64,000 nt of DNA, taken from NCBI RefSeq assembly GCF_030264295.1, contig NZ_CP127173.1:4099501-4163500 (forward strand), written 5' to 3'. Made by a program: the position numbers and the translations under genes. This DNA comes from Amycolatopsis nalaikhensis. GTDB taxonomy: Bacteria > Actinomycetota > Actinomycetes > Mycobacteriales > Pseudonocardiaceae. Under the pieces are notes generated by a model. That model saw nothing but the letters and a program-made list of their open reading frames with translations, was not told where the DNA came from and ran no database searches. Positions 1 to 64,000 of the stretch are shown in pieces (the stretch's first letter is position 1; the number at the start of each line of letters is the position of its first letter).

Positions 1-1
1 A

Positions 2-550
2 TGGCGCCACACGTTTGGCACTCGCCTGATCAACAACGAGGTCCCGCAGGAGACCGTCCGTCGTTTGCTCGACCACGACTCGCACGCCATGACTTCGCAC
101 TATGCGCGGCTGTCGGACACGACCATCCGGGAGCAGTGGGAACGCGCTCGCAAAGTCAACATCGCCGGTGAGGCCTTGGCCACCGACACCGGTCCGCTGG
201 CCGACGCTGTCTGGATGAAGAACAACCTCTCCAGGGCGAAGATGGCGCTGCCCAACGGCTACTGCGCCTTGCCGCTGCAGCAGAAGTGCGAGTTCGCCAA
301 TGCCTGTTTGACCTGCCCAGTTTTCGTCACGACGCCGGAGTTCCTGCCCCAGCATCGTCACCAGCTCGAGCAGACCCAAGACTTGATCGCCCAGGCCGAC
401 CGCAACGGACACCAGCGCCTTGCCGAGATGAATCGCACCGTCGAGAAGAACCTCCTGGCCATTATCGACGGCCTGACCACATCGGATGGCTGCTGCGGCG
501 GCGGAAAGTCCTGCGCCTGCAACGGAAAAAGCGGCTCGAATGCTTGCTGA
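2..550 (+). CDS. C-terminal part of a tyrosine recombinase, Tn554 TnpB-like (5' end outside window)
   Basis: The reading frame is open from base 2, so the gene began before the window. The first residues read HTFGTRLINN, the conserved His-x-x-x-Arg region of tyrosine recombinases, and SHYARLSD carries the candidate nucleophilic Tyr. A Cys-rich stretch follows (YCALPLQQKC, ANACLTCP) and then a Cys/Gly tail (CCGGGKSCACNG), probably a zinc-binding C-terminus as seen in large transposon recombinases. Its stop overlaps the start of a TnpC-like gene, the arrangement found in Tn554-type transposons. Such enzymes cut and rejoin transposon ends during site-specific transposition. The family is well supported; the TnpA/TnpB assignment is inferred from the neighbour. 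Confidence 0.75.
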   Translation, partial: WRHTFGTRLINNEVPQETVRRLLDHDSHAMTSHYARLSDTTIREQWERARKVNIAGEALATDTGPLADAVWMKNNLSRAKMALPNGYCALPLQQKCEFANACLTCPVFVTTPEFLPQHRHQLEQTQDLIAQADRNGHQRLAEMNRTVEKNLLAIIDGLTTSDGCCGGGKSCACNGKSGSNAC

Positions 551-935
551 CAACCCCAGACACCTCGCCGAACACGCCCGTCAGCGCCACGATCAGACCC
601 TGCACCGCGCCCAACAGGCGCTCGCCGAGCTGGCCGACGCCGGAGAACAGGTGACCGTTGCGCAACTTGCCAACCGGGCCGGCGTCTCGCGGTCATGGAT
701 CTACACCCAACCCGCATTGCGCGACCGGATCCGGCAGCTACAGCAGCATCGCGCCAGCGCTGGCTTCGTCCGCGACACCGCCACCCGGGCCACCGACGAC
801 TCACTGCGTCAACGTCTGGCCCTGGCGCACGAGCGAATCAACCAGCTCCGCACCGAGAACCAGCAACTCCGTGACGCCCTTGCCCACGCCCACGGCCAAC
901 TCCGCGCAGCCCGCCTCAGCACCGGTGATCGATAG
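540..935 (+). CDS. TnpC-like small transposition accessory protein (DUF6262-like)
   Basis: A 131-aa protein. The ATG at 540 overlaps the recombinase stop, which points to coupled translation. Residues 40-60 (VTVAQLANRAGVSRSWIYTQ) form a helix-turn-helix, and residues 85-120 form a coiled coil of Arg/Leu/Gln-rich heptads (RINQLRTENQQLRDAL). This HTH plus C-terminal coiled coil is the layout of the small proteins that follow Tn554-type TnpB and influence transposition orientation and frequency. No other partner of the transposon survives downstream, where IstB and IS3 fragments begin at once. The family call is good; function in this damaged element is doubtful. Confidence 0.7.
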   Translation: MLADNPRHLAEHARQRHDQTLHRAQQALAELADAGEQVTVAQLANRAGVSRSWIYTQPALRDRIRQLQQHRASAGFVRDTATRATDDSLRQRLALAHERINQLRTENQQLRDALAHAHGQLRAARLSTGDR

Positions 936-985
936 TCAAAGACACCTGTCCACGACGCGAAACGCCAGGTCAAAGGCGGTATTTG

Positions 986-1135
986 AAGATCGAAGTCGAG
1001 ATAACCGCGGCCATGCTCGACCGGCTGTTGCACCGGGCCACCGTGGTCGGTATCGACGGGCCGTCCTACCGGTTGCGGCACCACCAGGCCACCTCCGACA
1101 CCCTACGCGCGGCGGTGAACGCCCGTGTCTCCTGA
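986..1135 (+). pseudogene. 3' remnant of an IS21-type IstB helper ATPase gene
   Basis: The open frame reads AMLDRLLHRATVVGIDGPSY and then RLRHHQ, the characteristic end of IstB proteins, where the last helix and the SYRL strand close the AAA+ domain. Walker A and B regions are absent, so only the last 45-50 codons remain. The stop at 1133-1135 overlaps the GTG start of the next small ORF. An IS21-type istA occurs at the other end of the window (62897 onward), but nothing shows the two once belonged together. Confidence 0.55.
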
Positions 1136-1457
1136 CCAACCCCAGCCGGCCGGCCGCATCTGCGGGATCTGTTGGCGCGAGTTCATTCCCAGTCGCGCCA
1201 ACAACATCTACTGCTCCAAGCGTTGCAAGAACACCGCCTTCGACCGGAAACGCCGCCCCCAGAAGGCGGACGCCGAGGGCGCCGGCCGGCAGCACACCGT
1301 GAGCTCGTCGGCACGCCCGCAACCGGCGGCCGTCCGGGACTGTCCCCACTGCGGTGGACCGGTGACCATCGTCGCGCTGCTCACCACACCCGAGGCCGCA
1401 CGGCCGACACCACCAGCAGCCGTGCCCGACACGGTGATTCCGTTGCACCGTCCCTAA
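1125..1457 (+). CDS. Small zinc-ribbon protein accompanying an IS21-like element
   Basis: A 110-aa ORF starting at GTG 1125, inside the end of the IstB remnant. It has two Cys clusters: CGICWREFIPSRANNIYCSKRC near residue 13, a treble-clef or zinc-ribbon knuckle followed by a basic patch (DRKRRP), and CPHCGGPV near residue 73. The C-terminus is Pro/Ala-rich. The overlap suggests it was the next gene of an IS21-like operon. It may bind nucleic acid, but no function can be assigned. Confidence 0.5.
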   Translation: MSPDQPQPAGRICGICWREFIPSRANNIYCSKRCKNTAFDRKRRPQKADAEGAGRQHTVSSSARPQPAAVRDCPHCGGPVTIVALLTTPEAARPTPPAAVPDTVIPLHRP

Positions 1458-1501
1458 CTGCTACAGTCCCTCAACCGCCTGGGGAAGATGATTCATGGAA
1501 C

Positions 1502-1651
1502 GATGTCGCGGAGGTCATGACGGCTACCGCGGAATGGGTTTACTGGTACAATAATGAGAGGCTGCATTCGTGGTGCGGGCATCGCCCGCCACTGGAGTTC
1601 GAACAGGGCTACTGGCACGACACACCCGAGCAGCCCCTGGCAGTGGCATGA
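1502..1651 (+). pseudogene. C-terminal remnant of an IS3-family OrfB transposase
   Basis: The frame reads TAEWVYWYNNERLHSWCGHR and then PPLEFEQGYW before a stop at 1651. The W-x-N-x-x-R-L-H-S stretch with a following P-x-E-F/Y-E is the standard end of IS3-type integrase-core transposases. The last catalytic Glu region and everything upstream are missing. It is a scar only, without terminal repeats that I can delimit. Confidence 0.7.
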
Positions 1652-1689
1652 GACAAAGGACCACGTCTCCACGAAAGCCGGGGCGGTCC

Positions 1690-1979
1690 AACCAGGTCCG
1701 ACGCTATGACGCCTGGTATCGCCACATCACCCTCGCCATGCTCGCCCACGCCTACCTCGCCGTCACCGCCGCAGTGTCCCCAAAAGCCCTGGCCACGGCC
1801 TCATCCCGCTCACCCTCGGCGAAGTCCGTCGTCTCCTGGCACATCTGATCCACACCGGGCGCCCATGGCTCCGGATCCAGGCCTGGTCACGCTGGTGCCG
1901 ACGCCACCAACACCGCGCCAAGACCAGCCACTACCAGCGAAGACACAACCAACATCACGAAGTGCGGCTGGAGTATTAG
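1690..1979 (+). pseudogene. C-terminal remnant of an IS701-like transposase, frameshifted
   Basis: One frame gives YDAWYRHITLAMLAHAYLAV. After a one-base shift near 1795 the next frame gives LIPLTLGEVRRLLAHLIH and continues to a stop at 1977-1979. Both match the usual end of IS701-type DDE transposases, where a WYRHITLAMLAHA helix precedes a LIPLT..E.RRLL motif. The frame change and missing N-terminus mark it as dead. Bases 1980-2094 hold no recognisable gene. Confidence 0.6.
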
Positions 1980-2094
1980 GTACGGTAGCCCAATTGGTAC
2001 GAGCGCCAACAGGCGTTGAGCCGGACGGCAGCGGAAATCCGCCCGATTACCGCACTTCAACGGCGACTCGCGAGTAGGTACGGCGAGCGCCCGA

Positions 2095-3597
2095 TCACCG
2101 GCCGGAGGCCATGGCGTGCGCCGACGCGACGAGTGCCTGTTCGGCGTCGCGCGCGTGCTCGAACCGCGCCTGGTGCCACTCGCGCGCGGCGGCGACCGAA
2201 CCGGCGACGGCGGCCGCGTGCTCGCGGACCCGGTGCGGCGCCGCGCCGCCCTCCGCGACGCGTTCGGCGACCAGGCAGCGCGGCTCGGCGGCCAGCGCGA
2301 CGAGCCGGTCCGGCACCACGAGTGCTGCACCGGTCACCTGTTCGGCCGCCTCCGCGAGCAGGGCGGGGGTGAGCGCGTGCTCGCCCGCCATGGAGACCGC
2401 ACGGCCCACCACCCGGTAGGCCGTGCGGTAGTCGAGCCCGAGATGCCGGGCGAAGTCCTCGGCGAGGTCGGCCGCACCCGTGTGGTGCGCACCCGCCTGC
2501 GCCGCCAGGTTCTCGGTGTTGGGCGTCAGCCCGCGGACGACGGCGGTGCCGAGCCGGACGAGACGGGTCGACAGCGCGAGCGCACCGGCCACTTCGCCGT
2601 AGGCGTAGAGCCAACTGTCGGTGCGGGCGGACGGCGAGCGCCGGGTCACCAGCAACCCGGTCAGCCTGCCGACGACCGTGCTCGCGCCGCCCCGGATCAC
2701 CGCCAGCGCATAGGGATTCCGCTTCTGCGGCATGAGCACGCTGGCCCGGCACAGCGACGCGTCGAGTGTCACGTAGCCGAACGCCGGGCTGGCGAAGATC
2801 TCCAGGTCCTCGGCGAGCTGGTCCACGGTCAGCACGGCCTGGGTCGCCGCGCCGACGGCATCCACGAGACCGTCGGTGGACCACATCACGTCCCTGGTGT
2901 GCCGCCCGGCGGCGGCGAAACCGAGCAGTGCCGCGAGGTGGTTCCGGTCCAATGGCAGGCGTGTGCCGCCGACGCCGCCGGACCCGCCCGGCGACACGTC
3001 GGCCTGGCGATGGGCGTCGGCGATCCGGTCCAGGTGCCGCACCGCCTGCTCGGCGAAGCCGCCGAGGTAGTGCCCGAAGGTGGACGGCTGGGCAGGCTGG
3101 AGATATGTGGTGTCCGCCCACAGCGTGTCCGCCGCGTCGGTCTCCGCGACCGCGAGCGCTTCGGCGAACCCGGTCACCGCGTCGTGCAGGTCGAGCAGGT
3201 GCTCGCGCAGGGCGAGCCGGAACGCGATCCGGCCCGCCTCGCGACGGGTGCGGCCAAGATGCAGTCGCCCGGCGTCGGGACCGAGTTCGCGTTCCAGCAC
3301 CCGTTCCCGGCTGTTGTAGGCGTCGCCGTAGGCCGGGTCGTACTCGAACTCGGCCGCCGGGGTGTCGAGCAGGTCGAGCAGCCGCCGCAGCAGCGGCCGG
3401 ACCTCCGCTTCGCTCAGCACCCGGCAGTCGATGAGCGCGAGCAGGTGCGCGAGGTCGGCGAGGGTGAGGCCACGGTGCAGCAGCGGGGCATCGGCGATCT
3501 CCAGCGCGTAACCGGCGTCGACGAGCTCGGGCGCGGGGCCACTGGTGATCATGGCCTCGGCGCCGAGATAGCCGTTCGGTGTGGTAGTTCCGGTCAC
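2095..3597 (-). CDS. Aspartase/fumarase-superfamily lyase of CoM biosynthesis (XcbD-like)
   Basis: A 500-aa protein from GTG 3597, whose start overlaps the stop of the upstream PLP-enzyme gene. It has the fold signatures of argininosuccinate lyase-like enzymes: the loop SVLMPQKRNPYA (signature M-P-x-K-x-N with the catalytic Ser loop) near residue 285, and an all-helical C-terminus. A second superfamily member lies two genes upstream, mirroring the two such genes (xcbC, xcbD) reported in the Xanthobacter CoM operon. The published bacterial route runs PEP, sulfite addition, phosphate elimination, decarboxylation, thiolation, reduction. Which later step this lyase serves is inference. Argininosuccinate lyase is unlikely, because no arginine genes are nearby and the gene is locked into the CoM operon. 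Confidence 0.7.
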   Translation of the reverse strand: MTGTTTPNGYLGAEAMITSGPAPELVDAGYALEIADAPLLHRGLTLADLAHLLALIDCRVLSEAEVRPLLRRLLDLLDTPAAEFEYDPAYGDAYNSRERVLERELGPDAGRLHLGRTRREAGRIAFRLALREHLLDLHDAVTGFAEALAVAETDAADTLWADTTYLQPAQPSTFGHYLGGFAEQAVRHLDRIADAHRQADVSPGGSGGVGGTRLPLDRNHLAALLGFAAAGRHTRDVMWSTDGLVDAVGAATQAVLTVDQLAEDLEIFASPAFGYVTLDASLCRASVLMPQKRNPYALAVIRGGASTVVGRLTGLLVTRRSPSARTDSWLYAYGEVAGALALSTRLVRLGTAVVRGLTPNTENLAAQAGAHHTGAADLAEDFARHLGLDYRTAYRVVGRAVSMAGEHALTPALLAEAAEQVTGAALVVPDRLVALAAEPRCLVAERVAEGGAAPHRVREHAAAVAGSVAAAREWHQARFEHARDAEQALVASAHAMASGR

Positions 3598-4592
3598 GAG
3601 GCCCCCTTGCGGTCGGTGAACAACGTCGGCGCGCCGCCGGTCACCAGGAACACCTGGGGGCCGGTGACCCGGCCCGCGGCGCATTCCGCGACCAGGCCCG
3701 CCATGGCCTTCGCGCCGAACACCGGGTCGAGGAACACGCCTTCGGCGCGCGCCACCAGGAGCGCGGCCGCGGCCCCTTCCGGCGACGGGATCCCGTATCC
3801 CGGCCCCAGACAGCCGCCCAGCACTCGCGGTTCCGCCGGTTCCGGGCCGTGCACGAGTGCGGCGGCCGCGGCGGCGAGTGTGGTGATCCGGGTTCGACAT
3901 TCGGCCACCGGCCTGCTGACGGTCACCCCGATCAGGTCGAACGCGGCCGCCGCGAACGCGACACCGGCGAGCAGTCCGGCGTGGGTGCCGCACGAGCCGG
4001 TGGGCAGCCATACCGCCGCCGGTTCGGTGCCGGACTCGTCGAGTTGCGCAGCCAGTTCGATCGTCGCGCGGACGTAGCCGAGCGAACCGAGCGCGGTCGC
4101 GCCGCCTCTCGGCAGGACGTACGGGCGGCGCCCGGTCGCGCGCAGTTCGGCCGCGAGCGCGGCGATCCCGTCGTCCACGGTGGACCGGTCGGCGGCGCCG
4201 GTGAACCGCACGTCCACACCGAGCCAGCGGTGCAGCCGGAGGTTTCCTTCGTCCGGCGGAGGATTTCCGTAGCACACGACGTGCGGCTCGATGCCGTACC
4301 GCAGCGCGGTGAGCGCCGCCAGCAGCGTCCAGTTCGACTGCGGGCCCGCGCCGGTGACCAGGCAGTCACAACCCTGCCGCAGCGCGTCCGCGATCAGGTA
4401 CTCCAGGCCGCGCACCTTGTTGCCGCCCAGACCGAGCCCGGTCAGGTCGTCCCGTTTGAACAGGACGGGCACGCCGAGTTCGGCCGACAGGCGGGGCGCC
4501 GGGTGCAGTGGAGTCGGCGACCGCACCAGTTCGATCCGGGGCGGCTCGTGCGGTCCCAGCAACCGATCTGCGACGGGCGCGTGCGTGGTCAT
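3594..4592 (-). CDS. PLP-dependent enzyme, D-cysteine desulfhydrase/ACC deaminase fold, CoM biosynthesis (XcbE-like)
   Basis: A 332-aa fold-type II PLP enzyme. LGLGGNKVRGLEYL near residue 57 carries the Schiff-base lysine in its usual G-G-N-K context. The phosphate-binding region is LPTGSCGTHAG near residue 193. In ACC deaminase and D-cysteine desulfhydrase the active-site motif is Q-S-N-H; here it is AGPQSNWTLL, with Trp in place of His, so a different substrate is likely. The gene overlaps both neighbours by 4 nt within the CoM operon. PLP enzymes of this family take part in the late carbon/sulfur steps of bacterial CoM synthesis. The exact step cannot be read from sequence. Confidence 0.72.
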   Translation of the reverse strand: MTTHAPVADRLLGPHEPPRIELVRSPTPLHPAPRLSAELGVPVLFKRDDLTGLGLGGNKVRGLEYLIADALRQGCDCLVTGAGPQSNWTLLAALTALRYGIEPHVVCYGNPPPDEGNLRLHRWLGVDVRFTGAADRSTVDDGIAALAAELRATGRRPYVLPRGGATALGSLGYVRATIELAAQLDESGTEPAAVWLPTGSCGTHAGLLAGVAFAAAAFDLIGVTVSRPVAECRTRITTLAAAAAALVHGPEPAEPRVLGGCLGPGYGIPSPEGAAAALLVARAEGVFLDPVFGAKAMAGLVAECAAGRVTGPQVFLVTGGAPTLFTDRKGAS

Positions 4593-5926
4593 GCCGCACC
4601 GCATTCGGCGCGTACCCGGTCGACGAACGCGCCGCACGCGCCCAGCGCACTGTCCACAGTGAGCAACCGGTCCAGTTCGGCGTCGGAAAGCAGCGCGGTG
4701 CCTGCACAGTTCCGCAGCGCGGTGCGGAAGTCCACATCGGACTGCAGTCCAGCGAGCGCGGCCGAGCGCACGAGTTCCTGCGCGATGTGCTTGCCGACGC
4801 GGTCCGCGAGCGCCCGCATCACCGGTTCCGACAACAGGTATCCGCGCTGCGCGTCGATGTTGCGCCGCATCCGGTCGGCGTCCACAGCCAACCCGTCGAG
4901 CATTTCGGCGCCGAGCGCGGCACAGGCGGCGAACGAGCAGCACGCGTCCGGCACGAGCCGCCATTCGGTCTTCCACGCGCGCCCGTCCCGCTCGTGCTCA
5001 CAGCCGATGCCCTCCAGCGCGAGCGCCGCCTGTGCGCGCACCACCCGCGAGAGCGTGCCGAGTTGTTCGGAGATCTCCGGGTTTCGCTTGTGCGGCATGG
5101 TGATGGAGCCGACCGCCGCCGCCGACCCGCCCTCGGCCAGTTCCCCGATTTCCGGCCGCTGCAACTGGTAGACCTCGTTCCCGATCTTCGCGATGGTGGC
5201 CGACATCGCCGCGAGCAGCCCGGTGAACTCCGCGATCCCGTCGCGCGCGGTCAGCCACGGCACCGGCGCGACGCCGAGCCCGAGACGGGCGGCGAACGCG
5301 TCGAGCAGGTCGAGCGCGCGGTCGCCCCAGAACTCCATGGTGCCCAGTGCGCCGCCCAACTGGACGTTCTCCCAGCGCACGCGGCCTTCGGCGAGCCGCC
5401 GCAGATGGCGATCCAGTTCGGCCGCCCACACCGCGGCCTTGAACCCGAACGTGATCGGCAGACCCGGCTGGCCGTGCGTGCGGCCGCACATCGGGGTGTC
5501 GCGATGCGCCACCGCGAGCGCCAGCGCGCGGTCACGCAGCCGCCGCACGTCACGTTCGGCGATGTCGCCGACGGTGCGGAAGACAAGCGCGGTCCAGGTG
5601 TCGGTCAGGTCCTGGACGGTGGCGCCGTAGTAGACCCACTGGGCGGCGTCGGGCGGCAGGGTTTCCCGCAGTGTCCGGATGAGGCCGAGTGTGGAATGAC
5701 CGCATGCCCGCGTCTGTTCCGCAACGCTGTCGATGTCCACTGTGGACACTTTCGCGCCCGCATGGATGGCGTCCGCCGCGTCGCGTGGCACGAGGCCGAC
5801 GTCCGCCTGCGCCTCGGCGAGTGCGGCGAGCACGTCCAGCCAGCCCTGGGTGCGGCCCTCGTCGGTGAACAGGGCCGTCGCTTCCGGCGTCGTCCAGAGA
5901 TGACCGAAGATGCGCGAGGAGATCAT
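4589..5926 (-). CDS. xcbC: Aspartase/fumarase-superfamily lyase, probable phosphosulfolactate phosphate-lyase (XcbC-like)
   Basis: A 445-aa protein related to adenylosuccinate lyase and carboxymuconate cycloisomerase. The superfamily signature GSITMPHKRNPEISEQ is intact near residue 275, and an RTHGQPGLPITFG stretch lies near residue 155. In Xanthobacter the second CoM-biosynthesis enzyme is a superfamily member that eliminates phosphate from phosphosulfolactate to give sulfoacrylate; this gene is the best match by family and position. It starts at ATG 5926, overlapping the stop of the Cys-rich gene upstream, and is translationally coupled to the PLP gene downstream. A purine-pathway PurB role is the alternative, disfavoured by context. 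Confidence 0.7.
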   Translation of the reverse strand: MISSRIFGHLWTTPEATALFTDEGRTQGWLDVLAALAEAQADVGLVPRDAADAIHAGAKVSTVDIDSVAEQTRACGHSTLGLIRTLRETLPPDAAQWVYYGATVQDLTDTWTALVFRTVGDIAERDVRRLRDRALALAVAHRDTPMCGRTHGQPGLPITFGFKAAVWAAELDRHLRRLAEGRVRWENVQLGGALGTMEFWGDRALDLLDAFAARLGLGVAPVPWLTARDGIAEFTGLLAAMSATIAKIGNEVYQLQRPEIGELAEGGSAAAVGSITMPHKRNPEISEQLGTLSRVVRAQAALALEGIGCEHERDGRAWKTEWRLVPDACCSFAACAALGAEMLDGLAVDADRMRRNIDAQRGYLLSEPVMRALADRVGKHIAQELVRSAALAGLQSDVDFRTALRNCAGTALLSDAELDRLLTVDSALGACGAFVDRVRAECGAA

Positions 5927-6813
5927 GACGCCGCCGCCATCGCGGGCAGGCCGCAGATCGCACGCAGCGCGGCGCGGACTTCGTCGAGGTTCGCGCCCCA
6001 CGGCACGGTCGCGGACCGGCCCGCGTACTCCACGCCCCGTTCCAGCAGGCAGCACTTGGTGAGCACCGGCCCGGCGCCCGCGCGCGCCTTCGGGCACAGA
6101 TCCACCCGGTCCGGTTCGCTGCCGTAGAATTGCTCGTGGAACGCGCGCGAGCGCTCGCAGCCGATCAGCAGCCAATCGTCCCGATAGGACGGATGGGTGT
6201 CCAGAAACCGCACCTCGCCGTCGAGTTCGGCGCCGGAACCCCGGCAGGGCAACAGAAACGCGGGCGCCGGATGGTCCGCGGCGAGCGCGCGGATGTCGAC
6301 CGCGTCGAGCACCAGTTCCACCGGCGGCAGATCCTCGTCGAACGCGACGGCCTGTTCGGCCATCGAAAGGAGCTTCGGCGGGTACGGCGGCACCACCTCG
6401 GTCACCCGCACCCGCAGCGGCTCCGGCCGCCAGATGAAGTTGACGTGCTCGAACCGGCCGCGCACCACATAGGCCAGCGCGCCGTCCTGGTGCCCTGAAC
6501 GCGCGGCGGCGGCCAGCGCGCTCGCGTTGCCGACGTCGGTCGCCGGGTCGTCGAGCCACACCGTCGTGTCCGGTCCCGACAGTACCCGCAGTTCGGCGAC
6601 CGGTGAGAACAGCGGCCCGAGCGAGACCGGCCGGACGCCGACGAGCGCCGTGTCGTCGCCCGAGCGCAGCACGAGGAACGCGGTGCGCCGGTAGATCTCC
6701 CGTGGCCGCAACAGGTCGTCGATGGCGCGCGGTGTCAGCGGGATGTCCACCTCCTGCACGGAGAGTCCGCGGTAGGGGCGGGTGATGGTGTTCGGCGCCG
6801 GGTCGGGAATCAC
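5923..6813 (-). CDS. Uncharacterised Cys-rich protein embedded in the CoM biosynthesis operon
   Basis: A 296-aa protein from GTG 6813 that I cannot assign to a family. It overlaps ComA upstream and the XcbC-like lyase downstream by 4 nt each, so it is made with them. There is no signal peptide or membrane segment. The N-terminal half is mixed alpha/beta. The C-terminal half holds the Cys residues at about 190, 219, 240, 254, 255 and 287, in contexts LLPCRGSG, LIGCERSR, DLCPKARAG and TKCCLLERG, with Arg and Asp between them. The pattern could bind an iron-sulfur cluster or zinc, or carry a persulfide. Since the pathway still needs thiolation and reduction steps, a sulfur-transfer role is possible, but this is inference from location only. 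Confidence 0.65.
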   Translation of the reverse strand: MIPDPAPNTITRPYRGLSVQEVDIPLTPRAIDDLLRPREIYRRTAFLVLRSGDDTALVGVRPVSLGPLFSPVAELRVLSGPDTTVWLDDPATDVGNASALAAAARSGHQDGALAYVVRGRFEHVNFIWRPEPLRVRVTEVVPPYPPKLLSMAEQAVAFDEDLPPVELVLDAVDIRALAADHPAPAFLLPCRGSGAELDGEVRFLDTHPSYRDDWLLIGCERSRAFHEQFYGSEPDRVDLCPKARAGAGPVLTKCCLLERGVEYAGRSATVPWGANLDEVRAALRAICGLPAMAAAS

Positions 6814-7589
6814 GCCGACGCCTCGACCGTCGTGTCGAACGGCACGGTGTCGGCGCGCAGGCCGAGTCGCAGCGTTTCCAGGCTCAGCGCGTCGGCGGGC
6901 GCGATGTTGCCCAAGTTCGCCCCGACCCCGAGCTTCCGGATGAACCACGCCTGCTGGTTCTTCTCCGGCGCCTCGAAGATGACCCGCTCGACCGGCACCC
7001 GCCGCAAGATCGCCGTGATGACCTCGGACCGGATGCCGTGATCGCGGTCGTAGATGCCGACCGTGCCGCTCTCCCGGCCCTCGGCGACCAGCCAGCGCGC
7101 CCCGGCGTCGAGATCACCGGCCATCTCCTCGGCCCATTCGTCCGGAGTGGACGGATAGGTGTCGTCCTTCGCGCCTGTCTCGGCCAGCACCACGAAGTCG
7201 GCGGACAGTTCCCGGATCAGCGCCCGCTTCCGGTCCACGGTCAGCGCGCGCAGCCCGTTGGACACCTCGACGTGCGAGATCCCGCTGCGCAGCGCCCACT
7301 CCCGCAGTTCGCGCACCCGGTTCTGCAGTGCGCAGATCTCCAACAGGGTGCCGCCGAGCGAGACACCGCAACCGTGCTCGGTGTAGCGACGCACCCGCTG
7401 CGCCAGCGTGGGATCCACGTAGCCGATCCCCCAGCCGATCTTGACGATGTCCGCGAGCTGTCCCGCCTGGTCGAGGAACGCCTCGGTGCCGGCGACGGTG
7501 AGCCCCTTGTCCAGGACGTGCGTCACGCCGCACATCCTGGGTTTCACCGTCCGCGCCGGCAGATCGAGGAAGCTGGGACATCCGCTCAC
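6810..7589 (-). CDS. comA: Phosphosulfolactate synthase (ComA family), first step of CoM biosynthesis
   Basis: A 259-aa TIM-barrel protein that adds sulfite to phosphoenolpyruvate to give phosphosulfolactate. The N-terminus reads FLDLPARTVKPRMCGVTHVL and then DKGL, the family's opening motif. Further family landmarks are VKIGWG, GVSLGGTLLE, HVEVSNG, VLAETGAKD and VIFEAPEKNQQAWFI. The GTG start at 7589 is chosen because a good Shine-Dalgarno (GGGAGGTG) lies about 6 nt upstream and the conserved N-terminus begins right after it. It is the first of five tightly overlapping genes. The 182 bp between it and the transferase gene contain a perfect GC palindrome (7722-7735). The homolog in Xanthobacter is called XcbB1. 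Confidence 0.9.
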   Translation of the reverse strand: MSGCPSFLDLPARTVKPRMCGVTHVLDKGLTVAGTEAFLDQAGQLADIVKIGWGIGYVDPTLAQRVRRYTEHGCGVSLGGTLLEICALQNRVRELREWALRSGISHVEVSNGLRALTVDRKRALIRELSADFVVLAETGAKDDTYPSTPDEWAEEMAGDLDAGARWLVAEGRESGTVGIYDRDHGIRSEVITAILRRVPVERVIFEAPEKNQQAWFIRKLGVGANLGNIAPADALSLETLRLGLRADTVPFDTTVEASA

Positions 7590-7771
7590 CTGGCACCTCC
7601 CGCAGATCGTCGAACACCATCGACGATAGGAAGCGCGCACGCCGAGTGCCTGGTCCCGGAGAGGTCAGGATCGCGCGGCCACTCGCCCCGTCAGGCCGAA
7701 CGGCCGGCTCGAACTGCCGGAACCCGGCGCCGGGTCGGGCGGCGCCGGGCTCCTGTCCGCGAGCGGGTGGC

Positions 7772-8875
7772 CTACTTCTTCAGCTCCGCCCGCACCAGCG
7801 CCGCGCCGTCGGACAGCGCGCGCAGCTTGCTCGCCGCGATCATCCGGGGCAGGTTGATGAGGCCGCAGTCGGTGGACAGGCCGAGCCGGTCCGCCGGCAC
7901 GTACTCCAGCACCCGGCGGATCCGGTCCGCCACCTCGTCCGCGGTCTCGGTCACGGTGGACTTCACGTCGATCACGCCGGCCACGAACGGTTTCGTCCAT
8001 TCGTTGTCCACCAACGGTTTCAGGTCGTCCGGGCCGGTACGGCCGACCTCGTAGTTGAGCGCGTGGATGTTCGCGTCGAGCACGTGCGGGAACAGCGCCT
8101 TGGCCCGGTCCGGCGCCGGGGCGTCGGAGGCGCGGCGGTCGAGCACGAACGCGCCGAACTCGGTCTCCGTCTCGTCCGGGTAGTACGCGGGCGTGCCCGA
8201 GTAGTTGCCCCAGCAGGTGTGCACCCAGAACTGGCAGTCGACGTCGCGGACGGCCACGTTGAGCGCTTCGATCTCCCAGTCGCCCATGCCGTAGGGCCAC
8301 ACGAACTCGTCGAGCTGGATGATGTCGCAGCCGTTGTCGGCGAGCTCGCGGAAGTCCTCGTTGAACGCTCTCGCGATCGCGAGCGCGAGTTCCTTGGTGT
8401 CCTTGTAGTGCAGGTTCGTGGTGGCGGCGGCCAGCACGCCCAGACCGGTGTAGGACACCTTGACCGGCTTGTTCGTCGCCTTACGGGTGGCGCGCAACTG
8501 GTTCAGGTGGAACGGGTACTCGCGCTGGATTTCACCGGTGCACGTCGGCGAGAACAGCGTCGAGTAGATGGGCAGGCCGATCGGCGGGCCGGTGAGCTTG
8601 TACCCGGACATGCGCTCCAGGTAGTAGTACAGAATCGTGCCGTACGGCGAGTCGCCGCCGTAGACCTTGCCGTCGCTGATGATGTCGAGCCCGCCGGCCT
8701 CCTGGTCGTGCACGATCGCGCCGATCGTGTCCTCGAACGCCTCCTTGCTGATCGAGTCGTAAATGAATTCACCCTTGGGCAGCGTGGCGAACGCCGCACC
8801 GTCGTACCACCGCGGATTCGGATAGTTCCCGACCATCGCGGTCGGCAGCAGAACGTCTTGCGAACCAATGAGCAT
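7772..8875 (-). CDS. xecA: Epoxyalkane:coenzyme M transferase (EaCoMT)
   Basis: A 367-aa zinc enzyme of the cobalamin-independent methionine synthase fold. It opens epoxides with the CoM thiolate to give hydroxyalkyl-CoM. The zinc ligands of the His-x-Cys...Cys type are visible: HTCWGNY (His219, Cys221) and STDCGLIN (Cys337). The length equals EaCoMT (XecA/EtnE) and is half that of full MetE, which excludes the methionine synthase reading. A strong Shine-Dalgarno (AAGGACG) precedes ATG 8875. The gene lies between the acyl-CoA synthetase and the CoM-biosynthesis genes on the same strand, so cofactor supply and use are probably co-expressed. EtnE (ethene/vinyl chloride) and XecA (propene) cannot be told apart without a tree. 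Confidence 0.88.
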   Translation of the reverse strand: MLIGSQDVLLPTAMVGNYPNPRWYDGAAFATLPKGEFIYDSISKEAFEDTIGAIVHDQEAGGLDIISDGKVYGGDSPYGTILYYYLERMSGYKLTGPPIGLPIYSTLFSPTCTGEIQREYPFHLNQLRATRKATNKPVKVSYTGLGVLAAATTNLHYKDTKELALAIARAFNEDFRELADNGCDIIQLDEFVWPYGMGDWEIEALNVAVRDVDCQFWVHTCWGNYSGTPAYYPDETETEFGAFVLDRRASDAPAPDRAKALFPHVLDANIHALNYEVGRTGPDDLKPLVDNEWTKPFVAGVIDVKSTVTETADEVADRIRRVLEYVPADRLGLSTDCGLINLPRMIAASKLRALSDGAALVRAELKK

Positions 8876-8932
8876 GTTCTTCGTCCTTCCAGTCGCCGGT
8901 CGTGCGAAACGACGGTAGGACGGGAGAACACC

Positions 8933-11023
8933 TCAGTTCTTCGGCATGGCGGGACCGTACTTTTCGGTGGTGTCCGCACCGCGGGTCAGAATTCGCCAGT
9001 CCACGCACACGCAGCCGTCCGGTCCGGCCAGCACCGGGTTGAGATCGAGTTCGGCGATCCGGTCGCTGCCCGCCAGCAGGTCGCCGACCGACACCACGAC
9101 GTCGGCCAGCGCGTCCCGGTCGACCGGGAGAGCGCCGCGAACGCCGGAAAGCACGGCCGCGCCGCGCAACTCCTCGAGCATCGCGCGAGCCTGTGCGTGG
9201 TCGAGCGGTGCGAGCGCGAACCGGACGTCCCGCAGCACCTCGACGAGAACGCCGCCCATGCCGACCATCACGACGGGCCCGAACGAGGGATCGCGAAAGC
9301 CGCCGACGACCGTCTCGACGCCGTCCATCTTGGACTGCACGAGTACCGACGCGCCTTCGGCGAGTGCGAGCAGTTCCCCGGCCGCCGCGCGTATTCGTTG
9401 TTCGCCGACGAGGCCGACCCGCACACCGCCGACGTCGCTCTTGTGCGTCAGGTCCGGGTGCGCGACCTTCAGCACGACGGGGCCGGGCAAGCGCGCGGCG
9501 GCGGCCACGACTTCGTCGGCCGACTCGCAGCGAACCGTTGGCACCACCGGGATTCCGGCGTATTCGAGCAGGTCTCGCGCGACGATCGGGTCGCCCGGAT
9601 CGTCCACCGGGCCGAGCAGGTCACTGGGCTCGTGCGGCGAGGACGGCTTCGGCTCGAACATGCCGTACCGGACGGCGGCGCCGATCGCGCGGGCCGTCCT
9701 GTCCGGCCATGGCAGGCACGGCACTCCGGACTGGTGCAAGACATCCGCGACGTCATCGGCGGAGCGGGGCGCCACGAAACAGGCGTAGACGGGAACAGGC
9801 ACGTTGTCAGCCCGCAGGCGCTTTACGGCGTCCCGGACCGCCGACGCTACCTCGAGCGACGCCGACCGCTGCAGCAACACCGGAACGACGACATCGACCT
9901 CACCGGAACGGGCGAGCAGGTCGATCGCGCCCGGATAACCCGTGGCGAACAGCCGCCACGCCGGAGTGATGTCGACAGGATTGCGCGGACTGCCGTACGG
10001 CGGCAGCAATTCACTCAACCGAGACCGCAGCGCGGGACTCAATTCCGGAACGTCGAGCCCTTCGTCCGCGAGCAGGTCCGCGAGTTCCACCCCGGTCCCG
10101 CCGGAATTCGTGATGATGCCGACGCGACGGCCACGCGGCGTCGGCTGCTCGGCGAGCGCACGGGCCACGTCCAGCATCTCCAGCCCGGTCCGGACCCGGA
10201 CCACGCCCGAGTCGCGCAGTGCGGCGTCGAGGATGTCGTCATCGGCGGCCAGCGCCGCGGTGTGCGAGACGGCGGCGCGCCGTCCGGCCCCGGTCCGCCC
10301 GCCGACGACCGCGATCACGGGCTTCTCGGCCGTCGCCCGGCGAGCCTCGGCGAAAAACGCGCGCGGGTCGGTGATCGACTCCAGCAGCAGCGCGATCACC
10401 GTGGTGGCCGGGTCTTCGCGCAGGTACGCAAGCACTTCGGCGTCGGTCAGATCGGCCTTGTTGCCCGCCGCGTACACCTTGGCGAACCGCATGGCCTCGT
10501 CGGTGGCGAGCATGTGCACGGCCATCCCGTACGAGCCGGACTGGGTGACCAGGCTGACGCCGCCACCGCCCGGTGGCGTCCCGGCCGCGATCGACGCGTT
10601 GAGCGGCAGGTCCGCGTTCTGCACGCCGAAGCAGTTCGGACCCACCACCCGCACGCCGCCCGCTCTCGCCGCGGCGCGCACCTTTTCCTGTAGCCGCACG
10701 CCATCGCCGCCGATCTCGGCGAAGCCCGCGCTCAGCACCACGGCCGCGGGCACGCCCTTGTCGGCGGCCGCCTCGATCACACCGGGCACGCTGTCCGCCG
10801 GGGTCGCCACCACGACGAGGTCGATCTCGCCGGGCACGGACCGCAGGTCCTGGTATGCGGCCCGGCCGCCGACAGTCCTGTTCGGACAGACCGGAACCAC
10901 CTCGCCGGGAAAGCCGGAAAGGTTGTCCCACAAGAGCTTTCCGACTGAGCCAGCGCGATCGGACGCGCCGACGAGCGCCACCCGCCGTGGCGCGAACACC
11001 GCGTCCAGCGCACGATTCAGCAC
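8933..11023 (-). CDS. NDP-forming acyl-CoA synthetase (fused alpha/beta)
   Basis: A 696-aa protein fusing a CoA-binding Rossmann domain (VALVGASDRAGSVG near residue 17), a succinyl-CoA-ligase-like domain with the phosphohistidine segment AAVSHTAALA near residue 255, and a C-terminal ATP-grasp domain (LKVAHPDLTHKSDVGGV). It couples a carboxylic acid to CoA at the cost of ATP or GTP, or runs in reverse. GTG 11023 is preferred over TTG 11029 because GGAGGTGG then lies 6 nt upstream. It follows the CoA-transferase genes and precedes EaCoMT. Likely substrates are small acids derived from CoM thioethers or sulfoacetate. Specificity is inference. Confidence 0.8.
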   Translation of the reverse strand: MLNRALDAVFAPRRVALVGASDRAGSVGKLLWDNLSGFPGEVVPVCPNRTVGGRAAYQDLRSVPGEIDLVVVATPADSVPGVIEAAADKGVPAAVVLSAGFAEIGGDGVRLQEKVRAAARAGGVRVVGPNCFGVQNADLPLNASIAAGTPPGGGGVSLVTQSGSYGMAVHMLATDEAMRFAKVYAAGNKADLTDAEVLAYLREDPATTVIALLLESITDPRAFFAEARRATAEKPVIAVVGGRTGAGRRAAVSHTAALAADDDILDAALRDSGVVRVRTGLEMLDVARALAEQPTPRGRRVGIITNSGGTGVELADLLADEGLDVPELSPALRSRLSELLPPYGSPRNPVDITPAWRLFATGYPGAIDLLARSGEVDVVVPVLLQRSASLEVASAVRDAVKRLRADNVPVPVYACFVAPRSADDVADVLHQSGVPCLPWPDRTARAIGAAVRYGMFEPKPSSPHEPSDLLGPVDDPGDPIVARDLLEYAGIPVVPTVRCESADEVVAAAARLPGPVVLKVAHPDLTHKSDVGGVRVGLVGEQRIRAAAGELLALAEGASVLVQSKMDGVETVVGGFRDPSFGPVVMVGMGGVLVEVLRDVRFALAPLDHAQARAMLEELRGAAVLSGVRGALPVDRDALADVVVSVGDLLAGSDRIAELDLNPVLAGPDGCVCVDWRILTRGADTTEKYGPAMPKN

Positions 11024-11853
11024 GCGCAACCACCTCCGGGGTCGTGCGCGAACACCCGCGACAACTCGCGTTCGTCGAACTCGCCTTTGCGAACGCCGAG
11101 CGGGTCGATCGTGCGGACCGCCGCCAGTTCCGTTGTGGACGGTGGGTCGAGCGGGCGCAGGTCGCCCGCCACGTCAAGGGGAAACCCCGTCGCGGCGCGG
11201 ACCTCGTCGACACTCACGTCCGGGAAGGTCCGGCACAGCCGCACCGTCTCGCCCGGGAAGTCGAACACGCCCAGTTCGGTGACCATCCACTGTGGACCGC
11301 CGCCGGGGAAGCCGAGCTCGGTCCTGCTGCCGGCCGGGGTGCGGTGGCCCATGTCGGTGATGAAGTCGCACTCGGGCACCAGCGTCCGGCCGCCGCGATG
11401 CCGGGTCGTCCACAGTGTCAGGTTGCCGATCGTGGCGGAGAGGTTGCAGCCGCCACCACCGCCGCCGAGCTTGACCTTCGGCCGGTCGCGCGGACCGATC
11501 ATGGTCACGTTGGTGTTGCCGAACCGGTCGATCTGCCCGCCGGACAGGAACATCCGGTCCACGTCGCCGCGCAGCGCGGCGTCGAAGAACTCCTCGAACC
11601 GCATGCTGTACGCGGCGCCCTGTTTCAGCGCGGCGTCGTTGCCGGTCGGCGGGATGAACGGCGGCTCGGGGTTGATCGCGTACATCGCGCCTTCGACCAG
11701 CACCATGTCCGGCGCGTGCGTCCGGCGGGCCACGTGCATCGCGACCTGCGCGCACGGGCTGCCGAAGCCGTGGAAAACGGTCTCGTCCGGCCGGATGGTG
11801 CGGGCGAGCAGGACGACGAACCATTCGTCCAAAGTGAACGGTCGCGGGCTCAC
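11017..11853 (-). CDS. Family I CoA-transferase, beta subunit
   Basis: A 278-aa protein resembling the beta subunits of glutaconate/3-oxoacid CoA-transferases and the IpdB type. The segment VLVEGAMYAINPEPPF has a conserved acidic residue in the expected active-site region, and LGGGGGGCNLSA is a glycine-rich loop. GTG 11853 overlaps the stop of the alpha subunit, as normal for these pairs. It would move CoA between carboxylates, or cleave a CoA thioester as IpdAB does. In a CoM pathway the plausible substrate is carboxymethyl-CoM or a related acid. Confidence 0.75.
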   Translation of the reverse strand: MSPRPFTLDEWFVVLLARTIRPDETVFHGFGSPCAQVAMHVARRTHAPDMVLVEGAMYAINPEPPFIPPTGNDAALKQGAAYSMRFEEFFDAALRGDVDRMFLSGGQIDRFGNTNVTMIGPRDRPKVKLGGGGGGCNLSATIGNLTLWTTRHRGGRTLVPECDFITDMGHRTPAGSRTELGFPGGGPQWMVTELGVFDFPGETVRLCRTFPDVSVDEVRAATGFPLDVAGDLRPLDPPSTTELAAVRTIDPLGVRKGEFDERELSRVFAHDPGGGCAC

Positions 11854-12758
11854 GCGAACAGCTCCTTCCATGCGTCGGTCGAGGCGGACCAGCCGGTCAG
11901 CTCGTCGAGGCGCCCGATCGCCTTCTGGTATCCGTCCTCGGAACCCGTGTCGTGCACGTATTTCTGGAGATACCCGGCGGCGTCGCCCGAGCGGGCGGCG
12001 GTCACGTACTCGTTCAGATGCGGGCGGTCGTAGGCATAACGGGGGTAGCAGGACGCCGGATGCGCGCCGAACGGGACCTCGACGAGCGCCGACACCAGGT
12101 GTCCTGGCACGGTGATCCCGGCCGCGGTGACGTCCTCTGTGGACACCAGCTCGTCGACCGTCGCGATCACCGCCTTCGACGCGGACGCGAAGCGCTCGTC
12201 GAGCACGTACGGCTGTTCGAGATGCAGGTTGCCGTAGCGGTCGCCGGACGGCGCGTGCAGCAGCGCCACGTCCGGCCGCAGCGCGGGCACCGCGACGAGC
12301 TTCTGCCCGGTGAACGGGCATTCGATCTCGCGGTACTCCGGGTGCAGCGAGCCGATGTCGGACCCGCGCACCCCGACGACCGGCAGGAACGGCACGCCCA
12401 TCTCGGCGGCGCGCAACTGGGCGAGGATCGTCGCGCAGCAGCTTTCCGCGATCTCGATCAACCCGTTCCTGGCGGCTTCGCGGTAGGCGGGGGCGAGACC
12501 GAGGTCCTGCTCGAACCCGACGTAGCTCTCCTCGCACCGCCGCACCGCGCCCGCGGCGACGAGCAGGTCGACGTCGATGCTGTGCGCCGACCCGACGAGG
12601 TGCAAACCCGTGCGACCCTGCCGGATCAGCTCGCGCACCAGCGCCATCGGCAGCCGCGCGCACAGCCCGCCGCCGAGCGCGACGATCGCGCCGTCCGCGA
12701 CGGCCGACGCGGCCTCGGCGAGTGTGGTCCGCTTGTCCCGCGGCGGTCGCAGGCTCAT
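11850..12758 (-). CDS. Family I CoA-transferase, alpha subunit
   Basis: A 302-aa alpha subunit. The N-terminal GAIVALGGGLCARLPMALVR is the expected oxyanion/CoA-binding start, and the body matches glutaconate-CoA-transferase-like proteins (LHLVGSAHSID, LHAPSGDRYGNLHLEQPY). Starts and stops overlap with the reductase upstream and the beta subunit downstream. The alpha-beta pair followed by an acyl-CoA synthetase offers two ways to form a CoA thioester in one operon. Steroid-type (IpdA) activity is possible by homology but no steroid genes surround it. Confidence 0.75.
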   Translation of the reverse strand: MSLRPPRDKRTTLAEAASAVADGAIVALGGGLCARLPMALVRELIRQGRTGLHLVGSAHSIDVDLLVAAGAVRRCEESYVGFEQDLGLAPAYREAARNGLIEIAESCCATILAQLRAAEMGVPFLPVVGVRGSDIGSLHPEYREIECPFTGQKLVAVPALRPDVALLHAPSGDRYGNLHLEQPYVLDERFASASKAVIATVDELVSTEDVTAAGITVPGHLVSALVEVPFGAHPASCYPRYAYDRPHLNEYVTAARSGDAAGYLQKYVHDTGSEDGYQKAIGRLDELTGWSASTDAWKELFA

Positions 12759-14095
12759 GTCCGTGCTCCTTCCGATCGGTTCGCCCGGCCCGCCGCGACC
12801 AGCACCGGGTCGTAGACGGGCGCGAACGGTGGTGCGTAAGCAAGATCGAGCGCGCCGAGGTCGTCCACGGACAGCTCGGCGTGCAACGCGGTGGCTACCA
12901 CGTCGATGCGTTTGGCCGCGCCCTCGCGGCCGGCGAGCTGCGCGCCGAGCAGCCTGCCGTCCGGCGTGTGCACCAGGCGCACGTGCAGCGGGGCCGCGCC
13001 CGGGTAGTACTTGGCGCGCGAACGTGACTCGACATCCGTTGCCACAGCGGGGATTCCGGCCGCCGTCGCCTCGGCGAGACTGAGCCCGGTCCGCGCCACC
13101 TCCAGGTCGAACACCTTCACCACGGCGGTGCCGACCACGCCGCGGAACGACGCACGCCCGCCTGCCGCGACGGTCCCCGCGACCCGCCCGGTCTTGTTCG
13201 CGGCGGGGCCGAGCGGCACCCACGCGGGCGCGCCGAGCACGAGGTGCGGCAACGCCACGCAGTCGCCCGCGGCGAACACACCGGGTAACGAGGTCCGCAT
13301 CCCCTCGTCGACGACGACGGCCCCGTTCGGCAGTTTCTCCGCGCCCGCGAGCAGACCGGTCGCCGGGCGCACGCCGACGGCCAGCACGATCAGGTCCACC
13401 GCGAACTCGGCCCCGTCGACGACCGCGACCGGGCCCGTAGCGCCGTCGAGGATCGCGTCCAGCCTGCTGCCAAGCTGCAGGTCGGCGTGCCGCCGGACCT
13501 CCGCGTCGACCACCTCCGCGATTGGCTCGTCCACTGTGGACAGCACGCGGGGCAGCGCCTCCACGATCCGCACGGCCGCGCCCGCCGCGACGAGCGCTTC
13601 GGCGGTCTCCAGTCCGATGTAGCCCGCGCCGACGACGATCGCTTTGCGCACCGAGCCGGAGTCGAGCAACGTGCGCAGCTTCGCGGCGGACGCCAGCGAG
13701 CGCACCGTGAACACCCTCGGGTGGTCTATACCAGCAATGGGCGGCACCACGGGATCGGCGCCGGCCGCGAGCACCAGCGTGTCGTAGTCCAGGGTCTCGG
13801 CGCCGCCGTCGTTCGCCACCGTCACCCGCCGCGCGGCGGTGTCCAGCTCGCGCACGGTCGTGCCCAGGCGGAGGTCGATTCCCCGCCGGTCACGGAAAAC
13901 CTCCGGCGGGTAGGCGAGCAACGTCTCCGCCCGGTCGACGATTCCGCCGAGGTAGTAAGGGATCCCGCACATCCCGTACGCGGCGTACTCGCCCGCCTCG
14001 CACACGATCACGGGCCTCTCGGGCGCGACCCGCCGCGCGGCCGAAGCCGCCGACATGCCTGCCGCGCCACCCCCGATCACCACCATTCCCGCCAC
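12755..14095 (-). CDS. FAD/NAD(P)-dependent disulfide reductase, CoA-disulfide reductase/NADH oxidase type
   Basis: A 446-aa single-cysteine flavoprotein. It has an FAD-binding GGGAAGMSAASAAR at the N-terminus, the redox Cys in AAYGMCGIPYYL near residue 43 (the single-Cys motif of CoA-disulfide reductase and Nox enzymes), an NAD(P) site VVGAGYIGLETAEAL near residue 155, and the second FAD motif VFAAGDC. It heads the operon that makes CoM and opens epoxides. By family it would reduce CoA disulfide, or CoM disulfide by analogy, keeping the thiol available; a reductive cleavage of a CoM thioether is another idea. It starts at GTG 14095 with an upstream GAGAGG. The conserved motif at 14127-14177 lies about 31 nt upstream. 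Confidence 0.75.
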   Translation of the reverse strand: MAGMVVIGGGAAGMSAASAARRVAPERPVIVCEAGEYAAYGMCGIPYYLGGIVDRAETLLAYPPEVFRDRRGIDLRLGTTVRELDTAARRVTVANDGGAETLDYDTLVLAAGADPVVPPIAGIDHPRVFTVRSLASAAKLRTLLDSGSVRKAIVVGAGYIGLETAEALVAAGAAVRIVEALPRVLSTVDEPIAEVVDAEVRRHADLQLGSRLDAILDGATGPVAVVDGAEFAVDLIVLAVGVRPATGLLAGAEKLPNGAVVVDEGMRTSLPGVFAAGDCVALPHLVLGAPAWVPLGPAANKTGRVAGTVAAGGRASFRGVVGTAVVKVFDLEVARTGLSLAEATAAGIPAVATDVESRSRAKYYPGAAPLHVRLVHTPDGRLLGAQLAGREGAAKRIDVVATALHAELSVDDLGALDLAYAPPFAPVYDPVLVAAGRANRSEGART

Positions 14096-14126
14096 GGTGC
14101 CGCCTCTCGTCGCGAACCAACATGGT

Positions 14127-14177
14127 CAGCATGCGGCCCGACGCCACCTCGCGGTCACCCCTTGGCAGGACGAAGAA
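14127..14177 (-). promoter_or_regulatory. Conserved promoter-proximal motif, copy A
   Basis: Read on the minus strand this 51-bp block begins TTCTTCGTCC and ends GCATGCTG, about 31 nt before the start of the reductase operon. A block with the same two ends at the same spacing lies before the ketopropyl-CoM carboxylase gene (20607-20657). The shared placement suggests a promoter or activator site used by both operons. The DNA sits between divergent genes, so it may also affect the aldehyde dehydrogenase on the plus strand. Confidence 0.5.
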
Positions 14178-14239
14178 TCGGCGCCGGCTCGCCCTGCCGG
14201 ATCGATGGAATAGGGCCGTCCGGGGGCGACCGTGGTCTC

Positions 14240-15652
14240 ATGACTGAGCCATCCGAGGACGCCGTCCGTACCGAAATCGACGCCGTGCTGCGCCGGGCGC
14301 GCGCCGCGGCCGACGCCATCGAGCACTACGACCAGGACCAGGTCGACGAGCTGGTCACCGCCGTCGCGTGGGCGGTGGTGCGCAAGGACCACGCCGAGAA
14401 GCTGGCGAAGCTCGCCGTCGACGAGGGCGGGTTCGGCAACTACGCGGACAAGGTCGCCAAGATCGGCAAGCGGGTCACGGGCGTGCTGGCCGACATGGGG
14501 CCGGTGCGTACCGTCGGCGTGGTGGCGGAACGGCCGGAGGCCGGGATCGTGCAGATCGCGAAGCCAGTCGGGGTCGTCGCCGCGCTCATCCCGACGACCG
14601 GACCCGACGCGACGCCGCCGGTCAAGGCGCTGTTCGCGCTGAAGGGCCGCAACGCGATCGTGTGCGCGCCGCACCCGAGGACGCGGCAGAGCACGGAAAT
14701 GGTCGTCGACTACATGCGCGAGGCGTGCCGTCAGGTCGGCGCGCCCGAGGACCTGGTGCAGGTGGTGCCGGAGCCGTCGCTGGCGAAGACGCGTCTGCTG
14801 ATGCGCGGCGCCGATCTCGTCGTCGCGACCGGTGGCGCCGGGATGGTCAAGGCGGCCTACAGTTCCGGCACCCCGGCCTACGGCGTCGGGGTCGGCAACT
14901 CGGTGCACGTGGTGGACGAGACCGCCGACCTGGCCGACGCCGCCGAGGCGATCATCACGGCCAAGACGTTCGACGAGGCCACGAGCTGCCTGGCCGACAA
15001 CGCCGTCGTCGCGCACGCCTCGGTGTACGACGAGCTGGTCCGGCGACTCGTCGACGGCGGCGGGCACCTGTGCTCTGGCGAGCAGAAAGCGTTGCTGCGC
15101 AAGGCGATGTGGCCCGACAACGGTCCGATCCCGACAATCGACGTGGTCGCGAAACCGGCGCCGCACATCGCTCACCTCGCCGGTTTCGAGGTGCCGGACA
15201 CCTGCCGCCTGCTGCTGGTCGAGGAATCCGGCACCGGCCCCGGACACCCCTTCTCCGGCGAGAAACTGTCCGTCGTGCTGGCGGTCTATCGCTACGAGGG
15301 CGGCATCGACAATGCGGCGAAACTCGTCAACGACATCACCGGGTATCAAGGACTCGGCCACACATGCGGCATCCACACCAGCTCGGACGAGAATGTGGCC
15401 CGCCTCGCGTCGACCACGAAAACCGCGCGGGTGCTGGTGAACCAGAACCTGAACGAAGGCGCGGGCAGCCCGCGTAACGGCCTGCCGTTCACCCTGAGCC
15501 TGAGCTGCGGCACCTGGGGCGGGAATATCACGACGGAGAACGTCAACGCCCGCCATTTCGTGAACCTGACGTGGGTGTCGCGCCCGATCCCGCCACGTGT
15601 CGTGAGCGAGGAGGACCTGTTCGCCGCACACTGGCAGCGCTACGGGAGGTAG
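14240..15652 (+). CDS. CoA-acylating aldehyde dehydrogenase, sulfoacetaldehyde dehydrogenase (SauS)-like
   Basis: A 470-aa enzyme of the acylating ALDH group (EutE/AdhE/SauS). Landmarks are PVGVVAALIPTTGPDATP near residue 110, the catalytic Cys in EATSCLADNAVVAH near residue 253, and SLSCGTWGGNITTENVN near the end, which is close to what I know of sulfoacetaldehyde dehydrogenases. It converts an aldehyde plus CoA and NAD(P) to acyl-CoA. The substrate could be sulfoacetaldehyde, or the structurally similar 2-ketoethyl-CoM formed from ethene oxide. It is the only plus-strand gene in the CoM block, divergent from the reductase operon, and followed by a strong hairpin. Confidence 0.78.
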   Translation: MTEPSEDAVRTEIDAVLRRARAAADAIEHYDQDQVDELVTAVAWAVVRKDHAEKLAKLAVDEGGFGNYADKVAKIGKRVTGVLADMGPVRTVGVVAERPEAGIVQIAKPVGVVAALIPTTGPDATPPVKALFALKGRNAIVCAPHPRTRQSTEMVVDYMREACRQVGAPEDLVQVVPEPSLAKTRLLMRGADLVVATGGAGMVKAAYSSGTPAYGVGVGNSVHVVDETADLADAAEAIITAKTFDEATSCLADNAVVAHASVYDELVRRLVDGGGHLCSGEQKALLRKAMWPDNGPIPTIDVVAKPAPHIAHLAGFEVPDTCRLLLVEESGTGPGHPFSGEKLSVVLAVYRYEGGIDNAAKLVNDITGYQGLGHTCGIHTSSDENVARLASTTKTARVLVNQNLNEGAGSPRNGLPFTLSLSCGTWGGNITTENVNARHFVNLTWVSRPIPPRVVSEEDLFAAHWQRYGR

Positions 15653-15659
15653 CAGAACG

Positions 15660-15685
15660 CCCCGGCCGCGGATTCGCGGCCGGGG
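15660..15685 (+). terminator. Intrinsic-type terminator hairpin after the aldehyde dehydrogenase
   Basis: A perfect 11-bp GC stem (CCCCGGCCGCG pairing with its complement) with a GATT loop starts 8 nt after the stop codon. There is no U-tract, which is common for actinobacterial terminators. Confidence 0.7.
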
Positions 15686-15835
15686 CTGCCGGACGTTGGC
15701 CTGTTCGGCCGATCGTCAGCTCGATTCTCGGCATGTAGCGATTTCGCTGGCAGCAAAGAGATATCTTCGGAGCAAGCCCTTCGGTCGGTCGATGGAATAT
15801 TGGACAGTCTGATTGCCTCTTGCCGAGGGTAGGTC

Positions 15836-16264
15836 GTGAAGCGGGACGAGTATGTCGAGATTCAGGTCGAGGAGCGCCGAATTCCCCGTTTCGCGCGTCA
15901 CATGTTGAAGCGCGCACGTCGAGAAGGGCGTACCGGCCTGTTGGCCTACGCGTTAATTCCAGGAGGAAGCACGCCTCCGCCGTAGACATGGCGACTCGTG
16001 TTCATTCGCCAAGGAACGAGAATACTCTTCAGGGCCGGGCCTGGGCTGCGACAGGGACGTAAATGGGTCGACCTTGCCCCCGGCGTCCATCCGTTGACGT
16101 TCGCGGTTGGCGGTCTCGGCGAGATGGAATTCAGCAGAGAATTCCATCTCGAACCGGCAAAAATCGTGGTCGCCGGATGCAGGACCACATATTCACGATT
16201 TCCGGGAAGCAGCAGCCCGCGACCCGACCGGTGGTATATCGGGATTCTTGAAGGCCACCTGTAG
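15836..16264 (+). pseudogene. Hypothetical ORF interrupted by an in-frame amber codon
   Basis: A single frame runs from GTG 15836 to a stop at 16264 with one TAG at about 15983-15985. The upstream part (49 codons) is basic (RHMLKRARREGRTG); the downstream part, which could restart at GTG 15998, is beta-rich (IRQGTRILFRAGPGLRQGRK). I recognise no family. Base composition from 15690 to 16400 is visibly less GC-rich than the neighbours, suggesting different ancestry. Bases 15690-15835 and 16265-16400 hold nothing I can name. It could be one broken gene, two small genes, or chance. Confidence 0.3.
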
Positions 16265-16400
16265 TCGACCTCGGCTGCACAGTACTTCGGCGCCCACCGT
16301 CAACATCTCAGCGAGAGGCTGTTTCACGGCTTTGCCGTCGAATTGGAGCCGGTCGACGACGCCTGATCGGGCCTTCAGCAGGCCACGGATACCCCGACAC

Positions 16401-17318
16401 TCAACCACTCAACTCCGCCAACAGCGCCCTGGTCCGGGCGATGCTCGCGGCCGGGGCATCGCCCACTGGGTACACCGTCGCCCACAGTTCGGTGACGCCC
16501 AGCTCCGCGTAGCGCTTAATCTGTTGCGCCACTTGGGTTTCCGTTCCCGTGACCGCCAGCTCGCCCGGCGACGACACGCCCTCCCGTGCGAACAGGCGCT
16601 GGTAGTTCTCCAGCCCGCCGTAGCGTGCGAAGACCTGTTCGGCCGCCGCACGGCCGGTCTCGGCGTCGTCGCATACCGCCACTGGCAGGCCCGCGACGAT
16701 TCTCGGCGCCGCCGACGACGCCTTCAGCAGGGCCGGCACGATCTCGTCGCCCAGCGTGCGGGGGCCGGCGAGCCAGGTCACCACACCGTCCGCGTACTCC
16801 CCCGCGACCCGGACCATGCGTGGGCCCAGTGCACCCACGAGCACCGGCATCGGGGTCGTGCCCGGCACCGTGAACCCACCCTCCACCCGGTAGAACCGGC
16901 CGCGATAGGACACCTCTCCGGTGCGCAGCAGCGGGCGCAGCACGCTCAGGTATTCGCGCATGTGCTCGGCCGGGCTGGTGAACGCCAAGCCGTGCAGGCC
17001 CTCGATCACCGGGCGGTGCGACACCCCGACGCCGAGCGTGAACCGGCCGCCGCAAAACTGTTGCACCGTCGCCGCCTGCTGCGCGAGCGCGAGCGGGTGC
17101 CGTGGATAGGTCGGCACCACGCCCGCACCCAGTGCGATGCGGCTCGTTCCGGCGCCGGCCACGGCGAGGACGCTGAGCGCGTCCACCCCGCGGGAGAAGT
17201 GCACGCTCCACGCCGAGGCGAACCCGTCCGCCTCTGCCTTGCGCACCTGTTCGACGATCTCGCCCGGCTGCGCCGGCGCGCCGACGACCTCCGGCCCGAC
17301 CCCGATTGCGATCCGCAT
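16401..17318 (-). CDS. LLM-class F420-dependent oxidoreductase
   Basis: A 305-aa luciferase-like TIM-barrel protein of the F420-dependent group (IALGAGVVPTYPRHPLALAQ near residue 62, LTLGVGVSHRPVIEG-type segment near residue 95, PVLVGALGPRM near residue 158). These enzymes transfer hydride between deazaflavin F420 and an alcohol, ketone or unsaturated bond. It is the last gene of the 2-KPCC/hydroxyalkyl-CoM dehydrogenase operon, 26 bp after the SDR gene. A role on a CoM conjugate or an unsaturated acid is inference; it is not a known member of the Xanthobacter pathway. Confidence 0.75.
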   Translation of the reverse strand: MRIAIGVGPEVVGAPAQPGEIVEQVRKAEADGFASAWSVHFSRGVDALSVLAVAGAGTSRIALGAGVVPTYPRHPLALAQQAATVQQFCGGRFTLGVGVSHRPVIEGLHGLAFTSPAEHMREYLSVLRPLLRTGEVSYRGRFYRVEGGFTVPGTTPMPVLVGALGPRMVRVAGEYADGVVTWLAGPRTLGDEIVPALLKASSAAPRIVAGLPVAVCDDAETGRAAAEQVFARYGGLENYQRLFAREGVSSPGELAVTGTETQVAQQIKRYAELGVTELWATVYPVGDAPAASIARTRALLAELSG

Positions 17319-17344
17319 GTCACCACTCTCCTTCGAGGACTGTC

Positions 17345-18118
17345 CTACTGGGACGTCATCCCGCCGTCCGCGGCCACCACCGAGCCGGTGAGGAACGCGG
17401 CTTCGTCGCTGGACAGGAACAGCGCGACGTTCGCGATCTCCGCCGGCGTGCCGAGCCTGCCGATCGGGTACTTCGCCGTCGTCATGGCGAGCCCCTTCTC
17501 CAGGTCACCGCCGCCGCGCGCGGTCAGCATCGGCTCCATCAGCGGCGTGTACACCGTGCCCGGGCAGATCGCGTTGACCCGCACGCCCTTCGGCGCGAGA
17601 TCCACCGACATCGACCGGGTCAACGCCACCACGGCGCCCTTCGACGCGCAGTACGCGGCGAAGTTGGCCACGCCGACGAGCGCCGCGACCGACCCCTGGT
17701 TCACGATGGAACCCTTGCCGCTGCGCACCATCTGGCGTGCCGCGGCCCTGGCGCACAGGAACGTGCCCTTCACGTTGACCGCCATGCAACGGTCCCAGTC
17801 GTCCTCTTCGGCGTCGACCACCGAGCCCGCACTGTTCACGCCCGCGTTGTTGTACAGCACGCCGACGCTGCCCAGCTCCCGCTCGATCCGGTCGAACACG
17901 GCGTCCACCGCGCGCGCGTCCGTGATGTCCGCGGTCACCGCGATGGCCGTGCCGCCCGCCTGCTGGATCGCGTCCACGGTTTCCTTCGCCGCCGCGGCGG
18001 CCACGTCGAGCACCGCGACCGCGGCGCCCTCTTCGGCGAACAACTTCGCCGCCGCGCCACCGATGCCACCGCCGCCGCCGGTCACCACCGCGACCCGTCC
18101 GGCCAGCCTGCCTGCCAT
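17345..18118 (-). CDS. xecE: Hydroxyalkyl-CoM dehydrogenase, S-type (XecE-like) short-chain dehydrogenase
   Basis: A 257-aa SDR. It has the NAD motif VTGGGGGIGGAA at the N-terminus, catalytic Ser143, Tyr156 and Lys160, and a C-terminus GAAFxxDGGM-like (AADGGMTSQ) typical of 2-(S)-hydroxypropyl-CoM dehydrogenases. The stretch TAKYPIGRLGTPAEIAN near residue 214 aligns by memory with the XecE segment RLAKYPIGR; the sulfonate-binding Lys is kept (Lys216) but the Arg three residues before it is Thr. The start at 18118 is preferred over an upstream in-frame start because AAGGAG lies 5-8 nt before it. It would oxidise S-hydroxyalkyl-CoM to the ketone with NAD. Confidence 0.75.
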   Translation of the reverse strand: MAGRLAGRVAVVTGGGGGIGGAAAKLFAEEGAAVAVLDVAAAAAKETVDAIQQAGGTAIAVTADITDARAVDAVFDRIERELGSVGVLYNNAGVNSAGSVVDAEEDDWDRCMAVNVKGTFLCARAAARQMVRSGKGSIVNQGSVAALVGVANFAAYCASKGAVVALTRSMSVDLAPKGVRVNAICPGTVYTPLMEPMLTARGGGDLEKGLAMTTAKYPIGRLGTPAEIANVALFLSSDEAAFLTGSVVAADGGMTSQ

Positions 18119-18149
18119 TCGACTCTCCTTGTCTCTCACCGCGCGTCTT

Positions 18150-18878
18150 TCACAGAGCGGTCATTCCGCCGTCGATCACGAGCGCGTGACCGGTCACATA
18201 GGACATTCGCCCGGACGCCAACACCGAGACCGCGTCCGCGATCTCGTCCGGTGTGGCCACCCGGCCCACCGGAATCCGGTCCTCCACCTGGGTTCGCAGC
18301 GCGGGCTGGTCCAGCCGCCAGCTTGTCATAGGGGTATAGACCATTCCGGGACACACCGCGTTCGCCCTGATCCCGGCCGCCGCGTAGTCCACCGCGATGG
18401 ACTTGGCGAGCATCAGTGCCGCACCCTTCGACGCCGTGTAGGCACAGCGCCCGGGAAACGCGACCAGCCCGGCGATCGACGCGATGTTGATGACGTGCCC
18501 GCTGCCGCGCGCCACCATCGAAGGCAGCACCGCACGGCTGGCCAGGAACGGGCCGCGCACGTTCACCGTGTGCACCCGGTCCCATTCCTCCACCGGCGTT
18601 TCGTGGCATGTCGTGGCCGCCTGCGACCCGGTGATCCCGGCATTGTTGACCAGTACGTCGATCGCGCCGAATCGGTCGAGCACCGCGGCCACCGCACTGT
18701 CCACATCGGACTCATCGGTCACGTCGCAGCCTCGGGCGAACATGGCCACCTCGGCGGCGGCGTCCGGCTTCAGGTCGACCGCGGCCACCTGCAGGCCGTC
18801 CTCGCGCAAGCGCGCGCAGATCGCCCGCCCGATCCCGGACGCCCCGCCGGTGACCAGCGCGACCCGCTCGGCAGTCAT
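18150..18878 (-). CDS. xecD: Hydroxyalkyl-CoM dehydrogenase, R-type (XecD-like) short-chain dehydrogenase
   Basis: A 242-aa SDR with NAD motif VTGGASGIGRAI and catalytic Ser134, Tyr147, Lys151. Two arginines that match the CoM-sulfonate ligands of 2-(R)-hydroxypropyl-CoM dehydrogenase are present: Arg144 in AFPGRCAY and Arg188 in TSWRLDQPALR. The latter segment is nearly the same as in the Xanthobacter enzyme as I recall it. Located between the carboxylase and the S-type enzyme, it supports a stereo-pair of dehydrogenases that converge on the achiral ketone. Confidence 0.82.
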   Translation of the reverse strand: MTAERVALVTGGASGIGRAICARLREDGLQVAAVDLKPDAAAEVAMFARGCDVTDESDVDSAVAAVLDRFGAIDVLVNNAGITGSQAATTCHETPVEEWDRVHTVNVRGPFLASRAVLPSMVARGSGHVINIASIAGLVAFPGRCAYTASKGAALMLAKSIAVDYAAAGIRANAVCPGMVYTPMTSWRLDQPALRTQVEDRIPVGRVATPDEIADAVSVLASGRMSYVTGHALVIDGGMTAL

Positions 18879-18912
18879 TTCGCCGCCTCCGCTGGGAAAC
18901 GCACGTCGCCGG

Positions 18913-20574
18913 TCACAGGCTCACCAGCGACATCTGGCCCGCCCGCAGCCGGGACAACTGGATGAAGTGCTCCGGGTTCAGGAACAGCTCGTTCAGGTCG
19001 GCCATCTGGTCGATGGTGAAGCCCTCGGGCCTGCGGATCAGGTAGTCGATGTACTGGAACGCGTCCTTCGCGCCGTAGCCGACGTGATGCGCGCCGACGA
19101 TCTTGCGGGAATCCGCGTCCACCAACAGTTTCAGCCAGCCGGACAGGATCGGCCTTGTGAACGCGTACAGCATCGAACCCTCGGCGGCGGGCAGCGCGAA
19201 CGATTCCGGGTCGGCGTCGTCCGGCGGCATCTGGATCTTGATGACGTTCGGGTACTCGGTGCGCGCCTCGGCCTCGGACAGCCCGCACCAGGTGACTTCG
19301 TAGGTGGTATGGAAGAAGTCGGGGTACTCGCTGAAGTCGAACTCGTGGTGCTCGCCCATGATGTTGCGGGCCGCGGTGACCCCGCACTTGCGCGCCTTGA
19401 ACATCTCCATCGGCGGGCCGAGCAGATCGCCGACGGCGTACACGTTCGGCACCGAGGTGCGCATCGTCGCGTCCGCCACCACGAAGCCCCGGTCGTCGAT
19501 CTTCAGCCCGAGCGGTTCGTACATCCGCAGATCCGGCCGCTCGCCGGTGCCGACGAACACGAAGTCCGTCTCCACCTCCACGATCTCGCCGTTCGCGTCC
19601 CGGTAGCGGACCCCGGTCACCCGGTCGTCGCCCAGCACGTCGAGGGTCTGCGCGCCTTCGACGATCTCGATGCCCCGGTCCACCATCATGTCGATCACGT
19701 AGTCGCGCAGGCCTTCGTCGACGTGGTGCAGACTCGCGGTGCGCAGCAGCGGGCTGCGGGTCAGGATCGTGGTCTGGCAACCGGTCGCCTGGAAGAACGA
19801 GCCGTACTCCAGCGCGACCTTCGAGCCGCCGATGATGACGCACCGGGTCGGTTCTTCGTCCAGTTCCTCGATGAGGCTCGCGAAGTCGTACACGCCCTTG
19901 CGGTCCAGACCACTGATCTCGGCCGGGAAGTCGGTGCGGGCGCCGGTGCACAGCACGAGGTTCTTCGCCTGGAACCGCCTGCCGTCCACCTCGACGGTGT
20001 GCTCGTCGATCACGGTGGCCGCCGCGTTGAGGATGTACTCCATGCCCAACTGTTCCTTGGACTGCCAGTTCATGATCGCGTGCGGCATGCCCCGGCCGGC
20101 GCGGAACAGCTTGACGATCTCCAGAATGCTCGCCTTGCTCGCGTCGAACTCCGGGTACCAGAGCTTGCCCTGCATGTGCTTCGCGAGGTCCAGTTCCCGC
20201 GCGCACTCGGAGAACAGGTGGTGCGGCACGCAGGCCTGGTGCGGGCACGAGCCGCCGAGGAACGGCCAGGCGTCGATGGTGAGCTGGCGTCCGCCGCGCG
20301 CCTTGAGGAACGCGGAGCCGAACCGCCCGGCCGCGCCGCCGCCGATGAAGATCGCGTCGTACTCGCGGTCGTCCTCCTCCGGGCTCGCCACGTTCCACAG
20401 CGCCTCGGTGTTCTGGTCTGGATGCTCCACGATGTCGTCGATCAGCAGCGCCCACTCGCCGACGGTCAGCGGCTCACCGTCCGCGCCGCGGTCGTCGCCC
20501 ACCGGGTCGCCCAGTGCGCTGATCCGGGCGCGTAAGGCCGCGAAACCGTCCTGGGGATTACGGACATCAATCAT
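18913..20574 (-). CDS. xecC: 2-ketopropyl-CoM oxidoreductase/carboxylase (2-KPCC)
   Basis: A 553-aa disulfide oxidoreductase that cleaves the ketoalkyl-CoM thioether and carboxylates the enolate (acetoacetate from 2-ketopropyl-CoM). FAD motif GGGAAGRFGSAFL lies at residue 78. The redox pair Cys110/Cys115 sits in GGSCPHQACVPHH, whose His-rich form is specific to 2-KPCC. The C-terminal NPEHFIQLSRLRAG has Phe where ordinary reductases have the catalytic His, the hallmark change that keeps protons out. The N-terminus is about 30 residues longer than the Xanthobacter enzyme. GAGAGGAG precedes ATG 20574. It heads the operon with XecD, XecE and the LLM gene. Confidence 0.9.
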   Translation of the reverse strand: MIDVRNPQDGFAALRARISALGDPVGDDRGADGEPLTVGEWALLIDDIVEHPDQNTEALWNVASPEEDDREYDAIFIGGGAAGRFGSAFLKARGGRQLTIDAWPFLGGSCPHQACVPHHLFSECARELDLAKHMQGKLWYPEFDASKASILEIVKLFRAGRGMPHAIMNWQSKEQLGMEYILNAAATVIDEHTVEVDGRRFQAKNLVLCTGARTDFPAEISGLDRKGVYDFASLIEELDEEPTRCVIIGGSKVALEYGSFFQATGCQTTILTRSPLLRTASLHHVDEGLRDYVIDMMVDRGIEIVEGAQTLDVLGDDRVTGVRYRDANGEIVEVETDFVFVGTGERPDLRMYEPLGLKIDDRGFVVADATMRTSVPNVYAVGDLLGPPMEMFKARKCGVTAARNIMGEHHEFDFSEYPDFFHTTYEVTWCGLSEAEARTEYPNVIKIQMPPDDADPESFALPAAEGSMLYAFTRPILSGWLKLLVDADSRKIVGAHHVGYGAKDAFQYIDYLIRRPEGFTIDQMADLNELFLNPEHFIQLSRLRAGQMSLVSL

Positions 20575-20606
20575 GATCGGGCTCCTCTCGCTGGGGTCGT
20601 GAACCT

Positions 20607-20657
20607 CAGCATCCGCCCGGAAGTGGCTTCCCCCACAGGTCATCACGGGACGAAGAA
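20607..20657 (-). promoter_or_regulatory. Conserved promoter-proximal motif, copy B
   Basis: On the minus strand it begins TTCTTCGTCC and ends GGATGCTG, 32 nt before the 2-KPCC start. The two end blocks and the 31-nt interval equal copy A (14127-14177). About ten scattered positions in the interval also agree. Confidence 0.5.
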
Positions 20658-20744
20658 CCGCCGGAACCTGACCCTGCGGGAACCAGGTGCGATCGCGGTG
20701 GAGCGACGAGCCCACAGTGAAACCCCGCGCGGCGGACAGCGCCC

Positions 20745-22496
20745 TTACGTCTGCGAGCGCAGCGCCTGCAGCGTGCCCCACGTCCGCGTGGCGAGCTGGA
20801 GGTTGAAATGCACGTCCGGGTCGTTCAGTTCGAGCCCGGTCAGTTCGCGGATCCGTTGCAGCCGGTACTTCAATGTGCTGCGGTGCACGGACAGTTCGGC
20901 GGCAGTGGCGTCGTAATTGCCGCCGTGCTCCAGGTACTGCGTCAGTGTGTGTACCAGTTCCGACCCGCGCAGGGCGTCGTAGTCCAGCAGGCAGCCGAGC
21001 CATTCCCGGACGAAGACTTCCAGCTCGTCGAGATCCGGCACGGTGGCGAGAATCCGGAACACACCCAGTTTCGAGTACTCACACACGCTGTCGCTCGACA
21101 GCAACGTCTTCTGCAACCGCAGGGCGAGCCGGGCTTCGCGCAGTGAGCCGGGCAGCTCCGTGGGATCGACCCGGATTCCGCCGACGCCGATCTGGCATTG
21201 GCCGCCGCCGAGATTGGACAGCACGTCGCGCCGTAACCGGTCCCAATTGGTCTGTCCCGCGGTGACCACGACGACACTTCCCGACCGCGTCTCGTCCAGC
21301 GCGTCGAGTTCGGCCGACCGCAGTGCACGCCGGACTGCTTCGAGCAACGCGTCCGGGCGCCGCGAGCGGCCCTTGCCCTCGATCAGCACGACCCGGTGTG
21401 GCCGCCGCAGGTCGTAGTCGAGCGCGTCCGCGCGGGCGTGTGCGCTGTCGGTGTCGGTTCCGGTCAGCAGGTCGTGCACCAGATCCCGGCGCAGCCGCAG
21501 TTCGGTGTCGGCGATACCGCGCAGCCTCGCCAGTTCCATCGACAACACGGTCGTGCCGTGCTCCAGCGCCACGAGATCGGCGCTGTCGGCCCGGCGCTCC
21601 GGATCGACGAGCGCGAGCACGCCCAGCACGTCGGGTCGCGGGGAGGCGAGCATGGTCAGCCGATGCCCGTCGCGTAACGGCTTTCCCGCCCGCATCAACC
21701 GGCGCAGCAACTGTTCCCGGGTCGCGAACGACTCCTTCGGATACGGGTCCGGCCGGCCGGGACCGGACCACGCGGTGAGGTTCCCGTAGCGGTCCTCCAT
21801 CGCGACCGGCATCCCGGTGAGTTCGTGCAAAGCGTCCGCGATGCCCTGCTGCCCGTCACCCGACACCGCGACCCGGGTCAGCCGCTCGTGGATCTGCATG
21901 CTCCGGCGCAGCGACGCCACCGTGTCGGCGAGCGCCTCGTTCGTCTCGGCGAGCTGCGCCGCGGACGCGCACTCCTTCGCGTGCAGCCGCGCGTTGGACA
22001 CCGCGACCGCGGTCTGCTGGGCGAGCACCTGGAGCAGGAAGCGCTCGTCGCCGCTGGGCTCGGCGTCGCTGGACGCGATGACGTGCCCGAGCAGTTCCGA
22101 CGCGCTGCGCAGCGGGTACGCCCACGCCCAGGTGCGCCCGGCCAGCTCGATCGGACCGCCGCCGTCGAGCAGCGCGACCTGCCCGGTCAGCTCACGGGTC
22201 GCGGCGAGACATCCGGTGCCCGGCCGCCACGTCCCGTCCGTGAAGTGGTAGCCGTCGATCCGGCAGCCGCCGAGTCCGAGCGCGGACGACGTGGCCAGCG
22301 AGAAAATCTGGTCCTCGTTGACGGACTCGGTCATCAGCAGCGAGATCACCAGCAGCGCCCGCATGTCACCGAGCCGCTTGCGAAGCTGCGCGGGATCGGC
22401 GTCCGCGGGATCCACCAGCGTGACCGGCGCGATGCCGTCGTCGTCGCGCCACGGTCGTTCGGGGAGGCGGGTCAGCCCGTCATGTTCCGGTCGCAT
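20745..22496 (-). CDS. PucR/CdaR-type transcriptional regulator with GAF-like sensor
   Basis: A 583-aa protein. Residues about 45-180 resemble a GAF domain, followed by a coiled linker (NEALADTVASLRRSMQIHERL), a second sensor-like region, and a C-terminal PucR helix-turn-helix (YLEHGGNYDATAAELSVHRS then TLKYRLQRI) that binds DNA. Such regulators activate catabolic operons when a small ligand binds the N-terminus. The gene overlaps the MEDS gene by 17 nt and is directly upstream of the 2-KPCC operon, so control of the CoM operons is likely, perhaps through the motifs at 14127 and 20607. Confidence 0.8.
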   Translation of the reverse strand: MRPEHDGLTRLPERPWRDDDGIAPVTLVDPADADPAQLRKRLGDMRALLVISLLMTESVNEDQIFSLATSSALGLGGCRIDGYHFTDGTWRPGTGCLAATRELTGQVALLDGGGPIELAGRTWAWAYPLRSASELLGHVIASSDAEPSGDERFLLQVLAQQTAVAVSNARLHAKECASAAQLAETNEALADTVASLRRSMQIHERLTRVAVSGDGQQGIADALHELTGMPVAMEDRYGNLTAWSGPGRPDPYPKESFATREQLLRRLMRAGKPLRDGHRLTMLASPRPDVLGVLALVDPERRADSADLVALEHGTTVLSMELARLRGIADTELRLRRDLVHDLLTGTDTDSAHARADALDYDLRRPHRVVLIEGKGRSRRPDALLEAVRRALRSAELDALDETRSGSVVVVTAGQTNWDRLRRDVLSNLGGGQCQIGVGGIRVDPTELPGSLREARLALRLQKTLLSSDSVCEYSKLGVFRILATVPDLDELEVFVREWLGCLLDYDALRGSELVHTLTQYLEHGGNYDATAAELSVHRSTLKYRLQRIRELTGLELNDPDVHFNLQLATRTWGTLQALRSQT

Positions 22497-23076
22497 GCAG
22501 AACCTCGTCGGGACCGACGTAGTAGGGGTTCTCGACGAGCATGCCCTGGATGAACACCAGCGGATGCGTCTTCACGATGTTCACCACCACTTCCCCGTTG
22601 AACAGGTCGAGGTCGTAGAGGCACAGCACCACGGTCGGGTTGCGGCCCATCAGCCGGTTCAGCTCCCACTCGTAGTCCACCAGATGCTCCACGCCGGGCG
22701 CGTCGCGCAGCGCCCACGTCATCTCGCCGACGATCCGGGAGAACCCGTAGCCCTCGGTCTGCGCCTTGTCCAGGCACTCCGACCAGAACGTGAGCATCTC
22801 GGCCGTGCCGAACCGGCCCCCGGCCAGATACGTGGCTTCGGGCAGGTGGATGTCGAGCTGCGTGTCGTGCGCGGGCGGGGCCGCCAGCATGGTCAACCGC
22901 TGGGCCGTGCGCGCCGAATCCACCACACAGATGCATTTGTCGCCGGCCTCCAGCCCGGCCGACAGGTACCCGGTCAGCAACCGGTCCCGATCGGCCGCGC
23001 CGCGGTAGAAGGCGCAGACGTGACTGCCCGGCCCCAGCCGGATCTCTTCGACTCCGAATGACACTGCTGTCGTCAC
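22480..23076 (-). CDS. MEDS-domain sensory protein (DcmR-like)
   Basis: A 198-aa single-domain protein from GTG 23076. GSHVCAFYRGAADRDRLLTG near residue 17, the hydrophobic strand CICVVD and the segment LCLYDLDLFNG match the MEDS domain found in the DcmR regulator of dichloromethane use and in methanogen/methylotroph sensors. It lacks any DNA-binding domain. Its stop lies inside the PucR gene, so the two are co-translated and may act as sensor and effector. The ligand (epoxide, CoM conjugate, hydrocarbon) is unknown. Confidence 0.75.
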   Translation of the reverse strand: MTTAVSFGVEEIRLGPGSHVCAFYRGAADRDRLLTGYLSAGLEAGDKCICVVDSARTAQRLTMLAAPPAHDTQLDIHLPEATYLAGGRFGTAEMLTFWSECLDKAQTEGYGFSRIVGEMTWALRDAPGVEHLVDYEWELNRLMGRNPTVVLCLYDLDLFNGEVVVNIVKTHPLVFIQGMLVENPYYVGPDEVLHATGT

Positions 23077-23106
23077 CGGGACACCACCACCCTGTGGCTG
23101 GACGAT

Positions 23107-23127
23107 TGACCAATCGTACCGTGGTCA
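23107..23127. promoter_or_regulatory. Candidate operator (inverted repeat) upstream of the MEDS-PucR operon
   Basis: TGACCA and TGGTCA form a 6-bp inverted repeat with a 9-bp spacer, 31 bp upstream of the MEDS start codon and between it and the TetR gene. Its position suits a repressor or activator site, possibly for the TetR protein. Short repeats like this can occur by chance. Confidence 0.35.
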
Positions 23128-23193
23128 GCGCCTCGGCGAGCCCGCCCGCGAGGACGAATCGACCGGCCCCGTTCCCCCTCGCGGGACCAGTGC

Positions 23194-23766
23194 TCAGCGG
23201 GCGCCGAGTTCGGTGTCGATGAGGTGGCCCATGGCCGCGTCGACGCCGGCCCGGTCACCGCTGAGCAGCAGGTCCAGCAGCAGGCCGCGAGCGACGGCGA
23301 GGCTGATCCTGGCCTGCACCGCGGCCTGCGCGCCGTCGGACCCGCGCCGCTGGAAGATCAGTTCGAGCGGTTCGAGCCACGGCTGGATCAGTGACTCGCG
23401 CAGGCTGACCGCGTGCGCGCGGCCCTGCATCGCGTGCCCGGACAACTCGAAGAACAGCGGCCCGTAGGTCACCGCCGCGTCGCTGACCTGCCGCCAGTAA
23501 TGGCGCAGCGCGGCGCGAGAATCGGTCTCGCGGTCACGGAGCAGGGTGGACAGCAGCTCCCGCTGGTCCGCTTCGACGGCGTCGACGACCGCGGTGAGCA
23601 GGCCTTCGCGGGAGCCGAAGTAGTGGTTGAGCATGCGGTGGCTGGTACCCAGCGCCGCGGCCAGCCCGCGCATGCTCACATCGCCGATGCCGTGCGCCGC
23701 GAAGTACTCGATCGCGCCGCGCAGCACCCGTTCCCGGCCCGACCCGTGCGGTCCGGCCGCGGTCAT
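23194..23766 (-). CDS. TetR-family transcriptional regulator
   Basis: A 190-aa protein with an N-terminal helix-turn-helix (DVSMRGLAAALGTSHRMLNH then YFGSREGLL, residues 28-57) and an all-helical ligand domain. Its start overlaps the stop of the truncated SRPBCC gene, so these two formed an operon before the truncation. The target could be that lost operon or the adjacent MEDS-PucR promoter. It is not in the position usual for MftR, which is normally next to mftA. Confidence 0.85.
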   Translation of the reverse strand: MTAAGPHGSGRERVLRGAIEYFAAHGIGDVSMRGLAAALGTSHRMLNHYFGSREGLLTAVVDAVEADQRELLSTLLRDRETDSRAALRHYWRQVSDAAVTYGPLFFELSGHAMQGRAHAVSLRESLIQPWLEPLELIFQRRGSDGAQAAVQARISLAVARGLLLDLLLSGDRAGVDAAMGHLIDTELGAR

Positions 23767-24056
23767 CGCGCCGCGTCGCCGCCACTCAGCTTCTCGCCCC
23801 TGGCCTTGAGCCCGGCGGCCTCCAATGCCACGTTGCGGCGGGTCAGTCCCGACGTCAGCAGGCCGACGAGACCGGCGAGCAAACCCTTGTGCGTCAAGGT
23901 CAGTTCGAGCGATGCGCCGTCCGGGCCCGAGGTGACCACGTGGCCGCCGACCGTGACCAGGCCGGGCGAGCGCACTTCCCAGGTGAAGCTGCGGCCCTCG
24001 GTCAGCTCGCTGACCCGCCAGACCTGCGCGGGCAGCTTCGGCTGCTTGACCCGGAG
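23763..24056 (-). pseudogene. 5'-truncated SRPBCC/polyketide-cyclase-like gene
   Basis: The frame reads KQPKLPAQVWRVSELTEGRS, the middle of an SRPBCC protein, through WEVRSPGLVTVGGH to a normal C-terminus; only the last 97 codons remain. The frame enters a TAG immediately upstream, exactly where the tRNA 3'-end sequence starts. An internal ATG at 23975 could still make 70 residues. The sharp cut at the tRNA piece shows a recombination junction. Confidence 0.7.
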
Positions 24057-24080
24057 CTAAGGGGACTCGAACCCCTGACC
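24053..24080 (-). other. Isolated tRNA 3' end (T-arm and acceptor strand), probable att-site scar
   Basis: Read on the minus strand this is a T-arm AGGGG-TTCGAGT-CCCCT followed by acceptor strand TAGCTCC. No matching 5' acceptor strand, D-arm or anticodon arm lies upstream; SDR coding sequence begins there instead. The 3' ends of tRNA genes are common attachment sites for integrases, and a recombined element leaves just this portion. I could not identify the tRNA species. It sits exactly between two truncated genes. Confidence 0.65.
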
Positions 24081-24152
24081 CTTCTGCTCATCGGCAACGG
24101 CTCCATGACCGGCGCGGTCGTCCACGTCGATGGCGGCGGCCGGTTCGCCTGA
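24080..24152 (+). pseudogene. 3' tail of a short-chain dehydrogenase gene
   Basis: The frame reads LLIGNGSMTGAVVHVDGGGR before a stop, the typical last residues of an SDR enzyme (TG..V.VDGG). Everything upstream is replaced by the tRNA fragment. It is non-functional. Confidence 0.6.
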
Positions 24153-24317
24153 CCCGCGCCGGATGCCGCCGCGCACGGGGTCGGCAGTTCTGGATCCGCT
24201 GGGTCCCAGCTCAGCCTCTGGCCCCTTCCGCAGCGCGGCGGTCACCGAGCTGCCGGCTGCTTTCTGCGGCGAGTCGGTCTTGTCCTCATTCCGCCGCGCC
24301 GACCGGCGCGCCCGCGG

Positions 24318-24483
24318 GCACACGAGCTGGGCGAGCAGGACGACGCGGTCACGCGGCTCGTGGCCCAAGGGATGTCGAACGAGGAGCGCGCCGCGGAGCT
24401 GTTTCTGTCCGGCAAGACCGCGGGGTACGGACACCAAGTGACAGACACGGCGGCGATCACCTCGGTTGTAGTAGCCTTCTAGG
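24318..24483 (+). pseudogene. Degenerate LuxR-type HTH remnant
   Basis: TRLVAQGMSNEERAAELFLS and then GKTAGY resembles the LuxR family C-terminal helix-turn-helix, but several core residues differ and the end (AITSVVVAF) departs from the family. Bases 24484-24894 contain no recognisable gene and probably hold the promoter of the mce operon; I cannot pick convincing -35/-10 boxes there. Confidence 0.4.
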
Positions 24484-24894
24484 CGGAATAGTCACGCAAA
24501 GTGGTTCTCCGCACCTGCCGGCCCTGCGGCCGCTCCGCTCCGCACTACGTTGGCCCTCGGGTGCCAGCATTGGCCCATATGGCCCAGTGTCGGCCGGACA
24601 TACTTCCGCAGTGTTCATTGTCGAACCCCGGAAGCCAGCGACGCCGGGAACCCGTGACCGGCGTACCGCCGGCGAGCTTTTGGTGCTGGGCTCAGCCATG
24701 GGACGCCGACCGGCTTTCGCCCGTCGCGGACGCCCACCGCGAATCGCCGTCGGATCCTCCGCGTCCAGCGCCACAACCTCGCGGCCGCAAGCGGAATGCC
24801 TCCCGCGGGTTCGCAACTCGAATCCCCTTCGCGACCGAGCACGTCGGACGGGACCTCGTCCAGCTCGGGGCAACCAGTGAAAGGTGGGATCTCC

Positions 24895-25323
24895 ATGACG
24901 CGTGCTGGTGACAACGCCACCGGTCCGGCCCGGCTGTCCTGGGTGGACCGAATCGACGCGCCCGTAGCGGTCCGGGGTGCTTCGACCGGGTTCAGCGTTC
25001 TCCTCATCGGCGGGCTCGCCCAGCCACTGGCCGTGACTTGGGTGCCGCTCCTGGGTTACGCGTGGCTTCCGCTCATCGCTGTGGTGGCGTTTTTTGTTGC
25101 CTCGAGGCGAATCGGCAAGGCCAGCCTGCCCGCGGCTCACGGTGCGGTCGCCGCGCTGTGCAGTTACCTGCTCGCACTTCCGATGTCCTTGCTCGTGCCG
25201 GCAGGCCGCGATCCTCTCCAAATCGGGCTGACGGCGGCTACGGCCGTGGTGGTCGGCGCCGCGGTCGGCTTCTTCCGCGGACGCATGAGCGGCACGGAGA
25301 AAGACCGGACTTCGCAGCGATAG
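24895..25323 (+). CDS. Small polytopic membrane protein preceding the mce operon
   Basis: A 142-aa protein with four likely membrane segments (around residues 28-48, 52-68, 82-100 and 112-128) and a charged C-terminus (RGRMSGTEKDRTSQR). ATG 24895 is preceded by AAAGGTGGGA at good spacing and is preferred over upstream in-frame starts, which would add a low-complexity tail. It lies 125 bp before the first YrbE gene on the same strand. No family recognised; a role with the Mce transporter is inferred from position. Confidence 0.6.
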   Translation: MTRAGDNATGPARLSWVDRIDAPVAVRGASTGFSVLLIGGLAQPLAVTWVPLLGYAWLPLIAVVAFFVASRRIGKASLPAAHGAVAALCSYLLALPMSLLVPAGRDPLQIGLTAATAVVVGAAVGFFRGRMSGTEKDRTSQR

Positions 25324-25447
25324 CAACGGTTTCCGTGCCTCGCGCACGAGATCCGGCGATCGCAGCGTGGCGGAATCGTGTGAGCCTCGTTCCTCAGATG
25401 AGTCCCGCCACACAGAACTGACTCGAAGCCCACCAAGGAGTGCACCG

Positions 25448-26305
25448 ATGACGACGCACGCAGCGGCACCGCCGAGGTCGAAAGACCGGGAGCGGCGGAA
25501 GGCGAGCCGGCGATCCGGCCTGGGCTCCGCGGTCGCGCGTCCGCTGGAGCAGGCCGGCGAAATGGTGCGGCTGATGGGCGACGTGCTGTACTCCGCCCTC
25601 CGGCACCCTGTTGGCTACTGGGGCGAAGTTCGTGAGCAGATGTTCCAGACGCTGAAGCTGTGCTGGATCCCGATGATCATCTCGACCACGGCCTTCGGCC
25701 TCGGGGCTCCGGGGCTGCAGGGCGGGAACATCTTCTCCCTCTTCGGTATCCCCGAACGGCTTGGCTCGTTCTTCATCATGGCGAGCGTCCGCGAGTTCGC
25801 GCCCTGGATCAACGCGATGGTCGTGGCCGGCGTGATGGGCACGGCGATCACCGCGGACCTCGGTGCCCGCCGCATCCGTGAAGAGATCGACGCGATGGAG
25901 GTCCTGGGCGTCGATCCGATCCGGACGCTCATCGTGCCGCGGGTGGTCGCGATGACGTTGATCACGGGGCTGATGGACCTGGTGGCGCTGGCTTTCGGTG
26001 TCGTGGGCGGGTACATCGCCGCCGTGCCGATCCTCAAGGCGAACAGCAGCGCGTTCTTCGGCAGCTTCTTCGACAACGCGACAACGACCGACATCTGGGC
26101 GAGCGTGATCAAGACGTCGATCTTCGGGCTGATCATCGGCGTCGTCTGCTGCTACAAGGGCTTGCACACCGGCGGCGGGCCGATCGGGGTGGGGCGGGCG
26201 GTCAACCAGGCCGTGGTGATCGCGTTCGCCGCGATCTGGATATTCAACGCGGTCTTCACCGCGATCATGCTCGGTCTCAACCCCGAGATGCAGATCTACA
26301 AGTGA
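25448..26305 (+). CDS. yrbEA: Mce-associated YrbE/MlaE permease, first subunit
   Basis: A 285-aa membrane protein of the MlaE permease family, which forms the inner-membrane channel of Mce lipid importers. Family landmarks are REFAPWINAMVVAGVMGTAI, the cytoplasmic coupling helix ADLGARRIREEIDAMEVLGV, and several C-terminal membrane segments. ATG 25448 with AAGGAGTG upstream is chosen over an earlier in-frame start. The stop overlaps a weak GTG of the next gene. Together with the second YrbE, the ATPase and six Mce proteins it makes a complete ABC-type importer. Confidence 0.9.
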   Translation: MTTHAAAPPRSKDRERRKASRRSGLGSAVARPLEQAGEMVRLMGDVLYSALRHPVGYWGEVREQMFQTLKLCWIPMIISTTAFGLGAPGLQGGNIFSLFGIPERLGSFFIMASVREFAPWINAMVVAGVMGTAITADLGARRIREEIDAMEVLGVDPIRTLIVPRVVAMTLITGLMDLVALAFGVVGGYIAAVPILKANSSAFFGSFFDNATTTDIWASVIKTSIFGLIIGVVCCYKGLHTGGGPIGVGRAVNQAVVIAFAAIWIFNAVFTAIMLGLNPEMQIYK

Positions 26306-26325
26306 CGAGGCGGGGAGAAGACACC

Positions 26326-27198
26326 GTGACCCGAGCTGCGCAGAACGGCGGAGTCGGCGAAAAGAAGCTGCCCGGTGCGCCGAAGCCCGCCGACGTCGAG
26401 ATTTCGTTCAAGGGCATGGCGACTTCGGTCAAGTCCGCGGTCGAAACCGGCGGCGACATCGCAAGGTTTTCCGGCCGGACGATCCGGGCGTTGCCCGATC
26501 TCCGGCACTACGCCACCGAAGTCTTCCACCAGTGCGGCGTGCTCATCCTGTCCAGCGGGCTCGTCATCTGGCTCATGCAGTTCGTGATCGGGTACGAGTG
26601 CGGCCTCGAAGGCAACTACACGCTCAAGCAGATCGGCGTTCCCCTCTATTCGGGGATCTTCAACGCCTGGTGCGCGATCCGCGAGATGGCGCCGTACATG
26701 TGGGGCTACATCTTCGCGGCGAAAGTCGGCTGCGGTCTGGTCGCCGAGATCGGCTCGATGCGCATCTCCGACGAGATCGACGCGATGGAGGTCATGGGCG
26801 TCAAGTCAAGGAGCTACCTGGTCGGCAGCCGCATCGTCGCGGCCTGGATCGCGATGCCGTTCCTCTACGTGGTGGGCCTCGGAATCATGTACATCGGGGA
26901 GTTCCTCACCACCGTGAAGATGCTCGGCGGGGTTTCCCCCGGTGGTTACAATTTCATCTTCTGGCTCTACCAGAACCCGCAGGACCTGTTCTTCTCCCTG
27001 TGCAAGGTGATGGCCATGGGAACGGCGATCATCTTCGTCGGATGCTATTACGGTTACAACGCCAGTGGCGGATCCGTCGGCGTGGGACGAAGTACGGCGA
27101 AGTCGATGATGCTGAACATGGTGCTGATACATATCATCGGTGTATTGGGGACCCAGCTCTTCTGGGGTCTGGCGCCGAATGCACCGATCGCCAACTGA
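26326..27198 (+). CDS. yrbEB: Mce-associated YrbE/MlaE permease, second subunit
   Basis: A 290-aa MlaE-type permease. Coupling helix EIGSMRISDEIDAMEVMGVK at about residue 145 and the conserved REMAPYMWGYIFAAKVGCGL identify it. GTG 26326, with GGGGAGAAG upstream, is preferred over GTG 26302, which lies inside the previous stop. It forms a heterodimer with the first YrbE. The C-terminal GSVGVGRSTAKSMML matches the family end. Confidence 0.88.
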   Translation: MTRAAQNGGVGEKKLPGAPKPADVEISFKGMATSVKSAVETGGDIARFSGRTIRALPDLRHYATEVFHQCGVLILSSGLVIWLMQFVIGYECGLEGNYTLKQIGVPLYSGIFNAWCAIREMAPYMWGYIFAAKVGCGLVAEIGSMRISDEIDAMEVMGVKSRSYLVGSRIVAAWIAMPFLYVVGLGIMYIGEFLTTVKMLGGVSPGGYNFIFWLYQNPQDLFFSLCKVMAMGTAIIFVGCYYGYNASGGSVGVGRSTAKSMMLNMVLIHIIGVLGTQLFWGLAPNAPIAN

Positions 27199-27235
27199 CC
27201 GGTCCGCCGCCCCTTCGTCCCGCGAGGAGAATTCT

Positions 27236-28069
27236 GTGTCCACATCGAACACCGCCGACGCACCCACGCGGATCCATACCCGCAGCGGCCACCTCTTGGC
27301 CGGCCCGGCCGACCGGACGCACTCGATGGAAGTGCGGAACGTCTCGAAGGCCTTCGGGAACTTCCACGTCATGCGCGGCATGAACATCAACTTCGTCGAC
27401 GACGCCATCACGACGGTGCTCGGGCCGTCGGGTACCGGTAAGAGCGTGCTCCTGAAGCACCTCGTCGGGCTCCTGGAGCCCGACGAGGGCGAGATCGTCA
27501 TCTTCGGCCAGGACCTGTGGAAGATCACCGAGCAGGAGCGCTACGACCTCCGCAAGCGCTTCGGCGTCCTGTTCCAGGACGGCGCCTTGTTCGGCTCCAT
27601 GAACATCTACGACAACACCGCCTTCCCGCTGCGCAAGCACACGGACATGAGCGAGGCGGAGATCGAGCACATCGTGATGACCCGGCTGACGGAAGTCGGC
27701 TTGGAGCGGTCGATCACGAAACTCCCGAACGAGGTCTCGGGTGGTATGCGGAAGCGCGCCGGGTTCGCGCGGGCGCTCGTGCTCAACCCGGACATCGTGT
27801 TGTTCGACGAGCCGGACTCCGGTCTGGACCCCGTCCGCACCAGCCTGCTGAACGACCTCATCCTGGACATGCACCGCGAGCACAAGGGCACCTACCTGCT
27901 CGTCACGCACGACATCCGCACCGCGCGCAAGGTCAGCGACTACGTCGGCCTCATCTGGCAAGGGCAGGTCGTGCACTACGGCGAAGCCGAGGAGGCGTTC
28001 GCGTCCGACGACCCGTTCGTGCGGCAGTTCCTGGCCGGCGAATCCGCGGGCCCGCTGGGGATGGACTGA
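27236..28069 (+). CDS. MceG-like ABC ATPase of the mce importer
   Basis: A 277-aa ATPase with Walker A GPSGTGKSVLLKHL near residue 63, signature VSGGMRKRAGFARAL, Walker B DIVLFDEPDSGLDP and a switch His in LLVTHDI. GTG 27236 has GAGGAG upstream. In mycobacteria the shared ATPase MceG is encoded away from mce operons; here it lies between the permeases and the Mce proteins, so this importer has its own energy unit. It drives lipid or sterol uptake. Confidence 0.9.
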   Translation: MSTSNTADAPTRIHTRSGHLLAGPADRTHSMEVRNVSKAFGNFHVMRGMNINFVDDAITTVLGPSGTGKSVLLKHLVGLLEPDEGEIVIFGQDLWKITEQERYDLRKRFGVLFQDGALFGSMNIYDNTAFPLRKHTDMSEAEIEHIVMTRLTEVGLERSITKLPNEVSGGMRKRAGFARALVLNPDIVLFDEPDSGLDPVRTSLLNDLILDMHREHKGTYLLVTHDIRTARKVSDYVGLIWQGQVVHYGEAEEAFASDDPFVRQFLAGESAGPLGMD

Positions 28070-28072
28070 CTC

Positions 28073-29308
28073 ATGAAACGTGTGTTGACGGTCGGCGTCA
28101 TCGTGGTGGCGGCCCTGGGCGTCGGGGCCACTGCCGTCGCCGCGATGAGAAGCGACGACTACGAAGTCGGCGTGATCCTCGACTCCGCGACGAACGTGGT
28201 GTCCGGGGGAACCGTGCAGGTCAACGGTTTCGAAGTCGGCAAGGTGTCCGACATCTCGGTCGAGGGCGGCAAGGCGAAGCTGGTGCTCGCGCTCGAAGGG
28301 GACCACGTTCCCCTCCACGACGGCGCGCAGGTGCGGATCGAGTGGAAGGCGGCGCTCGGCGAGCGGATGGTGAACATCACCGACGGACCGAGCGGGAACG
28401 CGGAGATCCCCGACCACGGGATGATCAAGGGCGACATGCCGGTGCCGATGGAGTTCGACCAGGTGCTGAACGCTCTGGATCCGCCGACCCGGGCCAAGCT
28501 CAGCTCGTTGATCAACCGGCTCGACAGCACGGTCAAGGGCAACGAGGCCGACGTGAACCACACGGTGCGCTCGGCCGGCCCCGCCGTGCAAGCGCTCGGT
28601 GAAGTGCTGCGGGGACTCGGCAGCGACGGGCCGGCCATCAAGCAGATGGTCACCCAGCTCGACACCATGGTCGGCACCCTCGCCGGTCGTGAGGCCGACC
28701 TGCGCACGGTGATCGACCAGCTGTCGAAGACGACGTCGCTCACCGCGCAGCAGCACGAGGCACTCGCCTCGGCGCTCAAGAAGCTGCCCGGCACCTTGCA
28801 AACCGCGGGCAAGACCTTGGGCGACGTGCCCGACGCGGTCGGGCAGGCGGTGCCGCTGCTGAAGGACCTCGAACCGGCGACGGCGAAGCTGCCGGACGTG
28901 AGCCGGAACCTCCGGCCGGTGCTGACCGACCTGCGGCCGCTGGTCGCCGAGTTGCGGCCGACCCTGGCCGACGCGCAGACCCTGCTGAACTACACGCCGG
29001 GACTGCTGGACACCGCGCACGCGACGGCACCCGGCCTGAACTCGGCCGTGAGCAGCCTGATGCCCGCGTTGAGCTTCCTGCGTCCGTTCACACCGGAAGC
29101 GGTGGGCCTGCTGTCCAACTGGGGTTCGGCGACCAGCAACTACGACGCCAACGGCCACTACGGCCGCATCTACATACAGGCCGGGGCGTCGAACGTGAAC
29201 GTCAATCCGGGCATCGTGCCGCCGGGCTTCACCAGCGACCCGACACCGTTGCCAGGATCGCCGGTCGGCCAGCCCTGGACCGACGCGTTCGGAAGTGGGA
29301 TCCGATGA
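28073..29308 (+). CDS. Mce family substrate-binding protein, first of six
   Basis: A 411-aa protein with an N-terminal membrane anchor (residues 5-24), one MlaD/Mce domain (about residues 30-115: YEVGVILDSATNVVSGGTVQ, VNGFEVGKV), then a long helical, Leu/Ala-rich region that forms the tube of the Mce hexamer, and a C-terminal segment. The start is 3 nt after the ATPase stop. The six different Mce chains are expected to form one hetero-hexameric periplasmic channel. Confidence 0.88.
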   Translation: MKRVLTVGVIVVAALGVGATAVAAMRSDDYEVGVILDSATNVVSGGTVQVNGFEVGKVSDISVEGGKAKLVLALEGDHVPLHDGAQVRIEWKAALGERMVNITDGPSGNAEIPDHGMIKGDMPVPMEFDQVLNALDPPTRAKLSSLINRLDSTVKGNEADVNHTVRSAGPAVQALGEVLRGLGSDGPAIKQMVTQLDTMVGTLAGREADLRTVIDQLSKTTSLTAQQHEALASALKKLPGTLQTAGKTLGDVPDAVGQAVPLLKDLEPATAKLPDVSRNLRPVLTDLRPLVAELRPTLADAQTLLNYTPGLLDTAHATAPGLNSAVSSLMPALSFLRPFTPEAVGLLSNWGSATSNYDANGHYGRIYIQAGASNVNVNPGIVPPGFTSDPTPLPGSPVGQPWTDAFGSGIR

Positions 29309-30750
29309 GCAAGCACACGTCCCGGCCGTCCCGGCCGTCACGTCCGGTGTCCTACCGGCTCCGTGGCCTCGCCGTGGTCGTCGTCGCGTGCGTCGGCGTG
29401 ACCGCCGGCGCCGTGGGCGCGAACGACAAAGGACAACCCGGCGAGATCACGATCGTCGCCAAGTTCACCGACGCCAGCCCGCTGATCCCGGGCAACGAGG
29501 TGAAGGTCGACGGCGTCAACGTCGGCCAGGTCGCGGCCATGACGGTGGACAGCGACAAGCACGCCGCGGTGGCGCTGAGCCTGGATCCCGCAGCGCTGCC
29601 GGTGCACACCGACGCCAAGGTCACGCTCAAGCCGGTCAGCATCCTCGGCGAGCGGTACCTCGACCTGGACCGCGGGACGCCCTCGGCACCCGCGCTCCAG
29701 GACGGCGACGTCCTGCCGGTGCAGCAGACCGGCGTCTACACCGACCTCGACCAGGTTCTCAACACCATCGACGACCCCACCGGGCAGTCGCTGGCGGCCT
29801 TGGTGACCGTGCTCGGCGAAGGCATGCGGGAGAACGGCCAGAACGCCGACGCGACCATCCAGGCGCTCGCTTCGTCCATGAAGGACACCGACGGGCTGGC
29901 GAAGGTCCTCAAGGAACAGAACGGCCTGCTCACCAGCGTGGTCGGCAAGATCGAACCGGTGGCCCAGGCCCTGGCCGTGGACAACGGGGCGACCCTCGAC
30001 GGTCTCCTCTCGTCCGCGCAGACCGCCACCGAAGCCACCGCGAAGAACCGTGCCGCGCTCGAGTCGACCCTCAGCCGGCTGCCGGACACCCTCTCCGCGG
30101 CCCGGAAGACGCTCGGGCAGCTGACCGGTACCGCGCAGGCCACGACGCCCGTCCTGCGGTCGATCAGGCCGACGACGGACAACCTGAGCGCCATCAGCGA
30201 CGAGCTCAAGAAGTTCTCCGAGTCGCTCGACCCGGCGCTGGCGAGCGCGAAGCCGGTCCTGGACAAGGCGCAAGGCCTGCTCGACGAGGCTCGCCCGGTG
30301 GTCGACCAGCTCAAGACCGCCGGCCCGGACCTGCGGACCACTGTCGGCTCCGCCCGCCCGGTCGTCACCGACCTGACGAACAACTTCGGGAACGTGCTGA
30401 ACTTCATCCGCAACTGGGCTCTGGCCACCAACGGCGGCGACGGTGTATCCCACTACCTCCGGGCCATGCTCGTCGTCAACCCCGACCTGCTGACGGGTCT
30501 CGTGCCCGGCCTCAACGCGCCCAACGGGGCTCCTACGCCCCCGCAGCAGGGCTCTCCCCAGGGTGACACCGGCACGCCGGCTCAAGGGGCGCCGCCGCTG
30601 CCGCTGCCGAGCCTCCCGGGACTCACCGGCTCAGGCGGAGTCCTCGGCGGGCTGCTGGCCACGGGTCAGCAATCCGACGGCGGCGTGACCGGGCTCAGCC
30701 AGCAGCAGGAAAGCGGCGTTCTGCAGTTCCTCATCGGTGGAGGTCAGTGA
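29305..30750 (+). CDS. Mce family protein, second of six
   Basis: A 481-aa protein with a 4-nt start overlap. A basic N-terminus and membrane anchor (residues 20-40) are followed by the Mce domain (PGNEVKVDGVNVGQVAAM), heptad-like helices to about residue 375, and a long Pro/Gly/Gln-rich tail (residues 395-481, including PPLPLPSLPGLTGSGG), which may reach the cell envelope. The tail is the longest in this set. Confidence 0.86.
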   Translation: MSKHTSRPSRPSRPVSYRLRGLAVVVVACVGVTAGAVGANDKGQPGEITIVAKFTDASPLIPGNEVKVDGVNVGQVAAMTVDSDKHAAVALSLDPAALPVHTDAKVTLKPVSILGERYLDLDRGTPSAPALQDGDVLPVQQTGVYTDLDQVLNTIDDPTGQSLAALVTVLGEGMRENGQNADATIQALASSMKDTDGLAKVLKEQNGLLTSVVGKIEPVAQALAVDNGATLDGLLSSAQTATEATAKNRAALESTLSRLPDTLSAARKTLGQLTGTAQATTPVLRSIRPTTDNLSAISDELKKFSESLDPALASAKPVLDKAQGLLDEARPVVDQLKTAGPDLRTTVGSARPVVTDLTNNFGNVLNFIRNWALATNGGDGVSHYLRAMLVVNPDLLTGLVPGLNAPNGAPTPPQQGSPQGDTGTPAQGAPPLPLPSLPGLTGSGGVLGGLLATGQQSDGGVTGLSQQQESGVLQFLIGGGQ

Positions 30751-32213
30751 TGGCGAGCACGGTCGGCCGCAAGAGGCGGTCCCTGTTCATCGGGTTCGTC
30801 GTCCTCGCCCTCTTCGTGGCCTCGGTCGGTATCGCGATCACCGCGAGCGACGGCCTGCCGGGCAAGCCGACGACGGTCGTGAAGGCCGCCTTCGGCGACG
30901 TCGGTGCCCTGCGCAGCGGCGACGACATCCGCATCGGCGGTGTGCGGGTCGGCCAGGTCGGCGACATCAACCTGGTCGACAACCAGGCCGTCGTCGAGCT
31001 GAAGTTCGACGGCGACAAGCCGGTCTACCGCAATTCCAAGGCCGTGACCGCATCGGTCGGCGCGCGATCGGCGCTGGGCCAGAAGTACGTCGACTTCACG
31101 CCAGGAACGCCCGACGCGGGCGAAGTCGGCGAAAACGACGTCATCCCGTCGGCGAAGACCGAGGGCGCGCAGGAGCTTTCCGACGTGCTGGCCGTCTTCG
31201 ACGAGCCGACGCGGAAGGCCCTGCAGGACACGCTGCGCGAGACCGGCGGCGGCGTCGTCGGACACCAGCAGGACCTCCGCGACGCGCTGGGGGCCTTGCC
31301 CGAGGAGCTGCCTGACCTCGGAACCGTGGCCGGCGCGCTGGCCACCGACGGCGGGAAGGACCTGACCGGGACGCTGCGTGCGCTGGACAGCCTCAGCGGC
31401 CGCTTCACCAACCGCCAGCAGGAGATCTCCGCGCTGGTCGGGCAACTGAAGACCACGTTGGACGCGGTCGGCGTCGATGGCGGCAAGCCGCTGGCGGACG
31501 TCGTGGACAAGGCGCCGGACACGCTGGGGAAGGCACGCGGGGCACTGCAGTCGCTGCAGGCGCCGCTGGCCGATGCCCAGGCGGCGATGTCGTCGCTGAA
31601 GCCGGGCGCGGACGCGCTGGGCCAGGCGACCCCGGACGTCCGGGGGGTGCTGCGCGAGGGCGTTCCGCCGCTCGACAAGGTGCCGGGCGTCGCCGGGCAG
31701 GCCGAGCCGGCGGTCGGGGCGCTCACGCAGACCTTCTCCGACGCGAGGCCGCTGGCGCCGGCGGTGCGCTCGGCCGTGGGCTCGGCGCACGTGCCGCTCG
31801 AGATCCTCGCGCCGTACTCGCCGGAGATCGCGTCGTGGTTCTCCTACACGGCCAACGCGCTCAGCCGGGGTGACGCGGCGGGCCACTGGCTGCGCATCTA
31901 CCCGTTGTTCAACACCGAGTCCCTGTCCGGCGCCTTGAGCGCGCTGAAGGACCCGGTCACCGCGCGCAACGCCTATCCCGCACCGGGACAGGCACCGCAG
32001 GACAAGAAGAGCTTCTGCTGGGGCCGAGGTGAGGAAGATGGCTTTGCTTGGCAAGAACCGGCGTCGGCGTCCGAAGAGCAAGGGATCGCTGTTCAAGCTG
32101 GGCGCGATGTTCGTCGTCGTGGCGCTCGTCGCCGGTCTCGCTCTCTTCAACAAGGACCGGGTCCTCACCACGCTGCGACCGGGCACGGAGTTGACCATCA
32201 ACTTCGCGCGTGA
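30750..32213 (+). CDS. Mce family protein, third of six, with an aberrant C-terminal overrun
   Basis: A 487-aa frame with an N-terminal anchor (residues 11-29), a Mce domain (GALRSGDDIRIGGVRVGQVG) and helical body. It does not stop before the next gene but runs 176 nt into it, ending with an Arg/Gln-rich tail (DVRRRGARRR) unlike any Mce sequence. A stop in another frame at 32030-32032 would end the protein at GPR just before the next gene, so a one-base change near 32020 probably altered the end. The core is intact and probably functional. Confidence 0.8.
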   Translation: MASTVGRKRRSLFIGFVVLALFVASVGIAITASDGLPGKPTTVVKAAFGDVGALRSGDDIRIGGVRVGQVGDINLVDNQAVVELKFDGDKPVYRNSKAVTASVGARSALGQKYVDFTPGTPDAGEVGENDVIPSAKTEGAQELSDVLAVFDEPTRKALQDTLRETGGGVVGHQQDLRDALGALPEELPDLGTVAGALATDGGKDLTGTLRALDSLSGRFTNRQQEISALVGQLKTTLDAVGVDGGKPLADVVDKAPDTLGKARGALQSLQAPLADAQAAMSSLKPGADALGQATPDVRGVLREGVPPLDKVPGVAGQAEPAVGALTQTFSDARPLAPAVRSAVGSAHVPLEILAPYSPEIASWFSYTANALSRGDAAGHWLRIYPLFNTESLSGALSALKDPVTARNAYPAPGQAPQDKKSFCWGRGEEDGFAWQEPASASEEQGIAVQAGRDVRRRGARRRSRSLQQGPGPHHAATGHGVDHQLRA

Positions 32214-33366
32214 CTACCGGCTCCAGCCCTACGCCACGGAAGTCAAGGTCGCCGGCATCCCGATCGGCAAGGTCGTGGATGTCCGGGAGGCGCAGGACGG
32301 CTCCGCCGACGTCACGGTGAAGGTCGACGACGACGTGCCCGCCAAGCTGCGCACCGCCCCCTCGGCGGTGATCCGGGCGGCCACCGTGCTGGGCGGCAGG
32401 TACTACGTGGACCTCGTTCCCGGCGGGGAGAAGGGCACGCCGGCCGGCGAAATCCCCAAGGACCGCACGCGGGTGCCGGTCGAGCTCGACAAGGTCGTCG
32501 ACGCGCTGCCGCCGAACACCCTGAACTCGTTGCAGAAGACGGCCGGGAGCCTGGACGCCACACTGGACGACGAAGGCCGAGCGGCCATCGACCAGCTCCT
32601 GGCCGACGCGCCGGGCACGCTGGACCCGGCCGGTGACGTCCTGCGCGCCGCGCAGGGCACCCGGCCGCACCAGGACCTCACCGACGTGGTGAGCGGGCTC
32701 GAATCGGCTTCCTCCGCGCTGACGAAGGAGCCGGGGCAGCTCGACTCCATCGTCCGGAACCTCGGCAAGGTCAGCACCGTGCTGGGGGACCGCGCGTCGG
32801 ACCTGTCCCACACGGTCTCCGGCCTGCCCGAGGCGCTGGACTCGACGAACGCCGGGCTCTCCCGGCTGGACGGCACGCTGGCCAAGATCAAGGACGTCGC
32901 CGACCCGGCCCGCCCGGTGGCCCGCGAGCTCGACACGGCTCTGCAGCACGCCGACCCGGTGCTGGCGAAGGCACGTCCGCTGGTGAACGACCTGAAGAAC
33001 CTGCTGACCGACGCCAGGCCCGTCGTCCGTGATCTCGTGCCGACCGCGCAGGGCCTGACCACGGTGCTCGACGACGTGCGCGGACCGGTACTCGACCGGG
33101 TGAACGGTCCGATCAAGTCGACGATCCTCTCGCCGTACCGCGGAACGGGACCGTACGCCGGCACCTCCGGTGACCGGCCGCTTTACCAGGAACTCGGATA
33201 CATGCTGTCCAACGCGGACAGGGCATCGTCGATGACCGACGGCAACGGCGCGTCGATCGCGTTCGAACCCGGAGTCGGCCCCGGCACCATCGGCGGTCTG
33301 CCGATCAGCCTCGAACAGCTCTTCGGCAACCTCATGAGGCTCGGACAGCAGCAGGAGGGGCGATGA
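32038..33366 (+). CDS. Mce family protein, fourth of six
   Basis: A 442-aa protein from ATG 32038 (GTGAGGAAG upstream). A strongly basic cytoplasmic start (GKNRRRRPKSKG) precedes the membrane anchor (residues 22-41). The Mce domain (LTINFARDYRLQPYATEVKV, AGIPIGKVVDVRE) and a helical body follow. The gene's first 176 nt are shared with the overrun of the third mce frame. Confidence 0.86.
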   Translation: MALLGKNRRRRPKSKGSLFKLGAMFVVVALVAGLALFNKDRVLTTLRPGTELTINFARDYRLQPYATEVKVAGIPIGKVVDVREAQDGSADVTVKVDDDVPAKLRTAPSAVIRAATVLGGRYYVDLVPGGEKGTPAGEIPKDRTRVPVELDKVVDALPPNTLNSLQKTAGSLDATLDDEGRAAIDQLLADAPGTLDPAGDVLRAAQGTRPHQDLTDVVSGLESASSALTKEPGQLDSIVRNLGKVSTVLGDRASDLSHTVSGLPEALDSTNAGLSRLDGTLAKIKDVADPARPVARELDTALQHADPVLAKARPLVNDLKNLLTDARPVVRDLVPTAQGLTTVLDDVRGPVLDRVNGPIKSTILSPYRGTGPYAGTSGDRPLYQELGYMLSNADRASSMTDGNGASIAFEPGVGPGTIGGLPISLEQLFGNLMRLGQQQEGR

Positions 33367-34628
33367 CCCGCGAGCAAGGCCGGATCAAGAAGACCTGGGA
33401 ACGCGTCCGCAGCGAGCCGAAGCTCGGCCGGAACGTGCTCACGCTGGTGGTGCTGGTGGTGCTCGGGCTGGCGGTCGGGGGCTACATCGTCAGCCGGCAG
33501 GGCGCGGGGACCACGACCTGGCCGTGGCAGGACAGGTTCATCATGAAGGCGGAGTTCGACAACGCTCCCGCCGTCAGCCCGGGCAACGGCCAGGAGGTCC
33601 GGATCGCCGGGGTGAAGGTCGGCCAGATCGACTCGGCGTCCGTCTCGGACGGCGGCAAGGCGCTGCTCACCCTCTCGATCGACCCGCAGTACAAGGTGTA
33701 CGACAACGCACGCACGGTGCTGCGCCCGAAGAGCCCGCTCAACGAGATGTACGTCGAAATCGACCCCGGCGGGCCGCCGGGGAAGGAAATCCCGCAGGAC
33801 GGGACGCTCCCGGCGAGCCACTCGCAGCGGCCGATCCAGGTCGACGAGGTGCTCGGGCACCTGGACGACAACACGCTGAACGCACTGACGTCCTTGGTCA
33901 ACGAGTCCGACGCGGCCCTGGCCCACGCACCGCAGTCGCTCGCGAGCGGCCTCTCGGCGACCGACCAGGTCGCGACCGACCTCAAGCCGGTCGTGACGGC
34001 GCTGCAGACCCGCAAGGACACACTGGCGAAGCTGGTGACCGCACTCGCCCAGATCTCCAAGTCCGTCGGCGGGAACGACGCGCGGCTGTCGTCACTGGCC
34101 AAGAGCCTGCAGGAGACGCTCGGAGCCGCCGGCGCGCAGAGTGGCCCGCTCAACGCGTCGCTTGCGCAGCTGCCCGACCTCACCCGTCAGCTCGACGAGG
34201 CGACGAGCAGCGTGGTCGGGCTGAGCGACCAGCTCGATCCGACGCTGGAAAACCTGCGCAAGGCCTCGGGTGAGCTGCCCGATTCCCTGTCGAAGCTGAC
34301 GAAGGCCGTGGACCAGGCCGGCAACACGGTGGACCAGGCGGCCCCGGTCGTGGCGAAGGCCAAGCCCGTCGTCGACGACCTGCGCCCGCTCGTCGGCGAC
34401 CTCAACGGGACGCTGCCGGACCTGCACGAGATCACCGGCCGGCTCAACCCGATCACGGCGGCCGTCCTGCCGTACCTGAACGACCTCTCGGCCTTCGTCT
34501 ACCAGACGAATTCCCTGACCAGCCTGCACGACGCCAACGGAGGGATCCTGCGCGGCCTGCTCGAATTCACGCCGAGCAGCCTGGGGATCCCCGGTGTGGG
34601 CGCCACGTCCGGCCAGACTCCCCGCTAG
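33363..34628 (+). CDS. Mce family protein, fifth of six
   Basis: A 421-aa protein with 4-nt overlap to its predecessor. Anchor at residues 25-45, Mce domain around FDNAPAVSPGNGQEVRIAGV, helical body with repeated V-x-D-L-x-P patterns, and a short tail. In mycobacterial operons the fifth Mce is often a lipoprotein; no lipobox (L-x-x-C) is present in this one. Confidence 0.86.
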   Translation: MTREQGRIKKTWERVRSEPKLGRNVLTLVVLVVLGLAVGGYIVSRQGAGTTTWPWQDRFIMKAEFDNAPAVSPGNGQEVRIAGVKVGQIDSASVSDGGKALLTLSIDPQYKVYDNARTVLRPKSPLNEMYVEIDPGGPPGKEIPQDGTLPASHSQRPIQVDEVLGHLDDNTLNALTSLVNESDAALAHAPQSLASGLSATDQVATDLKPVVTALQTRKDTLAKLVTALAQISKSVGGNDARLSSLAKSLQETLGAAGAQSGPLNASLAQLPDLTRQLDEATSSVVGLSDQLDPTLENLRKASGELPDSLSKLTKAVDQAGNTVDQAAPVVAKAKPVVDDLRPLVGDLNGTLPDLHEITGRLNPITAAVLPYLNDLSAFVYQTNSLTSLHDANGGILRGLLEFTPSSLGIPGVGATSGQTPR

Positions 34629-34637
34629 GTGGCTGCC

Positions 34638-35937
34638 ATGAGGATCTCCCATTCCGCGATGCCGGTGATCCGGCTGATCGTGCTCGTCGTGTTCGCCACC
34701 GCCTGCGCCGTGTTCTTCGGCTACCTCTGGGTGAACTCCGGCGGCAAGCTCCCCTTCAGCAGCTCCCGCTACACGCTCACGGCGACCTTCCCGCGCGTGG
34801 CGAACCTCGTGCCCGACTCCGACGTGATGATCAGCGGCGTCGCCGTCGGCAAGGTGGCCGAGATCAAGAACGACGGTGACCGCGCGCACGTCACCATGGA
34901 GGCTCGATCAGCAGTACCCGCTGCACGGTGGGGTGACGGTCCAGGTCCGGAACAAGACGCTCGTGGAGGAGACCTTCCTCCAGCTGACCGACGGCGACGG
35001 TCCGGCCCTGGACAGCGGAGCGGTCCTGCCGGAGAACGCGGGCAAGCCCGCTGTCGGCCTGAACGACGTGCTGGCCAGCATCGATCCTTCGACCAGGCAG
35101 GCGCTGGCGAGCACCGTCCGCTCGCTCGGGGCGTCCACGAAGGACAGCCAGGACAGCATCTCCCGCGCCTTGAGCGGTCTCGGTGACCTCGGCCGTGAAG
35201 GGCAGGGCGCGCTGGCCGCGCTGTCCGCGCAGAGTGAGGACCTGAAGAAGCTCAGCGGGAACGCAGCCAGCCTCCTCGCCGCACTGGACACCCGCCAGGG
35301 TCAGATCGCGCAGCTGGTGCGTGACGCCGACACCTTGACGAAGACCACCGCGGACGGCGGGCAAGACCTTCAGGCCGTCATGCGGGAGCTGCCGGGCGTC
35401 ATGGACAAGGCCAAGAGCGCGAGCGACGGCCTGAACGAGCTGTCGGGTTCGCTCGCGCCGGTTGCGAAGAACCTCAACACCGCCGCCCCGGACCTGAGCA
35501 AGGCGCTGGAACAGCTGCCGCAGACCGCCGGCGACCTGCGCGGCCTGCTGCCCTCGCTCAACGGCGTGCTCGACCACGCGCCGGACACACTGGCGCGGGT
35601 GCCGGTGGTGGCCGCCGACGCCCACCAGCTGCTGCCGACGCTGAACGTCGCGCTCGGCGACGTCAACCCGATGCTGTCCTACCTGCAGCCGTACGGGCAC
35701 GACGTCGCGGCGATGTTCACCAACATGGGCCAGGCCCTGTCGAGGGGCGACGACAACGGCACGGCCTTGCGCGTCTTCATCATCCTCAACGAGCAGAGCC
35801 TGCGCGGGAACCCGCTCAACCTCAACAACATCCCGCCCCTCGACAAGAGCAACCCGTACCCGGCACCCGGCCAGTCCTCGAACCCGGGGCCGTACCAGGG
35901 CGGCCCGTACCCGCGAGTGGAGAAGGGAACGAAGTGA
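34638..35937 (+). pseudogene. Mce family gene, sixth of six, disrupted by a one-base frameshift
   Basis: The frame from ATG 34638 encodes a normal anchor and the first half of the Mce domain (PDSDVMISGVAVGKVAEIKN, ending HVTME). At about 34901-34905 the frame shifts: the continuation LDQQYPLHGGVTVQVRNKTL lies in another frame that runs to 35937 with a complete body. One extra G in GGAGGCTC explains the shift (GAG-CTC-GAT would give E-L-D). Left as is, translation ends at 35186 with a nonsense tail. It may be a real mutation or a sequencing error; no slippery sequence for programmed shifting is evident. Confidence 0.8.
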
Positions 35938-38291
35938 TGGTGCGTCGGCCGTCGTTGCGCAAGGTGTCCCCGAGTTCCCTCCTCCGCGGAGGGGCGCGAG
36001 GGGTGCGCGCCCTCTGGCGACGGCCGACCAAGCGCGGCCTCTTCGTAGCACTGGGCGTGCTCGCGACGGCGGGCTTCGTGCTCGGCGGGCTCGCGAAGGT
36101 GCGGGTCGAGACGAGCGTGGACTCGTTCCTGCCCACCGACGACCCGGTGGTGCGCCAGTTCGAGGCGGAGTCGGGCTCCTTCGGTGGGGACCCGATCGTC
36201 GTCCTGCTGGAGTCCGGGCAGCCGCGGGCCCAGCTCGACCAGCAGCACCTGCCGACGCTGCTCAACCTCGAAGGCCGGCTGTCACGGCTCCCGGACGTCG
36301 CGGCCGCCTACGGCCCCGGGACGACCCTGAACCAGATCGCCGGGCGGACACAGGACCTTCTCGCGGAGCTGTCCGGACGCCGCGACGCCGTCCGGTCCCA
36401 AGCCCAGCAGGGCAAGACCGGCAAGGACGCGGAGAAGGCCGGCGACGCCGCGGTCGCCGCGTTCGACGCCCGGTACGGGCCGCTGCTGGTCCAAGGCATG
36501 CCGGCCGGCCTCCCGACCCTGCACAATCCGTCCTTCGTGAACACGGTCGTGTACACCGGTGCCGGCCAGCCCCGCCCGCAGTGGCGGTTCGTCGTGCCCT
36601 CCGACCGGTCGGCGGCAATCCTCGTCCGCCCGCGGGAAGGCCTGGACCAGCAGGGCACGGAACGGCTGGTGCAGGCGGTTCGTGACGCCGTCGCGACGGC
36701 CAAGCCGGACGCGCAGCGGATCACGGTGTCCGGTATCCCGGTCATCGCCGTGTCCCTGGGCGACCAGGTGCAACGCGAGATCCCGTGGATCGGGGGGACC
36801 GCCCTGCTCGCGGTGGGCGCGTGCTTCCTGTTGATTCCCTGGACCCGGAAGGTGCGCCGCAGGCTGGTGCCGGTCATGACGACCGTCGTCGCGATCGGGC
36901 TGACGCTCGCCGTTTTCGGGTGGCTCGGGCGGCCGTTGTCGCTCGGCGTCGTCGCCTTCCTCCCCGTCCTGCTCGGCGTCGGGAGCTACTACCCGACCTA
37001 CTTCGCCCAGCAGGCCAGACGCCGGGTGGTGCTGGTGGTCGCCACCGCCACCGCCGCGGCGTTCGCGATGCTGCTGCTTTCGCCGTTGCCCTTCGTCCGT
37101 GAAGTCGGTCTCGCGCTTTCGATGGGGGTGCTCATCGCTGCGCTGGTCGGCATGCTCCTCATCCGCGGCCTCTCGTTCACCGCCGAACCGGACCGGCCAC
37201 TCGATGAGATGGTCTCCTCGTCGCGCGCTGTGACGTCGCCTCGATGGGCTCGGGTCGCCGCCGGCGTCGTCGCGGGCGCGGTGGCGCTGGCCGGCTGGAT
37301 GGCGCTCCCCCGGATCGAGCTGGAAAGCAACTTCCAGAGCTTCGCCACCGGACTGGACGCGCTCACCGACGCCCAGCACGTCGAATCCGTCATCGGGTCG
37401 TCGGGCGAGGTCGCCGTCGTCCTCAACGGTCCTGACGTGCTGTCGCCCGAGGCCATGAAATGGACCAGCGAGGCGCAAGAAAGCATCGTCTCGCGACACG
37501 GTGACCAGATGCGCCCGGTGGTGTCGCCGCCGACCTTGCTGCAGTTCCTGGGCGCCTCGCCCACGGCGAGCCAGATCGCAGCCGGGGTCCGGTTGCTGCC
37601 GCCGTACCTCACGGGCGCGGTCCTCCGCAACGACCGGACGTCCGCGCTGCTGAGCTTCGGCGTGCGGATGGAAGACCTGAGCGAGCTGCAGGCCCTCCGC
37701 GACGACGTGCTGCGGCACCTGCCGCCGCCACCGCAGGGGTATCACGTGGACCTGACCGGCTTGCCGATGGTCGCGGTCCGCGGGAACGAGCTCGTGTCCG
37801 CCGACCGCCTGCTCACCAACCTGGCCGGGATCCTGGCCGCGGGCGCGGTCCTGCTGATCGCGCTGCGGCGCCGGGCCGACGCGGCGCGCGCGGTCGCGGC
37901 GGCGGCCATCGCCACCGGTGCGGGGCTGTGCTTCCTGTGGCTGGCCGGGGTGCCGCTGAGCCCCGTCACCGCCGGCTTGGGATCGCTGACCGCGGCGGTC
38001 GGGTGCGAGTTCACGGTCCTGCTTTCGGAAGCCGCCCGCCGACGCAGCCGGGGACTTCGGCTGTCGATCCTGCTCGCCGCGTCCACCTCCACCGTGGGGT
38101 ACGCGGTCCTGGTGCTGTCCAAGCTGGCCGCCGTACGCGAGTTCGGCGTCCTGCTGGCCGGCTCGGTCGTGCTGGCCTTGCTGTCCGCGGGCTGTGTGGT
38201 GTGGCTCTGGCCACCGCGTGACCGCGTTACCCGGGTGGCGACACCCGTTCCCGAACCTGTCGGACGAGTCGTGGTGGAGGTGGGTCGATGA
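35937..38291 (+). CDS. MMPL/RND-superfamily membrane transporter of the mce operon
   Basis: A 784-aa protein of the RND/MMPL type. There is one membrane segment near residue 40, a large extracytoplasmic domain (VETSVDSFLPTDDPVVRQFE), a block of membrane segments near residues 285-420, then the pattern repeats (second domain about 450-610, membrane segments 620-770). ATG 35937 overlaps the stop of the sixth mce gene. RND proteins next to mce genes may assist lipid transfer. It is shorter than mycobacterial MmpL proteins and closer to the hopanoid/HpnN-like group. Confidence 0.8.
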   Translation: MVRRPSLRKVSPSSLLRGGARGVRALWRRPTKRGLFVALGVLATAGFVLGGLAKVRVETSVDSFLPTDDPVVRQFEAESGSFGGDPIVVLLESGQPRAQLDQQHLPTLLNLEGRLSRLPDVAAAYGPGTTLNQIAGRTQDLLAELSGRRDAVRSQAQQGKTGKDAEKAGDAAVAAFDARYGPLLVQGMPAGLPTLHNPSFVNTVVYTGAGQPRPQWRFVVPSDRSAAILVRPREGLDQQGTERLVQAVRDAVATAKPDAQRITVSGIPVIAVSLGDQVQREIPWIGGTALLAVGACFLLIPWTRKVRRRLVPVMTTVVAIGLTLAVFGWLGRPLSLGVVAFLPVLLGVGSYYPTYFAQQARRRVVLVVATATAAAFAMLLLSPLPFVREVGLALSMGVLIAALVGMLLIRGLSFTAEPDRPLDEMVSSSRAVTSPRWARVAAGVVAGAVALAGWMALPRIELESNFQSFATGLDALTDAQHVESVIGSSGEVAVVLNGPDVLSPEAMKWTSEAQESIVSRHGDQMRPVVSPPTLLQFLGASPTASQIAAGVRLLPPYLTGAVLRNDRTSALLSFGVRMEDLSELQALRDDVLRHLPPPPQGYHVDLTGLPMVAVRGNELVSADRLLTNLAGILAAGAVLLIALRRRADAARAVAAAAIATGAGLCFLWLAGVPLSPVTAGLGSLTAAVGCEFTVLLSEAARRRSRGLRLSILLAASTSTVGYAVLVLSKLAAVREFGVLLAGSVVLALLSAGCVVWLWPPRDRVTRVATPVPEPVGRVVVEVGR

Positions 38292-39640
38292 GCCTGCGAG
38301 TTGAACGCGAGAAGAAGACTGACGACGAGGAGGCGACCGTGAAGACCTCGAGCCCCAGCACGATCGAAGACGAGGAAGCCGACGTCGCCGACCTCCCGGA
38401 CGGCCGCGACGAGGCGGAAGAACCGGCTGAAAGCAACACCGCAGACGACTCGTCCGAATCGGACGACGGCGACGACGAGCCGAAGGAGGACGCCGAAGCC
38501 GGGCCGGAGAAACCGAAGACCGGTCTGAAGGACGTCATCCGGGCCAAACTGCCGAAAACCCGCAAGGTGCGCGTCATCCTGCTCGTGGTCCTGCTGCTCC
38601 TGGTCGGTGGCGGGGTAGGCGGCTACGTCTGGTACGACTCCCAGCGGCTGCCGGACGACGCGGCCTTCCGCGTCGCGGGCCGAACCGTCACCGCCGACCA
38701 GCTCAGCGGTGTCCTCGAGACCTGGCGGGCCATGTACGGGGTCCAGCCACCGCAGGACGAAGCGACCCTCGGCAAGTTCCGCAAGGACTCCGCCAAGGCG
38801 TACGCGGTGAGCTTGATCCTGCAGAAAGCCGCGCAGGACCGCGGGATCGTGATCGGTGACAAGGTGGCGCAGGACGCCCTGGCCAGGTTGATCTCGCAGC
38901 AGCTCGGCGAGGGGACGGAAGCCCACGACAAGTTCGTCCAGCAGCTGGGCAACGTCGGCACGTCCGAACCGGCCGTGATCGGGGAAATCAAGCAGCAGCT
39001 GGCTCTCTCTCAGCTGTTCGACGCGGTCACCAAGGGATCCGGCGACGTCGGCGAGCAGGAGGTGAAGGACGCCTTCGCGACGCGAAAGGACCAGCTGGGC
39101 ACCCCGGAGCAGCGCAAGATCGGCAACATCGTGGTCCGGACGAGGGAAGAGGCCGACCAGGTCATCGCCGACCTGTCGCACGGAGCCAAGTTCGAAACCG
39201 TGGCCCAGCAGCGCAGCATCGACACCGCGACGCGCGACAAGGGCGGCGACCTCGGCGCGCTTTCCCGTAGCCAGCTGCAGGACGACTACGGGAAAGCGGC
39301 TTTCGGCGCAGCGGCGGGGACGGTCTTCGGTCCGGTGCAGAACCAGTTCGGCTGGAACGTCGGGCGGGTCGATGAAGTGACGGCTCCGGTGCCGGCGACC
39401 TTCGAAAAGGTGCACGACAGCCTCAAACAGCAGCTGCAGATGGAAAAGCTGCTCGCAGTGTGGCGTTCCTGGCTGGGAGACCAGATCAAGGGCGCCGGCG
39501 TGGAGTACGCGGACGAGTACCGGCCGGACAATCCCGACGCCGCACCGGACGTAAAGCCGGGCGAGAGCCCGGTGACCGGTCAGCAGGGCGCGGCGAACCC
39601 GGGCCGGCCTTCCCAAGGGAAGCCGGTTCCTTCGCGATGA
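38288..39640 (+). CDS. Membrane-anchored SurA/PpiC-type peptidyl-prolyl isomerase
   Basis: A 450-aa protein. A very acidic cytoplasmic region (residues 1-85, Asp/Glu-rich), one membrane segment (VRVILLVVLLLLVGGGVGGY, about 96-116), a SurA-N-like helical chaperone region (about 125-260) and a parvulin domain (about 265-380: KIGNIVVRTREEADQVIADL, GGDLGALSRSQL) are followed by a Pro-rich tail. It would fold or assemble secreted Mce proteins outside the membrane. The coding overlap with the MMPL gene ties it to the operon. A parvulin in an mce operon is uncommon in my knowledge. Confidence 0.82.
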   Translation: MSLRVEREKKTDDEEATVKTSSPSTIEDEEADVADLPDGRDEAEEPAESNTADDSSESDDGDDEPKEDAEAGPEKPKTGLKDVIRAKLPKTRKVRVILLVVLLLLVGGGVGGYVWYDSQRLPDDAAFRVAGRTVTADQLSGVLETWRAMYGVQPPQDEATLGKFRKDSAKAYAVSLILQKAAQDRGIVIGDKVAQDALARLISQQLGEGTEAHDKFVQQLGNVGTSEPAVIGEIKQQLALSQLFDAVTKGSGDVGEQEVKDAFATRKDQLGTPEQRKIGNIVVRTREEADQVIADLSHGAKFETVAQQRSIDTATRDKGGDLGALSRSQLQDDYGKAAFGAAAGTVFGPVQNQFGWNVGRVDEVTAPVPATFEKVHDSLKQQLQMEKLLAVWRSWLGDQIKGAGVEYADEYRPDNPDAAPDVKPGESPVTGQQGAANPGRPSQGKPVPSR

Positions 39641-39903
39641 GCACGGCCGTCCCGTTCGTCGTCTTGGCGGTTCTGCTTGTCCTTTTGGGACGGTGGGGCA
39701 GCAGGCGCTCACTGGATCTCGTTCCGGCGAACTTGCCGATGGCCGAGCGCGAGCGGCGCGCGAAAGTCGTCCGCCGAGGCGCCGTCAGCGCCTACGTAGT
39801 CGCGGCCGTCTTCGTCGTGGTGTCGGCTGCCGCGCTCTTCTGGCCGGCGGGCGCCGAGCCTTGTCAGCCCGGGCTCGGCGCCTGCTTACCAAGCAAGCCG
39901 TAG
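39637..39903 (+). CDS. Small two-helix membrane protein at the end of the mce operon
   Basis: An 88-aa protein with two hydrophobic segments (residues 4-20 and 50-68) separated by a basic stretch (AERERRAKVVRRG). The ATG overlaps the isomerase stop. The C-terminus has two Cys (GAEPCQPGLGACLPSKP). Its last 40 bp overlap the end of the convergent response-regulator gene. Function unknown. Confidence 0.55.
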   Translation: MSTAVPFVVLAVLLVLLGRWGSRRSLDLVPANLPMAERERRAKVVRRGAVSAYVVAAVFVVVSAAALFWPAGAEPCQPGLGACLPSKP

Positions 39904-40532
39904 TGACCGGCCATGCCGGCGGCGACGATCCGGTTCGGAGCCCCCAGCTTGTTCAGGAGCGAGGCGACCAGGCGCTTCGCGGTCCGCTCGGAAACCAGCA
40001 TGCGTTCGGCGATTTCTGTGGTCTCCAAGCCGCGGGACAGCAGTACCCACAGGCGAATCTCGTCCACCGCCAGCTGACCGAAGATCTCCTCCGGCGGGTG
40101 CCGCACCGCGTCGAGCAACGCGGTGAACAAGGTGTCCTCGACCACTCGGAAGCCGGCGGCCACGGACAGCAGGGGAGCGACCAGCACATCCGGATCAGCC
40201 GACTTCGGCAGGAATCCGTCGGCGCCGGCCCGTAGAGCTTCTTCGGCGAGCTTCAGGTCCGACGTGCCTGACAGCGCGACGACTTTCGTATCGGGATGGC
40301 GGGACTTGATATGGCGGATCGCCGGAATCCCGTTGACGGGCGGCATGGCGAGATCGACCATCGCGATGTCGGCGCCGCACGAGCCGACGAGCGAGGCCGC
40401 TTCCTCCGCGCGGTTCGTCGTACCACCGATCTCGAACCGGTCGCCGGCTTTCGCCTTGAGCAGCAGAGCTAGGCCCTGGGTGAACAGGTCGTGGTCATCG
40501 ACGAGCACCAGGACGAGTTTGCGGTCTTGCAT
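39864..40532 (-). CDS. NarL/LuxR-type response regulator
   Basis: A 222-aa two-domain protein: receiver domain with acidic pocket Asp12/Asp13 and phospho-acceptor Asp60 (AMVDLAMPP), and a C-terminal LuxR helix-turn-helix (LETTEIAERMLVSERTAKRL). It is divergent from a histidine kinase starting 81 bp away, with which it should form a two-component pair. Its position between the mce operon and the alcohol dehydrogenase cluster suggests control of one or both. The signal is unknown. Confidence 0.88.
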   Translation of the reverse strand: MQDRKLVLVLVDDHDLFTQGLALLLKAKAGDRFEIGGTTNRAEEAASLVGSCGADIAMVDLAMPPVNGIPAIRHIKSRHPDTKVVALSGTSDLKLAEEALRAGADGFLPKSADPDVLVAPLLSVAAGFRVVEDTLFTALLDAVRHPPEEIFGQLAVDEIRLWVLLSRGLETTEIAERMLVSERTAKRLVASLLNKLGAPNRIVAAGMAGHYGLLGKQAPSPG

Positions 40533-40613
40533 GGCTCTCCTCGTCGGAAGATGACAAAATCACTACACGAGCCCACCAGCAGAGGCGCTGGCGGCAGCGT
40601 CGTGGAGGCATCG

Positions 40614-41948
40614 ATGTCGACCGTACCGTGGTGGCGTTCCGTGCGGTCAAGCACGATCCTCCAGACGGATACGTTCCGGGAGACCGACATCCGGATCGTG
40701 GAACGGGTGCCCGCCAGTGTCCGGGTCGGCGTCGTGGTGTCCGTCGGGCTGCTCCTCGCGCTCGGGCCGGACTCCGTGCGGCACCACCTCGCGATCGGGT
40801 TGGTGTGGCTGGCTGTCGGCAGCATCTACGCGTTCATCGTTTTTTGGGATCCCACGATCGAGTTACGCAGCATCCGGTCCGCTTCGGTGGTGACCGGTCT
40901 GGACTCGGTCCTGTCGCTGGCCATCATCGCGTGCACCGGAGGTGCGAGCAGCGTCGCGGTGTCGCTGCTGTTCCTGGTCATCGCGGCCGCGGCGATGCGA
41001 CTGTCCTTCGTGGCCACTGTGGCCGTGTCGATGGCCCTCGGGGGCGCCTATTTCCTGGTCGCGGTGCTGATGGACGCCGGTCAGACGTCGTCGGCGATCC
41101 GCATGCAGTCCGGGTTGTGGTGGCCGGTCTACCTGGTGTTCACCGCAGCCCTGACGGGCGGCTTCGCGCTGTTGACCGAACGGGCGACACGTGCGCACAG
41201 CGACGCCCGGGCACAGGCGATCGCGGAACGGGCGGCGGCGGAAGAGGAACGGGACCTGCGTGCCCGCCTCCTGAAGTCTTACGAGACCCAGGAAACCGGC
41301 TTGCACGTCATCCTGCACGAGTTCCGCACTCCCATCGCCTCTCTCAAGGCGCTGACCGACAACCTGGTCGAGCGAACCGGTACGGCGGCGGCCGAAGACG
41401 ACGACAGCTGGACCAGCCTGCGGCTGCTGGCGGCCCACGCGGGCCACCTTTCGTCGATGATGGACGCGCTCGGCGACGTCGCCGCGAGCCGGCGGCCCAC
41501 CTTCAGCACCGGGCGTCGCAGGGTCGTCGACATCGAGGAGTTCTTGTACGCGGCCGGAGACGCCGCCGGCCTGGCGGACTCCGAGCTGCAGATCACCGTC
41601 ACGCCGCCGGGTGCACAGTCCCGCCTGGACGCACAACTGCTGCGACGCGTCATCACCAACCTCGTGGAAAACGCCGGACGGCACAGCCGGGGCACACCCG
41701 TCGAGGTCGTCGCGCGGCTGGGACGAGGACGGCTCCGGGTCATGATCCTCGACCGGGGGCCGGGTTTCCCGGCCGAACTCGCGCCCATCGTCACCGAGCG
41801 GTTCGTTTCCGTCGGCGAACGCCGTGGCACCGCGGGGCTCGGACTGTGGATCGCCGACCAGATCGTCCAGTCGCTCGACGGCCGGATCCGGTTCCGGCCG
41901 CGTTCGGGTGGCGGCTTGGTCGCCTGCCTCGAAGTGCCGGTCGACTGA
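40614..41948 (+). CDS. Membrane sensor histidine kinase
   Basis: A 444-aa kinase with five to six membrane segments (about residues 35-185) and no large extracytoplasmic domain, a short coiled linker, the phospho-acceptor His235 in LHEFRTPIASL, N-box NLVENAGRHS, and ATP-lid motifs DRGPGFP and GTAGLGLWIADQI. ATG 40614 with GGAGG upstream is preferred over an earlier start that would overlap the divergent regulator gene. An intramembrane sensor like this often reads membrane or lipid state, fitting the lipid-import context. Confidence 0.85.
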   Translation: MSTVPWWRSVRSSTILQTDTFRETDIRIVERVPASVRVGVVVSVGLLLALGPDSVRHHLAIGLVWLAVGSIYAFIVFWDPTIELRSIRSASVVTGLDSVLSLAIIACTGGASSVAVSLLFLVIAAAAMRLSFVATVAVSMALGGAYFLVAVLMDAGQTSSAIRMQSGLWWPVYLVFTAALTGGFALLTERATRAHSDARAQAIAERAAAEEERDLRARLLKSYETQETGLHVILHEFRTPIASLKALTDNLVERTGTAAAEDDDSWTSLRLLAAHAGHLSSMMDALGDVAASRRPTFSTGRRRVVDIEEFLYAAGDAAGLADSELQITVTPPGAQSRLDAQLLRRVITNLVENAGRHSRGTPVEVVARLGRGRLRVMILDRGPGFPAELAPIVTERFVSVGERRGTAGLGLWIADQIVQSLDGRIRFRPRSGGGLVACLEVPVD

Positions 41949-42139
41949 GCACGTCTCGCCGTTCCGGCCGGGTACTTCTCATTTTCTGACGTCTTTTCGC
42001 GTCCCTTTCCGTGTGCGTGGCCCGCGCGGGTCGGCGGGGTTGGCACGCGCGGGCCACCGATGGCTCGCGCGATCGGTGTGCGTCGCGCCGGATCTTGTGA
42101 TGATGATCCGAGTCCTTCACCTATGAGGAGTTGACGTCA

Positions 42140-43246
42140 ATGAAGACGAAGGCTGCGGTCCTTTGGGGACAGCACGAAAAGTGGCAGGTCGAGGAAATAG
42201 ACCTGGATCCACCGAAGGCCGGCGAGGTCTTGGTCAAGCTGACCGCCAGCGGGCTGTGCCACTCCGACGAGCACCTCGTCACCGGAGACCTGCCGTTCCC
42301 CTACCCCCTGGTCGGCGGCCACGAAGGCGCCGGTGTGGTCGAGACCGTCGGCCCCGGCGTCACGGACATCGCCGAGGGCGACCACGTGGTGATGACCTTC
42401 CTGCCCGCCTGCGGCCGGTGCTCGTACTGCGCGCGGGGTCTGGGCAACCTCTGTGACGCCGGCGCCGCCGTGATGCTCGGCCCGCAGCTGGACAACACCT
42501 ACCGCTTCCACGCCCGCGGCGAAGACGTCGGCCAGATGTGCCTGCTCGGCACGTTCTCCGAATACACCGTCGTGCCGGCGGCGTCGGTCGTGAAGATCGA
42601 CGACGGCATTCCGCTGGACAAGGCCGCGCTCGTCGGTTGCGGCGTGACGACCGGTTTCGGCAGCGCGGTCCGATCCGGCGAAGTGCGGGCCGGTGACGCG
42701 GTGGTCGTCGTCGGCGTCGGCGGGATCGGCGTCAACGCGATCCAGGGCGCCCGGATCGCCGGCGCCCGGCTCATCGTCGCGATCGACCCCGTCGAGTTCA
42801 AGCGCACGAAGGCTCTCGAGTTCGGGGCCACCCACACGGCCGCGTCGATGGACGAGGCGTGGAACACCGTCAGCGAGCTGACCCGCGGCCAGCTGGCCGA
42901 CGTGTGCGTGATCACCACGGACGTCGCCGAGGGCGCGCACATCACGCCCGCCCTCTCGCTCGTGGGGAAGCGCGGCCGGGTCGTCGTCACGGCCATCGGC
43001 CACCCCGAGGAAACGTCGATCACGACCAGTCTCATCGAGTTGACGCTGTACGAAAAGCAGCTCCGTGGTTCGTTGTTCGGTTCGTCCAACGGCCAGCACG
43101 ACGTGCCGCGGCTGCTCGAGCTCTACAACGCCGGGCTGCTGAAGCTCGATGAGCTCATCACCACCGAGTATTCCCTGGAGGACGTCAACCAGGGCTACGA
43201 GGACATGCGCAACGGCAAGAACATCCGCGGCCTCATCCGGTACTAA
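42140..43246 (+). CDS. NDMA-dependent alcohol dehydrogenase, mycofactocin-associated nicotinoprotein
   Basis: A 368-aa zinc-type medium-chain dehydrogenase. The catalytic zinc site uses Cys40 (GLCHSDEH), His61 and Glu62 (GGHEGAG); the structural zinc site is Cys91, 94, 97 and 105 in ACGRCSYCARGLGNLC. The NAD motif is VVGVGGIGVNAIQGA. The sequence matches the NDMA-dependent group that holds NAD tightly and passes electrons to mycofactocin rather than to free NAD. ATG 42140 has GAGGAG 9 nt upstream. It starts the oxidation cluster that ends in the mft genes, where it would oxidise an alcohol to the aldehyde. Confidence 0.87.
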   Translation: MKTKAAVLWGQHEKWQVEEIDLDPPKAGEVLVKLTASGLCHSDEHLVTGDLPFPYPLVGGHEGAGVVETVGPGVTDIAEGDHVVMTFLPACGRCSYCARGLGNLCDAGAAVMLGPQLDNTYRFHARGEDVGQMCLLGTFSEYTVVPAASVVKIDDGIPLDKAALVGCGVTTGFGSAVRSGEVRAGDAVVVVGVGGIGVNAIQGARIAGARLIVAIDPVEFKRTKALEFGATHTAASMDEAWNTVSELTRGQLADVCVITTDVAEGAHITPALSLVGKRGRVVVTAIGHPEETSITTSLIELTLYEKQLRGSLFGSSNGQHDVPRLLELYNAGLLKLDELITTEYSLEDVNQGYEDMRNGKNIRGLIRY

Positions 43247-43297
43247 CCCACTTCGGTCGCCCGCAACGGCTCAAATTCGTGATGTGAGGACAGTTTC

Positions 43298-44281
43298 ATG
43301 GCTATCGAACGCAACATCGAGCACGGCAAGCGCACGGGCTTCGGCAGTCTGAGCGAGGGCGGTCTCCGCATGGAGTCGTTCCCGATGCGCTTGTTCCGCA
43401 AGGGGAACAAGAAGTTCTGGAACCCCGAAGACATCGACTTCTCCCAGGACGCCAAGGACTTCGCGGCGATGAGCCCCGACGAGAAGCGGCTCACGTCGAT
43501 CCTGGCCGCCCAGTTCATGGCCGGCGAGGAGTCCGTGACCCAGGACCTGCAGCCCTTCACGACGGCGATGGCCGTCGAAGGCCGGCTGGCCGACGAGGCC
43601 TACTTGACGCAGTTCACCTTCGAAGAGGCCAAGCACATGCAGGCGTTCCGCCTGTGGTTCGACGCGGTCGGTCTCGGCACCGACCTCCACGAATTCGTCG
43701 AGTACAGCGAGGCGTACACGAAGATCTTCACCGAAGAGCTGCCGAAATCGCTGTACGCGCTGACGACGGACCCGTCTCCGGCCGCCCAGATCCGCGCGTC
43801 CGTGACCTACAACCACGTGGTCGAAGGTTGTCTCGCCCTCACCGGCTACTTCGCGTGGGCCAAGGTGTGCAAGAGCCGCAACATCCTGCCGGGCATGCAG
43901 CAGGTCGTGAAGTACATCGGCGACGACGAGCGGCGTCACATGGCGTGGGGCACCTTCACCTGCCGACGCCACGTCGCCGCCGACGACCGCAACTGGGACG
44001 TCGTCGACGAGCGGATGCAGGAGCTGCTCCAGCCGGCGCTGCAGCTGATCGTCGGGCTGTTCGACGCTTTCGGGGACAACACGCCGTTCGGCATCAGCAT
44101 CGACGAGATGACCGACTACGCGCTGGACAAGGTCAACCGCAGGCTCGAGTCGATCGAGAGCGCGCGGGGCTGCCGGGTCGAGGAAATCGACGAGGACTAC
44201 TCCCCGATGCAGCTCGAGGACAAGTTTGCCGCGGAAGACGAAGCGGCGGTCGAGCAGGCGCTGACGGCCGTCGGCTCCTGA
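43298..44281 (+). CDS. R2-like ligand-binding oxidase (R2lox, Mn/Fe)
   Basis: A 327-aa ferritin-like protein close to mycobacterial R2lox (Rv0233 type). With a 9-residue offset all R2lox metal ligands are present: Glu77, Glu110, His113, Glu176, Glu211, His214. The Val80/Tyr171 pair that forms the unusual ether crosslink is also present ([18 protein letters not shown]). R2lox proteins bind a long-chain fatty acid near a Mn/Fe site and are proposed to oxidise hydrocarbons, but their substrate is unknown. Here a ferredoxin reductase and ferredoxin follow directly, and an alcohol dehydrogenase precedes, which suggests a monooxygenase-like role. Ribonucleotide reductase R2 is excluded by the V/Y pair and absence of R1. 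Confidence 0.88.
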
Positions 44282-44342
44282 CCCGTCGAGTTCTCACCGG
44301 TAACCAGGTCGACGCCGACCTCGAACCCAAGGAAGCACCGAC

Positions 44343-45365
44343 ATGCTGCAGGACACCTCTGCGCAAGAAGCGAACACGAACGTCGACCTGCTCTTCATCG
44401 GCGCCGGGCCGGTGGGTCTCTTCGGCGCGTACTACGCAGGATTCCGCGGCCTGAGCATGGCGGTGGTCGACGCCCTTCCCGAGGTCGGCGGCCAGGTCCA
44501 GGCGATCTACCCCGAGAAGAAGATCTACGACATCGCCGGCCTGCCGGGCGTGCCGGGGCAGGAGCTGATCGGCAACCTCGTCCGGCAGGCCGCGCCGTTC
44601 ACCCCGCAGTACCTGCTTTCGCAGCAGGTACTGCGGCTCGAGCGCCGTGACGGCGGGTGGCGGGCCACGACGTCGGCCGGCGTGGTGGTCGACGCACGCG
44701 CGGTCGTGATCACCTCCGGCGTCGGGGCGGTCACCCCGCGGCCCATCCCGGCCGGCGAGGACTTCCTCGGCCGCGGCCTGTGCTACTTCGTCCCGCGGCT
44801 GGACGTGCTCGACGGCAAGGACGTCGTGGTGGTCGGCGGCGGGGACTCCGCGGTCGACTGGGCGCTGGCGGCGTTGCCGCGTGCGCGGTCGACCACGCTC
44901 GTGCACCGCCGACGGCAGTTCCGCGCGCACGAGCACTCGGTCCAGTTGCTCCACCAGTCCGCCTGCACCGTGCTGGTCGACGCGAACGTGACCGAACTGC
45001 GTGGGCAGGACCGGGTGGAGAGCGTCGCCATCAAGGTGGCCGGTGAAGCCGAGGTCCGCGAGACCAAGGCGCAGGTCGTCGTCGCCGCGCTCGGGTTCCT
45101 GATGGACCTCGGTCCGATCAAGGATTGGGGGCTCGAACTCGAGGGCCGCGCGATCCGGGTCGACAGCAGGATGCGGACCAACCTGCCCGAGGTCTTCGCG
45201 GCCGGAGACGCCGCGACCTTCGACGGCAAGGTCAAGCTCATCGCCGTCGGCTTCGGCGAAGTGGCGACCGCGGTCAACAACGCGGCCGTGGCGCTCGACC
45301 CGCAGGCCGGGCTCGCGCCGGGGCACTCGAGTGACTTGACACTTCCCGCCCAAGTCGGCGCCTGA
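44343..45365 (+). CDS. Ferredoxin-NAD(P)+ reductase, thioredoxin-reductase-like type
   Basis: A 340-aa flavoprotein. FAD motif GAGPVGLFGAYYAGFRGL near residue 19, NAD(P) motif VVGGGDSAVDWALA near residue 160 and the second FAD motif EVFAAGDAATFDGKVKLI near the end. The CxxC pair of true thioredoxin reductases is absent, which marks the TrxR-like ferredoxin reductase group. It would pass electrons from NAD(P)H to the ferredoxin encoded 44 bp downstream and from there to R2lox or another oxygenase. Confidence 0.85.
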   Translation: MLQDTSAQEANTNVDLLFIGAGPVGLFGAYYAGFRGLSMAVVDALPEVGGQVQAIYPEKKIYDIAGLPGVPGQELIGNLVRQAAPFTPQYLLSQQVLRLERRDGGWRATTSAGVVVDARAVVITSGVGAVTPRPIPAGEDFLGRGLCYFVPRLDVLDGKDVVVVGGGDSAVDWALAALPRARSTTLVHRRRQFRAHEHSVQLLHQSACTVLVDANVTELRGQDRVESVAIKVAGEAEVRETKAQVVVAALGFLMDLGPIKDWGLELEGRAIRVDSRMRTNLPEVFAAGDAATFDGKVKLIAVGFGEVATAVNNAAVALDPQAGLAPGHSSDLTLPAQVGA

Positions 45366-45408
45366 AGCACACCGACATTCATCGAACGACCCCGAGGAGG
45401 TGGAACTG

Positions 45409-45723
45409 ATGGCTTTCGTCATCGGAGAACCGTGCGTGGACGTGAAAGACATGACCTGCATCGAGGAATGCCCGGTCGACTGCATCTACGAGGGCGAGCG
45501 CATGCTCTACATTCACCCCTCCGAGTGCATCGACTGCGCGGCGTGCGAACCGGTCTGCCCGGTCGAGGCCATCAAGCCGGCCCAGCACGTCGACGACCGC
45601 TGGCGGCCGTTCCAGGAATCGGCGAAGTCGGCGTTCGACGTACTCGGCAGCCCGGGCGGGTCCACCAAGGTCGACCCCCCGATCGAGGACACGGAGTACG
45701 TGAAGAACTTCGAAAAGAACTAG
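45409..45723 (+). CDS. fdxA: 7Fe ferredoxin ([3Fe-4S][4Fe-4S], FdxA type)
   Basis: A 104-aa ferredoxin. The N-terminus EPCVDVKDMTCIEECPVDCI and the second motif CIDCAACEPVCPVEAI hold the cluster cysteines in the FdxA arrangement, followed by the family's C-terminal extension. GAGGAGG precedes ATG 45409. It is the natural electron carrier between the reductase and the R2lox-type oxidase in this operon. Confidence 0.92.
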   Translation: MAFVIGEPCVDVKDMTCIEECPVDCIYEGERMLYIHPSECIDCAACEPVCPVEAIKPAQHVDDRWRPFQESAKSAFDVLGSPGGSTKVDPPIEDTEYVKNFEKN

Positions 45724-45783
45724 CCGCGACACTGCGCGCTTCGGACCGGTATCGGCGGCGAGCGGGTCACAAAGGAGTTCCGG

Positions 45784-46410
45784 ATGACGTCAATGGCGAC
45801 GATTGACTGCGAACGTGTGGACGAGCCCAGAGGGCACGGCCAGGCCTCCTTCGCGCGTTCCGAGACGGATCCATGGTCTTTGGTCCGTGCCTCGCAAGAG
45901 GGTGATCACCGGGCGTTCGGCCTGCTGTACAGCCGCTACTCGGTGGACGTGTACCGCTTCGCGCGAGGACGGCTGCGCGACGAACACGCTGCCGAAGACG
46001 TCACCAGCGAAACGTTCCTCCGTGCGCTTCGCAGCATCGGCACGGTGCGGTACTTCGGGTCCAGCGTCCGGGCTTGGCTGCTGACGATCGCCAGGAACCT
46101 CATCCTCGACCACGTGAAGTCGGGACGCTTCCGGCACGAGGTGATGGTCTCGGAGTTTTCCGAGCAGGAGCAGGCCGTCGTGATTCCGGAGTTCAGCGTC
46201 TTCTCGCAGCCCTGCCGGGACGAAATCGCCCGGCAGATGTTCGAGTTGAGTGAGGACCAGCGGATCTGCCTGCGGCTGCGGTTCTTCGACGGTCTGTCCG
46301 TGTCGGAAACGGCGCAGGTCATGCAGCGGAAGAGCAGCGCCGTGCGCGCACTGCAGCACCGCGCCGTCCGGCGGCTGGCAGAGCTGGTCGACCCGGTCGC
46401 GGTGGATTGA
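45784..46410 (+). CDS. ECF-type RNA polymerase sigma factor
   Basis: A 208-aa sigma-70-family protein with region 2 (FGLLYSRYSVDVYRFARGRL then RDEHAAEDVTSETF, residues 45-80) and region 4 (LSEDQRICLRLRFFDGLSVS then ETAQVMQRKSSAVRALQHR). No anti-sigma gene is adjacent. It sits between the ferredoxin and the aldehyde dehydrogenase, with AAAGGAG before ATG 45784, and may control this cluster. The 8-bp palindrome TGACGTCA overlaps its start region. Confidence 0.85.
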   Translation: MTSMATIDCERVDEPRGHGQASFARSETDPWSLVRASQEGDHRAFGLLYSRYSVDVYRFARGRLRDEHAAEDVTSETFLRALRSIGTVRYFGSSVRAWLLTIARNLILDHVKSGRFRHEVMVSEFSEQEQAVVIPEFSVFSQPCRDEIARQMFELSEDQRICLRLRFFDGLSVSETAQVMQRKSSAVRALQHRAVRRLAELVDPVAVD

Positions 46411-46469
46411 GACCTGAAGTGGAGACAGAAGTTGCTTCGTGCAGAACCCAGTCAGAAAGGCGTTCGCTG

Positions 46470-47969
46470 ATGACGATGGTGTCAGTCGAGATTCCGCCGG
46501 CGGTGCGTCCCTTCCTGGAGAACGCGGCCGCGAGCATCGTCATCGGTGCCGAGAAGACGACGGCGGCCGGAGGGGGCGAGATCCCGACCACGGACCCCGC
46601 CACGGGTGCGCTGCTGGCGAACATCGCGGCCGGCGGCAAGACGGACGTGGACCGTGCCGTCGAGGCCGCGCACAAGGCCTTCGCCGGTTGGCGGCGCCTC
46701 AGCCCGGCTGCGCGCGGCCGCGTGCTGCTCGATGTCGCCGACGCGATCGACGAGTACGCCGAGGAGCTGGCCACCCTCGAGACGCTGGACAACGGGAAGC
46801 CGCTCACCGAGTCGACCTACCTCGACGTCAGCCTCTCCGCGCAGATCTGGCGGTACTTCGGCGGGTGGACCACGAAGCTCGGCGGCCAGACACTGCCGGT
46901 GTCGCCCGCGGTGGGCGAAGCCCTGGTCTACACCCAGCGCGAGCCGCTCGGCGTGGTCGGCGCGATCGTGCCGTGGAACTTCCCGTTGATGATCGCGTCG
47001 TGGAAGGTGGCACCGGCGCTCGCCGCGGGGAACACCGCGGTGCTCAAGCCTTCCGAGTTCACGTCGTTGAGCGCACTGCGGCTGACCGAGGTCGCACTCG
47101 AAGCGGGGCTGCCCCCGGGCGTGCTGAACTTGGTGACGGGTCTGGGACCGGAAGCCGGCCAGGCCCTCATCGACCACCCGGGCGTCGCGAAGATCTCGTT
47201 CACCGGGTCGACCGAGACCGGGCGGCGGATCGTGACCGCCAGCGCCGGGAGCTTGAAGAAGCTCACGCTCGAGCTGGGCGGAAAGTCCGCGAACATCGTC
47301 TTCCCGGACGCCGACGTCGAGGCGGCGGCGCAGGGTGCCTTCAACGCCATCTTCCTGAACCAGGGTCAGGTGTGCTGTGCGGGCTCGAGGTTGTTCGTGC
47401 ACCGCGACATCCACGACGAGGTCGTGGCCGCCCTCGCCGCGGAGGCCCGGGGAATCCAGCTGGGCCACGGCCTGGACGACGACACCCAGATGGGTCCGTT
47501 GATCTCGGCGCGGCAGCTGGACCGGGTGGAAGGCTTTGTCGGCGCGGGTGTTCGCGACGGCGCGACACTGGTGTGCGGCGGCGAACGGCCCGGAGGCGCA
47601 CTGTCCGGTGGACACTTCCTCGAGCCGGCGATCTTCACCGACGTGCGGGACGAGATGTCCATCGCCACCGACGAGATCTTCGGCCCGGTGCTCTCGGTCC
47701 TGAAGTTCGACGACGAGGACGAGGCGGTGCGCCGCGCCAACTCCAGCGTCTACGGACTCGCCGCGGGCGTGTGGACCAACGACCTGAAGCGAGCCCACCG
47801 CGTCGCGCGTGAACTGGAAGCGGGCACGGTCTGGGTCAACATGTACAACATGATCGACCCGGCGGCTCCCTTCGGCGGCTACAAGTCCTCGGGCTACGGC
47901 CGTGACCTCGGCGAGGAGTCGCTGCTGGGGTACACGCAGATGAAGTCGGTCTGGATCGGGATGGACTGA
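46470..47969 (+). CDS. NAD(P)-dependent aldehyde dehydrogenase
   Basis: A 499-aa ALDH. Cofactor site GAIVPWNFPLMIASWKVAPA near residue 170, FTGSTETGRRI, general-base Glu in LELGGKSANIV near residue 270 and nucleophilic Cys in NQGQVCCAGSRL near residue 305. It oxidises an aldehyde to the acid. Between the sigma gene and an SCP2/acyl-CoA ligase pair, it is the expected next step after the alcohol dehydrogenase. The ATG at 46470 is preferred over an upstream start by GAAAGG spacing. Confidence 0.88.
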   Translation: MTMVSVEIPPAVRPFLENAAASIVIGAEKTTAAGGGEIPTTDPATGALLANIAAGGKTDVDRAVEAAHKAFAGWRRLSPAARGRVLLDVADAIDEYAEELATLETLDNGKPLTESTYLDVSLSAQIWRYFGGWTTKLGGQTLPVSPAVGEALVYTQREPLGVVGAIVPWNFPLMIASWKVAPALAAGNTAVLKPSEFTSLSALRLTEVALEAGLPPGVLNLVTGLGPEAGQALIDHPGVAKISFTGSTETGRRIVTASAGSLKKLTLELGGKSANIVFPDADVEAAAQGAFNAIFLNQGQVCCAGSRLFVHRDIHDEVVAALAAEARGIQLGHGLDDDTQMGPLISARQLDRVEGFVGAGVRDGATLVCGGERPGGALSGGHFLEPAIFTDVRDEMSIATDEIFGPVLSVLKFDDEDEAVRRANSSVYGLAAGVWTNDLKRAHRVARELEAGTVWVNMYNMIDPAAPFGGYKSSGYGRDLGEESLLGYTQMKSVWIGMD

Positions 47970-48028
47970 ACCCCGCCGTCCGTCCACATTCCACAGTTTT
48001 CCGAAAAAAACTCAGTGAGGAGTGCAAA

Positions 48029-48436
48029 ATGGGTGCGTTCAAGGATGACTCCGAGGTCTACAAGTACATCGGCGGTGTCTTCGAGAACGGTCTGGCCGAC
48101 CCGGAGGTGGGCCCGAAGCTGAAGGGCTCCGGCGTCGTCCTCCAGATCACCTACACCGACCCCGACTCGGTCCTGACGGTCGACTTCCCCTCCGGTGAGG
48201 TGCACACGGGCGCGAGCGACCTGACGCCGCACGTCGAGCTGTTCATGACGGCCGACACCGGCAACCGGTTCTGGCTGGGCAAGGTGAACTTGTCCGTCGC
48301 GATGGCCAAGGGGCAGGTCCGAGCGAAGGGTCCGGTCTCGAAGATCCTGAAGCTCGTGCCGGCGGCGAAGTCGCTGTTTCCCGCCTACGAGTCGTTGCTC
48401 GAGCGTGACGGCCGTGACGACCTGCTGAAGGCGTGA
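48029..48436 (+). CDS. SCP2 sterol-binding-domain protein
   Basis: A 135-aa single SCP2 domain (LKGSGVVLQITYTDPDSVLT, FMTADTGNRFWLGKVNLSVA and MAKGQVRAKG). These domains bind acyl chains, acyl-CoA or sterols in a hydrophobic tunnel. A stand-alone copy between the aldehyde dehydrogenase and the acyl-CoA ligase could carry a hydrophobic intermediate. GTGAGGAG precedes the ATG. Confidence 0.85.
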   Translation: MGAFKDDSEVYKYIGGVFENGLADPEVGPKLKGSGVVLQITYTDPDSVLTVDFPSGEVHTGASDLTPHVELFMTADTGNRFWLGKVNLSVAMAKGQVRAKGPVSKILKLVPAAKSLFPAYESLLERDGRDDLLKA

Positions 48437-48488
48437 GCGGCAGACAGAGTTCCGATGACGACGTCGTCGGCGTGACGGAGGTCGAGTA

Positions 48489-50116
<1,628 letters not shown>

Positions 50117-50120
<4 letters not shown>

Positions 50121-50149
50121 CCTTCCGCGCCATGAAGTTCGCGGTGTAG
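50117..50149 (+). CDS. Possible 10-residue peptide ORF overlapping the ligase stop
   Basis: An ATG overlapping the ligase stop (ATGA) opens a frame MTFRAMKFAV followed by TAG. The overlap is the same coupling used elsewhere in the cluster. It may be the stub of a deleted downstream gene, a leader peptide, or chance. No RBS is needed if translation is coupled. Confidence 0.25.
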
Positions 50150-50171
50150 CCGGCGGTGAGGAGGTGAGCGC

Positions 50172-51113
50172 ATGAAGAGTGCCCCCAGCGCCTCGAAGAT
50201 CGAATTCGACGGCGTGACTACGGTTCTCGGCGACGAACCGGTGCTGCACCGGCTTCGGCTGTCGGTGCCGGACGGGCAGGTCACGGTGATCCTCGGACAG
50301 TCGGGGTGCGGCAAGACGACTCTCCTGCGGCACCTCGTGGGCCTGCTGCCGCCGACGGGCGGCAGCGTCCGGCTGGACGGCCGTGACGTCTGGTCGCTGA
50401 CCTCGGCCGAGCTCGTCAGTGCTCGTGGCGGGATCGCGGCCGTGGTCGGCGGGTCACACCCGTTCGGCAGCTGGCTGTTCTCCTCGATGAACGTCTACGA
50501 GAACGTCGCTTGTGTCCTGCGTCGTGCCGGTGCGACGGACGATGAGGTGCACGCGACCACCGCGCCGTTGATGCGGGAGTTCGGCCTGGAGGCCTTCGCG
50601 CGTTCCTTCCCCGAGGAGATCCCCGCGCACGCGAGGCGCAGGGTGCTCCTTGCGCAGGCGTTGGTGTCCGGCATGTCGCTGATCGTCCTCGACGACGTCG
50701 ACACCGCGTTCGATTCCCGCTACACGGGCGCCATCGTCAGGGCGATCAAGTCGGTCAACGAGAAGGCGCGGGCCACGGTATTGATCACGACGCACGACCT
50801 GGACTTCGCGCGGGAAGTGGCTCACGAGGTCGCCGTCCTGTGGAACGGCAAGATCGTCTCCCACGGGCCGCCGGACGTCCTCCTGCGCGGCGTGCGGACC
50901 GGCGAAGAGTTCGGCAGGCGGTTCTTCCGGACGGACCTCGCCGGGCCGCTGCGCAGGGACGTCGTCGAAGGCGGCTTGCGAGGCGGCCAGCCGGCGAGGC
51001 GGTTCTTCGCGATCGATCCCGACCTGCCGGTGTGGTGCGTGGTCGCGCTCCTGCTGCTGGTGATCGTCTTCGTGTTCTGGTCCAGCGCGGGCACCGTCTT
51101 CGGCGGGTCGTGA
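50172..51113 (+). CDS. Mce-type ABC ATPase with degenerate motifs and a C-terminal membrane segment
   Basis: A 313-aa protein related to MceG. Walker A (GQSGCGKTTLLRHLVG near residue 43) is intact. The signature is lost: IPAHARRRVLLAQAL stands where LSGGQ-like residues are expected. Walker B has Asp in place of the catalytic Glu (LIVLDDVDTAF). The switch His is present (ITTHDLDFA). Residues 288-306 form a membrane helix (VVALLLLVIVFVFW), rare for an ABC ATPase. It may bind but hydrolyse ATP poorly, acting as a regulator or partner of the mce ATPase at 27236. It lies between the acyl-CoA ligase and the mft genes. Confidence 0.75.
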   Translation: MKSAPSASKIEFDGVTTVLGDEPVLHRLRLSVPDGQVTVILGQSGCGKTTLLRHLVGLLPPTGGSVRLDGRDVWSLTSAELVSARGGIAAVVGGSHPFGSWLFSSMNVYENVACVLRRAGATDDEVHATTAPLMREFGLEAFARSFPEEIPAHARRRVLLAQALVSGMSLIVLDDVDTAFDSRYTGAIVRAIKSVNEKARATVLITTHDLDFAREVAHEVAVLWNGKIVSHGPPDVLLRGVRTGEEFGRRFFRTDLAGPLRRDVVEGGLRGGQPARRFFAIDPDLPVWCVVALLLLVIVFVFWSSAGTVFGGS

Positions 51114-51115
51114 CG

Positions 51116-51427
51116 ATGGGTGATCCGTACCTGCGGAGCGTCCGCACGGCCGAGCTGACGGCCTTGGCCCGTGCGATCAGGATCGTCGACGACCACGGCG
51201 ATCTCAACCACCGCTACGAGGCACTGATCGACGACTCGCAGGTCGTGCTGGACAGCAACCGGATCCGGTTGACCCAGGCACGGGGCCTGGCCAAACGGCT
51301 GGTCGTCCTGGCCAAGGCGGCGGGAACCGAAATGCGAGCCCAGCTGACGAGAACCGAACGAGACGTGCTGGACGCGGGCCTTGCCCAGGCGGACGGGCTC
51401 ATCCGGACCGCCGATTCCGGCGCGTAG
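51116..51427 (+). CDS. Uncharacterised small helical protein
   Basis: A 103-aa, predicted all-helical protein starting 2 nt after the ATPase stop. It is rich in Arg, Asp and Leu (VVLDSNRIRLTQARGLAKRL). No Cys, no membrane segment and no recognised domain. Operon position suggests a link to the ATPase or to mycofactocin genes. Confidence 0.5.
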   Translation: MGDPYLRSVRTAELTALARAIRIVDDHGDLNHRYEALIDDSQVVLDSNRIRLTQARGLAKRLVVLAKAAGTEMRAQLTRTERDVLDAGLAQADGLIRTADSGA

Positions 51428-51468
51428 TGGCGAAGGGCCGGGATCGGCCGGAGTGTCGAGGAGTGGAA

Positions 51469-51705
51469 ATGACGAATACCGAATGCCGGTGCCTGTGCGC
51501 TCCCGCGGGGCACCACGCGAGCAACTGCGCGGGTCTGGCGCGCCCGGGCAAGTTCGTGCCGTTGGCCGGCGCGCAGCCGTCGGCCCGCGTTCCCGCCTGT
51601 GGCCCGTGCCACCGGGCGACGATGACCGCCGCGGTCGGCTTCGTTCCGGTCCCCGCCCGGGGCCGGATGGTTGCGCGGCTGGGAATCCGGTCCGGCGCCG
51701 CGTAG
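51469..51705 (+). CDS. Small Cys-rich protein upstream of mftA
   Basis: A 78-aa protein starting at ATG 51469 (GGAGTGGAA upstream). Five Cys lie in CRCLCAPAGHHASNC and ACGPCHR together with three His, a likely zinc site. The basic C-terminus is GRMVARLGI. It resembles short actinobacterial Cys-rich ORFs, but I cannot name a family with certainty. It immediately precedes the mycofactocin precursor gene, where mftR would usually be. Confidence 0.5.
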   Translation: MTNTECRCLCAPAGHHASNCAGLARPGKFVPLAGAQPSARVPACGPCHRATMTAAVGFVPVPARGRMVARLGIRSGAA

Positions 51706-51750
51706 CGCCGGCCCGTAGCCGATGTCCGAATCCCCAGTATCGAAGGAGTC

Positions 51751-51861
51751 ATGATGGACGAGAACACCGTGGGGCAGGCCACCCTCGCCGAGGATGTCGT
51801 GGTGGCCGAAGACCTGCTGGTCGAGGAGGTCTCGATCGACGGGATGTGCGGTGTCTACTGA
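51751..51861 (+). CDS. mftA: Mycofactocin precursor peptide MftA
   Basis: A 36-residue peptide (ATG 51751, or 51754 two codons in) with an acidic leader (VVVAEDLLVEEVS) and the invariant end IDGMCGVY. MftC acts on the terminal Val-Tyr, decarboxylating and crosslinking it; MftE then releases the dipeptide-derived core that becomes the redox cofactor mycofactocin. GAAGGAG precedes the start. The gene overlaps mftB by 11 nt. It is too short for standard gene callers and easily missed. Confidence 0.93.
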   Translation: MMDENTVGQATLAEDVVVAEDLLVEEVSIDGMCGVY

Positions 51862-52138
51862 CACCGGCACCTTCGATCTGGACACGGCGTGGCGGTTGGA
51901 CGACCGGGTGTCGATCCGGCCCGAGCGGTTCGGGGCGCTGCTGTACCACTTCGGCACCCGCCGCCTGTCGTTCCTGAAGAACCCGGCGCTGCTGACCGTC
52001 GTCCGGTCCCTGGCCGACCACCCGAGCGCCCGCGCCGCCTGCGCGGGCGCCGGGGTGGGCCGGCCCGAGCTGCCGCGTTACCGCGCCGCGCTGGCCGCAC
52101 TGGCCGCGTCGAGCATGATCCAGCCGAGGAGTCTCTGA
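51851..52138 (+). CDS. mftB: Mycofactocin peptide chaperone MftB (RRE protein)
   Basis: A 95-aa PqqD-like peptide-recognition protein from GTG 51851, which lies inside the last codons of mftA. FDLDTAWRLDDRVSIRPERF and then GALLYHFGTRRLSFL match MftB; it presents MftA to the radical SAM enzyme. The 4-nt overlap with mftC supports this end. Confidence 0.88.
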   Translation: MSTDTGTFDLDTAWRLDDRVSIRPERFGALLYHFGTRRLSFLKNPALLTVVRSLADHPSARAACAGAGVGRPELPRYRAALAALAASSMIQPRSL

Positions 52139-53310
52139 TGTCCCTTGTGGACGAGTTCCAGTACGGGCTCGACGCGCCCATCTGCCTCACGTGGGAACTG
52201 ACCTACGCCTGCAACCTTTCCTGCGTGCACTGCCTGTCCTCCTCGGGACGGCGGGACCCGCGCGAGCTGTCCACCGCGGAGTGCAAGGCGCTGATCGACG
52301 AGTTCGAGCGCATGCAGGTCTTCTACGTCAACGTCGGCGGCGGCGAACCCACCGTCCGCCCGGACTTCTGGGAGCTCGTCGACTACGCGACCGAGCACCA
52401 CGTCGGGGTCAAGTTCTCCACCAACGGCGTCAAGATCACCCCGGAGGTGGCGCGGCGCCTGGCCGCGAGCGACTACGTCGACGTCCAGATCTCCCTCGAC
52501 GGCGCCACCGCCGAGGTCAACGACCACGTCCGCGGCCCCGGCTCCTACGCCACCGCGATCCGCGCGATGGAGCACCTGGCCGACGCGGGCTTCGAGAACT
52601 TCAAGATCTCCGTGGTGATGACCCGGCACAACGTCGGCCAGCTCGACGCGTTCAAGGCGATCGCCGACCGCTACGGCGCCCAGCTGCGGATCACGCGGCT
52701 GCGCCCGTCCGGCCGCGGCGCCGACACCTGGGACGAGCTGCACCCGACCGCCGCCCAGCAGCGTTCGTTGTACGACTGGCTGGTGGCGCACGGCGAAAAC
52801 GTGCTCACCGGGGACTCGTTCTTCCACCTCGCCGGCTACGGTGAAGGCGATTTGCCCGGCCTGAACCTGTGCGGCGCCGGGCGGGTGGTGTGCCTGGTCG
52901 ACCCGGTCGGCGACGTCTACGCGTGCCCGTTCGCCATCCACGAGACCTTCCTCGCCGGCAACGTCCGGGACGCCGGCTTCACCCCCGTGTGGCGGCAATC
53001 CGAGCTGTTCACGTCGTTGCGGAGCCCGCAGAGCGGCGGCGCCTGCACGTCGTGTTCGGCGTTCGACGCCTGCCGCGGCGGCTGCATGGCCGCGAAGTTC
53101 TTCACCGGCCTGCCGCTGGACGGCCCGGACCCGGAGTGCGTCCGCGGCCATGGCGAGCTCGCGTTGGCCGGGGTTGCGGCGGGGAGCGTCCCGAAGCCGT
53201 CGCTGGACCACTCCCACCGGAAGCGTAAGCCGGTCCCGGTCACCATCGGGATGCGCCGCCCGCCGGAGCGCGCCTGCGACGAGAATCCCCTCGCGGGATT
53301 CAGGCGCTGA
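52138..53310 (+). CDS. mftC: Mycofactocin radical SAM maturase MftC
   Basis: A 390-aa radical SAM/SPASM enzyme. The SAM cluster motif is Cys25-x3-Cys29-x2-Cys32 (YACNLSCVHC), followed by GGGEPTVRPDF. The C-terminal SPASM region has Cys in NLCGAGRVVC, YACPF, GACTSCSAFDACRGGC and PECVRG. It removes the MftA terminal carboxylate and forms the C-C bond between Val and Tyr. Length equals the family. Confidence 0.93.
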   Translation: MSLVDEFQYGLDAPICLTWELTYACNLSCVHCLSSSGRRDPRELSTAECKALIDEFERMQVFYVNVGGGEPTVRPDFWELVDYATEHHVGVKFSTNGVKITPEVARRLAASDYVDVQISLDGATAEVNDHVRGPGSYATAIRAMEHLADAGFENFKISVVMTRHNVGQLDAFKAIADRYGAQLRITRLRPSGRGADTWDELHPTAAQQRSLYDWLVAHGENVLTGDSFFHLAGYGEGDLPGLNLCGAGRVVCLVDPVGDVYACPFAIHETFLAGNVRDAGFTPVWRQSELFTSLRSPQSGGACTSCSAFDACRGGCMAAKFFTGLPLDGPDPECVRGHGELALAGVAAGSVPKPSLDHSHRKRKPVPVTIGMRRPPERACDENPLAGFRR

Positions 53311-53312
53311 CC

Positions 53313-54035
53313 GTGCGGCTCGCGGACCTGTCCTGGCCGGACGTCGCGGCCCATGCGGCGGCCGGAGCGATCCTGGCCGTGCCGGTCGGCGCGACCGAGC
53401 AACACGGCCCGCACCTGCCGCTCTCGACCGACACGGACATCGCGCTCGCGCTGTGCGACCGGCTGGCCGAGAAGCGGCCGGACGTCCTGGTGGCGCCGGC
53501 CGTGGCCTTCGGGTCCAGCGGCGAGCACGCCGGGTTCGCCGGGACGCTCTCGATCGGCCAGGAGGCGACCGAGCTCCTGCTGGTCGAGCTGGGCCGGTCC
53601 GCGGCGGAGACGTTCACGCGCGTGCTGTTCGTCTCGGCGCACGGCGGCAACGCGGCGCCGGTCGCCCGGGCTGTCGCCCGGCTGCGGGCGGAGTCCCGGG
53701 ACGTCGAGGTGTTCCAGCCGCACTGGACCGGGGACCCGCACGCCGGACGACCGGAAACGGCGCTGCAGCTGGCCTTGCGGCCGAACGCGGTGCGGATGGA
53801 CCGGGCCGTCGCAGGGGACCGCAGGCCGCTGGGAGAGGTGCTGCCGCTGCTGCTGAACGGCGGGGTGCGGGCGGTGACGGCGACCGGCGTGCTCGGCGAC
53901 CCGACGCCCGCCACGGCGAGCGAAGGCGTGGCGCTGCTGGACCGCTTGGTCGTGGATCTCGTGTCCCGGGTGGACCGTTGGTGCTCCGCCACCGGAAGCG
54001 AACTGAGCACTCCGGGCGAGGTGGTGCCGCGATGA
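53313..54035 (+). CDS. mftE: Mycofactocin peptidase MftE (creatininase family)
   Basis: A 240-aa creatininase-type metallopeptidase from GTG 53313. The metal site motif is VPVGATEQHGPHLPLSTDTD near residue 22 with further conserved SSGEHAGF and SAHGGN. It cleaves the modified MftA core from the leader. In mycobacteria mftD normally precedes mftE; here mftE follows mftC directly. Confidence 0.88.
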   Translation: MRLADLSWPDVAAHAAAGAILAVPVGATEQHGPHLPLSTDTDIALALCDRLAEKRPDVLVAPAVAFGSSGEHAGFAGTLSIGQEATELLLVELGRSAAETFTRVLFVSAHGGNAAPVARAVARLRAESRDVEVFQPHWTGDPHAGRPETALQLALRPNAVRMDRAVAGDRRPLGEVLPLLLNGGVRAVTATGVLGDPTPATASEGVALLDRLVVDLVSRVDRWCSATGSELSTPGEVVPR

Positions 54036-54817
54036 CCGCGCGAACCGCCCTCGTCACCGGTGCGGCCCGGGGGATCGGCGCCGCGACCGTACTGGAGCTG
54101 GCCCGGCGGGGCTACACCGTTCTCGCGGTCGACGTCGCAACCGACGACCCGGCGCTTCCGTACTCGATGGGGAGCAAGGCCGATCTGTCCGCCGTCGTCG
54201 AGCAGGCAGGCGGGAACGTCGAACCGTTCGTGGCCGACGTCCGGGATCCCTCGGCGATGGCTGCCGCCGTCGCCGAGGCAGAACGCCGGTGGGGCGGGCT
54301 CGACGTGGCGATCGCGGCCGCGGGCGTCGTCGCCGGGGGAGCGCCGGCGTGGGAAGTTCCGCTCGAACAGGAACAGGCGGTGCTCGACGTCAACCTGAAC
54401 GGTGTCGTCAACTTGGCTCGCGTTGCGGTGCCCGCACTGCTGCGGCGGCCGCAGCCTCGGTCCGGCCGGTTCCTGGCCGTCGCGTCGGCCGCGGCCACCC
54501 GCGGCCTGCCGATGCTCGCCGCCTACTGCGCCGCGAAGGCCGGGGTCGCCGGGCTGGTCCGCGCGCTCGGGGCCGAGCTGGGGGCGACCGGGGTGACCGC
54601 CAACGCCGTCAGCCCCGGGTCCACCGACACCCCGATCCTCGCCGAAAGCGCCCGGCTCTACGCCCTGCCCGACGCCGCCGCCTTCGCTGCCCAGCAACCG
54701 GTCCACCGGCTCCTCGACCCTGCGGAGGTCGCCGCGGTGCTGGCGTTCCTCTCCGGGCCGGACAGCAGCGCGATGACCGGCGCGGTCGTACCGGTGGACG
54801 GAGGACTGGCCCTGTGA
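54032..54817 (+). CDS. Mycofactocin-coupled short-chain dehydrogenase
   Basis: A 261-aa SDR with NAD motif VTGAARGIGAATVLELAR, catalytic Ser in AVASAAATRG, Tyr-x-x-x-Lys (AAYCAAKAGVAGL) and VNGG-like end (VPVDGGLAL). SDR genes inserted in mft operons usually keep NAD bound and use mycofactocin as electron acceptor. It overlaps mftE and mftF by 4 nt, so it is a built-in part of the operon rather than a neighbour. Confidence 0.82.
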   Translation: MTARTALVTGAARGIGAATVLELARRGYTVLAVDVATDDPALPYSMGSKADLSAVVEQAGGNVEPFVADVRDPSAMAAAVAEAERRWGGLDVAIAAAGVVAGGAPAWEVPLEQEQAVLDVNLNGVVNLARVAVPALLRRPQPRSGRFLAVASAAATRGLPMLAAYCAAKAGVAGLVRALGAELGATGVTANAVSPGSTDTPILAESARLYALPDAAAFAAQQPVHRLLDPAEVAAVLAFLSGPDSSAMTGAVVPVDGGLAL

Positions 54818-56235
54818 CGCCCCTCCCGACCGGCTTCCGGCTCGAACTCGATCAGGACACCCGCCGCCTGACCGGCGACCTGATCTTCGGCGGTTCCCCC
54901 GCGCGCGTGCTCCGGCTGACCGCGGCCGGGCAGGCCGCCTGGCGAGAACTCGCCGAAGGACCGGTCTCGACGGCCGCAGCCGGGACGCTCGCCCGACGGC
55001 TCACCGACACGGGGCTCGCCCACCCTCTCCCGCCCGAACCGGACGCGCCCGCCGACCTCACGGTCGTGGTGCCCGTTCGCGACCGCGCAGAGCTGCTGGA
55101 CCGCTGCCTGGCCGGGCTCGACGGCCGGCACCCGGTACTGGTCGTCGACGACGGCTCCCGCGACCCCGCGGCCGTCGCCGCAGTAGCGGCCGCGCGCGGG
55201 GCGAAGCTCGTCCGCCGTGACGTCAACGGTGGCCCCGGCGCCGCGCGGAACACCGCGTTGGAGCACGTTGCCACCGAGTTGGCAGCCTTCCTGGACAGCG
55301 ACTGCGTGCCGACCACGGGCTGGACCGACCGGCTCGCGGCGCACTTCGCCGACCCGCTGGTCGCCGCGGTCGCGCCCCGTGTGCGCGCCTTGGCGCCGGA
55401 CACCTGGGCCGGCCGCTACACCCGGGTGGCGAGCAGCCTCGACCTGGGCGACCGCCCCGCGCGGGTCGCGCCCGGCACGCGGATGTCGTACGTGCCCACG
55501 GCCGCGCTCGTCGTTCGCCGGGCCGCGCTGACCGACGTGGCCGTCGACGGCGAGGTCTTCGATCCGGACCTGCGCGTCGGTGAGGACGTCGACCTCGTCT
55601 GGCGGCTCCACACCGCCGGGTTCAGGGTTCGCTATGCGCCGGACGTCTCGGTCGGCCACCACGAACCGGAAACCTGGCGCGGCCTGCTCGGCCGCCGGGC
55701 CCGCTACGGCACCTCTGCCGCGCCGCTCGCCAAGCGGCACCCGGACCTGCTGGCGCCGCTGGCGCTGCAGCCTTGGCCGGCGCTGGCCGTCGGGGCGTTG
55801 CTGGCCCGCCGTCCAGGGCTCGCCGCGCTGGCGTTCGGTGGCTCAGTGGCCAGTACGGCCCGCACCGTGCGCGCCCACGACGTGCCGACGGACGGCGTCG
55901 TGCGGGCGATGGCCACCGCCGTCCACCAGACGTGGCTCGGCTGCGGCCGCTATGGCACCCAATTCGCGGCGCCCCTGCTCGCGGGACTGCTGGTACCGCG
56001 GGGACGAGGGCGCCGAGCCGCCGTGGCGTACCTGCTGCTCGGCCCGCCGCTGACCGCGTGGGCGAAGAACAGGCGCGACCTCGACCCCGTCCGGTACACG
56101 GCGGCGGCGATCGTCGACGACATCGCCTACGGCGCCGGGGTTTGGGCCGGTTGCCTGACCCACCGCACTCTCGAGCCGGTTCGCCCGGTCCTCGTCCGGC
56201 GCACCCTGCGCTTCGATCCGAAGGGAAAACGATGA
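54814..56235 (+). CDS. mftF: Mycofactocin glycosyltransferase MftF
   Basis: A 473-aa GT2-family enzyme from GTG 54814. An N-terminal PqqD-like region (about 1-75) precedes the GT-A domain (TVVVPVRDRAELLDRCLAGL, VVDDGSRD, LDSDCVPTTGW with the DxD-type metal site). The C-terminal third is hydrophobic, likely membrane-associated. It adds the oligoglucose chain to mycofactocin. Stop and start overlaps tie it to mftD. Confidence 0.9.
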   Translation: MTPLPTGFRLELDQDTRRLTGDLIFGGSPARVLRLTAAGQAAWRELAEGPVSTAAAGTLARRLTDTGLAHPLPPEPDAPADLTVVVPVRDRAELLDRCLAGLDGRHPVLVVDDGSRDPAAVAAVAAARGAKLVRRDVNGGPGAARNTALEHVATELAAFLDSDCVPTTGWTDRLAAHFADPLVAAVAPRVRALAPDTWAGRYTRVASSLDLGDRPARVAPGTRMSYVPTAALVVRRAALTDVAVDGEVFDPDLRVGEDVDLVWRLHTAGFRVRYAPDVSVGHHEPETWRGLLGRRARYGTSAAPLAKRHPDLLAPLALQPWPALAVGALLARRPGLAALAFGGSVASTARTVRAHDVPTDGVVRAMATAVHQTWLGCGRYGTQFAAPLLAGLLVPRGRGRRAAVAYLLLGPPLTAWAKNRRDLDPVRYTAAAIVDDIAYGAGVWAGCLTHRTLEPVRPVLVRRTLRFDPKGKR

Positions 56236-57476
56236 GCACCACCTGGTTCGAGTCCATCGCCGAGGCACAGCGGCGCGCCAAGAAGCGGCTTCCCGGCTCC
56301 GTGTACTCCGCGCTGATCGCCGGCTCGGAGAAGGGCCTGACGCTGGCCGACAACCTGAGCGCGTTCGACGAGCTGCGTTTCGCACCCCGGACCGCGGGCC
56401 TTTCCGGCGCTCGCGAGCTGGGTACGCACGTGCTCGGCCGGGACGTCGCGCTGCCGGTGCTGATCTCCCCGACGGGCGTGCAGGCCGTGCACCCGGACGG
56501 TGAGGTAGCCGTAGCCCGCGCGGCTGCGGCGCGCGGGACGTCGATCGGGTTGTCTTCATTCGGCAGCAAGCCGATTGAAGAGGTCGTCGCCGCCAACCCG
56601 AACACGTACTTCCAGGTCTACTGGACGGGCACCCGCGACGACATCCGGCGCCGCCTCGACCGCGCCCGCGCCGCCGGGGCCGTCGGCATCATCCTCACGT
56701 TGGACTGGTCGTTCTCGCACAGCCGCGACTGGGGCAGCCCGCACATCCCGGAGAAGCTGAACTTCCGCGAGCTGCTGCGGTTCGCGCCGGAAGGCATCAC
56801 GCACCCGCGCTGGCTGCTGGACTACGTGCGCACTCGTCGGCTGCCGGACTTGGGCGTGCCGAACATGGTGGAGCCCGGAGAAAAGGTGCCCACGTTCTTC
56901 GGGGCGTACGGGCAGTGGATGCAGACCCCGCCGCCGACGTGGGACGACGTGGCCTGGCTGCGGTCGCAGTGGGACGGCCCGTTCCTGCTCAAGGGTGTGA
57001 TCCGGGTCGACGAGGCCCGCCGCGCGGTGGACGCGGGGGTCAGTGCGATCTCGGTGTCCAACCACGGCGGCAACAACCTCGACGGCACCCCGGCGACGAT
57101 CCGCGCCCTCCCGGCGATCGCCGACGCGGTCGGCGGGCAGGTGGAAGTCCTGCTGGACGGCGGGATCCGCCGCGGCAGCGACGTCGTGAAGGCGCTGGCA
57201 CTGGGTGCTCGTGCGGTGCTGATCGGCCGCGCGTACCTGTGGGGCCTGGCGGCAGGCGGGCAGACCGGTGTGGAAAACGTCCTCGACGTGCTGCGCAACG
57301 GGATCGACTCGACACTGCTGGCGTTGGGCAAGCGCAGCGTTCACGATCTCGGCCCCGAGGACGTCGTCGTGCCGGACGGCTTCGAAGCCGAACTCGGCGG
57401 GAGCACGGCGGCTCGCGCCGAGGTAAGTGTGCCCCTCGAGGACGACGAGTTGGAGGTCATTCACAGCACCTGTTAG
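56232..57476 (+). CDS. mftD: Mycofactocin FMN-dependent dehydrogenase MftD
   Basis: A 414-aa alpha-hydroxyacid-oxidase fold protein. FMN/active-site segments are SNHGGNNLDGTPATIRALPA near residue 280 and LLDGGIRRGSDVVKALALGA near residue 310. MftD oxidatively deaminates the released core to the pyrrolidine-dione that carries the redox activity. It is the last gene of the mft operon here; IS3 sequence begins within about 20-70 bp of its stop, so any further mft gene (for example mftG) would have been cut away. Confidence 0.9.
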   Translation: MSTTWFESIAEAQRRAKKRLPGSVYSALIAGSEKGLTLADNLSAFDELRFAPRTAGLSGARELGTHVLGRDVALPVLISPTGVQAVHPDGEVAVARAAAARGTSIGLSSFGSKPIEEVVAANPNTYFQVYWTGTRDDIRRRLDRARAAGAVGIILTLDWSFSHSRDWGSPHIPEKLNFRELLRFAPEGITHPRWLLDYVRTRRLPDLGVPNMVEPGEKVPTFFGAYGQWMQTPPPTWDDVAWLRSQWDGPFLLKGVIRVDEARRAVDAGVSAISVSNHGGNNLDGTPATIRALPAIADAVGGQVEVLLDGGIRRGSDVVKALALGARAVLIGRAYLWGLAAGGQTGVENVLDVLRNGIDSTLLALGKRSVHDLGPEDVVVPDGFEAELGGSTAARAEVSVPLEDDELEVIHSTC

Positions 57477-57550
57477 TGGGGTGCGAGCCTGAGCCCTCTT
57501 GGTCAGACTGGTGTGAGACATCCCGTGTGAGCGGGGGTTCCTGACCGAGG

Positions 57551-57961
57551 GTGGGTTCGTCCGGCGAGGAGCAGGCCGACCCCGCGCCGCGTCCGTCGCG
57601 TCGGGTGTTCACCGCGGAGTACAAGCTCGCCACGGTCGCCGAGTACGAGAACGCCCCGAATGGGGAGAAAGGCGCGATCCTGCGCCGGGAAGGCTTGTAT
57701 TCGTCTCACATCATCGAATGGACACGAGCTCGCGACGCAGGACGCCTGGGTGGTGAACCAGCCGAGTCGGGGACACCGGCGAAACGGGTCAAGAAATCGG
57801 CCGAGCAGATCGAGTTGGAGAAACTCCGCCGGCAGAACCGGAAACTGACCTCCGACTTGACGAAAACCCGGATGGCTCTCGACATCATGGGAAAAGCACA
57901 CGCGCTCTTGGAAGAACTCTCCGAGAGCGCGGAGCGCGACGAGCCGCCGAGGACATCCTGA
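57551..57961 (+). CDS. IS3-family OrfA transposase component
   Basis: A 136-aa protein from GTG 57551 with an HTH (RRVFTAEYKLATVAEYENAP) and a C-terminal leucine-zipper coiled coil (EQIELEKLRRQNRKLTSDL). It belongs to an IS3 copy whose OrfB is damaged. The element's left end is probably near 57485-57530, just after mftD. Confidence 0.75.
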   Translation: MGSSGEEQADPAPRPSRRVFTAEYKLATVAEYENAPNGEKGAILRREGLYSSHIIEWTRARDAGRLGGEPAESGTPAKRVKKSAEQIELEKLRRQNRKLTSDLTKTRMALDIMGKAHALLEELSESAERDEPPRTS

Positions 57962-58545
57962 CGGCCGCGTTCGCCGAACTGCGCGCGGCAGGGGTGCCGG
58001 TGAAGAAATCATGCACGCTGACCGGGATATCACGGGCGACGCATTACCGGCACGCCAATCCAAAAGGGGCCGGTCCGTGGCTGCCCGTGCGCCGCCGCCG
58101 CAGGCGCTGGACGCCGCCGAGCGGGACCTGGTGCTGAGGTTGCTGACCAGCCCGGCCTGCCGGGATCTGGCGATCCCGCAGGTCTGGGCCAGGGAGTTGG
58201 ACGAGGGCCGGTACTGGTGTTCGGTCTCCGCGATGTACCGGATCGCCTGCGCCGCCGGCCAGGTCTGGGAACGTCGCCGCCTCGCCACCCACCCCGCCCG
58301 GGTTCGGCCCGAGCTGGTTGCCCGCGGTCCGAGTGAGGTGTGGTCGTGGGATATCGCCGCGCTGAAAGGACTGTCGAAAGGGATTTGGTACAAATGCTAT
58401 GTCATCCTCGACATCTACTCCCGCTATGTCACCGGCTGGCTGGTCGCTGCCGCGGAGGACGCGGTCGCGGCGAAGGATTTCCTCAATGACGCCATGAACC
58501 GCAATGGCAGTCAGCCGCACACCATCCACGCCGACCGCGGTAGTT
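57960..58545 (+). pseudogene. IS3-family OrfB transposase, frameshifted and truncated
   Basis: The frame after OrfA gives AAFAELRAAGVPVKKSCTLT, then shifts near 58090 to a second frame with the integrase core: SEVWSWDIAALKGL (first Asp), DIYSRYVTGW and IHADRG (second Asp). After that motif, at about 58545, the match stops and unrelated sequence follows; the final Glu and the right end are gone. It cannot transpose itself. Confidence 0.75.
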
Positions 58546-58613
58546 GCTGCCTCATCGGCGTCACAGCGATGGGATGCTCCGCGGTACCAATGCTCCCGGC
58601 TTGGTGACCAGCC

Positions 58614-58915
58614 GTGGTGGCTTCCGCGCGGCAACTGAGGGCGCTGCATGGGAAGAAGCTGCAGAAGGGCCCAGCGGCGGCCGTATGTGTCCGACTCAGG
58701 GGCCGAACTGCGTCGGCGAGGTCATGGTGCCGCCCCGGACCCCCGGGCAGGCCCGGGACTGGGATGTCAGCCACAATCCTTCCTGGACCAACCGCCGGTT
58801 TGCGCCGGACGTGACGCGTGCGGAAGTCCTGGACGACTACCAGCAGGGGACGAGCCTCGAGTGTCCGGCGTGCAACCGAAGTGGCGGCAACGACGACTCA
58901 AGATTCGGCGGATGA
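58614..58915 (+). pseudogene. Orphan polymorphic-toxin C-terminal (HNH/GH-E-like nuclease) remnant
   Basis: The start RQLRALHGKKLQKGP lies in one frame and GRMCPTQGP, GQARDWDVSHNPSWTN and LECPACNRSGG lie in another that ends at 58915. The D-W-D-x-S-H-N-P-S-W-T-N motif and the C-x-x-C-N-R-S-G-G end resemble nuclease toxin tips of contact-dependent or RHS toxins. There is no N-terminal delivery region, because IS3 sequence directly precedes. It is followed after 3 nt by a SUFU-type gene, as in toxin-immunity pairs. Family assignment rests on motif memory. Confidence 0.5.
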
Positions 58916-58918
58916 GGC

Positions 58919-59494
58919 ATGGGACTTATCGAGCACTTGGAGGCACGACTGGGCCTTATCACGGGTGGCTGGTCGACGGATCCAGATGGACGGCCGCGGG
59001 AGTTCCGGGTCGCCGCCTTCGCCAAGGGAGTTATTCCAGGCGTCGAATCCTTTTCGACGATCGGCTTGAGCAGGCATGACTTGGTATCGCCGAAGTCCGG
59101 TCGGAAATTACGCTTGGAACTCGTAGCCGGTGAGCGGGGCGGCCCCGGTGGGGAGTACCTCCCCGGCCTCGTCGGCCAAGTGGCCGACGAACTCCTGGCT
59201 TCGGGCCGGGCACTTCTGCGTGGGGACGTGATCGGCCCCCGAGGCCCGCTTGTCCCTGGGAGTATAATGGAAGCCTGGTACGCCGCGGCGCCGGTCTACT
59301 ACGACGACGGCTTCGCGGGAGTGGACCTCGACGACGGGCACCGGGCCGCGATCGTCTGGATAGTACCGATCTCTCGAAGTGAAGCCCAGTTCGTGAGCGC
59401 GAACGGCTGGCGAGAGTTCGAGAACGAGTTGATCAAGTACGACCCGGACCTCTTGGACCTTCATCGAGACGAACTCCCGCTGGGTGGTCGGTGA
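58919..59494 (+). CDS. SUFU-family protein, likely immunity protein
   Basis: A 191-aa protein with the suppressor-of-fused fold pattern: IGLSRHDLVSP, LRLELVAGERG, an aliphatic core, MEAWYAAAPVYYDDGF and PISRSEAQFVSANGWREFEN. SUFU-domain proteins are common immunity partners of nuclease toxins in actinobacteria. The start lies 3 nt after the toxin stop. The gene is intact although its toxin is not, so it may persist as a protective orphan. Confidence 0.7.
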   Translation: MGLIEHLEARLGLITGGWSTDPDGRPREFRVAAFAKGVIPGVESFSTIGLSRHDLVSPKSGRKLRLELVAGERGGPGGEYLPGLVGQVADELLASGRALLRGDVIGPRGPLVPGSIMEAWYAAAPVYYDDGFAGVDLDDGHRAAIVWIVPISRSEAQFVSANGWREFENELIKYDPDLLDLHRDELPLGGR

Positions 59495-59541
59495 TCAGCG
59501 CGGCATAGCCTGCGTCGGCGGCGACTGTGACGACGACGTAT

Positions 59542-59574
59542 CACCACCCGTTCCATGACGTGACGCGGGTGGTG
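59542..59574. repeat. Inverted repeat with flanking ACGTCGTATCAC-like direct repeats
   Basis: CACCACCCG (59542-59550) and CGGGTGGTG (59566-59574) form a 9-bp inverted repeat with a 15-nt loop, and a similar ACG(A/T)CGTATCAC sequence flanks both arms. It lies between the SUFU gene and the IS3 element. It may be a terminator or the remnant of an element end. Confidence 0.4.
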
Positions 59575-59695
59575 AGGACGTCGTATCACTCGACGGAGGT
59601 CACCGATGACCTGACGATCGACGAGCTATGAGCTTCCCCCGGTTGTCCGGACACCTGACCTGAGGTGACCGCCGGTCACCAGGGAGGATGTTCCG

Positions 59696-59986
59696 ATGCC
59701 TGCACCACACCCGCCTGAGTTTCGTCAGCGTGCCGTCGAGCTGGCCCGTCTGGGCGACAAACCGGTCGCCGCGCTGGCGAAGGACTTGGGGATCGGCGAG
59801 TCCTGCCTGCGCAACTGGATGGCCCAGGCCGACGCCGACGAGAACGGCTCGGCCACGAAGCTGACCAGTGCGGAGAAGAAGGAGCTTGCCGAGCTGCGAC
59901 GGAAGAACCGGCAGCTCGAGATGGAGAACGAGATCCTGAAACGCGCGGCGGCGTACTTCGCGCGGGAGAACATCCTCCCAAAGTAA
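59696..59986 (+). CDS. IS3-family OrfA
   Basis: A 96-aa HTH protein (PEFRQRAVELARLGDKPVAA, IGESCLRNWM) with a coiled-coil end (LRRKNRQLEMENEILKRAA). GGGAGG precedes ATG 59696. A CCCAAAG sequence at its stop and an orfB frame displaced by -1 fit the programmed frameshift that makes the OrfAB transposase in this family. Confidence 0.82.
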   Translation: MPAPHPPEFRQRAVELARLGDKPVAALAKDLGIGESCLRNWMAQADADENGSATKLTSAEKKELAELRRKNRQLEMENEILKRAAAYFARENILPK

Positions 59987-60572
59987 CCTTCCCGCTGGTC
60001 CATGAACTGGCCGCGGACGGTATCGACGTCGCGGTGGCCTGCCGGGTATTGAACGTGTCCCGCTCCGGCTATTACGAATGGCGCGACCGGCCGCTCTCGA
60101 TCCGTGAGGAGGAGAACGCGGTTTTGCTGAAATACATCGAACAGATCCATGCCGATTCCCGCGGCACCTACGACTCGCCGCGGGTGCACGCCGAACTCAC
60201 CCTTGGCCTGGGCTTGCCGGTCAACCTCAAACGCGTCGAGCGGCTCATGCGCGAGGCCGGCATCCAGGGCCTCTACCGGCGCCGGCGCCACCACACCACG
60301 GTCCGCGACCCGGCCGGGCAACCCAGTACTGACCTGGTCAACCGCCGTTTCGCCGCCGACGCCCCGGACCGGTTGTGGATCACCGACATCACCGAACACC
60401 CCACCGAGGAGGGCCGGATCTACTGCGCCGCGGTGATGGACGCCTACTCGCGGCTCATCATCGGCTGGTCCATCGCCGATCATATGCGCACCGAACTGGT
60501 CACCGACGCTCTCGGCATGGCCATTCTCCGCCGCCAACCCGACGGCGGCAAAACCATCCTGCATTCCGACAG
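59983..60572 (+). pseudogene. IS3-family OrfB transposase, 5' part (interrupted)
   Basis: It is in the -1 frame from OrfA: LVHELAADGIDVAVACRVLN, then SRSGYYEW, WITDITEHPTEEG (first Asp), VMDAYSRLIIGWSI and ILHSD (second Asp). The sequence breaks within the H-S-D-R-G motif at 60572. The rest continues exactly in frame at 62160 (R-G-S-Q-F). Confidence 0.85.
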
Positions 60573-60866
60573 TGAGACTGTTTCTGCCGGTGTTGCCCCG
60601 GGTTTCCCGGCCCGCGAGAGGGACGGACGCGGGAGGATGCTGGTGCCGGGCGCTCCGAGAGCTTCCTGACCCTCACTCCGATCGACGAAGTGTTGTCTTT
60701 CCTCGGATCTGTCGGTTGCTCTGGGAGCGCCCGGCGAGGCGCTACGCCTCGCCGTCGGGGTGACCTAAGGAGAGCCTGCGCCACCAGGCGCTCATCACTG
60801 TCTTGTCCGCCGGTTCGGTCGATGCGCGGCGCCGCCCTGCCCATCGAGCGGATCGGAGAGGACGAC
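60573..60866 (+). ncRNA. Predicted bridge-RNA region of the IS110 element (left non-coding end)
   Basis: In IS110-group elements a structured bridge RNA that pairs with target and donor DNA is made from the non-coding end before the transposase. This 294-nt region is the only place for it. It holds a strong 9-bp hairpin at 60732-60754 (CGGCGAGGC paired with GCCTCGCCG, loop GCTAC) and other GC-rich inverted segments. I could not assign target- and donor-binding loops by eye. Confidence 0.5.
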
Positions 60867-61994
60867 ATGACCAGCATTGCGCATGCTGCGCGAACGGGCC
60901 AGACCCGGGAGTCGGCAGCATCCGGGAAGACCGTGTACGCCGGCGTGGACACGCACAAGGAGCTGCACGTGGCGGCGGTCGTCGACGACGGCGGGACAGT
61001 ACTGGGCACGCACAGTTTCTCCACCACCCGCGCTGGCTATCGGGCTCTGACGGCCTGGATCGGCGAACACGGCCGGCTGGCCCGCATCGGCGTCGAAGGG
61101 ACCGGCTCCTACGGCGCCGGGCTGACCCGGCACCTGGCGAAGGCCGGTGCGACCGTTCTCGAGGTCGACCGGCCGGACCGCTCCGATCGCCGCCGCAGGG
61201 GCAAGGACGACGACCTGGACGCGATCAGCGCCGCCCGGGCGGTGCTGCACAACCGGCGGACCGCGATCCCGAAGTCCAAGGACGGGGCCGTCGAGGCGCT
61301 GCGGGTCCTGCGGACGGCACGAGCCCAAGCGGTCCGCGAGCGGCGAAACGCCTTGCAACTGCTGCGAATGACGATCGTCTCAGCACCGGACGAGGTGCGT
61401 GACCAGATCCGCAACCTCACCCGCATGCAGCTGATCCGGGTGGTCGCCGCCTGGCGTCCGGACGTGTCGAACGCCGCCGACCCGATCGGCGCCTACCGGG
61501 TCGCGCTCAAGTCGATGGCACGTCGCTACCTCGAACTGACCGACGAGATCGCCGACCTCGACGACCTGATCAACCCGCTGGTCGAGGCACTCGCGCCGCA
61601 GCTGCTCGCGCGGCTTGGCATCGGCGTCGAGATCGCCGGACAGCTGCTCGTCACCGCTGGCGACAACCCCGACAGGATGACGTCGGAGGCAGGGTTCGCG
61701 ATGCTCTGCGGCGTCGCGCCGCTGCCCGCGTCATCCGGGACGACCCAGCGCCACCGGCTCAACCGCGGCGGGGACAGGCAAGCCAACCGCGCCCTGCACC
61801 TGGCTGTCGTCAGCCGCATCCGCCTGGACCCGAGAACCCAGGCCTACCTCGCGCGCAAGACCTCCGAAGGCCACTCGAAGCTCGAGATCATCCGTTGTCT
61901 GAAGCGCTATCTCGCCCGCGAGGTCTACTACCTCCTCAACCCCGGCCAACAACGGATCGCCCGCCGCCCCTACCGCCGCCACACGGCCACCTGA
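60867..61994 (+). CDS. IS110-family DEDD transposase
   Basis: A 375-aa recombinase. The RuvC-like DEDD domain shows YAGVDTHKELHVAAV, VEGTGSYG and GKDDDLDAISAA; the C-terminal Tnp domain holds GIGVEIAGQLLVTAGDNPDR and the Ser-containing ASSGTTQRHRLNRGGDR. GGAGAGGAC precedes ATG 60867. All motifs are intact, so this copy may be active. It works with a bridge RNA from the upstream non-coding end. Confidence 0.9.
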   Translation: MTSIAHAARTGQTRESAASGKTVYAGVDTHKELHVAAVVDDGGTVLGTHSFSTTRAGYRALTAWIGEHGRLARIGVEGTGSYGAGLTRHLAKAGATVLEVDRPDRSDRRRRGKDDDLDAISAARAVLHNRRTAIPKSKDGAVEALRVLRTARAQAVRERRNALQLLRMTIVSAPDEVRDQIRNLTRMQLIRVVAAWRPDVSNAADPIGAYRVALKSMARRYLELTDEIADLDDLINPLVEALAPQLLARLGIGVEIAGQLLVTAGDNPDRMTSEAGFAMLCGVAPLPASSGTTQRHRLNRGGDRQANRALHLAVVSRIRLDPRTQAYLARKTSEGHSKLEIIRCLKRYLAREVYYLLNPGQQRIARRPYRRHTAT

Positions 61995-62159
61995 CCCCAA
62001 ACTCTGCCGGCTCCTCCGTCGCCGCCGCAACCGCCGGAGCGCAGGCGCGGTCACGATGGAGCACCCCACCGGATGAACGACCTTGACCGCGCCGAGCACC
62101 GGCACACCATCACAGGCGAAGGAGCCAGCCACCCCACGGTTGACAAACAGGAGAGCATC

Positions 62160-62453
62160 AGGGGCAGCCAATTCCGGTCACGGAAGTTCGTGAACACAGT
62201 GCACCGCAACGGTTTACGTGGATCGATGGGCCGAGTCGGGGCCTGTGGCGACAATGCCGCGATGGAGTCCTTCTTCGCGCTGCTACAGAAGAACGTCCTG
62301 GACCGGCAACGCTGGCAGACCCGCGAGGAACTGCGTCTGGCGATCGTGACTTGGATCGAACGCACCTACCATCGCCGGCGTCGGCAGGCCCGCCTCGGCA
62401 AGCTCACGCCGATCGAATTTGAGACAATCAACAGGCACGCAACCGCAGCCTGA
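62160..62453 (+). pseudogene. IS3-family OrfB transposase, 3' part
   Basis: The frame continues R-G-S-Q-F, then FVNTVHRNGLRGSMGRVGAC, GDNAAMESFFALLQKN (catalytic Glu) and TYHRRRRQARLGKLTPIEFE. This is the end of the orfB begun at 59983. An upstream ATG at 62073 inside the IS110 right end could in principle express this half alone. Confidence 0.85.
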
Positions 62454-62495
62454 TCCACCCCACCTGCGAGTCAACCAAACTCGGGGCAGTCCCCA

Positions 62496-62757
62496 CCATT
62501 GGTGGGAGCTGCCCGGCGGCGGTCAGGACGCCGGCGAGAAGCTCGAGGACACCGCCCGCCGCGAGATCGCCGAAGAGACCGGACTGGTCGTGGACAAGTT
62601 CGGCCGGAAGCTCTGGACCCGCGAAAGCCGTTTCACCTACCGCGGTCGCGAACACCACCGCCTCGACCACGTCTTCCTCGCCCGCATCGACGACACCGCC
62701 CCGCAAATCGCCCTCCGGCACTCGGCGAACGAGCGCGCCGGCCTCATCGAGCGATGA
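62496..62757 (+). pseudogene. 5'-truncated NUDIX hydrolase gene
   Basis: The Nudix box G-x5-E-x7-R-E-U-x-E-E-x-G-U is complete (PGGGQDAGEKLEDTARREIA then EETGL). The protein begins only with HHWWELPGG directly after the IS3 right end, so the first strands are missing. The C-terminus (NERAGLIER) seems short. It marks the original gene that the IS3 element interrupted. Confidence 0.65.
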
Positions 62758-62896
62758 TGGCGCTCTGTGAATAGGGCCAGTCCTGCTCTCTGAAAATCCC
62801 CAGTTGGGTGTCCTGTCGGCGCGTCGTTTGCGCTGGTCAACGACCCTCGGGTGACGGTTTCGGTGTTGATCACCGTGGACCGTCGCTGGAGGGTGG

Positions 62897-64000
62897 ATGC
62901 TCTCGCTGGAGGAAGACGTGGAAGCGCAGGCGCTGCGCGATCAAGGCTGGTCGATCTCAGCCATCGCCCGACATCTCGGTCGTGACCGCAAGACCATCCG
63001 CCGGTACCTGTCCGGCGAACAGGAGCCCGGCAAGCGCAAACCCGCAGGTCCGGACCCGTTCGACCCCTTCGTGGCTTACTGCCGGACCCGGCTTGCCGAC
63101 GACCCGCATCTGTGGGCGTCCACCCTGCTCGACGAGCTCGCCGAGCTGGGCTACCGCGGCGGCTATTCGACCTTCACCCGCGCGCTGCGCCGCCACCAGC
63201 TGCGCCCGCACTGCGAGCCCTGTCAGGTCGCTCGCGGCCGGGACGTCGCGATCATTGCCCATCCACCGGGCGACGAGACCCAGTTCGACTGGGTGGAGTT
63301 GCCCAACCCGCCAGCGGATTGGGGTGTCGGTCGGCACGCGCATCTGTTGGTCGGCGCGCTGGCGTATTCGGGCCGGTGGCGTGGTGTTCTCACTGAGGCC
63401 GAAGACTTCCCGCATCTCATCGAGGCCCTCGACGCCGTCGTGCGCAAACTCGGCGGCACCACTCACGACTGGCGCTTCGACCGCATGGCGACCGTCTGCT
63501 ACCCGTCCACGGGCCGGCTGACCGCCGCGTTCGCCCAGGCTGCCAAGCACTACGGAGTCCGCTCCGTGGTTTGCCCGCCGCGACGCGGGAACCGCAAAGG
63601 TGTTGTGGAGAAGGCGAATCACTCGGCCGCGCAGCGATGGTGGCGCACCGTCGCTGACGACGCGACCATCGCCGAGGCGCAAGCCGGGTTGGACCGGCTC
63701 GCGGTCAAGCTCGACGATCGCCGCCGGGTCCGCGACGGCGAACCCACCACTGTCGCCGCGCTGGCCGCCGAGGAGGCGCTGCGGCCGCCGCCGCTGGTGG
63801 CGTTCCCCGCCGAGTTCGACGTGACCCGGATCGTGACACCGCAGGCGCTGGTTTCCTTTCGTGGCAACCATTATTCGGTTCCTCCGGGACTGGGCGGTGC
63901 CGCGGTTCAGGTCCGTCACCGGCTCGGCGCGGACGAGCTGCGCATCGTCACCGCCGGCGGCGCGACAGTCGCGCTGCACCACCGTGCCCTCGATGGCGCC
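62897..64000 (+). CDS. istA: IS21-family IstA transposase, 3' end outside window
   Basis: An open frame of at least 368 codons from ATG 62897 (CTGGAGGGTGG upstream). The N-terminal HTH (DQGWSISAIARHLGRDRKTI then RRYLSG) is followed by the integrase core: DETQFDWVELP (first Asp), the LVGALAYSGRWRG strand and a C-terminal beta-barrel (LVSFRGNHYSVPPGLGG). The istB partner would lie beyond 64000. The left end of the element is probably between 62775 and 62830. Confidence 0.85.
   Translation, partial: MLSLEEDVEAQALRDQGWSISAIARHLGRDRKTIRRYLSGEQEPGKRKPAGPDPFDPFVAYCRTRLADDPHLWASTLLDELAELGYRGGYSTFTRALRRHQLRPHCEPCQVARGRDVAIIAHPPGDETQFDWVELPNPPADWGVGRHAHLLVGALAYSGRWRGVLTEAEDFPHLIEALDAVVRKLGGTTHDWRFDRMATVCYPSTGRLTAAFAQAAKHYGVRSVVCPPRRGNRKGVVEKANHSAAQRWWRTVADDATIAEAQAGLDRLAVKLDDRRRVRDGEPTTVAALAAEEALRPPPLVAFPAEFDVTRIVTPQALVSFRGNHYSVPPGLGGAAVQVRHRLGADELRIVTAGGATVALHHRALDGA

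Follow-up and report, generated by a model that had tools for sequence, protein, structure and literature searches.

The gene at 5923..6813 of the window, as the whole stretch of 64,000 nucleotides of Amycolatopsis nalaikhensis DNA that was analysed is called here, is xcbA of a bacterial coenzyme M (CoM) cluster, as its profile, synteny and co-occurrence show. Methanogens use CoM as their carrier, as do bacteria growing on alkenes and vinyl chloride. The XcbA amino acid sequences share five invariant cysteines, and a confident structural model of the protein has no convincing relative among known folds. XcbA is most likely a Cys-ligated enzyme, or a partner, acting next to XcbD. The family itself had already been named; what is new here is that the conservation of its cysteines and its link to XcbD are put in numbers.

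Results

The profile search that the earlier note had called for returned a single family in each database. In NCBIfam, the protein matched NF052538, "CoM_XcbA_fam" (430.1 bits, cut-off 150, model positions 3-290 of 293), and in Pfam it matched PF24830, DUF7714 (287.5 bits, gathering cut-off 25, profile positions 1-277 of 280). PF24830 was matched only once in the genome that includes the window, by xcbA. The description of the protein as unknown must therefore be given up: XcbA/DUF7714 has a name, and a gene at such a position was flagged as xcbF1 in the accessible text of PMC8727900. There, in an account of vinyl-chloride-assimilating mycobacteria and of Nocardioides JS614, the name xcbF1 is given to a gene with xcbB1 on one side and xcbE1 on the other, which codes for a conserved hypothetical protein of 308 aa with a suggested role in CoM; no link from xcbF1 to XcbA was found in that text. 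Judging from position and length, xcbF1 is probably xcbA under another name. The NBB4 and JS614 genes that follow the phosphosulfolactate synthase gene code for proteins 60-65% identical to the window protein. The term 'DUF7714' was not found in the literature searched. The NCBIfam entry for XcbA states no activity, XcbE is labelled only 'coenzyme M biosynthesis enzyme', and an activity for XcbA was found neither in NCBIfam nor in the accessible literature; the primary pathway papers may assign one.

The gene and the neighbouring features are:

2095..3597, minus strand: xcbC-like lyase of the aspartase/fumarase superfamily (best model NF052535, 361 bits, below the cut-off of 575)
3594..4592, minus strand: xcbE-like PLP enzyme (best model NF052537, 335 bits from a slice 7 residues short, below the cut-off of 450)
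4589..5926, minus strand: xcbD, aspartase/fumarase superfamily, directly downstream of xcbA (NF052536, cut-off 600, 642 bits from a slice 13 residues short of the full reading frame)
5923..6813, minus strand: xcbA (DUF7714), 296 aa, GTG start at 6813
6810..7640, minus strand: xcbB/comA, phosphosulfolactate synthase (PF02679, 249.6 bits, sole match in the genome; the coordinates are those of the longest ORF, and the searches used a shorter slice from 7568)
7772..8875, minus strand: etnE-like epoxyalkane:CoM transferase with a Meth_synt_2 domain, upstream of comA
8933..14095, minus strand: likely epoxide-catabolic genes, namely an ADP-forming acyl-CoA synthetase, two CoA-transferase subunits and a CoA-disulfide-reductase-like flavoprotein (profiles called the first and last gene; the two subunits were recognised from the JS614 CoA-transferase genes that they match)
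14258-15652: SauS-like gene (524 bits, below the cut-off of 600)

Thus, comA, xcbC, xcbD and xcbE are found alongside xcbA, with xcbC and xcbE scoring below cut-off. The adjacent lyase, taken before for "XcbC-like", scores as XcbD, and the XcbC-like gene is the one at 3597-2095. As the earlier note had it, xcbA overlaps both neighbours by 4 nt, at the ComA stop (GTGA) and at the start of the next gene (ATGA). Each of the four junctions between ComA and XcbC shows such a 4-nt overlap, given an XcbE ATG at 4592 and an XcbC GTG at 3597. The overlaps are therefore a trait of the operon, and the idea that they mark a special link of xcbA to its neighbours was rejected. The window has both the SauS-like gene and XcbA, and MEDS and TetR regulators are also encoded in it.

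The CoM made by the operon is likely consumed by the etnE-like transferase, whose name was taken from the accessible parts of PMC11507031 and PMC8727900. The product of this gene is 79% identical, over residues 1-365, to that of a gene beside the Nocardioides JS614 monooxygenase genes, annotated there as cobalamin-independent methionine synthase II family. By comparison with the same parts of these two articles, the window cluster reads as an alkene-epoxide operon that supplies itself with CoM.

Relatives of the gene were located at 29 loci in genome contigs, including one with a sequence identical to that of the window gene, and in 6 plasmid records out of 72,556 plasmids, the same 6 in which XcbC was found. 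In a survey of 396 genomes of Actinomycetota, the phylum of the window, XcbA was present in 10, the window genome counted. These are exactly the ten top XcbD scorers (534-654 bits). The next XcbD scores were 491 and 420 bits, in two genomes where about 20 kb of surrounding sequence contained no match to XcbA, XcbC or XcbE; the split between 534 and 491 bits was chosen after the scores had been seen, with at most 4 candidates scored per genome. The curated XcbD cut-off of 600 was exceeded in 5/396 genomes, all of them among the ten with XcbA. ComA was found in 8 of the 10 XcbA genomes, the two in which it was not found being G253 (81% complete) and G070 (98% complete), and in 30/386 of the others; it was also found in 27/27 genomes carrying named XcbA loci. 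Taken together, the survey and the plasmids indicate that the gene tracks XcbC and XcbD, not ComA alone. In a survey of 282 genomes of Pseudomonadota, the phylum of the genome that carries the XcbA locus L010, both XcbA and a high-scoring XcbC (434 bits; next score, 257) were restricted to that genome; the survey is too thin for judging that phylum.

The order of the genes also associates xcbA with xcbD. In 46 rows examined, which exclude the window-identical locus, JS614's second copy and the second of the Methylocystis plasmids, xcbD was the nearest downstream query gene in all 42 copies outside Xanthobacter autotrophicus Py2 (window counted, at most 122 nt between matches), a number that includes close relatives and hence not independent cases. 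The other 4 rows come from three Py2 clusters, in which one copy is split. The second JS614 copy of xcbA fits the order with xcbD downstream by annotation. ComA was the nearest upstream query gene, within 300 nt, in 18/46 rows. When pairwise distances were compared on a common set (210 pairs), those of XcbA correlated with those of XcbD at r = 0.96, XcbE at 0.93 and XcbC at 0.89; on their own sets, CoAT_a, CoADR and XcbD each correlated with XcbA at 0.93. Linkage of this kind cannot separate a catalyst from a structural partner. The assignment of the gene to CoM biosynthesis is supported by profile, synteny and co-occurrence: instead of being found mainly away from CoM genes, the bacterial homologues examined sit inside CoM clusters. 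XcbA has no role assigned in NCBIfam, yet in the clusters examined it is present as constantly as XcbD.

The 296-residue reading frame has Cys at 190, 219, 240, 254, 255 and 287, exactly as had been claimed before. Their conservation was assessed in an alignment of 40 XcbA sequences, window counted, that reaches down to 37% identity to the window protein. Cys190, Cys219, Cys240, Cys254 and Cys255 are invariant (40/40), and Cys287 is variable, with Cys in 6/40 rows; the expectation that the cysteines are conserved was thus right for five of them and wrong for Cys287. With 33 invariant positions among 296, the probability that five of the six Cys are invariant by chance is P = 7e-5 (hypergeometric). 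Arg15, Lys147, Arg191, Asp205, Trp214, Arg221, Ser222, His226, Tyr230 and Trp272 are also among the 33, and His123 is nearly invariant. The five Cys and His226, present in 40/40 rows, make six conserved candidate ligands, where an Fe-S or zinc metalloenzyme would call for at least three Cys/His. A control with a recipe like that for XcbA showed no invariant Cys in the four neighbours, ComA (0/3, 20 rows), XcbC (0/3, 24 rows), XcbD (0/8, 36 rows) and XcbE (0/7, 28 rows), a result that was unchanged when gaps were ignored. The nearest to invariant were Cys194 (25/28 rows) and Cys225 (22/28) of XcbE. This control indicates that the invariance of the cysteines is particular to XcbA. At the level of amino acid sequence, the five invariant Cys point to a metal or redox site.

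The modelling and structure search proposed in the earlier note produced a confident model and no convincing match in the PDB. The AlphaFold2 model of XcbA, built with 34 sequences, has a mean pLDDT of 95.6 and a pTM of 0.90, and the C-terminal part modelled alone reached 94.1 and 0.87. In the model, Cys190, Cys219, Cys240 and Cys254/255 are located at the ends of strands 185-188, 214-218, 235-238 and 250-254, or 1-2 residues after them. This predicted arrangement hints at a single metal or redox site; provided that the strands are parallel, it would be the pattern of a site on one edge of a sheet.

Comparison with solved structures gave no convincing fold relative that would back any chemistry (Foldseek best E 1.8e-3, TM 0.11), and the best Z was 5.3 for the whole model and 6.0 for the C-terminal part. 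The RsmE methyltransferase fold occupied Foldseek ranks 1-19 with E from 2e-3 to 5e-2, but the query TM was 0.10-0.14 and the rmsd 17-20, and it was rejected; with the C-terminal part alone, RsmE was absent among the best 50 Foldseek matches listed, and other knotted methyltransferases (RlmH/YbeA) appeared at E 0.29. Archaemetzincin 2x7m (Z 5.3 and 5.8) and maleate isomerase 4fq5, of the Asp/Glu racemase fold (Z 6.0), are in the range of chance. With phmmer, no solved chain was matched below E 0.14, the 40-row profile found no match among these chains up to E 10, and the BFVD search returned nothing at E 0.001, its best being 0.02. That better matches are absent is no proof of a new fold.

Among 14 control genomes, PF24830 was above cut-off in Methanosarcina acetivorans only, where the NF052538 match was below cut-off. 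ComA was found in Bacillus subtilis and Methanocaldococcus jannaschii only, which leaves M. acetivorans without it. According to the accessible part of PMC12068725, M. acetivorans makes CoM by another route, and the accessible part of PMC12713407 lists MA3296, a hypothetical gene, as the first of its CoM operon. MA3296 is a candidate for the PF24830 match of this archaeon.

Discussion

The reading that we put forward, which is tentative and falls a little short of being probable, is that XcbA is a catalytic protein that works beside XcbD, on the adduct of the latter, by way of one Cys-lined site of either a metal (zinc or Fe-S) or a thiol redox kind. The cysteines would meet in a single site, together with the invariant His226, Arg191, Arg221, Ser222 and Lys147 and the nearly invariant His123, and this site would bind a small sulfonated, carboxylated anion. 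XcbD would make a cysteine adduct from sulfoacrylate, and XcbA would act on that adduct at a point where CO2 leaves and/or electrons are consumed, ahead of or in the course of the release of CoM by XcbE. One carboxyl group must be lost between the cysteine adduct of XcbD and CoM. We know of no family among the other four Xcb enzymes for such a decarboxylation, which by exclusion leaves XcbA, alone or as a partner of XcbD, as the candidate. The bacterial CoM pathway is reportedly the subject of Wu et al. 2022 (PNAS), the abstract of which is said to name sulfite addition, phosphate elimination, decarboxylation, thiolation and reduction; an assignment of the XcbA step may already exist there. 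Against the proposal, one of the three Py2 copies of xcbA is split into two reading frames, and intact copies exist. In addition, none of the 13 proteins listed for the Methylohalobius CoM cluster in the accessible text of PMC11507031 is named XcbA, and the step may thus be replaceable.

The main rival to a catalytic role is a structural one, in which XcbA would be a non-catalytic partner of XcbD, such as a zinc-stabilised subunit, an assembly factor or a channel that passes an unstable adduct to XcbE. The constant position of xcbA next to xcbD outside Py2, the distance correlation on the common set, which is best with XcbD, and the lack of a known enzymatic fold in the searches are all consistent with such a partner. 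However, the invariant Arg, His, Ser, Lys and Asp residues that accompany the cysteines resemble a site more than a scaffold, and in Py2 xcbA is not adjacent to xcbD, so that we regard this explanation as unlikely, if still deserving of attention. Less likely is the proposal of the earlier note that XcbA is a sulfur carrier or persulfide sulfurtransferase supplying the CoM thiol. The five invariant Cys and the presence of XcbA in a thiol-making pathway agree with it, but the sulfur carriers known to us need one or two reactive Cys, a number that five exceed. Furthermore, no sulfurtransferase or sulfur-carrier family was matched by the window protein, for which the scans returned only DUF7714 (Pfam, E up to 10) and NF052538 (NCBIfam, E up to 0.1), and no sulfurtransferase family by five of its relatives, which gave only NF052538 and one chance SRP54 row (NCBIfam, E up to 10). 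The separate carrier that had been thought necessary is not required either: NCBIfam calls the XcbD family NF052536 a 3-sulfopropionylcysteine synthase, and sub-cut-off matches to D-cysteine desulfhydrase models were also obtained with the XcbE-like protein, so that cysteine can bring the sulfur of CoM. The last archaeal step does use a putative sulfurtransferase, MMP16/ComF, according to the accessible part of PMC12068725. A function of XcbA as sulfur carrier is possible but not indicated, and we consider it improbable.

A role in making, trapping or delivering sulfite for ComA would agree with sulfite being the first substrate of the pathway, with the 18/46 rows in which ComA is the nearest upstream query gene within 300 nt, and with the location of ComA directly after XcbA in Py2. 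This role was set low because XcbA tracks XcbD, not ComA, which occurs without XcbA in 30/386 of the genomes surveyed; moreover, a PAPS reductase, a likely source of sulfite, is already present in two JS614 clusters. It is very unlikely. There is even less reason to expect that XcbA is a regulator, or a thiol or epoxide sensor, of the cluster: its five conserved Cys could sense a thiol or redox state, but the window protein matched no DNA-binding family when scanned against Pfam and NCBIfam, and the MEDS and TetR regulators are already there.

The catalytic role next to XcbD, which we prefer, can be extended to the archaea. In this stronger form, a Cys-ligated metalloenzyme with a fold absent from solved structures would catalyse the step at which the XcbD adduct loses CO2 or is reduced, and the XcbA family would serve CoM metabolism in Methanosarcina; we deem the combination rather unlikely. 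If the family does take part in the CoM metabolism of Methanosarcina, the bacterial and archaeal CoM pathways, described as convergent, would have one protein in common in addition to ComA. With its five invariant Cys, and with a confident model that resembles no known fold convincingly, XcbA is a clear target for a few decisive tests.

Comparison with known systems

In archaea, MMP16/ComF (COG1900) is described in the accessible part of PMC12068725 as the CoM synthase, a putative metalloprotein sulfurtransferase at the last step. XcbA differs from it in that the Pfam scan gave DUF7714 only, with no ferredoxin or other family. As for bacteria, the accessible text of PMC11507031, in which the roles of the Py2 proteins are stated to have been investigated in vitro, includes the counterpart of XcbA in a set of five enzymes needed for CoM. 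Py2 XcbA is described there as functionally analogous to a sulfoacetaldehyde dehydrogenase of the Methylohalobius CoM cluster, with no significant similarity between the two. This statement favours a redox rather than a sulfur-carrier role, and the step that the earlier note took to be unassigned is possibly not so.

The closest comparison is with X. autotrophicus Py2, whose genes are equated with the published XcbA by their NCBIfam name and by gene order. In three Py2 clusters the order is XcbA-ComA-XcbC-XcbD, with XcbE next in two of them, and an intact run is found, for example, at Xaut_5051-5055. This order, A-B-C-D-E, fits the NCBIfam name XcbA. While in Py2 xcbA precedes comA, in the window it is located between comA and xcbD. 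The Py2 proteins Xaut_5051 and Xaut_5070 match NF052538 at 470 and 464 bits, versus 430 for the window protein; Py2 XcbA is about 45% identical to the latter, has the same five Cys and is encoded in the same kind of cluster.

Distribution and annotation of the CoM genes

The profile PF24830 (DUF7714), the family of xcbA, had a match above the cut-off in the Methanosarcina acetivorans control genome, where the ComA profile had none. In the Methanocaldococcus jannaschii control genome no match to PF24830 was found. The presence of DUF7714 in M. acetivorans could connect archaeal and bacterial CoM metabolism. Two of the three xcbA copies of Xanthobacter Py2 are intact and the third is broken into two reading frames; no gene is listed at the broken copy, and the remainder of the same cluster is annotated. 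In the window, the xcbE-like and xcbC-like genes scored below the cut-offs of the NCBIfam XcbE and XcbC models, and annotation by these models would therefore miss both genes.

Genes discussed (window positions unless a locus is named)
2095-3597, minus, xcbC-like
3594-4592, minus, xcbE-like
14258-15652, plus, gene resembling acylating sulfoacetaldehyde dehydrogenase (524 bits to model NF047625, below its cut-off of 600)
18913-21003, minus, pyridine nucleotide-disulphide oxidoreductase, adjoining two SDR genes
22480-23076, minus, MEDS-domain regulator
L032:12001-12842 (plasmid 85933-86774), Xanthobacter Py2, split xcbA copy
L033:14732-15421, Nocardioides JS614, PAPS reductase
L092:11802-12503, Nocardioides JS614, PAPS reductase

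Neighboring genes and comparison with known clusters

A PAPS reductase gene lies at the end of both JS614 CoM clusters and is a likely source of sulfite for ComA. The sulfoacetaldehyde dehydrogenase-like gene adjoins the window operon on the opposite strand. Aldehyde dehydrogenase genes are also found near the clusters of JS614 and NBB4 (a strain with an xcbA-like gene after phosphosulfolactate synthase).

The pyridine nucleotide-disulphide oxidoreductase is possibly a 2-ketoalkyl-CoM reductase. Its longest ORF has about 210 residues ahead of the domain, unless the start lies further in.

MEDS genes are located near the JS614 and NBB4 clusters as well as in the window. The diiron monooxygenase profile PF02332 had four matches in the genome (E up to 1e-10), none of them inside the window, at two sites megabases distant (G000:C1:7506656-7510323 and G000:C1:9592414-9596021). 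While the diiron monooxygenase genes of JS614 are adjacent to the cluster, the four matches of this Amycolatopsis genome are far from the CoM operon.
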